From positions 1 through 31,849 of IMG/VR virus record IMGVR_UViG_3300041016_000609: a stretch of DNA of 31,849 nucleotides, one strand, 5' to 3'. The notes under the pieces were generated by a model that was not told where the DNA came from, did no database searches, and saw only the letters and a list, made by a program, of their open reading frames with translations. This document shows, piece after piece, positions 1 to 31,849 of the stretch. The translations under genes were made by a program, and so were the position numbers. This stretch comes from a virus. The first letter of the stretch is position 1, and every line of letters starts with the position of its first letter.

Positions 1-91
1 AAATTGATAAATGGCATTGAAAAAAAAAATAAAAGATTTTTCTCGACCTAGGGGGATGGTTGGGGGATGTTTGAGATCCACTACAACGACT

Positions 92-925
92 ATGAAACAC
101 TCCCCCGAATTCGTCGGCCAGCGCCCCGCTTGGCTGACCATCCCCCAGCCAGTACCGACGTCGGATTTATTCCGCGCGATCCTTGGCTACCAGCAGGCCG
201 AGGCCGAGTTTGAGGCCAAGGACGCGACCTTCAAGCGCACCAAGGCTGGGCGCATCAAGGATGCCGACCTTGACGCCTACAAGGTAGTTCAGCGCGAGCG
301 CTTCGTCGCGGCCAAAGACCACGCCAAGGTCATCCAGGAATTCAAGCACGAATGGTTCGGCGATACCTACAGGGTATTTGTCAAGAATCTGCTGGAGGCT
401 TTTCTCGCCTTCGGCCTTGATGGTCACGAAATTCAGACCACGGCCGTCTTTAAGGCGATTGAAGAGAAGTACGGCGCGGACGACTTCTTCACCGATAACT
501 ACTGCCGCGTGAATTACATCAAGATTACTCACGGCTCTATTACGTCGGCCATCCGCGTGGAAATTAATCGCCGCCTGGAATCTATTGCTCTAGACGAGGT
601 GATGTCCAATGGCACGATTAAGGGGTCAATGTGGAGTCGCGTTAAGGCAAAGTTTGCCTATCGCGGCTGGACTGACGAAAGGGACAACGAACCCTTCATC
701 GCGCAGGTCTGCACAGGTCAAGAGGAGATGTGTCCTGTCGCCGCCCGCGACTTCGCGGCCATCCTCCACGAGATGTCCTGGATCGCGGACGGCCTCGCCC
801 AGTTCAATCAGACGCACCAATCTGGCCTATACAGGTACGACTCTGACCGCGACAACGTCTTAATTGACGCCATCGGTTACGATATCACCGAGGTCTCCAT
901 CCCAGACAACCCCGACGAGGCTTAA
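92..925 (+). CDS. Hypothetical phage protein, first gene of the early operon
   Basis: I do not recognise this 277-residue protein. It is soluble-looking, mixed alpha/beta, with an early charged helical stretch (Gln/Glu/Lys/Asp-rich) and many aromatic residues in the middle. There is no membrane segment or signal peptide. The frame is open from an ATG at 11 and has another ATG at 56. Those extra residues are Lys-, Gly- and Thr-rich and look unlike a protein N-terminus. The ATG at 92 follows a CA-rich leader (ctacaacgact) resembling those of other genes in this operon, so I prefer it. It is followed after 4 bases by the next gene. Real gene likely; function unknown; start uncertain. Confidence 0.7.
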   Translation: MKHSPEFVGQRPAWLTIPQPVPTSDLFRAILGYQQAEAEFEAKDATFKRTKAGRIKDADLDAYKVVQRERFVAAKDHAKVIQEFKHEWFGDTYRVFVKNLLEAFLAFGLDGHEIQTTAVFKAIEEKYGADDFFTDNYCRVNYIKITHGSITSAIRVEINRRLESIALDEVMSNGTIKGSMWSRVKAKFAYRGWTDERDNEPFIAQVCTGQEEMCPVAARDFAAILHEMSWIADGLAQFNQTHQSGLYRYDSDRDNVLIDAIGYDITEVSIPDNPDEA

Positions 926-929
926 TCAT

Positions 930-1145
930 ATGAAGCCCTTTACTGTCCTGTTAACTGTCAACGTCGAGTACGTCGTCGAGGCCGAGAGCGCCTCGGCGGC
1001 CTGCTCGCAGATCCAGCGCGAGTTTGACGACGGCTACCACGGCCACAAAGCCGAGGGGTTCGTCCAGGCCATTCCGAACAACTGGGAAGGTTTGCTCGCC
1101 ACCACCAAGCACGTCCAGCCGTGCGACTACGACCTTAATTCCTAA
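930..1145 (+). CDS. Small hypothetical protein, possible paralogue of the next gene
   Basis: This 71-residue protein begins with an ATG 4 bases after the preceding stop. It opens with a beta-strand pattern (FTVLLTVNVEYVVEAES), followed by a helix (SAACSQIQREFDD) and a polar tail. The next gene has the same arrangement: strand, strand, helix ending in an EAFDDAD-like motif. The two look like diverged tandem copies. No catalytic motif or membrane segment is seen. Function unknown. Confidence rests on spacing, GC-rich codon use like the neighbours, and the shared pattern. Confidence 0.65.
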   Translation: MKPFTVLLTVNVEYVVEAESASAACSQIQREFDDGYHGHKAEGFVQAIPNNWEGLLATTKHVQPCDYDLNS

Positions 1146-1149
1146 TCCA

Positions 1150-1362
1150 ATGAGCCAACCCACCAAGAAATACCAAACGTACTTTGTAACGGCGACCATT
1201 GAGGTCACGTTTGAGTGCTTCACGTTCAGCAAAAGCGTCGCGGAATTGAAATTCCAAGAGGCGTTTGACGACGCCGACCAGCGCTTCGATATGCTTGAGA
1301 ACGTAACGCCAGACGTAATCAAAATCGAGAAGGCCGACACCCACCTCGGTAAGGCCGAGTAA
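1150..1362 (+). CDS. Small hypothetical protein, possible paralogue of the preceding gene
   Basis: This 70-residue protein starts at an ATG 4 bases after the preceding stop (leader aatcca). Two beta-type segments (YQTYFVTATIEVTFECFTF) are followed by an amphipathic helix (SVAELKFQEAFDDADQRF) and a short tail. The layout mirrors the preceding 71-residue protein, including an F-D-D motif at the end of the helix. Low-complexity features and membrane segments are absent. Function unknown. It might form a small dimeric fold, but that is inference only. Confidence 0.65.
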   Translation: MSQPTKKYQTYFVTATIEVTFECFTFSKSVAELKFQEAFDDADQRFDMLENVTPDVIKIEKADTHLGKAE

Positions 1363-1380
1363 TTTCCCACCAACACAACA

Positions 1381-1686
1381 ATGAGCAAATCCAAGAACAA
1401 ATCCGAGAAGATCAATATCGTCCCCGACCCCTACGTCGTCCAGCGTATGCTAGAGATCCTGGCCGCCCAGCACGGCGTCGCGATGGAGGCGGCCGCCCGC
1501 GAGGCCGCCACGGCCGAGGGGCTGAAGCAGGAGAAGGTCGATGAGGTCGCCGAGGGCGCTGGCAACGCGGCCTACCACGCCTACTTTAAGGCGCTCAAGG
1601 TCGTCGTGGCCGAGTTGACGTCTGACATCGACGTCAAGGACGTCTACGCGCAGGCCGACGCCCTAGGTAAGGAGCAATCCCGATGA
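1381..1686 (+). CDS. Small Ala/Glu-rich hypothetical protein
   Basis: This 101-residue protein is rich in Ala, Glu, Lys and Val, with a basic N-terminal tail and predominantly helical character. I do not recognise the family. The start ATG is preceded directly by ACAACA with no purine-rich Shine-Dalgarno sequence, a leader shared exactly by three other genes in this operon. The stop overlaps the next start in an ATGA arrangement, which suggests translational coupling. Confidence 0.7.
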   Translation: MSKSKNKSEKINIVPDPYVVQRMLEILAAQHGVAMEAAAREAATAEGLKQEKVDEVAEGAGNAAYHAYFKALKVVVAELTSDIDVKDVYAQADALGKEQSR

Positions 1687-1868
1687 CCGCCACCCGCGTG
1701 ATGGCGATCCTCTACGCCCTGGATAACCCGCCTTCAGCCGACGAGGCCGCGGCGGCGCTCCTGGAGGTCGAGGCGCGCCCAGAATTATTCCTCACTACTG
1801 GTACGGCCTGCGCGGCCTACGAGATGCTGAAGGATTACGTCGAGGGGGGCTTTTCCTGCAATGGCTAA
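1683..1868 (+). CDS. Small Ala-rich hypothetical protein
   Basis: This 61-residue protein is helical and Ala/Glu-rich in the middle. Its start overlaps the previous stop (ATGA) and its end overlaps the next gene by 8 bases, so it fits a tightly coupled operon. No motif is recognised. The short length keeps confidence moderate. Base composition matches its neighbours. Confidence 0.6.
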   Translation: MTATRVMAILYALDNPPSADEAAAALLEVEARPELFLTTGTACAAYEMLKDYVEGGFSCNG

Positions 1869-2343
1869 CCCCCTGCCATTGCTGGCCTTCATCGGCGCGA
1901 CATTCAACCCGACCTTGTCCGATGTGAATCGCGCGGCACTTGCCCACCACCAGTTGGTCGTGGCCGTTGGCAACGTCGAGAGCGGGATGAATTACAACGC
2001 GCTGGGCGACCTGCGCCGCGCTCGCGGGGCTTGGCAGATGTGGGCGTCGGCCTGGATCGACGGCAACGCCCAATTGAAAAAAGAAGGGCGGCCGACGTAT
2101 CCCTATGGGGACTTCCAGAACCCCAAGGCGTCCTACGCGGTGGCCTCGGCGTACCTGCGCGCGTGCGTAGGGCGCTTGGCTAATGCTGGGGTTACCAATC
2201 CAACTCCAGAGCAAATCTACCTTTGCTTTGCAATGGGGTTTAAGAGTTTCTCGGCGTGCGGATTCGATTCAGCGCTTTGCCCACAAAAAAAGGTTGACGC
2301 GGCAAAGAGGGTGAGAAACCTCTTTGACTATGCCACCCGATGA
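1861..2343 (+). CDS. Lysozyme-like / lytic transglycosylase protein, candidate endolysin
   Basis: The 160-residue protein has the lysozyme-superfamily core. A helix ends in the probable catalytic Glu40 (VGNVESGMNYNALGD) and is followed by GAWQM at residues 56-60, the pattern seen in SLT-type transglycosylases (E-S-G, then a GxxQ motif). A later block (FAMGFKSF, near residue 128) fits the end of the same fold. It would cleave peptidoglycan glycan strands. There is no clear signal peptide; the first 12 residues are mildly hydrophobic. It lies in the early operon, about 11 kb from the membrane-protein cassette at the other end of the operon pair. Alternatives are a virion-associated hydrolase, though its position argues against that. 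Confidence 0.75.
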   Translation: MANPLPLLAFIGATFNPTLSDVNRAALAHHQLVVAVGNVESGMNYNALGDLRRARGAWQMWASAWIDGNAQLKKEGRPTYPYGDFQNPKASYAVASAYLRACVGRLANAGVTNPTPEQIYLCFAMGFKSFSACGFDSALCPQKKVDAAKRVRNLFDYATR

Positions 2344-2620
2344 CCTTGAGGAGTACTATCGACTTTTGCAAGACGCCAACGGCGAACTAGAAGAGTCTCT
2401 CTATATGATTTCAAAAGACATCGAAAAACTCCAAGACGAACTGGCGGCCACCAAGGCCGCGCTAGTTCGGGAGAAAAAAGAAAAAAAGAAAATCACCGAG
2501 GCTGGGTGGGTGTTGAACGACGTGCTGGCCGAACTGGTCTGCACCGACCTATGCCCGCAGGCGTGGGTGAAGGACATCAATCGAGCCATTAAGCGCTGGC
2601 ACAAAAATTTCCCAAAATGA
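2330..2620 (+). CDS. Small coiled-coil protein, AG..L family
   Basis: A 96-residue acidic protein. After a short N-terminal region, residues 10-60 form a strong coiled coil rich in Glu, Lys and Leu. Then come a KITEAGWVL motif and a tryptophan-bearing tail (RAIKRWHK). The same order (coiled coil, AG-containing turn, Trp near the end) recurs in genes at 6747, 7030 and 7528. An in-frame TTG at 2324 is possible, but ATG 2330 is preferred. The start overlaps the lysozyme-like gene and the stop overlaps the next start (ATGA). Function unknown. Confidence 0.65.
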   Translation: MPPDDLEEYYRLLQDANGELEESLYMISKDIEKLQDELAATKAALVREKKEKKKITEAGWVLNDVLAELVCTDLCPQAWVKDINRAIKRWHKNFPK

Positions 2621-3060
2621 TTACTTACCTCTGCATCGATCCAGGCGCGAAGGGCGGCGTGGCCTTCCTCAAGAAGGACGGCACGATCCAGGCCGCCGCG
2701 CTACCATCCCTTACCTACGACGCCCTGTCCGAACTGGCTATGGATCAGTACACAGTCGTCATCGAGGACGTCCCTAAATTTGCTGGGCGAATGATTCCCC
2801 AGTCAGCGACGGCCAGTCTGCACTTTGGATTTGGCTACCTGTGTGGTCACTTTGAGGCGCGGGGTTACCGCGTTATCAAGGTGCGCCCGCAGGAGTGGCA
2901 GAAGACCATCGGCCTCGGCACGAAGGGCGACCTCACGTCCTCCCAATGGAAACGCAAGTTACGCGACGAGGCCACCCGCCGCTTCCCCTCCATTTCCGTG
3001 ACCTTGCAGACGGCCGACGCCCTCCTGCTCCTGGATCACGCACGCCAGCATAACCTTTAA
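2617..3060 (+). CDS. RuvC-like Holliday junction resolvase
   Basis: This 147-residue protein has the RNase H-fold resolvase pattern: CIDPG at residues 6-10 with Asp8, a second strand ending VIED with Glu50, and a C-terminal helix TADALLLLDHA with Asp134. These acidic residues would bind metal and cut branched DNA. Length is slightly below cellular RuvC, as in phage versions. It starts by ATGA overlap and sits beside RecT and a RecE-like nuclease, which fits resolution of recombination intermediates or debranching before packaging. Confidence 0.88.
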   Translation: MITYLCIDPGAKGGVAFLKKDGTIQAAALPSLTYDALSELAMDQYTVVIEDVPKFAGRMIPQSATASLHFGFGYLCGHFEARGYRVIKVRPQEWQKTIGLGTKGDLTSSQWKRKLRDEATRRFPSISVTLQTADALLLLDHARQHNL

Positions 3061-3066
3061 ACAACA

Positions 3067-3291
3067 ATGAAAAAACAAATCCACATCCCTGCTATTAAAA
3101 AGTTGAAGCCAGACACCCGCATCGTGGGGGTCTTGGATAAGACTAACTACGTCGTGACAAAGGACGGCCGCGTATTCCGCGAACTCAAGCCGACCACCAT
3201 CAACGCCCGCCACTACTACAACGTACTGCTCGACGGCCGCCTGCGCCGCGTCTCTCGTTCTACCCTGCTGGAGGAGATCAAAAATGTCTGA
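3067..3291 (+). CDS. Small DNA-binding-like protein resembling an HNH/NUMOD N-terminal module
   Basis: This 74-residue basic protein contains the pattern NYVVTKDGRVFREL, then YYNVLLDGRLRRVSRSTLL. That resembles the beta-rich NUMOD4-type module found before the nuclease domain in phage HNH homing endonucleases. No HNH residues follow, so it is either a stand-alone DNA-binding module or a remnant of a homing endonuclease. The start is preceded exactly by ACAACA. The stop overlaps the recT start by 8 bases. Family assignment is tentative. Confidence 0.6.
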   Translation: MKKQIHIPAIKKLKPDTRIVGVLDKTNYVVTKDGRVFRELKPTTINARHYYNVLLDGRLRRVSRSTLLEEIKNV

Positions 3292-4012
3292 AGACATCGT
3301 CCCAGTAGACGTTAAAGCGCTGGAGGTCTATGACCGCATCGGCGACCCGATGCTCGCCATCAAGACCCTAGGCCAGTCCATCTTCCGCTCTGGTATCTTT
3401 GGCGTGGATAAGGTAGAGCAGGGCGAGATTCTCGCGATGCAATGCCTTACCGAGAAGAAGTCGCCGCTGGAATTGGCGCGTACTTATCACTTCATCCAGG
3501 GGCAGTTGGCTATCCGCACGGACGCCCTCCTCGCCAAGTTTAACCTTATTGGCGGCAACGTCACCTGGATCACCCGCAACGACACTCTGGTTGAGGCCGA
3601 GTTCGCAAAGGGCATTAACAAAGCGCTCATCCGTGCAACCATTGAAGAGTACACTATCAATGGCACGGCGCTTGGTAAGGACGGCAAGATTAAGGAGAAC
3701 TGGAAGAAGTGGCCGCGCCGTATGCTGACCGCCCGCGCTATCTCCGAGGGTGTCCGTCTCATTGCCCCAGAGTGTTGTTTCGGCGTGGCCGTCTCCGACG
3801 ATGCCATTGACATCCCTCATACCTCTAGGCATAGTACCTCTTACGACGTCCGCTCCATCATCCCGCAAGGGAAGGAGGAAGCCGCCGTCATTGTATTAAA
3901 GAAAGTCGGTATGCTCCAGGAGGGGCAGGGGCTTGACGACATCAACCTTAACGACGCAAAGGCGGTCATAAAAAACCGCGAAGGATTTATCAACTCTATC
4001 AACAACCTATGA
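3284..4012 (+). CDS. recT: RecT-family single-strand annealing protein
   Basis: This 242-residue protein shows RecT-family blocks: LARTYHFIQGQLAIRTDALLA from about residue 64, and WPRRMLTARAISEGVRLIAP from about residue 143 with the conserved Arg-rich helix. RecT anneals complementary single strands during recombination-dependent replication. A good Shine-Dalgarno-like stretch (ggaggag) lies just before the ATG, inside the preceding gene. It overlaps the downstream nuclease gene by 4 bases (ATGA), the usual RecE/RecT pairing although in RecT-first order. Confidence 0.88.
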   Translation: MSEDIVPVDVKALEVYDRIGDPMLAIKTLGQSIFRSGIFGVDKVEQGEILAMQCLTEKKSPLELARTYHFIQGQLAIRTDALLAKFNLIGGNVTWITRNDTLVEAEFAKGINKALIRATIEEYTINGTALGKDGKIKENWKKWPRRMLTARAISEGVRLIAPECCFGVAVSDDAIDIPHTSRHSTSYDVRSIIPQGKEEAAVIVLKKVGMLQEGQGLDDINLNDAKAVIKNREGFINSINNL

Positions 4013-4791
4013 CCTACAAAGAAACCGAAGCGCTCTCGTACAGCGGCTCGAAACAGATCCTCAAGTCGCCAGCGCACTTCAAGGCTTGGCTGACCGCCGA
4101 GCAGAAGGACACGCCCGCTTTTAAGATGGGCAGGCTCATCCACCTTTCCGCTCTCCAGCAGGAAGAGTTCCAGCGCATCGTCCACGTCCAGCCCGACGTG
4201 GATCGCCGCACGAAGGACGGCAAGGCCGCCTACGAAGCGTTCAAGGCTGGCCTGCCTGCCGACGCCGAAATCATCGATGCCGAAGACTTGGCAACGATCC
4301 AGGGCGTCACCGCGAGTGTCCAGGCGGCTTTCCTACACCTTGAAATTGATAAGTCGGTCTATGAGGCAGAGAAACCTATCTACGGCGTTTACAACGGCGT
4401 GAACATCAAGGGTCGTTTAGACCTTATCACCAAGATTCGCGGGTGCGAGGCTCGCTATGTCATCGACGTGAAGTCGTGTGAGGACGCAAGCCCCGCCGCG
4501 TTTGCCCGCGATATCGCCAATTATGGCTACCACATCCAGCAGGCGTTCTATTCCACGCTTGCAGAAACTGGCCGTAACTACCTCATCGTGGCCGTTGAAA
4601 AGAAAGCGCCATACGCTTGGCGCATCTACAGCCTGTCCGAGGAGACCATCAAGGCTGGTCAAGAATTGATGGACATCGCCGTCAACACTTACAAGATGTC
4701 CAATGCATTCGGTAACTGGCGCGGGTACAATCCCGACGCTACCGAAATCTCCATCCCCAAGTGGGCGCTTAACCCAGACGTAATTTCCTAA
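4009..4791 (+). CDS. RecE-like PD-(D/E)XK exonuclease
   Basis: A 260-residue protein with the phage RecE/DUF3799-type layout: N-terminal SGSKQILKSPAHFKAW, GRLIH with His45, then Glu120, KGRLDLI with Asp138, VIDVKS with Asp153 and Lys155, and YHIQQAFY at 174-181. These match the exonuclease active site, which digests one strand of double-stranded DNA to feed RecT. Start overlaps recT by ATGA. The protein is close in size to the isolated nuclease domain of RecE, not the long E. coli form. Confidence 0.87.
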   Translation: MTYKETEALSYSGSKQILKSPAHFKAWLTAEQKDTPAFKMGRLIHLSALQQEEFQRIVHVQPDVDRRTKDGKAAYEAFKAGLPADAEIIDAEDLATIQGVTASVQAAFLHLEIDKSVYEAEKPIYGVYNGVNIKGRLDLITKIRGCEARYVIDVKSCEDASPAAFARDIANYGYHIQQAFYSTLAETGRNYLIVAVEKKAPYAWRIYSLSEETIKAGQELMDIAVNTYKMSNAFGNWRGYNPDATEISIPKWALNPDVIS

Positions 4792-4822
4792 CCCAAAACC
4801 AAAACCAAAACCCATACACAAT
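4792..4822 (+). repeat. CA-rich leader with three tandem CCAAAA units
   Basis: The gap between the nuclease stop and the next start holds three tandem CCAAAA hexamers (4793-4810) and then a CA-rich stretch up to the ATG. There is no Shine-Dalgarno sequence. It is predicted to be unstructured and matches the CA-rich leaders before other starts in this operon. Confidence 0.7.
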
Positions 4823-5281
4823 ATGTCATTCAAGTTCGATCCAAACGGCGCTCAAGAGCGCAAGTACATCACCAAGCCTGGAATCTACGAGGTCGTAGTG
4901 AAGGCGTTCTCCACCTCGTTCCTCCCGCCGCGCAACGACTTCTACGTCCGCATCGCGCTGGAAAGCACCGAGGGCGAGAGCGTGTTCGCTGACATCTTCC
5001 AGAAGGCCGAGAAGAACGGCAGTCACGAGCGCCTCAACCAGTTCGTGGCGGCCACGGCCTCCAAACACGAAATCGAGAAGTACCTCGCCGCTGGCGAAAT
5101 CAATCTCGACGGCGTCGAAGGCGAAGACTGGGTCAAGTTGATTACGGAGCGCGCCATCGGCCGCCGCCTCAAGGTCAAGGTGACCGAGCGCAAGTACGTC
5201 AAGAAGGACGGCACGGAGGGCGTTGCCTACCAAGGCTCGTTCTTCTTCCGTCATCCAGACGGCTCTGAACTTCCGTTCTAA
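4823..5281 (+). CDS. DUF669-like, probable single-stranded DNA-binding protein
   Basis: The 152-residue protein starts SFKFDPNGAQERKYITKPGIYEV, the usual opening of DUF669-type phage proteins. A beta-rich core and a lysine-rich segment (KVKVTERKYVKKDG) follow. These proteins are often found next to RecT or helicase genes and are thought to bind single-stranded DNA. There is no acidic C-terminal tail of the bacterial SSB type. Its place between the recombination pair and a helicase supports the role. The family match is by pattern memory only. Confidence 0.72.
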   Translation: MSFKFDPNGAQERKYITKPGIYEVVVKAFSTSFLPPRNDFYVRIALESTEGESVFADIFQKAEKNGSHERLNQFVAATASKHEIEKYLAAGEINLDGVEGEDWVKLITERAIGRRLKVKVTERKYVKKDGTEGVAYQGSFFFRHPDGSELPF

Positions 5282-5286
5282 CCAAG

Positions 5287-6750
5287 ATGTCGGTTATAGC
5301 CACCCAACCGACTATTCGTCCGTACCAAGAGCAGGCCGTTCAGGCTTGCCTTGGTGCGTTATCGAAATCAGTTAACCCCCTGCTAGTCGCACCGACTGGC
5401 GCGGGGAAGACTGTTATGGCTTCCGAACTGATGCGCAGGTGGCAGAGCGCAACAGGGAAGCCTTGTTTCTTCTTTGCCCACCGCTCCGAGTTGCTTGACC
5501 AAGCGCAAGCCACGATGGATCGGGCTGGGGTGAAGGGGCAAGCCCTGTCCGTTTTTCAGAAGGATTTCTCGGCCGTGGAAGGCAGGGAGGGGGGGCTTTG
5601 CGTATTTGATGAAGCCCACCACGCCGTCGCGTCCTCTTGGAAGAACGTACAGGCTAACTTTAAAGGCCAGTCCGTCGCCATCACGGCGACGCCAGACCGC
5701 CTGGATCGTCAGAAGATTGAGACCGCTGGGTTCGCACAGGTGTTTCAGATTCCGATTCGTGAACTAATCGCCGATGGGTATCTAGTACGCCCGCTGGCGC
5801 AGAAACTGGCCGTCAGTATCTGCGACAATATCATCGAGAACTACGACGACGCCATCGAACAGGTAGCGCGCAACGTCGTGGACGAGTTCTGGCGCTACAA
5901 CCGAAAGAAGGCCATCATCTTCCTGCCTAGCGTCGATGCGTCGAAGCGCTTCAATGCCGCCCTGCGCGAGATTGGCGTCAGTTCTGGTCACCTGGACGGC
6001 ACGTCTGGTAAGTACCGCGCGCAGGGCGTGGAGAACTTTAAGAACGGCGACACCCAGTTCCTGTGCAACGTGTCCCTGTTCACCGAGGGGTTCGACTGTC
6101 CCGAAGTGGATTGCGTTGTCCTCCTGCGCGAGACCAAGTCGCGCGCCTTGTGGTCACAGATGATTGGCCGTGGCCTGCGCTCATTCCCAGATAAAAAAGA
6201 CTGCCTCATTCTTGACCCTCTATGGGTCAGCGGCACGCATACGCTCCAACCTGCGGACGCCTTTACGGATCACCCAGACGCCCAATGCAAGCCTCGCCTA
6301 GGTCAGTCAGACCCTATGGCCGACGCGCAGGTGGAGGATTCGCAGGCCGAAGAGCGCCTGCTAAAGCGCATTAAGCAGGAGCAGAACAAGAAGGATGCCA
6401 AGGATGCCGCCGCAAGGGGTTTGATTGACCTGTCCGTGGTAACACCCCTGTTCGGCTTCATCCCGCCTCCAACGTCCAGCACGACCCCTATGACGCGCTA
6501 CCAGAAGGAAGCCCTGGAGCGTTTTCAAATTTACGCCAGCGATAGTCTGTCGGAGGCGCACGCCGCCTACATCCTTTCCAAGATGCGCGAGCGCGTCGCC
6601 CTCCAACTAGCAACTGTCAAGCAGGTCAAGAAACTGCGCCAGTTCGGCCACCGCAACGCCGATGGCTACACCTTTGAACAGGCCACAAAGGCTATCGGCA
6701 CGGACTGGCGGATCTCTGGCCGCAACAAATTCCGAAAAACATTCCGATGA
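5287..6750 (+). CDS. Superfamily 2 DEAD/DEAH-box helicase
   Basis: This 487-residue protein has a Q-like motif (IRPYQEQA), Walker A PTGAGKT at 36-42, DEAH at 108-111, TAT at 133-135 and motif VI QMIGRGLRS at 291-299. Those are all needed for an ATP-driven helicase or translocase of the phage UvsW/RadD-like type. The C-terminal 150 residues are Lys/Glu-rich and less conserved. The leader is only 5 bases, without a clear Shine-Dalgarno sequence. It probably unwinds or remodels branched DNA together with the RecT and RuvC-like proteins. Confidence 0.9.
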   Translation: MSVIATQPTIRPYQEQAVQACLGALSKSVNPLLVAPTGAGKTVMASELMRRWQSATGKPCFFFAHRSELLDQAQATMDRAGVKGQALSVFQKDFSAVEGREGGLCVFDEAHHAVASSWKNVQANFKGQSVAITATPDRLDRQKIETAGFAQVFQIPIRELIADGYLVRPLAQKLAVSICDNIIENYDDAIEQVARNVVDEFWRYNRKKAIIFLPSVDASKRFNAALREIGVSSGHLDGTSGKYRAQGVENFKNGDTQFLCNVSLFTEGFDCPEVDCVVLLRETKSRALWSQMIGRGLRSFPDKKDCLILDPLWVSGTHTLQPADAFTDHPDAQCKPRLGQSDPMADAQVEDSQAEERLLKRIKQEQNKKDAKDAAARGLIDLSVVTPLFGFIPPPTSSTTPMTRYQKEALERFQIYASDSLSEAHAAYILSKMRERVALQLATVKQVKKLRQFGHRNADGYTFEQATKAIGTDWRISGRNKFRKTFR

Positions 6751-7061
6751 ACCAAGAAGAATTTAACGAGATTTTAACGGCATATCGCCTTAAATCATTT
6801 CACGCAGAAGAGCGCATCAAGCGCCTGGAGGCAACCTTGGCCGAAGAGAGGGAGAAGAACAAGCACGTTGATGCTATCGTATCTTCTTCTGATGTTTCGG
6901 TTGACGAACTGAAAAGGAAGGTAAAACTTCTTGAAGCCGCAGGAGACGAAATCGTCGCGTCCGCATCTTTTAGCCGTATGGCTAAATCGATGTCCGTCTG
7001 GCAGAAACTACGAAATTTACCCAACAACAATGAGCAACCCAATGGACAGTATACTGAATAA
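6747..7061 (+). CDS. Small coiled-coil protein
   Basis: A 104-residue charged protein. Residues 12-68 form a coiled coil with RIKRLEATLAEEREK, followed by LLEAAGDEI and a Trp-containing segment (MSVWQKLRN). It is the second member of the local coiled coil/AGD/Trp family. It begins by ATGA overlap with the helicase and its last 32 bases overlap the next gene, which starts in another frame. Function unknown. Such proteins are common small early products in phages. Confidence 0.65.
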   Translation: MNQEEFNEILTAYRLKSFHAEERIKRLEATLAEEREKNKHVDAIVSSSDVSVDELKRKVKLLEAAGDEIVASASFSRMAKSMSVWQKLRNLPNNNEQPNGQYTE

Positions 7062-7284
7062 TGCGCTGAATCAACTTCAGACCAGTAATGAACTCGTCGC
7101 CGCCAAGGCAACGATTTCGCGCCTGGAATCTGAAGTTAAAAAACTCAACGAGGAACTTGATGCTCGCAGGACGATTCAGTCCACGTTGCGCGAGGCTGGC
7201 GATGACCTCTGGTATTGCTTGCGCCACCGCAAGGAAGACCCGACTGATGCCATCGAAGAATGGCAGGAGGTGCGAAATGTCTAA
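7030..7284 (+). CDS. Small coiled-coil protein
   Basis: This 84-residue protein has a coiled coil (ISRLESEVKKLNEELDARR) followed by LREAGDDLWYCL and a Trp-bearing C-terminus (AIEEWQEVRN), the same order as its neighbours. The ATG lies inside the preceding gene and is preceded exactly by ACAACA, without a Shine-Dalgarno sequence. The frame is open further upstream to 6931, but that part has the composition of a shadow of the preceding gene. Function unknown. Confidence 0.65.
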   Translation: MSNPMDSILNNALNQLQTSNELVAAKATISRLESEVKKLNEELDARRTIQSTLREAGDDLWYCLRHRKEDPTDAIEEWQEVRNV

Positions 7285-7531
7285 ATACATCCCAGTCGAT
7301 CCAGACAAGTGGGTCGAGATGGTTAAGGCTATGTCCGAAGTGGTCGTCCTAAAAGCCGAGGTGGAACGTCTGAACAAGAAGATCCTGGACGACGCTAACC
7401 TTCCATTTGGTATGGGCGGCACTAGCCTTCTGAAGGATCTACACGACAGGCTGACGGCTCATCGCTATTTCTGCGCCAAGTACGGCTTCCAAAGTGAACA
7501 GATTGAAAAAGGAGATCCGAAAATCGTATGA
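7277..7531 (+). CDS. Small hypothetical protein with short coiled coil
   Basis: An 84-residue protein with a short heptad segment (VVVLKAEVERLNKKI) followed by a Gly-rich turn and a helical tail containing HRYFCAKYGF. The start is chosen because a strong Shine-Dalgarno sequence (ggaggt, about 7266-7271) lies 5 bases upstream, within the end of the preceding gene. The upstream part of this open frame is a shadow. The stop overlaps the next ATG. Function unknown. Confidence 0.6.
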   Translation: MSKYIPVDPDKWVEMVKAMSEVVVLKAEVERLNKKILDDANLPFGMGGTSLLKDLHDRLTAHRYFCAKYGFQSEQIEKGDPKIV

Positions 7532-7983
7532 GCGAAATAGATAAGGACAGTATCATTAAAAGTTTTGCTGATAACTTAATCCGCATCGGCAACGATTGCC
7601 GTGATTACGCCCTTGAGGTCAAACGCCTCAAGGCCGAGTTGGCTGATTTAAAGTCTACGGCTGACCAATTTCAAAACGAGAACTCTATTCTCATAAAGGA
7701 AATCAACCGCCTACTGGTCGAGGTGGACTCTTTGATGACCTCACCAACCTCCCGCCTGTTACGAGCGGAGCGTGAGGAGAACGCCCGCCTCAAGGCCGAG
7801 GTCGAGCGGTTGAAAGCCGAACCAGAGCGACTGGCCTTTCTTTTGAATAACGCATATCTGGAAAAAGAACGGCTACGCAAGGCGGGGGATAAACTGGACG
7901 GCATCGCATCAATCACTCCAGGCTCTGGTGTATATTCAATTCGCATCGAATGGATGAACGCCAAGGAGGGCAAACAGTCGTGA
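7528..7983 (+). CDS. Coiled-coil protein ending in an AKEGKQS tail
   Basis: A 151-residue protein with two coiled-coil stretches (around residues 24-60 and 75-115, with repeated RLKAE units). LRKAGDKLDG and an EWMNAKEGKQS tail follow. A C-terminus of the W..AKEG type is one I associate with small proteins repeated in many phage genomes. It is the longest member of the local family. Its stop forms a GTGA overlap with the next gene. Function unknown; oligomerisation is likely from the coiled coils. Confidence 0.68.
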   Translation: MSEIDKDSIIKSFADNLIRIGNDCRDYALEVKRLKAELADLKSTADQFQNENSILIKEINRLLVEVDSLMTSPTSRLLRAEREENARLKAEVERLKAEPERLAFLLNNAYLEKERLRKAGDKLDGIASITPGSGVYSIRIEWMNAKEGKQS

Positions 7984-8189
7984 TTCACGAATTCCGCAAC
8001 CCTATGCCTGTAGAGACACCACTAGGCTACGGAATGATGGTTTACGTCCGTGATGGCGGGACATTTGCAAATGACGTGTTTGCTATCGTCCTTGATAGTG
8101 ATGGGGGATTGCGCCACTTCACTTCAGATCAATTTACTTTCGTGAGAAACGATACTTTTGGGATACGAACAGAGGGCAAACAATCGTGA
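7980..8189 (+). CDS. Small conserved phage-type protein, GTG start
   Basis: A 69-residue protein. The segment VETPLGYGMMVYVRDGG, followed by NDVFAIVLDSDGGLRHFTSDQF and NDTFGI, resembles a small beta-rich protein seen in many phage early regions (pattern memory, function unknown). The start is taken as GTG 7980, which overlaps the preceding stop as GTGA with a gaggg Shine-Dalgarno-like stretch 9 bases upstream. An ATG at 7950 is open in frame but lies within the preceding gene. The C-terminus TEGKQS repeats the preceding protein's end. Confidence 0.68.
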   Translation: MIHEFRNPMPVETPLGYGMMVYVRDGGTFANDVFAIVLDSDGGLRHFTSDQFTFVRNDTFGIRTEGKQS

Positions 8190-8398
8190 GCGAATACGAG
8201 CGCAAGGTAAAGGGACTGCCAGCCCTTGGCATAGCCATAGGAGCGGCCAAGATGGGGCGTTGCAAGATTGTGATGCTTGACCTGGAATCCGCACAAACCA
8301 TTCACGACTACCTAAAGGTACATATGAAGCGCGATTACCAGCGCGATTACCAAGGCAAATATAGGGCAAGGGTTCGCCTCAAGGCTAAAGGTAAATGA
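8186..8398 (+). CDS. Small basic hypothetical protein, GTG start
   Basis: This 70-residue basic protein starts with GTG in a GTGA overlap, with the same gagggcaaaca upstream sequence as the preceding gene. It contains a short internal duplication (RDYQRDYQ) and ends in a Lys/Arg-rich tail, suggesting nucleic acid binding. It overlaps the metallophosphoesterase start by 4 bases. I do not recognise the family. Confidence 0.6.
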   Translation: MSEYERKVKGLPALGIAIGAAKMGRCKIVMLDLESAQTIHDYLKVHMKRDYQRDYQGKYRARVRLKAKGK

Positions 8399-9123
8399 AA
8401 GCCGTTACCCAAGGGTCTGGATGGAAACGATTTATGGCCGTAGGGTGTTCCCACGGCATCTACGCAGATCCATTGGCGATAGAGGCAGTACTTAAATTTA
8501 GGGAGCGCTGGAAGCCCCATACAGTCATTCACCTTGGAGATTTTATCGACCTGTCAGCCCATATGGGAGGCTCTGGGGGGGAGGGTGATAAGTTGCGCCC
8601 AGACATCGACGGAGGCATTGATTTCTTAAAACAACTACGGCCTAATGTGGTTGAAATTGGAAACCACGAAGCGCGTCTGTGGAAGGACATTCGCTCATCA
8701 AACGAACTCCGCGTTTTAGCCGCAGAGACGGCCATTGAAGCGATTGAGACTACCTGCCTCAAGTTGAATGCCCTGCTGATTCCCTATACAGGCGTCTGGC
8801 AGGTCTACCAGTTGGCTAACTACAAGTTCACGCACGGCACTATCTACAACGAGACGGCCTCCCGCGATATGGCCGAGATGTACGGCAATGTCATCTTTGC
8901 CCATACCCACAAGCCAACGCAGGCCGTAGGCCGCCGCATCGATTCGCCCATCGGCATCTCCGTAGGCACGCTTACCAAGCGCGGGGCAATGGACTACGCT
9001 AATAATCGTAGATCCACGCTTGGCTGGGGACAAGGCTTCGTCTACGGCGAGTACAACGATAATTCATTGTACCCACTTCTTCACACGCACGACAATTCTG
9101 GCGCTTGGCATCTTCCTATATGA
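8395..9123 (+). CDS. Calcineurin-like metallophosphoesterase
   Basis: This 242-residue protein has most metal-binding motifs of the metallophosphoesterase superfamily: GDFID at 48-52, GNHEA at 89-93, a His near 147 (THG), and AHTH at 169-172. The first motif reads GCSHG (residues 17-21), where the canonical D-x-H has Ser in place of Asp, so one metal ligand may differ or be supplied elsewhere. Phage members may act on nucleotides, DNA ends or signalling molecules; the substrate is unknown. It starts and ends by ATGA overlaps, so it is translated with its neighbours. Confidence 0.85.
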   Translation: MKAVTQGSGWKRFMAVGCSHGIYADPLAIEAVLKFRERWKPHTVIHLGDFIDLSAHMGGSGGEGDKLRPDIDGGIDFLKQLRPNVVEIGNHEARLWKDIRSSNELRVLAAETAIEAIETTCLKLNALLIPYTGVWQVYQLANYKFTHGTIYNETASRDMAEMYGNVIFAHTHKPTQAVGRRIDSPIGISVGTLTKRGAMDYANNRRSTLGWGQGFVYGEYNDNSLYPLLHTHDNSGAWHLPI

Positions 9124-9362
9124 AGTCCGAAGCCCAGCGCCTGCTTGATTTAATTTACGAGGATATGCGCAATGAGTTAGCGCCTGTTCCTCCAGGCTGG
9201 CATACTATTCGACACTATATGAAAGAGTGGGGGTTTTGCAGGTCGCAGACCGAGCGTTATATTAAAATTGCAATTAAGAAAAAAATAATAGAGTTACGTT
9301 ACTTTAAGGTTGTAATCAAAAAAAGGCTGACAAAAGTATCTTACTACAGAGCCACCAAATGA
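9120..9362 (+). CDS. Small winged-helix-like DNA-binding protein
   Basis: An 80-residue, strongly basic protein. A likely helix-turn-helix (WHTIRHYMKEWGFCRSQTERYI) is followed by a helix and a basic beta wing (FKVVIKKRLTKVSYY). It may read DNA as a local regulator. Start ATG 9120 is preferred over an in-frame TTG at 9105, because it makes an ATGA overlap with the preceding stop. The second half is noticeably more AT-rich than its neighbours, hinting at separate origin. Confidence 0.6.
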   Translation: MKSEAQRLLDLIYEDMRNELAPVPPGWHTIRHYMKEWGFCRSQTERYIKIAIKKKIIELRYFKVVIKKRLTKVSYYRATK

Positions 9363-10516
9363 GTAAACCAATCTGCTTTAAGATTCGGGGAGGCGTCGAG
9401 CGTGAAGACGGCTCGCGCGGGTCAAAGAACATCGGCAAGACCGCTGGCAAGGGATACCTTGGCGCAGAGGACAAAGCCTTTACTATTGGAGTAGCCCAAG
9501 ATCAGTACTTGTTTGCTAGCGAGGGCGAAGGAAACTACGCCTACCCTTTTGACCAGAAACCCACACACACAGGCAAAATGAAATACCTTTCTCTTTTCAG
9601 CGGCATTGACGCGGCCAGCGTTGCCTGGAACCCTCTCGGATGGGAAGCCGTCGGCTTCTCCGAGATTGAACCTTTCCCCTGCGAACTTCTCAAACAAAGA
9701 TACCCTAACGTACCTAACTATGGCGACATCACAAAATGGAAAGACTGGGGACTCGTCCCTGGATCAGTTGACCTTGTTTCCGCTGGAAGCCCCTGCCAAG
9801 CCTTCTCCTACGCAGGACTCCGAAAGGGTTTGGACGACCCGCGTGGCAACTTGGCCCTCGTCACCCTTGCACTTGTTGAACACCTTAAACCCAAGTGGTT
9901 CATTTGGGAAAATGTGCCTGGAGTCCTTACTTCGGACGGAGGAAGGGATTTTTCAACCTTTCTCACAGCATTGGGGGACATCGGGTATGGGTGGGCATAC
10001 CGCGTCCTTGACGCTAACTACTTCAATCTCGCCCAGCGGCGGCGGCGAGTCTGGCTTGTTGCGCACAGTTCTGGAGACTGGCAGTCTGCCGCAGGAACTC
10101 TATTTGACGAGCAAAGCCTGTGCTGGAATCCTGCGTCGAGCGGACGCAAAAGGCCGACCACTTCCTCCACATCTACGGAGTGCCTTGATGAAGGTGGTCT
10201 CCAGCGAAGCGTCGGAAGCATCTGCGCCGACTCTCACCCTGGATCTTACACAGGACAAGACGCCTACAGCGGAAGGCTAATCTCCGACTACGAGAATTTT
10301 AAGGTTCGCCGTTTAAGCGTAAAGGAATGTGAGCGCCTATTTGGATTTCCAGATGACTACACCAAAATTAACTGGCGCGGTAAATCGCTGGACGAATGTC
10401 CCCAAGGCTCAAGATATAAGGCCATCGGCAACTCTTGGGCAGTCCCTTGCGCCCGCTGGATCGGTGAGCGCATCAACCTAGTCGAGAGCATCAAAAATGA
10501 GCAAGCCATCGCCTAA
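9359..10516 (+). CDS. C5 cytosine DNA methyltransferase with N-terminal TRD-like extension
   Basis: From residue 74 the 385-residue product is a Dcm-type enzyme: LSLFSGIDAAS (SAM binding), SPCQAFS with catalytic Cys146, WENVPGV at 183-189, QRRRRV at 226-231, and C-terminal RRLSVKECERLFGFP and YKAIGNSWAVP. It would methylate cytosine C5, probably protecting phage DNA from host restriction. Residues 1-73 precede the usual start and contain FKIRGG, GKGYLGAEDKAFTI and QDQYLF, a pattern usually found in the target-recognition region of phage Dcm enzymes. An internal ATG at 9578 could give the core enzyme alone. A second protein appears to be encoded in another frame of the same DNA. Confidence 0.9.
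   Translation: MSKPICFKIRGGVEREDGSRGSKNIGKTAGKGYLGAEDKAFTIGVAQDQYLFASEGEGNYAYPFDQKPTHTGKMKYLSLFSGIDAASVAWNPLGWEAVGFSEIEPFPCELLKQRYPNVPNYGDITKWKDWGLVPGSVDLVSAGSPCQAFSYAGLRKGLDDPRGNLALVTLALVEHLKPKWFIWENVPGVLTSDGGRDFSTFLTALGDIGYGWAYRVLDANYFNLAQRRRRVWLVAHSSGDWQSAAGTLFDEQSLCWNPASSGRKRPTTSSTSTECLDEGGLQRSVGSICADSHPGSYTGQDAYSGRLISDYENFKVRRLSVKECERLFGFPDDYTKINWRGKSLDECPQGSRYKAIGNSWAVPCARWIGERINLVESIKNEQAIA
9720..10280 (+). CDS. Overprinted ORF inside the methyltransferase gene (GILRRA-signature protein)
   Basis: In the +1-shifted frame relative to the methyltransferase there is an open frame from about 9606 (TTG) with an ATG at 9720, giving 186 residues. It contains PSGGGESGLLRTVLETGS, then YLTSKACAGILRRADAKGR and LPPHLRSAL (residues 105-156). 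I recognise the pattern 'LSDVLETG..P..Y.LS.KACAGILRRA..RGK.LP..L..AL' from unnamed phage proteins encoded in or next to Dcm genes. A signature kept in this frame while the methyltransferase motifs are kept in the other suggests real dual coding. No function is known. No Shine-Dalgarno sequence is visible. Confidence 0.55.
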   Translation: MATSQNGKTGDSSLDQLTLFPLEAPAKPSPTQDSERVWTTRVATWPSSPLHLLNTLNPSGSFGKMCLESLLRTEEGIFQPFSQHWGTSGMGGHTASLTLTTSISPSGGGESGLLRTVLETGSLPQELYLTSKACAGILRRADAKGRPLPPHLRSALMKVVSSEASEASAPTLTLDLTQDKTPTAEG

Positions 10517-10709
10517 ATTTAATCGCCTAGAGCCTAGGTCGGAGTTCGACGAGGCCATCGTGCGGACAGAGCCAAGCGGGATGCTGGTCTATAGTTACAA
10601 GCGACTCCTAAAGGTCGTTATGGAAATGAATGACTGGAAGCGTGAAGACGCCGTTGACTGGATTGATTTTAACATCGCCAGAATCCCGAACATCAGGATC
10701 GTCCGCTAG
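10497..10709 (+). CDS. Small conserved phage-type protein
   Basis: A 70-residue protein with SGMLVYSYKRLLKVVM, then DWKREDAVDWIDFNIARI. This resembles a widespread small phage protein with the pattern 'vYs...l...l....w..edA.ewi.fN' (pattern memory; function unknown). The start overlaps the methyltransferase end by 20 bases and a gagag stretch lies 8 bases upstream. It directly precedes the primase-helicase. Confidence 0.65.
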   Translation: MSKPSPKFNRLEPRSEFDEAIVRTEPSGMLVYSYKRLLKVVMEMNDWKREDAVDWIDFNIARIPNIRIVR

Positions 10710-10715
10710 ACAACA

Positions 10716-12704
10716 ATGACCACCGAAGACCGAATCAAGGGGGCGAGAGCCTACCTTGCTAAACTACCTCACGCTGTTTCTGGACAGGGTGGACACCCAG
10801 CGACTTATCGCGCGGCGTCAATTCTGGCTCACGGCTTTGACCTTTCCTATGACGACGCCTGGATGCTATTACAGGAGTGGAATTCTAGTCATTGCTCACC
10901 GCCTTGGGGCGAGAGGGATTTGCGTCACAAGTTGAACGATGCATTCGTCAAGCCGCACGAAAAGCCGAAGGGCTGGCTGAAGAAGAATGAGCGTGTGGTT
11001 GGCGCTAATGGCAGGATGGTTTTTGATGCGAAGAGAGTGGCCGAGATTGCTTTCGGCGCTGTACCGCTGACCACAGCCGACCTCTTGCTGGCCGCGTTCA
11101 AGGATGATGAGGTGGTCTGCATCACCAACGAGGCAGGCCAGTCCGACGAAGGAAAGTACTTCCCTGCGTCGAAAGGTTCGTTCCTCACCCGCGCCGACTG
11201 GATCGCCAGATTCTTTGGCTACGACTCCAAGAACAGGAAGCACTATGAGCGCTCCGAGCAGGGAGCGTGGATTCGCATTAACCCATTTACGAAGGATGAC
11301 TTCACAGGCACGGACACGGCCGTATCGACATATCGACACGTTCTTGTCGAATTTGACGCCAAAAATCGAGATGAGCAGATTGCCATCTTTCACCAGTCTA
11401 ACCTGCCAATCACGGCGCTCATCGAGTCGGGTGGCAAATCAGTCCACGCTTGGGTTCGGGTGGACGCCGATGATAAGCCTCAATGGGAGGAGCGCCGCAA
11501 CGCCATCTACGAGTTCCTTGCCGACCACGACCCAGACCCGCAGAATAAGAACCCATCCAGATGGTCACGCCTAGGGGGGGTTATGCGAGGCGATAAGGAG
11601 CAGAAGATTCTGGCGCTTAACGTAGGTACTGACAACTGGGATGACTGGGTGGTCTGGCGAGACGGCCAAGACCTGCCCGATGAGATGCGCACGGACTTCC
11701 TAGAGTCCTACAACACCCTTGAAGACCCCAACCACGTCATCGGCCACGGCCGCTGGCTGTGCCGTGGAGGCTCTTTGCTTATCACAGGCCAGTCTGGTAT
11801 CGGCAAGTCGTCCTTCACGATGCAGACGGCCTGCTCTTGGGCGCTGGGTCGCGAACTTTTTGGCATCCCAGTCAAGAAGGCGCTCCGCGTTGGCGTGATC
11901 CAGGCAGAGTGCGACGTAGGTGATTTGGCCGAGGCTTACCAAGGGGTGACGTCGTCTATGGATTTGTCGGCCGCCGACAGGCAGGTCTTGAGGCAGAACT
12001 TGATCTTCTACACCGAGACGTCCAAGACTGGTAAGGATTTTGCCGACCTTGTCCGCAAGATTGTGGTGCGCCAGCACCTGGACGTTATCTTTTGCGATCC
12101 TTTGCTTTCGTATGTTGGCGGCGACCTATCCAAGCAAGAAGTGGCCTCCCACTTCCTGCGCAACTGCATCCAGCCCATCCTCAAGGACACAGGGTGTATC
12201 ATCGTCTTTACCCACCACGAAGGTAAGCCGAAGCCCAAGGAAGTTACGGACGGCCAGACCATTAGCGATATGGCATACAGCGGCCTAGGGAGTTCAGAAC
12301 TCACGAACTGGGCGCGTGCCATTATCAACGTCCGACGCGAGTCCAAGGAGTACCCCATCTTCTCATTCAACCTTACCAAGCGCGGCAAGTTGGCTGGGAT
12401 GCGCCTGCCAGACGGCAAGCCTACCCTGTCGATTAAGTTGCGCCACGCCGAGGGCAAGGTGCTGTGGGAGGTCGTACCCCCTACGGCCAAGTTTGAACTG
12501 CTCAAGGTAGGCCAGCAGTACGCCCACTTCTCGTCCAAGCCGTCCACGGCGCGCGCGGCCTTGCTCAAGGAACTAGAACAGGACTACAGCCTGGATCGCC
12601 TACAGTCCGAGGCCGTCCTCAAGGCTATGGTCACGAATGGCATCCTAACCCCTAAAAAGATAGGTGCGGCGCTGTTTTACGAGGGTACGCACCTAGGAGA
12701 CTGA
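10716..12704 (+). CDS. Primase-helicase: primase-like N-terminal half with RecA-like ATPase
   Basis: This 662-residue multidomain replication protein begins with a PriCT-like helical domain (residues 20-78, ending near WGERDLRHKLNDAF). A primase-like segment follows: TYRHVLVEFD at 205-214, IESGGKSVHAWV at 236-247, and NPSRWSRLGG at 279-288. Then comes a RepA/DnaB-like ATPase with Walker A GQSGIGKS at 358-365 and Walker B LDVIFCDP ending at Asp461. The C-terminus resembles a winged helix. It probably primes and unwinds phage DNA for the host polymerase. The start is preceded by ACAACA. It is the last gene of the operon. Confidence 0.85.
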   Translation: MTTEDRIKGARAYLAKLPHAVSGQGGHPATYRAASILAHGFDLSYDDAWMLLQEWNSSHCSPPWGERDLRHKLNDAFVKPHEKPKGWLKKNERVVGANGRMVFDAKRVAEIAFGAVPLTTADLLLAAFKDDEVVCITNEAGQSDEGKYFPASKGSFLTRADWIARFFGYDSKNRKHYERSEQGAWIRINPFTKDDFTGTDTAVSTYRHVLVEFDAKNRDEQIAIFHQSNLPITALIESGGKSVHAWVRVDADDKPQWEERRNAIYEFLADHDPDPQNKNPSRWSRLGGVMRGDKEQKILALNVGTDNWDDWVVWRDGQDLPDEMRTDFLESYNTLEDPNHVIGHGRWLCRGGSLLITGQSGIGKSSFTMQTACSWALGRELFGIPVKKALRVGVIQAECDVGDLAEAYQGVTSSMDLSAADRQVLRQNLIFYTETSKTGKDFADLVRKIVVRQHLDVIFCDPLLSYVGGDLSKQEVASHFLRNCIQPILKDTGCIIVFTHHEGKPKPKEVTDGQTISDMAYSGLGSSELTNWARAIINVRRESKEYPIFSFNLTKRGKLAGMRLPDGKPTLSIKLRHAEGKVLWEVVPPTAKFELLKVGQQYAHFSSKPSTARAALLKELEQDYSLDRLQSEAVLKAMVTNGILTPKKIGAALFYEGTHLGD

Positions 12705-12716
12705 CGTAAAGGCATC

Positions 12717-12743
12717 TAGGAGGCTCTTGGAGAGCCTAGCCTA
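12717..12743. terminator. Hairpin between the converging operons
   Basis: The 42-base gap between the two converging genes holds a perfect 6-bp stem, AGGCTC (12721-12726) and GAGCCT (12732-12737), around a TTGGA loop. An outer TAGG/CCTA pairing adds to it after a 2-base bulge. There is no T-run on either side, so it may be a weak or factor-assisted bidirectional terminator. Confidence 0.5.
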
Positions 12744-12746
12744 TAC

Positions 12747-13067
12747 CTACCCATTCTCCTTTTTGGCTAAAACGCGCCAGACCAAGGCTAGACCCATCAT
12801 TAGGGAAGCCACGACAAGGGCATAGGAAATATCAGCAGACATCTTGAGGGCGGCGGTGGCCGATGACAGTTGGCGCTCCAGGTTGGCATCATCCGACTTA
12901 ACTCCAGCGTCCGTTATGATAAGAGCCATCGTCTGGGATGAGGCGAAAGCGTTGAGTACCCCCTTAACCACAAACGCGGTGTACAGGGAGCATACGCAGG
13001 AAATAAAAAGAATGATGCCTACCGCGATTAGCAGGTTGCTGTCACTTCTTTCGCTTGGCTTTGCCAC
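12747..13067 (-). CDS. Small membrane protein with two TM segments (lysis cassette)
   Basis: This 106-residue protein has a TM segment near residues 11-36 (LLIAVGIILFISCVCSLYTAFVV). A polar linker with Asp/Glu/Ser follows, then a second TM near 80-98 (ALVVASLMMGLALVWRVL) and a charged KKENG tail. The topology is compatible with a class II holin or antiholin-like protein. It overlaps the upstream holin-like gene by 26 bases and is the last late gene. Family not recognised; function inferred from topology and place only. Confidence 0.65.
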   Translation of the reverse strand: MAKPSERSDSNLLIAVGIILFISCVCSLYTAFVVKGVLNAFASSQTMALIITDAGVKSDDANLERQLSSATAALKMSADISYALVVASLMMGLALVWRVLAKKENG

Positions 13068-13404
13068 GGATGCCTTTCTTGACCTTGGACACTTCGGCTT
13101 CGCCGCGAGCCTTGATGTATTTGAGGAAGTAGTCTAGGACTTCTGGTGCGGCATACCCAGAAGCGCCTACAGCGGCAAAACGTAGTGGTACGGACTGAAT
13201 GTGTTCGGACACAGCCCATCCGACGAAAGAAGCGGTAATGGCCGCCGCAAAAACGCGACGCACAACCCACCCAGCCGTGACAGGCTCGGTAGACAGAAGG
13301 AGTCTAGCCACCATCGCGGCAGATCCAAGGGCGCTTGCAATGATGCCATCCTTGGCTATCGCCTGGATATCGTCACTCGATGGTGTTGGGACAGGGGGCG
13401 ACAT
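13042..13404 (-). CDS. Holin-like membrane protein
   Basis: This 120-residue protein has hydrophobic segments at about residues 19-37, 45-65 and 73-92, with a basic tail (KVKKGIRGKAKRKK). The core, with VRRVFAAAITASFVGWAV and LRFAAVGASGYAAPEVLDYFL, resembles phage holins that I recall with an 'aaaGaaGy.apEvLdy' ending. It would form the membrane lesion that lets the endolysin through. It overlaps the upstream lipoprotein-like gene by 32 bases and the downstream small membrane protein by 26. Confidence 0.7.
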   Translation of the reverse strand: MSPPVPTPSSDDIQAIAKDGIIASALGSAAMVARLLLSTEPVTAGWVVRRVFAAAITASFVGWAVSEHIQSVPLRFAAVGASGYAAPEVLDYFLKYIKARGEAEVSKVKKGIRGKAKRKK

Positions 13405-14119
13405 TTGGTTTACGGAAAAAGTGAACGTAGGCTACGATGACGCCGACTATGACCATACCTCCAACTGAAGGTATGAACCAGACAGTACCAAATAAAAATG
13501 GGACTGCACCGATGAACAGGCCAGTCGCTAGGAGGCCAGCCCCAGCCATATAGCGTCCGAATGCCATTGCTAGACCGCCAATGACCATAAGGCCGATGGC
13601 GGCGAGGGTGTACAGGTTCTTGCGGGCTTCAGATTCAACCTCTAGGATTTTAACCTCAAGTTCCTTAATCTTGGAGTCCTTGAGCGCGGATACGCGGGCG
13701 GCCTCTTTTTGCTGGGCTTCCATCTTTGACCAATCTTCGTTTATCTTGGCTAGGAGTTTCTTTCCGTACTCCTCGGCCGCCTTGTACTCGGTAGGGTCGC
13801 CCTTGGCCGCGCGCTGGCGGGCGAAAGCAACGTCACCCTCCGATGGTTTTGGCAGGTATGATAGGGCGACGCCAGTCTCGGCCTTTACCACAGTAGGTTT
13901 ATCGGAGTTCTCGCGCGCCACAGTAACAGCGGCGGCCACACGGCCATCAGACTTATCCAGGTCATTCCCAACCTTATTCACAATGCCTCCATCGGTGGGG
14001 GCGTCTGGTTGCTTGGGGATATCTGGGGGGCTAGAGCATCCATATAGGGCAATGATAGTGACTACCAAAATCGACCCTATCGTAAAACGGTCTAGACCAG
14101 ATTCCACTTTAATAGCCAT
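13373..14119 (-). CDS. Lipoprotein-like membrane protein, candidate spanin
   Basis: From ATG 14119 the 248-residue product has an N-terminal signal ending in a lipobox-like ALYGC with Cys28. A long polar periplasmic-type region follows, including an Ala/Glu/Lys coiled coil (about residues 115-160), and then three hydrophobic segments in residues 165-240. A lipid anchor at one end and membrane anchors at the other recall unimolecular spanins, but this protein is longer and has more C-terminal TMs. It sits directly upstream of the holin-like gene. The frame also opens at TTG 14137; ATG is preferred. The spanin role is inference. Confidence 0.65.
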   Translation of the reverse strand: MAIKVESGLDRFTIGSILVVTIIALYGCSSPPDIPKQPDAPTDGGIVNKVGNDLDKSDGRVAAAVTVARENSDKPTVVKAETGVALSYLPKPSEGDVAFARQRAAKGDPTEYKAAEEYGKKLLAKINEDWSKMEAQQKEAARVSALKDSKIKELEVKILEVESEARKNLYTLAAIGLMVIGGLAMAFGRYMAGAGLLATGLFIGAVPFLFGTVWFIPSVGGMVIVGVIVAYVHFFRKPNVAPCPNTIE

Positions 14120-14129
14120 AGCCGTTGTT

Positions 14130-14145
14130 AAAGCCAAATGGCTTT
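14130..14145. promoter_or_regulatory. Perfect hairpin upstream of the lipoprotein-like gene
   Basis: AAAGCC (14130-14135) and GGCTTT (14140-14145) form a perfect 6-bp stem with an AAAT loop. It lies 11 bases upstream of ATG 14119 and just past the end of the 46-residue gene. It could terminate or pause the upstream transcript, or mask the start. There is no clear T-tract. Confidence 0.4.
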
Positions 14146-14153
14146 ATGTTTGA

Positions 14154-14294
14154 TTAAGGATTCTTCAGAGCGTTGAGCAACTTCTTGCCCTCCGACTCCT
14201 TGGCCTGGATCTTGGCCGTGTTGTTGCGGTAAAAAAGAAAACCGCAGGCAAAGCCGACTAGTAGGGACAGGACGATGGCGATGAGGTATAGCAT
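14154..14294 (-). CDS. Small single-TM protein (46 residues)
   Basis: A short frame starts at ATG 14294 and stops at TAA 14154-14156. Residues 2-22 are a membrane helix (LYLIAIVLSLLVGFACGFLF), followed by a basic/polar tail with IQAKESEGKKLLNALKNP. The N-in single-TM form fits an anchor, an inner spanin-like protein or a small holin partner. It starts 7 bases after the preceding gene's stop and fills an otherwise empty gap in the late operon, in front of the lipoprotein-like gene. Short length limits certainty. Confidence 0.55.
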   Translation of the reverse strand: MLYLIAIVLSLLVGFACGFLFYRNNTAKIQAKESEGKKLLNALKNP

Positions 14295-14301
14295 ATTAAA
14301 G

Positions 14302-14490
14302 TTAGTTTAAGATGATGTAATTCTTTGCAATAAGGTCAGCCCGAAGACCTTCCAAAGTAAGATTGAAAATCACAATCGCAGGGCTAAACACAGCATACTG
14401 CTGACCTGCTTGTACAGCACCAATGATGTGTGCCTTGCCGTTTCTTACAAGGGCGGCGAAGCCAGCATTGGAGTAATTTGAAATAGCCAT
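14302..14490 (-). CDS. Small hypothetical protein downstream of the tail fibre
   Basis: A 62-residue protein beginning MAISNYSNAGFAALVRNGKAH, with mild hydrophobicity in the middle (YAVFSPAIVIFNLTLEGL) but no clear TM segment. It begins 3 bases after the fibre gene's stop and shares the MAI start with neighbouring genes. It may be a small structural protein or a fibre chaperone by position. Not recognised. Confidence 0.55.
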   Translation of the reverse strand: MAISNYSNAGFAALVRNGKAHIIGAVQAGQQYAVFSPAIVIFNLTLEGLRADLIAKNYIILN

Positions 14491-14493
14491 TGG

Positions 14494-16629
14494 TTATGTG
14501 ATTAGGAAAGGATAAGGAGATGCTTCACCATCGTAATACAGGTAAAGGGTTTCACCTGTGCCTGTTGGCGAGAATGTCGATGTGTCATCTATTGTGTTTA
14601 AATACTGTGCCCCAGCGGACAAGTAAGACCACCCAAACAAGTAACCATTGATTTGAACTTTGAACTTACCTGCGACAATCCAATCATTGTTAATAGTGCC
14701 AGATGAGGGGTAGTAAAACCCTGTTACATAATATGAACCACTCCAATACGGGCCATTCTGATAGCCAGCAGTAACAGCCAACGCAATCGACTGCTTGTAG
14801 GTAACTCCAGGCGTAGCGGCCGTGGTCTGCACAGTCGAGTCACTAAAGGTAATGCCACCAGTACCAGAAGGGGAAAGGTTTATCCCGCTGTAAGTAAAGG
14901 TCGCATTACCCGATGGTCCAGGGACAGTAACGCCGCCATCGGAAGTAATCCCGCCAGTAAAAGACGGAGAAGCCAGCGGAGCGTAACCAGAAAATCCAGG
15001 GAATGCCGTGGTCTGAACAGTAGTATCACTAAAAGTAATACCGCCAGCCGAAGCAATATTCAGAGGGCTATCAAAGATGATTTGTTGAGCCGATCCGCTA
15101 TACCAATTAGTCAAGCGACCACCCTGCCAATTCAACTCATAGCCAACCGCACAAGTAAGCGAGATGCCTTGGTAGCCACCTGTTCCGTTGTCAAATGTAC
15201 CCTTGGCGACGTTCTGTAAGCCTACTGCATCAAAGGTGATTGCGCCAGTCATCGTACCACCAGCAAGCGGAAGGAATGAACCGCCGCCGCCACCGACAGT
15301 CGCCCAGATTAAGTCCGTGCCGTCATAGGTCAAAGCCTGCCCAGCAGTAGGTACTGTGCTGTCGAGGGTTGTGGTCGCTCCATTGGATAGCGTACCAACA
15401 GTTAGGCCAGACGCCGTTAGGTCTGCAAGCGTAGCAATCGGGTTGATGGCCGTGGGGGCGTGTGTGGTCGAGTTGATGGCCGCCGCAATATCAGATCCAT
15501 CAAGAACTACACCTAGGTTACCCCAGATGACGTCAACAGTTGCGTAGTCTGGCGACTGCGAAAGGTCTCGGCGCACGAAGCGTGCATTGGCTACAGCCTC
15601 GTCAAGGTAAGCGCCAAGCGGGATAGGAACAACAGCGCCACCAGCGACAACATCGGCGAAGACGTTACATCCAGCCTGCAAGAGGGTAAACTGATCTCCA
15701 CTAACATTCATCGAGACCTCAATGTTTGTTGAGCGCCTAGATTCGCCTCCTAGGAATTGGTGGCACTCGGCCGTGGAGAAGTTGATAGTACCTACATACC
15801 CATTATATCCAATTAGAAGGCCAGTTGCCGTTAGGGTTTCATCATCCGTAAGAACAATATCCCATTGGTACTGACCAGTCTGAAACACTTGGCTACCAAG
15901 CGCCGTAGCCATAGAGGACGCGCTAGTGTTGTAGTTGAAGGTCTGGTTGACTGTTCCGAAGGTAATCTGAATAGTCCCAGCGCGCGGCTGTGGGTCGATG
16001 CCAACTCGGTAAATTTTGTTAGTACCGCTCCAAGCCTGGATCAGAGTAGTAGTAACTACAGGGGAGGATAAAGGAGTCCAAGTTGTGGACATCGCAATCG
16101 GTGACTGCCGAAGTTCGACAAAGACAATCTGTCGAGTTCCAGCATCCCCAACCTGGACTAGGCTGATGGATTCATAGGCCGAAGGGGTAAGGGTATCCGA
16201 GCCTTGGCTAATGGTAGGCTTTAGGCCGTAGGTGTTCCAGGTGATAGTGTAACCAGTACCAGTCTTGGTTACAGTAACCCCACCCTCATCATCAACCGCC
16301 GCAATTGCATTAAGAGCGTCTTGTAACTGGGTGGTAGTAGCATTATAGGGAACAGGCTCGGTTTCGGTGCTATCTACAGTCAGTTCCCAAGTCCCGCCAG
16401 TAGGGTATTTGTTGGTATCACCTACGGCCACAGTAATCGCCGCACCAGCAGGGAATGGGACTTCAATGGGTGCGCTTCCAACGCCACTCGAAGCGACAAT
16501 GTGAAGTTCAAGTTGGGCTACGTTACCTTGGTAAAAGGAGGGGGCAGGCGCGCCGATAAACGCAAACTGGTTGGCCAGTAAGCGGTTGGAGTCTGTAGCC
16601 ATCCATAGGCGATAGGTGTTAATAGCCAT
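14494..16629 (-). CDS. Tail fibre / receptor-binding protein
   Basis: This 711-residue, Thr/Ser/Gly-rich, beta-type protein has little charge. The N-terminal third contains repeated beta-sandwich-like stretches. A GGGGGSFLPLAGGTMTGAITF linker near residue 450 leads into fibre repeats: YAPLASPSFTGGI and two copies of GGITFSD.TVQTTA. The 'LPLAGGTMTG' and 'apLaSPsFTG' motifs are typical of phage tail fibres. The C-terminal domain (after about residue 610) is Tyr/Trp-rich and likely contacts the receptor. The upstream 17-bp element TTTGACTCTAGGCTAAT lies close to its start, followed by an AAGGG Shine-Dalgarno-like stretch. Confidence 0.85.
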   Translation of the reverse strand: MAINTYRLWMATDSNRLLANQFAFIGAPAPSFYQGNVAQLELHIVASSGVGSAPIEVPFPAGAAITVAVGDTNKYPTGGTWELTVDSTETEPVPYNATTTQLQDALNAIAAVDDEGGVTVTKTGTGYTITWNTYGLKPTISQGSDTLTPSAYESISLVQVGDAGTRQIVFVELRQSPIAMSTTWTPLSSPVVTTTLIQAWSGTNKIYRVGIDPQPRAGTIQITFGTVNQTFNYNTSASSMATALGSQVFQTGQYQWDIVLTDDETLTATGLLIGYNGYVGTINFSTAECHQFLGGESRRSTNIEVSMNVSGDQFTLLQAGCNVFADVVAGGAVVPIPLGAYLDEAVANARFVRRDLSQSPDYATVDVIWGNLGVVLDGSDIAAAINSTTHAPTAINPIATLADLTASGLTVGTLSNGATTTLDSTVPTAGQALTYDGTDLIWATVGGGGGSFLPLAGGTMTGAITFDAVGLQNVAKGTFDNGTGGYQGISLTCAVGYELNWQGGRLTNWYSGSAQQIIFDSPLNIASAGGITFSDTTVQTTAFPGFSGYAPLASPSFTGGITSDGGVTVPGPSGNATFTYSGINLSPSGTGGITFSDSTVQTTAATPGVTYKQSIALAVTAGYQNGPYWSGSYYVTGFYYPSSGTINNDWIVAGKFKVQINGYLFGWSYLSAGAQYLNTIDDTSTFSPTGTGETLYLYYDGEASPYPFLIT

Positions 16630-16641
16630 AAGTCCCTTGGT

Positions 16642-16658
16642 ATTAGCCTAGAGTCAAA
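16642..16658 (-). promoter_or_regulatory. 17-bp late-gene element, copy before the fibre gene
   Basis: ATTAGCCTAGAGTCAAA on the + strand (TTTGACTCTAGGCTAAT on the coding strand) is repeated exactly at 25190-25206. It lies in the 40-base gap before the fibre start, with TTTGACT 22 bases from the ATG. Weaker relatives occur before the genes at 21682 and 27919. It is a candidate promoter -35 region or regulator site. Confidence 0.5.
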
Positions 16659-16669
16659 GGTGGTCAAGC

Positions 16670-17674
16670 CTATGGTTTAGTAACGCTGGTAATATAGAAA
16701 TCGTCGATATAGACGGCAAAACCATCTTCTTGAGGGATTTCAATTTCTTGAACCTCAATGGGTGATTCCGTGCAATTCGATTCACTTAATGTAACAGTCC
16801 AATCAATCTCGCTATGAAACGCTGGAGCGCCCCAACTAATTGAAAACCCAGCATAGTACCCAACAGTAGAAAGTGGAGTCATTGTTGCATATGACTTTTT
16901 GAATACAATCTTACCAGATATTGTAGCGCCTTCATTGAAACAACAAATCCTAGAATCCACCTTTAATGAGAGTCTTGCAGTATAGTCAAAACTTGTGTTT
17001 TCTGGATTGAAAGGAACATTCTCGCGCTCATCAGTCGCATAATTATAGACGAAACTCATACCGTTATAAACAGATGAATGCTGAAAACTGAAAAAACCAG
17101 TATATATTCCAGGAATCGCATTATAAATCGTTTCTAGGCTTTGTGGGTTAAACCCAGATGTGCCTGGATCGCCAGATGCTACTGTAGAGTTAAACCAATC
17201 GTATGGATCTGATTCAGTCCATCTTGGGTATAATTTTAAATTTCCCTCAAATACGGTATCAGTAGAAAAGTCGTATGGAATACCATTGGGATGCAATGGT
17301 GGATCCATAGCAGTTACTGTATCTAAAGGGTATGTGCAATCCATATGCCCATTCTTGAATGTTATATAAATCCTAGTCCCAAAATAATGGTTTGGGTCAA
17401 GACCTCCACTTCCTTCTCCAACTTTTAACTCTTGAAGTACAACAAGGTTATCTGGGGTTGTTAATGGATACCAGTTGAACGCGTTGTAGTTAGTCCAGAA
17501 ATATTCCCCAAGGTTATCAAATACATTGTACATCGTTGATACAAGCACGCCTCTTTGTCCTGGAGGCGGTGTATATGGCATTGGCATATTATAAAATTCA
17601 TATCCAGGCCATCCGATATCGTTATACTCACCAAGGTATACCAAAGTGAACGGATCTTTGTGCGGAATTGTCAT
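16670..17674 (-). CDS. Hypothetical tail-associated protein
   Basis: This 334-residue protein is rich in Tyr, Phe, Asp, Asn and Pro, with little Lys and no coiled coil or TM, consistent with a beta-rich virion protein. Its last third holds two adjacent Cys (ICCFNEG). I do not recognise it. It begins by ATGA overlap with the preceding gene and lies directly before the fibre gene, so a tail-tip or fibre-adaptor role is plausible. It is clearly more AT-rich than the head genes, suggesting recent exchange of a host-recognition module. Confidence 0.7.
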   Translation of the reverse strand: MTIPHKDPFTLVYLGEYNDIGWPGYEFYNMPMPYTPPPGQRGVLVSTMYNVFDNLGEYFWTNYNAFNWYPLTTPDNLVVLQELKVGEGSGGLDPNHYFGTRIYITFKNGHMDCTYPLDTVTAMDPPLHPNGIPYDFSTDTVFEGNLKLYPRWTESDPYDWFNSTVASGDPGTSGFNPQSLETIYNAIPGIYTGFFSFQHSSVYNGMSFVYNYATDERENVPFNPENTSFDYTARLSLKVDSRICCFNEGATISGKIVFKKSYATMTPLSTVGYYAGFSISWGAPAFHSEIDWTVTLSESNCTESPIEVQEIEIPQEDGFAVYIDDFYITSVTKP

Positions 17675-18276
17675 ACCCTGCTATACCAGTAATTAGCCAA
17701 AGCGCTTCCGCATTTAAATCTGCTACCCCAAAGGGAGGAATTAATCATTTGATTTACTACGCCAGTTTTTCTGTCAACGGAGGCAATCATCACCCAAGAG
17801 TTATTATCTTCGTCAAATTGGGGTGTTGACTCGTTTATAATTTTGCAAGTTGCTGGGTCTGGGAATCTGTATGGATCTGCACTCTCTGGCTTTAGTGAGA
17901 TGTAAATATACTCCTGCTCATTTACTAACAGGTTCTTACTGAATTTTGCTGTTGGTGCTGGAGTGTTGGTAAGCACAACAGGTGGAGTGCCCATCTTTGG
18001 TACTACGTTGTTAACTGTTCCAGGCCAAACGGAATACTTCCATTCGTTCCCATCTGAAACAACGGAAACCGTGAATGGAAGGATGATGCGTGTGTAGTCT
18101 GGTGGAGGGCTGGATAGGGCAAGCCCCCCCGCGTGGCTCTGGTAGATAACGCCATCTGAAACGCCTACGGCCGCCTTGTCAGCATAATCGGCAAGCCGAT
18201 TAAGTTGTTTGGCGTAAATTGCATCTCCAGGAGCGAAACTGCCAGAGTTGTTATTTCCGAATCCTTGGAGTCCCAT
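17671..18276 (-). CDS. Hypothetical tail-associated protein
   Basis: A 201-residue protein starting MGLQGFGNNNSGSFAPGDAIYAKQLNRLADYADKA, an opening reminiscent of trimeric structural proteins. A beta-rich region with many Pro, Ser and Asn follows. The start overlaps the preceding stop (TAATG) and its own stop overlaps the next gene's start. AT-rich like its neighbours. No family recognised; a tail-tip role is inferred from position between tape measure and fibre. Confidence 0.68.
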   Translation of the reverse strand: MGLQGFGNNNSGSFAPGDAIYAKQLNRLADYADKAAVGVSDGVIYQSHAGGLALSSPPPDYTRIILPFTVSVVSDGNEWKYSVWPGTVNNVVPKMGTPPVVLTNTPAPTAKFSKNLLVNEQEYIYISLKPESADPYRFPDPATCKIINESTPQFDEDNNSWVMIASVDRKTGVVNQMINSSLWGSRFKCGSALANYWYSRV

Positions 18277-19217
18277 TAGCCTAGACTGCTTGGTAGGTTA
18301 GGGTCTACAGGGTAGATATCTGGATCCCAACCAATGATTCCAGATAGCATAAGGTCAGCCTGCACTTTATAAAGGCCGCCAAAAATTTCCATAGATGCGT
18401 TGGTGCAAAGATAATTTCTCCGTCGGTCATAACTGACACCTGCTGGAAGTTCTGCTGTTAATTCCGTGTCGTAGTTTGCCGCTAGGTTTGCGTATGGATC
18501 TGGAAGATTGATAGCGCCAATCCATCCGTAATTAATCCATCCTACGCGTGATAGTGTTTTTTTAGCCTCCGATTCACTATCGGTATAGACCAAGCACCGA
18601 AGGATAATAGATGGACGAAAGTATGAACGCACCCCAGCCTTTAAGTTAACAGCGTCGGCAGGGTTCTGCGCTGGAAGGAATCCAGCAAATGAGTACTGAA
18701 CGGCCTGGAGGGCTGTAGGCTGTGTAATTGCAAAGTGCGCCCTGTTCGGGTTCTTGGTAAGATCACTTTCGTTTTCAGCGATGTACTTGGCCGCACCAGC
18801 CAATGGCTTACCATTGCCAATCTGCTTGATTTGAACCTTGGTGAAATTAGGGTGTGTCTCAATGGCCTCCATAGCCGTGGCGCTTGATACTTGGACTTGA
18901 GTTACAGTATTAGAAGCGCCATCTTCAATCCCGCAATATTCACAGGCAACAGTCACAGTACCATTATTGGTACTAGCGGAGACACGATGAAGCGTAAGGT
19001 ATTCAAGACCCTCAATAGGCGGTGGGTCGCCGCGCTTAAAGTCCGTAGTGATATCATAGGACTTGTCAGAGTCAGCGGTGTACTTCACCTGCATAGTAAC
19101 TAGACCAAATCCATCGTGCTGGATAGTCCAGTTCTTCTCCATCACATACCTATCGTTGATATCAACGCCTTTTTGCTTATAGGTTATGGGCTTTGGTTGG
19201 TAGATATTAATCGACAT
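18276..19217 (-). CDS. Hypothetical tail protein after the tape measure
   Basis: This 313-residue protein is mixed alpha/beta with a KNWTIQHDGFGLVTMQVKY segment near residue 28, and CEYCG at 96-100 that could be part of a small metal site. It is the first gene after the tape measure, where distal tail or baseplate hub proteins usually lie, but no lambda M/L/K/I/J-type motif is visible. It begins 1 base after the tape-measure gene's stop. Not recognised. Confidence 0.7.
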   Translation of the reverse strand: MSINIYQPKPITYKQKGVDINDRYVMEKNWTIQHDGFGLVTMQVKYTADSDKSYDITTDFKRGDPPPIEGLEYLTLHRVSASTNNGTVTVACEYCGIEDGASNTVTQVQVSSATAMEAIETHPNFTKVQIKQIGNGKPLAGAAKYIAENESDLTKNPNRAHFAITQPTALQAVQYSFAGFLPAQNPADAVNLKAGVRSYFRPSIILRCLVYTDSESEAKKTLSRVGWINYGWIGAINLPDPYANLAANYDTELTAELPAGVSYDRRRNYLCTNASMEIFGGLYKVQADLMLSGIIGWDPDIYPVDPNLPSSLG

Positions 19218-19218
19218 A

Positions 19219-20775
19219 TTATTTGGATACAGCGCCGTTAGTATCAGCGGGTGGAGGTGTGTTGTTGCCGCCGCCGCCAGATCCAGCGGCTATTGTTTCA
19301 GTAGCGACTGCGGTGCGTACTGTGGCATCACGAATTTCTTCAAGTGGATTAATCCGCTGGATTGCAGATAGTACATCACCGCCGCCGACGGCTTGCAAGG
19401 AAGAAGCGGCTTGAAAGATGCCTGTTTGAAAGTTAGGCTTTTTGTTCTTTTTTTCTTCAGCAATTTCCTTATCCATAGCCTCAAGAATCTTCTTTTTTCT
19501 ATCTTCAAAGTCGATGCCAATACGCGATTGTATATCTGGGTAAACGTCTTCTACTTTTAAGCCAGATACCATCCGACGTACATCTTCCTTACTCTGTCCA
19601 GGCATACGGATACCTTCATCTTCATAGGTAGCCTGTCTAAATCCAGGAATGACAATTCCAGGTGCATTTCTCAATGCACGTCCTCCGCTTGAATTGAAAG
19701 GTCTGTTTAATCTATTTGCGGCGTGTTCAGCCGCCCAAGGAGTTCCATATGAAAATTCAGAGTCACCAAAAATTCGTCTTGCAGTACCCTGCATTTGAGG
19801 GCCGAATCCAGTTACCCAATTTGTAAAGCCAGTAGTAAACGAGTCCCAGACATTCGTTCCAACTCGCCCACCAGCGGCGGCGGCCTGGATGTCCAATTCT
19901 CCAACAACAGGGGCGCGATTTGCCATTTTTTCGATTTCGGCAGACCCGCCTTTAAGGAGAGGGATAAGGTTCTTGTATTGATCTCCGAAGAGTTGAGTAC
20001 CTAGGCGAGCCAACTCAACGCTTTCTCCGTAGTTCTTGTAGTGGTCGGCCATCTTCTTGATGACGTCCATAGAGGACACACTATGGGTTCGCACGCCCTC
20101 AATGCTGATACCAAGGCGTCTAAATGTCGCCGTATTAGATCCACCCTCAAGAGCCATCTTGCCCAACTCCTTATTTCCAGACGCTACAGAAGATACAAAC
20201 TCTTCCATAGACACGCCAGTCATCTGGGCGGCGTAACCATAGCGCTGGACGTCCGTGGTGGATAGGCCAGTAATGCGCGAAAACTTATCGACCTTCTGGG
20301 CGTATTCAGCGCCGTTCTTTACGGCATTTACAAACTGTTGACCAAGGAATGTGGCAATATTAGCGCCGCTCAACATATCGGCAAAGTTGCTACTCATATC
20401 CTTCTTAAACTCGTCACCCCAACCCTTCTCCCAAGGCAACTTGGCGCGACCTCTACCACCACCGCCGCCTGCGCCACCTGCGCCTGGAGCGCCACCTGGA
20501 GGAGGTGGAGGCGGTGTTTGAGGTGTATTCGGAGACGGATTAGGAGGCGGTACAGGCGCAGGAGGGCGCGGCGGTACAGGCGGTACAGGCGCTACAGGCG
20601 GTACAGGCGGTACAGGCGTCGGCGGCTTTGGAGTCGGTCCAGGGACAGTCGGAGGCGTAGATCCTGGATTAGGAGTAGGGGTAGTTCCAGGAGTAACAGG
20701 AATAGTCCCTGGAACAGTTACGCCCTGTAGGCCAGTTGTGTCCGCTACGAACTTTACTTTGACTTCGTCGCTCAC
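19219..20775 (-). CDS. Short tape measure-like protein with a proline-rich N-terminal segment
   Basis: The 518-residue protein has an unusual Pro-rich stretch at about residues 25-95, then a Gly-rich linker, then helical tape measure-like sequence: DKFSRITGLSTTDVQRYGYA, TGVSMEEFVSSVASG, and ELARLGTQLFGDQYKNLIPLL at about 250. That last block is the pattern of phage tape measures. The family determines tail length; by the roughly 1.5 angstrom per residue rule this would give a tail of at most about 78 nm. The Gly/Ala-rich hydrophobic segment usual in tape measures is weak. The C-terminus ends in a Gly/Asn/Pro-rich tail. Confidence 0.72.
   Translation of the reverse strand: MSDEVKVKFVADTTGLQGVTVPGTIPVTPGTTPTPNPGSTPPTVPGPTPKPPTPVPPVPPVAPVPPVPPRPPAPVPPPNPSPNTPQTPPPPPPGGAPGAGGAGGGGGRGRAKLPWEKGWGDEFKKDMSSNFADMLSGANIATFLGQQFVNAVKNGAEYAQKVDKFSRITGLSTTDVQRYGYAAQMTGVSMEEFVSSVASGNKELGKMALEGGSNTATFRRLGISIEGVRTHSVSSMDVIKKMADHYKNYGESVELARLGTQLFGDQYKNLIPLLKGGSAEIEKMANRAPVVGELDIQAAAAGGRVGTNVWDSFTTGFTNWVTGFGPQMQGTARRIFGDSEFSYGTPWAAEHAANRLNRPFNSSGGRALRNAPGIVIPGFRQATYEDEGIRMPGQSKEDVRRMVSGLKVEDVYPDIQSRIGIDFEDRKKKILEAMDKEIAEEKKNKKPNFQTGIFQAASSLQAVGGGDVLSAIQRINPLEEIRDATVRTAVATETIAAGSGGGGNNTPPPADTNGAVSK
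20573..20617 (+). repeat. Five tandem 9-bp repeats within the tape measure gene
   Basis: Five consecutive 9-bp units of GGTACAGGC (one unit GCTACAGGC) run without interruption. In the coding direction each unit encodes three residues, PVP-type, and they make up the centre of the Pro-rich segment. Flanking units are more degenerate. Such repeats can change copy number by slippage. Confidence 0.85.
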
Positions 20776-21338
20776 GCTTTAGATGACTCCAGTTGTTTAA
20801 GGAATTCCATAGCCTTGACGTCTTCCTCTGTAATTACCGTAATATCACCTCCGTCGGAGACTAGATTTGCGATGTACATCCACATAGCCTCGCACTCATT
20901 CATAGTCCAGGCTTGTTCGTAGGACATACCATTACGCATCAAGTTGGTAACGCAGGAAAGTACTAAATTTATGCCCCTCCCAGCGCCATTGCGCTTCTTA
21001 TCCCAGATGATGGGCATATTGTCGTTGAACTTGATATAGTCGGCCATTTTGTGCATCTCCTGCTCATAGTAGCCAGAATCCAAAAATAACTCTGTAAACT
21101 TTAACGATTCATCGTCGGTAGGCTTTACGCATAGCATTTCCTTTAGGTCGTGCGTAGACAGGATGCGCGCGGCGATTACGAGGTCAGATGGTTCAAAGGG
21201 GTTGTCTGTAAGAATTACAGGTGACTCAATTTCCGTAAGAACAAGTCTATGCCTCATCGACATAGGCTTCAAGATACGGCCGCATACCTCCATCTCTATG
21301 ATGGAGGACTTTACGGCCTGTATAAAGCGGCTATCCAT
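20772..21338 (-). CDS. Possible tail assembly chaperone
   Basis: This 188-residue protein lies immediately upstream of the tape measure, where lambda G/GT-type chaperones lie, and overlaps its start by 4 bases. It is soluble, Met- and acidic-rich and mostly helical (LVIAARILSTHDLKEM, then YEQAWTMNECEAMWMYIANLV). No slippery sequence or extended second frame was seen near the end, so a programmed frameshift is not supported. Assignment is by position and composition. Confidence 0.6.
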   Translation of the reverse strand: MDSRFIQAVKSSIIEMEVCGRILKPMSMRHRLVLTEIESPVILTDNPFEPSDLVIAARILSTHDLKEMLCVKPTDDESLKFTELFLDSGYYEQEMHKMADYIKFNDNMPIIWDKKRNGAGRGINLVLSCVTNLMRNGMSYEQAWTMNECEAMWMYIANLVSDGGDITVITEEDVKAMEFLKQLESSKA

Positions 21339-21352
21339 TGCCGCCTGCGTCT

Positions 21353-21682
21353 TTAAATCTGCTCGTACTTGACGCCACGCACGGAGACTTTGCGATACTC
21401 TTGATTAGAGCCGCGATCCGTGACTTCCTTGAGGATGTAGGTGATGCCACCATACGACATCTCTTGGCCAACTTCTGGCGAACCAGATGCCCTAACAACG
21501 CCTTCAAGGGTGATTTCGTCGCGATGGTCATCCAGGCGGTCAGTAATAACTCGACCCTGTTCATCCATCACTTCGACGTCAAGAGCATAGCGGGTGGTAT
21601 GGCTGTCGGATTGAACGACCATATCGAGCCGAGATCCAAGGACGCCGTAGATAAGAGCAACACCATATTCAATTGCAGACAT
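21353..21682 (-). CDS. Hypothetical tail protein, beta-rich
   Basis: This 109-residue protein is beta-rich: TTRYALDVEVMDEQGRVITDR, EITLEGVV, YGGITYILKEVTD, and NQEYRKVSVRGVKYE. The last segment resembles a small phage protein found between tail terminator and chaperone genes that I have seen as unnamed tail protein. It occupies the place of lambda V (major tail protein) but is much shorter than V. The upstream gap contains a TTTGACT element. Role in the tail tube or completion is inference. Confidence 0.6.
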   Translation of the reverse strand: MSAIEYGVALIYGVLGSRLDMVVQSDSHTTRYALDVEVMDEQGRVITDRLDDHRDEITLEGVVRASGSPEVGQEMSYGGITYILKEVTDRGSNQEYRKVSVRGVKYEQI

Positions 21683-21711
21683 AGTAGTAGATTGTTAACC
21701 CTAGCCCGCAG

Positions 21712-22140
21712 TCAAACTTGAGGGGGTAGCACGGCTACGGCCGTGTAAGTGATGAGGTTTCCGTAGTTTCGGCCTTTCATACCTTCGTCGTCAGATTCGA
21801 TCCAGCAGGCGTACAGTTGACCTTCATTAGTACCCCATAGGTCTTTTAACGCTTGGGCATCTGACATATGGCCGTGAACCTTGGATACGCGCTCTCGGTG
21901 GGTTTCAAGGGTGTCGTCATCGGCCGAGGAATAGACGTAAATTTCGACCTTAACGCTGTAATTACCCAAGTTGTTAGACCCTAGGTCTTTTTCTGGAGCG
22001 GCGCTAGATGCATAGACAATAATCATCGGCATTTGCCGAAGGTCGGGGGTGATACCCTTATTGACCAATATTCCAGGGATATTGGTAGAAATATAGGTCG
22101 AGAATTTATCCTCGATGATGGATCGGATGAGTGCGCTCAT
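21712..22140 (-). CDS. Tail terminator / completion-like protein
   Basis: This 142-residue protein shows the layout of lambda U / DUF3168-type proteins: an N-terminal helix (LIRSIIEDKFSTYI), a strand MPMIIVYASS, then SVKVEIYVYSSADDDTLETHRERVSKVHGHM and a C-terminal strand LITYTAVAVLPP. It would cap the tail tube and join it to the head. Its place between the connector and tail genes matches. Assignment is based on pattern and order, not a strict motif. Confidence 0.62.
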   Translation of the reverse strand: MSALIRSIIEDKFSTYISTNIPGILVNKGITPDLRQMPMIIVYASSAAPEKDLGSNNLGNYSVKVEIYVYSSADDDTLETHRERVSKVHGHMSDAQALKDLWGTNEGQLYACWIESDDEGMKGRNYGNLITYTAVAVLPPQV

Positions 22141-22142
22141 TG

Positions 22143-23123
22143 TTAGGGAAGGTTTGTGTTGAAACCTTGTCCTACGCTGTAATGCGAGGCAAGGTGATAA
22201 AGTTGGTCGGCTCTGCCTTGTGCTACGAGTTTTTGGTACATCTCTACCCTCATAGAATAAGCCCTATAATTTAAGGCCAGCCTGTAGCCGTCTTTGGTAG
22301 CCCTATGCAATCCTTGAACCCTATTACCTACCTCAACCCAAGGTACAGTAGGGTTACTCAATTTGTTGTTCATTATGCCAGTACCCCATTGGTTTCCTTT
22401 AATCCAAGCACCCGCCTTAATCTTACCAAGTTGAGAGCCAGCGCTGTACCATCCAGCCTTGAGTTCACCTACCCTAGCCTGGACGCGCTTAATGTAGGCT
22501 CTAACCTTCTCGCCATTGTCATCTACGACGTACTTGTCGCCAAATGTAGCGTGCGCGCCCATATGCTCAAAGTACTCGGATACTTTATTACCACCTCGCG
22601 CTTTTTCGTGGAGTGACTTGATGTTACCTGTGTAGTAAGTAGAAAGGTCTACGCCGTGGGCAGACAAGGCTTGGTCTTGGGCAAATTTCCAATTCTGGAA
22701 CTTATTCCAGGCTGTTAGGCCACCCGCGCTGTATGCGTCTTGTAATAGCCAATTTGGCAACTTTGGATCTGGGAGGCTTTTTCGAGCGCGTAGCCAAGCG
22801 CTAAAAATACCTATATGTCCGTAACTCAAGATATCGCCAGCCTTCACATAGGCCAATGGTAGGAAGATTTTTGAAATCTGGCTTTCCACGACGGCTTGGC
22901 CAAGTTTCTGTGCCTGCCTGGATCGGCCATCCTGCCCCATCCCGCCAGAGAATGGCATCGTAAAATCAAGCATATCGTCGCAGAACAACTTTGCCTGCTT
23001 CTGGAGTAGTTTGGCGGCAGACCCACCCATAATGAGCAGGTAAGCCCCTAGGTGCTGACGGAATTCCTGTTGGTTTACGACAACGCCTTTTTTTACCGTT
23101 ACGACTCCACCTGGAGTGTTCAT
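22143..23123 (-). CDS. Hypothetical head-tail or minor tail protein
   Basis: This 326-residue protein is basic and aromatic-rich with many Gly/Tyr/Trp, and helical in the first 60 residues (QEFRQHLGAYLLIMGGSAAKLLQKQAKLF). That region resembles HK97 gp10- or lambda Z-like connector proteins in general shape. It starts by ATGA overlap with the connector gene and ends 2 bases before the tail terminator-like gene. No specific motif is recognised; place in order suggests tail completion. Confidence 0.58.
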   Translation of the reverse strand: MNTPGGVVTVKKGVVVNQQEFRQHLGAYLLIMGGSAAKLLQKQAKLFCDDMLDFTMPFSGGMGQDGRSRQAQKLGQAVVESQISKIFLPLAYVKAGDILSYGHIGIFSAWLRARKSLPDPKLPNWLLQDAYSAGGLTAWNKFQNWKFAQDQALSAHGVDLSTYYTGNIKSLHEKARGGNKVSEYFEHMGAHATFGDKYVVDDNGEKVRAYIKRVQARVGELKAGWYSAGSQLGKIKAGAWIKGNQWGTGIMNNKLSNPTVPWVEVGNRVQGLHRATKDGYRLALNYRAYSMRVEMYQKLVAQGRADQLYHLASHYSVGQGFNTNLP

Positions 23124-23467
23124 TGAACCTTCGTCTGCACGCGGGCAATGATCCAGGCGGCAGGGGGGCGGTCAGCGACGGCTACGATGCGGTATTCCTC
23201 GCCATTGTAGGTCACGATATTGCCGTAGGCGAATAAGCCTGGAACGGTGGTATTGGTAGACCTCAAAACCTTAACCTCAAAGGTGGTCTGATTAAGGAAG
23301 CCGCCAGTTTCCATATCCTGCAACACCATCGGCTGGGTAATCATAGCCTTTAAGGCTACTGGCGTGCCTCCAGGGACGATTTTAACGGTGATGTCCTTGC
23401 CTACCTCATTAAGGACGGAAAGGGCGTCTACAGCGGCATCTTCAAAAAATCCCATATGCTTTGCCAT
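23120..23467 (-). CDS. Head-tail joining protein (FI/FII position)
   Basis: This 115-residue, beta-rich protein follows the major capsid protein. It shows ALKAMITQPMVLQDMETGGF and FAYGNIVTYNGEEYRIVAV, a pattern like small head-tail joining proteins of the lambda FII type, where a loop binds the portal and tail. The start ATG 23467 lies 11 bases from the base of a strong hairpin; ATG 23455 is also possible. It overlaps the next gene by 4 bases. Confidence 0.7.
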   Translation of the reverse strand: MAKHMGFFEDAAVDALSVLNEVGKDITVKIVPGGTPVALKAMITQPMVLQDMETGGFLNQTTFEVKVLRSTNTTVPGLFAYGNIVTYNGEEYRIVAVADRPPAAWIIARVQTKVQ

Positions 23468-23478
23468 AGGTCAAAAGG

Positions 23479-23510
23479 AAGAGGCCGCCCCCGAAATGGA
23501 GCGGCCTCTT
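23479..23510 (-). terminator. Strong hairpin after the major capsid gene
   Basis: AAGAGGCCGC (23479-23488) and GCGGCCTCTT (23501-23510) form a perfect 10-bp stem with a 12-base loop. Read in the late direction it is followed by CCTTTTG, a short T-tract. It probably causes partial termination or protects the 3' end of capsid mRNA. Confidence 0.75.
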
Positions 23511-23523
23511 TGCTTTGGCGCTT

Positions 23524-23544
23524 GAGGGGGGCACTTGCCCCCTC
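23524..23544 (-). terminator. Second hairpin directly after the major capsid stop codon
   Basis: GAGGGGG (23524-23530) pairs with CCCCCTC (23538-23544) around a 7-base loop, 6 bases after the capsid stop codon. It has no T-tract. With the next hairpin it makes a two-hairpin block between the capsid and connector genes. Confidence 0.65.
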
Positions 23545-23550
23545 GAAACT

Positions 23551-24447
23551 TTAAACAAACTTAATCTTCTGGAGGGCGTCGGGGTTACCCTTCGCCGAAC
23601 CGATGAGCCACGTCGCGGACAACTTGTGCAGACCCTGCGTCCAGTCGTACCAGTAGCGGAGAGCATACGAGAACTGGCTGTCGGGATCGGTCACGATGGT
23701 CTGTTCGCCACCACCAGTCGTGGGAGCGGCAGGAACGCGGGTCACGACGACAAGACCTTCGCGGCAGGAAACCACGCCATTAAGGCCAGCCTCGATGCCA
23801 GCGGCGTCAAAGCCGTTGTACTCGTAGAAGTCAACGCCGTGGATCATACCGAGGCGGTTGCCGCGGATGACGTCAGTCGTGCCGATGGAGAACGCCTGCG
23901 CAATGACAGGGTCGGAGATTAACTGCTGGTAGGCATCGGGCGAGACAAGCGCGGAGCGGCCTTCCTGCGGAAGGTTAGCGAGCGTAAGGCTCTTGGCGAT
24001 GTTGGAGACCGCGATGCGGTTGAAGTTGGCCTGCGTGCCAGAATAGCCATCAGCAAAGGCGCTATCGACCTTGGTGAGGACTTGGTCGAACAGCGACTTG
24101 ACGACAGCGTTAGCCATCGGGGCCATAAAGAGGCGGCGCAGACGATCCAGGGAGAGGGTAGCAACTTCGTAGTCGGTGAAACCGATGGTGACGTGCTTCT
24201 GGTCAACAAGGGTAACAGGAACGTCGGTGGACACGGCGTCAACAGTAGCAAAGCCAGTCGCGCGAGAGTAATCTGCGGCGGTGAACTTACCAGCGTAGCG
24301 GGTGTGTACAGTCGATCCGCGTTCAGCAACATAAGCGCCGAAGTCGGTGACCGCGATTTTGGTGAGAGGCTGGAGTTGCGGAACGAGCGTCCGCAAGGAT
24401 TCTTCAGCGACGAGTTGGAGGGTTAGACCTCCGATTGCGTTAGCCAT
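23551..24447 (-). CDS. Major capsid protein
   Basis: This 298-residue protein has the coat protein pattern: an N-terminal arm (ANAIGGLTLQLVAEESLRTLVPQLQPL), AVSTDVPVTLVDQKHVTIGFTDYEVATL near residue 70, ALVSPDAYQQLI near 160, and a C-terminal beta-rich region with ALRYWYDW. The VTLDQ..HVTIGFTD block is shared with P22-like and other HK97-fold coat proteins. It is GC-rich and likely highly expressed, sits after the scaffold and decoration-position genes, and is followed by two hairpins. The leader before ATG 24447 is CA/A-rich without Shine-Dalgarno. Confidence 0.85.
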   Translation of the reverse strand: MANAIGGLTLQLVAEESLRTLVPQLQPLTKIAVTDFGAYVAERGSTVHTRYAGKFTAADYSRATGFATVDAVSTDVPVTLVDQKHVTIGFTDYEVATLSLDRLRRLFMAPMANAVVKSLFDQVLTKVDSAFADGYSGTQANFNRIAVSNIAKSLTLANLPQEGRSALVSPDAYQQLISDPVIAQAFSIGTTDVIRGNRLGMIHGVDFYEYNGFDAAGIEAGLNGVVSCREGLVVVTRVPAAPTTGGGEQTIVTDPDSQFSYALRYWYDWTQGLHKLSATWLIGSAKGNPDALQKIKFV

Positions 24448-24478
24448 AGTATTTTATTTGGGTGAGGGGTGAAAAGTA

Positions 24479-24715
24479 TTACGAAACATTTCCAGTAACT
24501 TTCTCAAAGCCAGTCTTGGAAACTTCGTCTCGGTAACGATAGTTGAAACCGATTTCAAAATCCATTGGGCCGCCTGGAGGGGAGGTTTCAGTAAGTTTGA
24601 CACTAAAAGAAACATTGGTGACGCCGCTGTTTGCATTGGCATCAGCGACAATCAAAGACCAGTTTGCAGTCAGTAAAGCGCCGAGTTCGGCGGTAAGGGT
24701 AGCGGGGAGTGCCAT
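24479..24715 (-). CDS. Small protein in the decoration-protein position
   Basis: A 78-residue protein between scaffold and major capsid, where lambda has gpD. It has an N-terminal helix (TLTAELGALLTANWSLIV) and beta-rich later part (NVSFSVKLTETSPPGGPMDFEIGFNYRY). No gpD motif is recognised, so it could be a decoration protein, a capsid chaperone or another head protein. It ends 31 bases before the capsid gene. Confidence 0.6.
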   Translation of the reverse strand: MALPATLTAELGALLTANWSLIVADANANSGVTNVSFSVKLTETSPPGGPMDFEIGFNYRYRDEVSKTGFEKVTGNVS

Positions 24716-24721
24716 AAATGT

Positions 24722-25183
24722 TTATCGAAGATTAGCGGCGGCCAGGATCGCGGAGCGATTCTTGGAATAGAACTCTTGCGCGGCTTTTGGATCCTTCTGC
24801 TTGATAGCCGCCCATTCTTGGGCAACTTCATCATTGGTCTTGGAAGCCATTTCATCAGCGACAGGTGCGCATTCAACAGGCTCTACGCCGACAGAGGCGG
24901 CAATCTTGGCGGCCTTCTTGGCGGCGGTCTCAAAGGACTGCTCCAGGGCGGCGTACTTCTTCGTAGCCTCGGAAACGGTGTTTTCCATTTCAGAGATGCG
25001 AGCGGCGGCCTTGGCGAGTTCAACCTTATGCAGGTCTGAAGACTTCGTCAATTCAGCAACGAGGGCTTCCTTTTCGGTAATGGAGATACGAGCGGCAGTA
25101 AGTTCGGTGGCAATGTTATCCACTTCGGCAGACTTAATACCAAGCGCTTCCTTGATCTTGTTAAAGGACTCTTCGATGGTCAT
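24722..25183 (-). CDS. Scaffold-like coiled-coil protein
   Basis: The 153-residue protein is almost all helical with long heptads of Ala, Glu, Lys and Leu (residues 20-105) and a more basic C-terminus. It lies between the prohead protease and capsid genes, where lambda Nu3-type scaffolds lie. The C-terminal basic helical part could bind the coat protein. It begins with no Shine-Dalgarno, 16 bases after the TTTGACT element (25200-25206). Family not named by motif. Confidence 0.72.
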   Translation of the reverse strand: MTIEESFNKIKEALGIKSAEVDNIATELTAARISITEKEALVAELTKSSDLHKVELAKAAARISEMENTVSEATKKYAALEQSFETAAKKAAKIAASVGVEPVECAPVADEMASKTNDEVAQEWAAIKQKDPKAAQEFYSKNRSAILAAANLR

Positions 25184-25189
25184 ATTGCA

Positions 25190-25206
25190 ATTAGCCTAGA
25201 GTCAAA
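25190..25206 (-). promoter_or_regulatory. 17-bp late-gene element, copy before the scaffold gene
   Basis: Identical to 16642-16658 (TTTGACTCTAGGCTAAT on the coding strand). It lies in the gap between protease and scaffold, with TTTGACT 16 bases from the ATG at 25183, the same distance as the TTTGACT before 27919. Confidence 0.5.
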
Positions 25207-25207
25207 T

Positions 25208-26017
25208 TTAGGATAGGAGGATGGCGTCGATGCCATCCACAATGCCAGTCACAAGCCCCTTGGTGGCGGCCTTCTTGCCCTCAAAAACTTGACCCTCCAT
25301 ATCCTCATCTTTGGCAAATAGACGGCGGCGCTTAATAGTCTGTTTAAATTGGTCGTGGCGCTCATCGACATCATCCTGGAGGAATTTCTTATCATCTTTG
25401 GTTAGGGACGTGCCTTCCAGACCCATAGCCTTATGCTTACCAGCCTTGATTACGTCCATTTTTACGCCTTCCATCGCGTAGGCTTCGGTTAGATCAGCAA
25501 ATGCGATGTATACCCCAACCGACCCCCAAGCAGAGGAAGGGGTGGCGTAGACTCGGTCACATCGGGAAGCCAGTTCATAGGCGGCAGAGCAACATTCAGT
25601 CTCGCTGTAGGCCGTAGTTCGTTTTGCTGACTTTTCAATCCTTTCTCCAAGTTCCTCAAGGCCATCACACGTCCCGCCTGGAGAATTGAATTCAAGGACA
25701 ATCTCCTCAACAGACGTGTCGGCTAATGCCTTTTTAAGATTCTCGGTGACGTCGTTTAAATCGACGGCATTGCAACGCTTCTCGATTTCGGATAGGTTCT
25801 TGCCGATTACACCACAGACAGGGATGATGGCCTTATTGCCAACAATCTCCATCTCGCGCGGCTTACCAAACATTAACTCCAGCATATCATTAACGGCGCT
25901 GGCGTTTGTTTCTGGGGTAATATTGATATCGGCAACCGCATCCAAGTAGGTCTTGGCGCGCATCAAATTGATCTTCAGAGGGCGACTGCCCTTGAATGCG
26001 TTAAGAAGGTTCTTCAT
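25208..26017 (-). CDS. S49-family prohead protease (lambda C-like)
   Basis: The 269-residue protein has NSPGGTCDGL at 111-120 and CCSAAYELASRCDRVYATPSSAWGSVGVY at 142-170, and KAGKHKAMG at 191-199. Ser144 and Lys196 are 52 apart, as in SppA-type Ser/Lys dyads. It would process the scaffold and capsid during head maturation. An N-terminal extension of about 60 residues precedes the core. It lies between portal and scaffold, the lambda B-C-Nu3 order. The start ATG 26017 has an A/T-rich leader without Shine-Dalgarno. Confidence 0.88.
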   Translation of the reverse strand: MKNLLNAFKGSRPLKINLMRAKTYLDAVADINITPETNASAVNDMLELMFGKPREMEIVGNKAIIPVCGVIGKNLSEIEKRCNAVDLNDVTENLKKALADTSVEEIVLEFNSPGGTCDGLEELGERIEKSAKRTTAYSETECCSAAYELASRCDRVYATPSSAWGSVGVYIAFADLTEAYAMEGVKMDVIKAGKHKAMGLEGTSLTKDDKKFLQDDVDERHDQFKQTIKRRRLFAKDEDMEGQVFEGKKAATKGLVTGIVDGIDAILLS

Positions 26018-26042
26018 TGGTTAGAAAAAATAAAAAATAAAA

Positions 26043-27623
26043 TCATTCCCCTAGTGGGTCTTCTCGCTCGTCTGATTCAGCATCATCAATGTCAAGTTGG
26101 GTTTCTTTTTGTTCACCCTTCTCGTTTTCATCATCAGCCTGTTCATCGGCCTCGACGTTGTCGGAATCACTAATGTCTTGAAGGCCAACATTAGTTGGCT
26201 TTAAAAGCATCCACAGAGGCACTCCGTATTCCTTGGAGGCATCGATGAACATCTTGGCTTCCACGGCACGACGGCGAAGCATCGTGGAGAAATGTTCGCC
26301 TTCTTCTTGGCAGTTCTCACCAATGGTCTTTAGGCCAAACTCGATGTCTGCTCGGTTCTGGGCGGCATCTCGGCCAGCGTCTACTGTGACACGCTTTGGC
26401 GTAGTCCAGATTACCTTATTCCAGTTCTCACAGGAAGGAAGTTCTCCGCGAGCAATGGCATTGCCAATGACGTAACCCCAGACAGGCGTAAGGAATCGGT
26501 TGATTAAGACGCGCTGTAGGTGCTGGAACTTGCGGTCAGCCTTTGCCACAATGAGGCGCATTGAACTGCCACTAGCCTTGGAAGGATCATAGAGGAATTC
26601 ATAAGGTAGAGTTCCAGCCACGGAATCACGAACAAGATATTCAAGGAATCCATTGAAGGTCGGGTTGGGACGATTCGATTGGAAGGACTCTAAACGCTCG
26701 CCTGGAGCAAGAGCAAGGATTTTACCGCCAATAAAGGTGGACGCCTCATTAGGGTTGGTCTGACCATCACCATAGTCCTGTGGGCGCATCCCAAAGGCTT
26801 CAAAGTCAGACTGTGCGCCATCGAACTGGGCAGTCTCGCGGGTGAGGGTACGGACGACGTCGCCGTTCATCTTGACCGCAAATTTCTCAAGGCTGACGAT
26901 TTCCAGCATATCAACGATGTTATTGATGCTATGTTGAAGTGGGCTGTACGCGCGAGCGCCAGACGCTACTTCTGGCTCATAGACGTGCATCACAGCATTA
27001 GCGCCAACCTTCCTGGATGATCCGTCAGAGCGAATGATATTAAACCAATCTGGTCGGCCATACTTGCCGAAGTGGATACCATCCACCATATGCGGCTCTG
27101 GAGCGGCGGCATTTGCGCAGGCAACGCGGTGGGATTCAATTAACTGAATGCGCGGCTCACCAGAGGCATTGCGGGTCTTAATTGGGAAGCATTCGCCGTC
27201 ACGATATACGAGGCGCGCGATGATATGCTGGAGTTCGTAGAAGTTAAAGCGGCCAGTAATGTCGCAAGGATTGGAAGCCCATTCGTCAAAGTACTCCTCG
27301 TATTTCTGGTCTACGCTTGCAAAGCCAGTCCTAGACTGTGCCTTGATGCCGTCACCTACCGAATACAAGGCCATATCGGAGAGAATCTGGCGGATTACGC
27401 CAGCGTTCAACTCCATCCAGCGCATTTTGCGCGTAGTTTCAAGGCGGTCAAAGACCGTCATCGTCTTCTTGAAATCAGTCGGCCAAGACGACCAAATCCA
27501 AGAACGCTTGTTAGAGAACTTTGCCGACTCGAAATTCGAGAAGATCCCTGGACCACCTGTGGCCTGTTTCTTCAACGGATCAGAAGAGGACTTCTTCTTT
27601 TTTTCGGGAATTTTGCGCGCCAT
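26043..27623 (-). CDS. Portal protein (lambda GpB family)
   Basis: The 526-residue protein fits the lambda portal family: a basic tail, MELNAGVIRQILSDMALYSVGDG, RDGECFPIK, HVYEPE, PTFNGFLEYLVRDSVAGTLP, and SSMRLIVAKADRKFQHLQRV followed by LTPVWGYVIGNAI. The C-terminus is strongly acidic (many Glu/Asp). It forms the dodecameric channel at the capsid vertex. It lies between the W-like gene and the protease. ATG 27623 has GAGGT at about 14 bases, an unusually long spacing. Confidence 0.9.
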   Translation of the reverse strand: MARKIPEKKKKSSSDPLKKQATGGPGIFSNFESAKFSNKRSWIWSSWPTDFKKTMTVFDRLETTRKMRWMELNAGVIRQILSDMALYSVGDGIKAQSRTGFASVDQKYEEYFDEWASNPCDITGRFNFYELQHIIARLVYRDGECFPIKTRNASGEPRIQLIESHRVACANAAAPEPHMVDGIHFGKYGRPDWFNIIRSDGSSRKVGANAVMHVYEPEVASGARAYSPLQHSINNIVDMLEIVSLEKFAVKMNGDVVRTLTRETAQFDGAQSDFEAFGMRPQDYGDGQTNPNEASTFIGGKILALAPGERLESFQSNRPNPTFNGFLEYLVRDSVAGTLPYEFLYDPSKASGSSMRLIVAKADRKFQHLQRVLINRFLTPVWGYVIGNAIARGELPSCENWNKVIWTTPKRVTVDAGRDAAQNRADIEFGLKTIGENCQEEGEHFSTMLRRRAVEAKMFIDASKEYGVPLWMLLKPTNVGLQDISDSDNVEADEQADDENEKGEQKETQLDIDDAESDEREDPLGE

Positions 27624-27628
27624 AAATC

Positions 27629-27919
27629 TTATAGACCTCGGAAGTTATTCAGAAGGTTACCGACGCGAGTGCGGTCAATTCCACCATAAATTTCTGGGGC
27701 TTTGATTTGCAGGGCATAGCGGCACTCCAGAAGGACGGTAGGAGGGTCGATAGGCCAGTCTTTTCGGATGTCCGTGCCAGAATCTTTGTATTCCATAATC
27801 GTCTTCCCCTCGGTTACGATTGAAACGGCTTTATCTCGGATAAGTTCAATCTGAACTATCGTAAGGGTCATAAAAATGCCCTTTGGAGAAGTAGACCCAC
27901 GATAATGAACGAAAGCCAT
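27629..27919 (-). CDS. W-like head completion protein
   Basis: A 96-residue small protein located between large terminase and portal, where gpW lies in lambda. From Met17 it has MTLTIVQIELIRDKAVSIVTEG, a helical opening, then strands and a C-terminal basic tail. I do not see strict gpW motifs, so the name rests on position and size. An internal ATG at 27871 (80 residues, AAGGG upstream) is an alternative start. At 27919 the TTTGACT element lies 16 bases upstream. Confidence 0.62.
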   Translation of the reverse strand: MAFVHYRGSTSPKGIFMTLTIVQIELIRDKAVSIVTEGKTIMEYKDSGTDIRKDWPIDPPTVLLECRYALQIKAPEIYGGIDRTRVGNLLNNFRGL

Positions 27920-27935
27920 AGCAAGAATTGCCAGA

Positions 27936-27942
27936 AGTCAAA
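27936..27942 (-). promoter_or_regulatory. TTTGACT element before the W-like gene
   Basis: TTTGACTTCTGGCAAT on the coding strand, related to the exact 17-bp pair at 16642 and 25190, with TTTGACT 16 bases from the ATG at 27919. It lies in the structured gap after the large terminase. Confidence 0.4.
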
Positions 27943-27945
27943 TGG

Positions 27946-28011
27946 GCGTATTACCTCCCCCACAACAACGACGCTTGAGAGCCACCCAAGACCATTAAGG
28001 AGATAATACGC
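27946..28011. promoter_or_regulatory. 13-bp inverted repeat in the terL-W gap
   Basis: GCGTATTACCTCC (27946-27958) and GGAGATAATACGC (27999-28011) are inverted copies with one mismatch, 40 bases apart. They flank the whole gap between the terminase stop and the W-like gene. It could be an RNA stem that slows late transcription, or a protein-binding site. Confidence 0.5.
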
Positions 28012-28015
28012 TTAA

Positions 28016-29875
28016 CTAGACGATTGTTGAATCTGCGGCCTTGTCAACTGCCTTTTCGTCAGTTGCGTTCTTATTTTTACCTCTGCCGATCAGTTTAGCC
28101 ATCAACGCTGGAAGAATTCCCATAGTTTCGCAATCCCATAGGTGATTGGGTCTTTCACCAACTTGAACCCAAATGGGCTTCCCAGACTCGGTTCTAGTGC
28201 GGTGTTCGGACTGCATCTGTTTGCGGTACTCCTCGCCAGCGTCTTGAGCGTAGGTGTGGTGTCCTGCGCGTCGAAGGCGAGATAGGGTGTCCTTGAGGAC
28301 TAGATTTGAGAATTGGAAAACTCGGCAGGAATGTTTTCCAACCTGGACTACCTTGGCAGGGCTGTATGGGCGATAGGCCACTTTGATGCCGTATGGCGTC
28401 TGGACGCGCCAAGGGAAGTCGGTGTTGCCAGACCCCTTGGTGGCGTTCCAACTGTAGTTGGCGCAGTTCTTGTACACCTCCTCCATATTTGGGCCATCTC
28501 CAGAGTCCACGAAAGTGAAGACAGGGCTGACCTTGTGCTTTATCTGCAATTCTCGTACTTGCTCCCAAGTGTCAACGTACTCCCATAAAATGAGACGTGA
28601 CTTGCCGTCAATACTCCAGGATCTAACTAGGCAGAAAAAGCCTTTCCGTTGCACGTCAACAGATAGGAATCGTAGTTTTGAAAACTTGTCGGTATCAACA
28701 ATTAATGGGTCAAACGGAGGCGCTACAAGTTTGCCAAGATAGTTAGCACCTTCGTCAGTCCACTCGGCGTTCATTAAGTATCCGCTAGGTAGAACCTCGC
28801 CGCTACCATCGTCTGGTTCGTCGCTCCAGGGAAGGGCTAGACGTTTCTGCTTGAAATCCTTACGCTTGCTCTCGTCACCGCCTAAATCAAAGGATTGGGC
28901 AGACTCTACGCATTCAACGGCCAAGTCTCCCCACGATAGACCCCACAGCATCGTCATCGCATTAAAATGAAAACCTCTACGGCCTTTGGGTGCGGAGGGG
29001 TTCTGTGAGACATACTCTGCGTCCTTAATCATTTCGGCTCGGACGCTATTGCGATCCTCGTAGCGATGCTTACAGCACTTGCACTCATAGGTGCAACCAG
29101 CGCGCAAAAGGTCGTAGTTCCAGCCTTGTGCTGTCTTGGCGGCTTCTGGGTACTTAATCTGAACCCATTCAAAAGCCTGCCTAGTTCCGCACTTTACGCA
29201 TTTGAACGACCATTCCCCTCTGTCGGTTGAATGGAAGAGTTCTGTGAACTCATCGGCTTCCACCCCTCCTTGTGAGACGAAGACACTCTTACCTTGCCAA
29301 GTAAACGCAGTCCGTCTGGCTTGCGCTTGCTTGAGGTGACCTTTCGGCCATTGCCAGCACTCATCACCTCCGAGAAAACGAATAGAGCGTCGTTGGAGGT
29401 TTCGCTCATTGTTAGCACCAAGCACCCAAGTGGTATTTCGCTGAAATTGGGTTGTGTGCCACTTATTTCTGTCAATGTCACTAATTCGTTCTCTAGTGCT
29501 AGGCGTATTTTCCCACAAAGGTCGAAGGCGTGTTTGTTGCCAGTCTTGGGCGTTGAGGTCGATGTCTTGTAACAGGAGCATCGGTCCAGGTGTCCGCGAG
29601 GGGACAAATGCTGACCACAGTTCAAGCACCATCGACTTACCCGACTGGACGTTGCCTTGGACAACGATGGTTTCAACTTCTGGGTCTTGGAGCGCACGGA
29701 GGATAGGGGCTAGGTATGGCGTTGATTCAATTCGGAAAGGTCCAGGCTGTGGCGAGTAGGGTACGTTCTTTACGTTCTTCTCAAGCCAGTCAATGATGTC
29801 TCCATCTGGATCTGGGGCAAGTAGAGCGCGCAGGGCGTCCTCAAACTGCTTCTCCGTCGGTCTGGATTTCATCAT
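28016..29875 (-). CDS. terL: Terminase large subunit (GpA family)
   Basis: This long protein (619 residues from ATG 29875; the frame is open to 29938) is a GpA-type terminase. It has Walker A GNVQSGKS, a Walker B-like FLGGDECWQW, two CxxC pairs (FKCVKCGTRQ and YECKCCKHRY) that may bind zinc, and a nuclease motif FLSVDVQRKG and FVDSGD further on. It cuts concatemeric DNA and drives it into the head. The longer start would overlap the small subunit by 98 bases; starts at 29875 or 29872 are more natural. Confidence 0.92.
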   Translation of the reverse strand: MMKSRPTEKQFEDALRALLAPDPDGDIIDWLEKNVKNVPYSPQPGPFRIESTPYLAPILRALQDPEVETIVVQGNVQSGKSMVLELWSAFVPSRTPGPMLLLQDIDLNAQDWQQTRLRPLWENTPSTRERISDIDRNKWHTTQFQRNTTWVLGANNERNLQRRSIRFLGGDECWQWPKGHLKQAQARRTAFTWQGKSVFVSQGGVEADEFTELFHSTDRGEWSFKCVKCGTRQAFEWVQIKYPEAAKTAQGWNYDLLRAGCTYECKCCKHRYEDRNSVRAEMIKDAEYVSQNPSAPKGRRGFHFNAMTMLWGLSWGDLAVECVESAQSFDLGGDESKRKDFKQKRLALPWSDEPDDGSGEVLPSGYLMNAEWTDEGANYLGKLVAPPFDPLIVDTDKFSKLRFLSVDVQRKGFFCLVRSWSIDGKSRLILWEYVDTWEQVRELQIKHKVSPVFTFVDSGDGPNMEEVYKNCANYSWNATKGSGNTDFPWRVQTPYGIKVAYRPYSPAKVVQVGKHSCRVFQFSNLVLKDTLSRLRRAGHHTYAQDAGEEYRKQMQSEHRTRTESGKPIWVQVGERPNHLWDCETMGILPALMAKLIGRGKNKNATDEKAVDKAADSTIV

Positions 29876-30509
29876 ATGGTTTAGTTTCTTTGGTTTCCTC
29901 GATTCTGATGGGCGTCTCGACGACGGCATCTTCAGCATCTTCGGCTTGGCCAGCCAGTCTGGTAAGGATCTTGGTCACCTCGTCGTCAATGGCTTTCATT
30001 GCCGTGCCTGGAGCATCGGGGTTGGCCTTAATGGCAATCTTGGTGGACAACTGGGTAAGTTCGTTACGGATAGACAATACGACCTTTCCAAAGCGCTCGA
30101 TGGCGGTCTGGGTCTTAATGTACTCCTTGGCCGCAATATTGCGGGAATGGAGTTCGCGTTCAAGGGAAACCAGCGTCTTGACCAACTTATCGTAGGTCGC
30201 GTAGGACTTGGACTGGTTAGGGTTCTGTTCCTCAAGGTCGGATAGGTACTGCCTATAGGCGCGCGCCTTGAGTTCTCGGTGCTGTTCAACAATGTGGGCA
30301 AAGTTGCGGTCATTCTCCAAGCCAGACAGATCCGTAATCTCCGCATTATTGCGTAGATTAGACCCTCCGTTTCTCCGCATCGAGCGCTCGTTATACCAAG
30401 CCTCGGCGTCCTCGACGGATGACGTGGGCATCCCCTGTCGGATAAAGCCGTTAATAGTCTGGCGAGCCAGCCCTAGCCGTTCAGCGATGTCTACTGGTCT
30501 TACGGTCAT
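29841..30509 (-). CDS. terS: Terminase small subunit (Nu1-like)
   Basis: The 222-residue protein has an N-terminal helix-turn-helix (VDIAERLGLARQTINGFIRQGMP), an acidic, helical middle and a coiled-coil C-terminal region. It lies directly before the large subunit, like Nu1 before A. It recognises the packaging site on phage DNA. Overlaps the large terminase gene by 35 bases at the chosen start, and overlaps the upstream regulator by 29 bases. Confidence 0.82.
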   Translation of the reverse strand: MTVRPVDIAERLGLARQTINGFIRQGMPTSSVEDAEAWYNERSMRRNGGSNLRNNAEITDLSGLENDRNFAHIVEQHRELKARAYRQYLSDLEEQNPNQSKSYATYDKLVKTLVSLERELHSRNIAAKEYIKTQTAIERFGKVVLSIRNELTQLSTKIAIKANPDAPGTAMKAIDDEVTKILTRLAGQAEDAEDAVVETPIRIEETKETKPYDEIQTDGEAV

Positions 30510-30999
30510 TCTTCTTGAGGTTTGATTTGATAACGCCTTCCTTGATGTTCTGGCAATCGGAATCGGAGCGCATATAGCAACTAGGCGGCAGGTTAAGACT
30601 CTTCTGGATTTGCTTAACGCGCCAAGAAACCGTTGCCTTGTCTACGCCGTACTTGGAGGCTAGGTCGGCCATTGACTTGTAGTTCCTGTATCCAAGGGCG
30701 ATGCGGAAGCAATCGTTGTGCAGGAGGACGGCTCGGTTACTAGTGCAGTCGTAGGCGTTGATAACGCGGGCGATGATGGACACCAAGGACGACAGCCTGG
30801 ACTCGTCTGACTCCTCTGGCTTGGCGGCCATCCTATCGGCGTATGAGTCCAGGTAGATCCGACGATGGGGTTCTGGCACTCCGTCGTCGTGGATGTCATC
30901 AATATCAAACCCAGACTCCTTTAGGCTTTGGATCTCTTGTGGCGTTAAAGTTTCCAAAAACCCCTTCCACGCATCGGTTATGGCAACTCGCTTGCTCAT
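30481..30999 (-). CDS. Helix-turn-helix regulator, sigma-like
   Basis: The 172-residue protein (from ATG 30999) has a helical N-terminal part and a C-terminal helix-turn-helix: YKSMADLASKYGVDKATVSWRVKQIQKSL. This resembles region 4-like or MarR/Fis-like HTH segments of phage regulators. The start is fixed by an ATGA overlap with the upstream gene; an upstream TTG-like extension to 31062 is not needed. It lies just ahead of the terminase genes and may activate late transcription. Function inferred. Confidence 0.65.
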   Translation of the reverse strand: MSKRVAITDAWKGFLETLTPQEIQSLKESGFDIDDIHDDGVPEPHRRIYLDSYADRMAAKPEESDESRLSSLVSIIARVINAYDCTSNRAVLLHNDCFRIALGYRNYKSMADLASKYGVDKATVSWRVKQIQKSLNLPPSCYMRSDSDCQNIKEGVIKSNLKKNDRKTSRHR

Positions 31000-31211
31000 T
31001 CCATTGTGCGCTCCATAGTCACTATTGCGTTGGTCAGTTGCTTGGCATCGTTGATTAACCATATGGACTCTTTCTTTACCGACTGCGGGATGTTATCGGC
31101 CATCACTATGTCTAGATACATTTGGACGAGGTGCGTGGCTACAGTATTGATGCTCTCAATTGAGGCATCTAGTTGATCGCGCTCTACGTCGGTAAGTTTC
31201 AGAGTACTCAT
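30996..31211 (-). CDS. Small helical hypothetical protein
   Basis: This 71-residue protein, starting at ATG 31211, is predicted to be helical throughout (LTDVERDQLDASIESINTVATHLVQMYL). The C-terminal part ends METERTME-like, with its stop in ATGA overlap with the next gene. The upstream extension to 31358 is a shadow of the preceding gene. No family recognised; could be a regulator partner. Confidence 0.6.
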   Translation of the reverse strand: MSTLKLTDVERDQLDASIESINTVATHLVQMYLDIVMADNIPQSVKKESIWLINDAKQLTNAIVTMERTME

Positions 31212-31242
31212 CGTTATGCAAAATATCGCTCCAATGTAAACT

Positions 31243-31590
31243 CTAATTGCAAATGATGTATAGCCCGCCTTCATCCTTAACGAAAAGTTCGTTCTTAATG
31301 CACAGTCGGGTAAGACACCAAGCGCGGGTGGTGTTAAGGTCTTCGCCGTAAACCGCATTCCAGTTCTCGGCTACTTGATCGCGGAGGCGGGTAGCCGACA
31401 TTGGCTCTTGAGGAAGGAGGTGAACGATGGCGCGCACCTGTTCGACCCTTTCCTTGGACTTGAGGATCTTGGCGGTGTTCAAGCCCTGGAGGTGAATGGC
31501 CATCTGCTCTCTGTTCTTCGCCCAGAGTTTGCGCCAGTATCCCTGGAAGTGCGGGCGGCGGCCTTTGTTGTTTTTTGGTTGGTCGTTCAT
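31243..31590 (-). CDS. Winged-helix-like DNA-binding protein, first gene of the late strand
   Basis: The 115-residue protein from ATG 31590 is basic at its N-terminus (KNNKGRRPHFQGYWRKLWAKNREQ), then has a helical segment (KERVEQVRAIVHLL) and a winged-helix-like C-terminus (ATRLRDQVAENWNAVYGEDLN, then LFVKDEGGLYIIC). It probably binds the palindromic region just upstream of itself. An in-frame TTG at 31635 would place the start inside a palindrome, so ATG is preferred. No close family named. Confidence 0.6.
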   Translation of the reverse strand: MNDQPKNNKGRRPHFQGYWRKLWAKNREQMAIHLQGLNTAKILKSKERVEQVRAIVHLLPQEPMSATRLRDQVAENWNAVYGEDLNTTRAWCLTRLCIKNELFVKDEGGLYIICN

Positions 31591-31612
31591 AAGGGGGGTT
31601 TGGAGGGGATGA

Positions 31613-31629
31613 GAATGGTCGAACCATTC
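31613..31629. repeat. Inverted repeat GAATGGT/ACCATTC
   Basis: GAATGGT (31613-31619) and ACCATTC (31623-31629) pair around CGA, 23 bases upstream of ATG 31590. The half-site recurs in the next palindrome at 31660-31685. Confidence 0.7.
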
Positions 31630-31659
31630 ACGCAAGCCCCCGAAGGGAGGCGTTAGCGG

Positions 31660-31685
31660 GAATGGGGGACTTTAGTCCACCATTC
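31660..31685. repeat. 11-bp inverted repeat with GAATGG half-sites
   Basis: GAATGGGGGAC (31660-31670) and GTCCACCATTC (31675-31685) are inverted copies with one mismatch, around a TTTA loop. It shares its outer half-site with the palindrome at 31613. Confidence 0.75.
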
Positions 31686-31687
31686 TC

Positions 31688-31726
31688 AATCTTATTATTG
31701 TAAGGCGTTAGCCTTACTATAAGATT
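31688..31726. repeat. Two-part inverted repeat
   Basis: Inner arms GTAAGGC (31700-31706) and GCCTTAC (31711-31717) have a 4-base loop. Outer arms AATCTTAT (31688-31695) and ATAAGATT (31719-31726) continue the symmetry after short unequal gaps. Contains the second copy of AGGCGTTAGC. Confidence 0.75.
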
Positions 31727-31849
31727 ATGTCGGGATATCAGAGTTGCTATATGTTCGGATAGACGTAAGTCACATATAAGGGAGCGTAAAGCATAAAAGT
31801 GCGTTTTTAGCACAATACTCCCGCCCAAAGTCGGGGGTGCGCCGTCTTC

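Follow-up and report, generated by a model that had tools for sequence, protein, structure and literature searches.

A small protein conserved in the +1 frame of phage C5-cytosine methyltransferase genes, a candidate accessory partner of the enzyme

In the C5-cytosine DNA methyltransferase (MTase) M.EcoHK31I, the small polypeptide is encoded inside the gene of the large one, in another reading frame. This enzyme, a YGGCCR C5-MTase, consists of two polypeptides (Lee, Kam and Shaw 1995, as cited in PMC3404938), of which, according to the summary in PMC3404938, the large one contains motifs I-VIII and X and the small one motif IX. M.AquI has two subunits, with motifs I-VIII and motifs IX-X, respectively (PMC3404938). 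In Paenibacillus phages Lily and Shelly, gp63 and gp56, respectively, are annotated as +1 'internal genes' of the MTase; in the beta-type phage family of such ORFs (loci L324-L403), motif IX lies in the nested +1 ORF and is absent from the large polypeptide (alpha), in 70 of the 80 loci by pattern and in several more by eye. It was noticed that many phages (Paenibacillus, Lactobacillus and others; L324-L403, L240, L241 and L243) have this EcoHK31I-like arrangement, with motif IX in the nested +1 ORF and not in the MTase ORF, and that both ORFs of a pair are often labelled DNA methyltransferase. Nesting of a second polypeptide in a C5-MTase gene is known, and nested ORFs of phage MTases are already on record as annotations; new here are a different core, the retention of motif IX by alpha and the wide spread. 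A literature search, with most subscription journals outside its scope, found no paper on the MTase overlap described below.

The stretch of DNA analysed here (the window) is a virus record of 31,849 bases. The features of its MTase gene and of the nested frame are as follows.

9359..10516, plus strand: C5-cytosine DNA methyltransferase (alpha) ORF, 385 aa (Pfam PF00145, E=1.2e-52; TIGR00675, above cut-off; phrog_116, E=7e-85)
9587-9628, plus strand: MTase motif I, in the MTase frame
9720..10280, plus strand: nested +1-frame protein, 186 aa, ATG to stop (open frame; same-frame homologues in related loci; alternative-frame selection)
9765..9779, plus strand: QLTLF segment near the nested N-terminus, common to nested beta-type proteins of other phage MTases
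9785..9817, plus strand: MTase motif IV (catalytic PC), in the overlap, by motif location
9896-9922, plus strand: MTase motif VI, in the MTase frame
10011..10202, plus strand: conserved core of the nested protein, residues 98-161 (alignments, predicted structure, strongest alternative-frame constraint)
10031..10060, plus strand: MTase motif VIII (QRRRRVWL), in the overlap and inside the start of the nested core, by motif location
10071-10085, plus strand: LETGS, in the nested +1 frame
10113-10157, plus strand: KACAGILRRADAKGR, in the nested +1 frame
10161-10187, plus strand: LPPHLRSAL, in the nested +1 frame
10304-10363, plus strand: MTase motif IX, in the MTase frame, 3' of the nested stop
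10412-10447, plus strand: MTase motif X, in the MTase frame, 3' of the nested stop

With motifs I, IV, VI, VIII, IX and X all located, the window alpha has the features of a C5-cytosine DNA methyltransferase (PF00145), and a protein with motifs I-X should, judged from its sequence, be able to work alone. The MTase domain proper begins at M 9578, with the usual start MKYLSLF. Ahead of it, 9359-9577 encodes a 73-residue N-terminal extension, IRGGVEREDGSRGSKN...AFTIGVAQDQYLF, which we take to recall segments of phage MTase variable regions.

The +1 frame is free of stops from 9582 to 10280. A preliminary description of the window had placed all cytosine MTase motifs in one frame and LETGS, KACAGILRRADAKGR and LPPHLRSAL in the other, and each was located as listed above; the 186-residue product that it proposed is given by ATG 9720 to the stop at 10280. 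Its start codon, TTG 9606, is probably too early and is left unsupported, since in the window's own clade the +1 constraint begins near 9720 and is absent before it among close relatives. The segment YFLSSKACAGILRR is present in the +1 frame of P1 dmt. A Shine-Dalgarno sequence with a start codon was found 79-91 codons 5' of the core in 29 of 65 loci, against 8.5 expected and 6-8 in control windows, an indirect sign of a separate start; ATG 9720 of the window itself has no clear Shine-Dalgarno sequence.

Compared with M.EcoHK31I, the window family likewise combines a C5-MTase with a second small polypeptide, nested in another frame. The alpha of M.EcoHK31I, as summarized in the source cited above, is without motif IX, whereas that of the window has IX and X, as do 292 of the 313 window-family loci, and the nested protein of the window ends in a helical core that does not contain motif IX. 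The Lily gp63/Shelly gp56-like ORFs (L324-L403; phrog_1008-like) are matched in the +1 frame, in a start just 5' of motif IV and in QLTLF, and their N-terminal half can be aligned with the window family; in the C-terminal half they have an LPTPTASD region and motif IX, where the window family has a GILRRA core. Against a profile of the phage beta family, the N-terminal half of the window family outscored every one of 40 synonymous shuffles in 28 of 65 loci, and no counterpart of the core was found in the phage beta family. As in M.AquI, three of the 313 loci (L108, L196 and L201) have motifs I-VIII in an alpha that ends early without IX-X, and in their +1 ORF the core is followed in frame by motifs IX-X, but the window and 292 of the 313 keep IX-X in alpha. 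These fusions could have originated from single indels or sequencing errors.

Selection on the +1 frame was assessed in 65 non-redundant loci picked without reference to the nested frame. Against circularity, the MTase N-terminus probe used lies outside the overlap, and loci were also fetched with the MTase itself. For the first tests (shuffles, codon choice and early rates) loci had partly been fetched by the core motif, and the rates were redone on the unbiased set. In the core, the dN/dS-like ratios SN/SS and NN/NS were 0.33 and 0.41 for the nested frame and 0.57 and 0.71 for the MTase frame over the same bases, values that are uncorrected counts, valid as contrasts only, from pairs that share ancestry. 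At the protein level, purifying selection is stronger on the core than on the MTase frame that it overlaps. In the same 65 loci, the +1-frame ratios 5' of the nested ORF were 0.66 and 1.08. Constraint on the nested ORF's N-terminal part was weaker in the wide set (0.41-0.54 and 0.79-0.90) and clear in the window's own clade (0.24-0.32 and 0.26-0.82), where the ratios were 1.17 and 1.35 upstream and 0.62 and 0.86 downstream of the stop; the tail segment 3' of the core was covered by 32 pairs only. Within the core of the unbiased set, dSS was 1.11 versus a dSN of 0.37, so that sites silent in both frames are not depressed and those that are silent in the MTase and change the nested protein are, which is the outcome of the codon-aware check that had been proposed. 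In the closest relative (96% identical in the overlap), there were 6 MTase-silent changes over 385 nt of the ORF and 25 over 236 nt that follow its stop codon (Fisher p=1e-6).

Synonymous shuffling with the MTase residues fixed left the core open in 32 loci by expectation, against 114 of 114 observed, in a set biased by partial picking on the core; the 75 codons 5' of the core, which were not used for picking, were open in 94 of 114 versus 13 expected. In a likewise partly core-picked set, MTase codons are frozen in the core, with Val as GTT in 97 of 97 cases (27 expected) and Pro as CCG in 87 of 87 (31 expected); codon choice is near expectation before the nested ORF and, past the core, approaches normal again. 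Ahead of the core, about 85 codons of the nested frame are open and constrained. Purifying selection on a second-frame protein, the mark of an overlapping gene, is therefore present, and the earlier impression of some 560 bases of double coding is borne out by protein-level selection on both frames. It is nearly certain that the nested +1 frame at 9720-10280 is a real gene.

Homologues are abundant in this frame. A tblastn search with the +1 product found them in 130 phage records (E up to 1), and a consensus-like query for the core matched 137 phage and 533 plasmid records; some tblastn and alignment probes were typed consensus-like strings rather than natural sequences, and served for searches and a search profile, not for the selection tests. 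The core-positive plasmids are mostly non-mobilizable ones of E. coli and Salmonella, and the feature matched is usually a Dam-family MTase, as in P1. One core pattern had at least 600 viral and more than 400 prokaryote matches, of which the best 80 of each scan were read. The core was present in 80 of 80 viral loci picked by the MTase N-terminus (the best 80), the relation to the MTase was +1 in every locus with a computed frame, and among the 313 loci examined (the best 80 of each scan) no core was found apart from an MTase. The preliminary description had assigned the signature to unnamed phage proteins in the same relation to Dcm genes, and this +1 placement indeed recurs in hundreds of phage and prophage loci, including P1 dmt, P7 dam and Vibrio, Caulobacter, Mycobacterium and Akkermansia phages (Akkermansia phage Chantilly among them) and a Providencia phage.

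Stops or decay beside an intact MTase, which would have counted against the gene, were seen in a few outlying lineages only. In Pectobacterium phage ZF40 the core has diverged and the N-terminal part of the nested frame contains stops; in two Brevundimonas jumbo phages the core is degenerate. The MTase is intact in all three. Because of these phages the nested protein looks accessory, and from their sequences it appears to be dispensable for the MTase in some lineages. As natural losses, ZF40 and the Brevundimonas loci (L413, L411 and L414) may be useful for studying the role of the nested protein. In a Vibrio lentus phage and a Mannheimia phage the MTase is truncated or rearranged and the core is absent. 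In Mycobacterium phage Thibault the core is annotated as an 82-aa ORF, gp104, which lies behind an HNH insertion; the MTase gene there looks broken.

Database comparisons gave nothing convincing for the nested protein in Pfam, NCBIfam and PADLOC, zero matches in a PDB sequence search and none under E=0.001 in PDB fold searches; the only entries of a viral fold library to stand out were Thibault gp104 (E 0.005) and the phage MTase record ctDgT26 (E 0.016). AlphaFold2 predicted helices at residues 111-120, 131-144 and 150-167, with a mean pLDDT of 96 over residues 131-160; for the whole protein the mean was 68, the model being confident for the helical core only and poor outside it. The window ORF was matched at 1.6e-6 by phrog_1008, which we infer, from its matches rather than from its member list, to be the nested beta family. 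Another family, phrog_16143 (139 positions), matched 10 of the 14 nested-family members that had been aligned, at E=3.6e-11 for the best, and did not reach a match with the window protein. It is labelled DNA methyltransferase, apparently by mis-transfer, and the overlap with the MTase is not mentioned there. Since phrog_16143 matches most family members, some deposited genomes annotate the nested frame, Thibault gp104 being one case.

Because two-polypeptide C5-MTases of the M.EcoHK31I type and nested phage pairs exist, the role, for which the preliminary description had offered a partner, a regulator or an anti-restriction factor, can be narrowed, by analogy, to that of an MTase partner. We give about an even chance that the nested protein, on which selection is evident, would be a separately translated, beta-like accessory partner of the surrounding MTase. 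Ribosomes would start inside the MTase gene, just 5' of motif IV. The helical core at the C-terminus of the resulting small protein would bind the MTase, or the MTase on DNA, and the protein might tune MTase assembly, target choice or activity, in a layout of the same nested kind as M.EcoHK31I and the phage alpha/beta pairs. Since alpha keeps motifs IX and X, the nested protein would not be needed to supply them and could be lost in some lineages. A partner would account for the association with the MTase, for the fusions and for the resemblance to beta. The model gives no reason for a complete alpha to need one, and the degenerate cores indicate that it is not always needed; for these two reasons we go no further than an even chance. 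Somewhat more tentatively, the GILRRA core may be an undescribed domain that occurs nowhere but overprinted on phage C5-MTases, P1 Dmt among them, and that acts in trans on specificity, timing or activity, so that many phage MTases would be two-protein systems from one DNA stretch.

The alternative that survives best, possible though unlikely, is a genuine small phage protein whose function has nothing to do with the MTase, e.g. a DNA-binding regulator or a counter-defence factor, and which was overprinted once and is now locked to its host gene. It would suit a core that is the most constrained part, is unlike MTase domains and has no family or fold match, and Thibault gp104, which carries the core in a broken-looking MTase gene. 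It is opposed by the failure to find the core apart from an MTase among the 313 loci, by the three loci that fuse it to motifs IX-X and by the N-terminal similarity to the nested beta family.

A programmed frameshift from the MTase, by which an N-terminal MTase fragment would end in the core instead of the usual C-terminus, is improbable: that the core is nested, always in +1, with constraint peaking there, would be expected of it, but the +1 frame is already open and constrained some 85 codons before the core, and starts with Shine-Dalgarno sequences are enriched at one place. Still less probable is that a beta subunit lost motif IX and is now decaying as a relic. Degenerate forms do exist and the beta similarity is restricted to the N-terminal half, but the selection data disfavour decay, the constraint being family-wide and, in the core, exceeding that of the MTase frame. 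Finally, it is hardly credible that the frame is a by-product of MTase conservation or codon bias, or a nucleotide-level element (RNA structure or DNA site), although both frames derive from a single conserved gene: the shuffles do not reproduce the open frame and, with the two-frame rates, reject the former, and the free variation of sites silent in both frames (dSS 1.11 versus dSN 0.37 in the core) disfavours the latter.

Since the nested gene is widespread and annotated in few records, many phage 'cytosine methyltransferases', P1 dmt too, may have an overlooked partner. Assays of activity or specificity with alpha alone may mislead, and knock-outs of the MTase gene are confounded by the nested gene. 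The locus also lends itself well to the study of deep overprinting, here with the nested frame under the stronger constraint over the core.

Insertions in the MTase gene were also noticed. In the Mycobacterium Omegavirus phages Thibault (L237, 1824-2441) and Constella (L404, 1524-2141), an HNH ORF lies in the MTase gene in another frame and adjoins motif VIII; the MTase annotated in Constella extends across this ORF. Intein-like insertions directly 5' of the motif IV CQ were seen in the P1-like plasmid p1606e (L236, VVHNCQAFS) and in Mannheimia phage 587AP2 (L412, VVHNCQ).

Elsewhere in the window, helicase and primase genes are on the plus strand, and structural genes occupy 14494-29938 on the minus strand, among them the following.

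28016-29938, minus strand: terminase large subunit
26043-27623, minus strand: portal
23551-24447, minus strand: major head protein
19219-20775, minus strand: tape-measure-like protein
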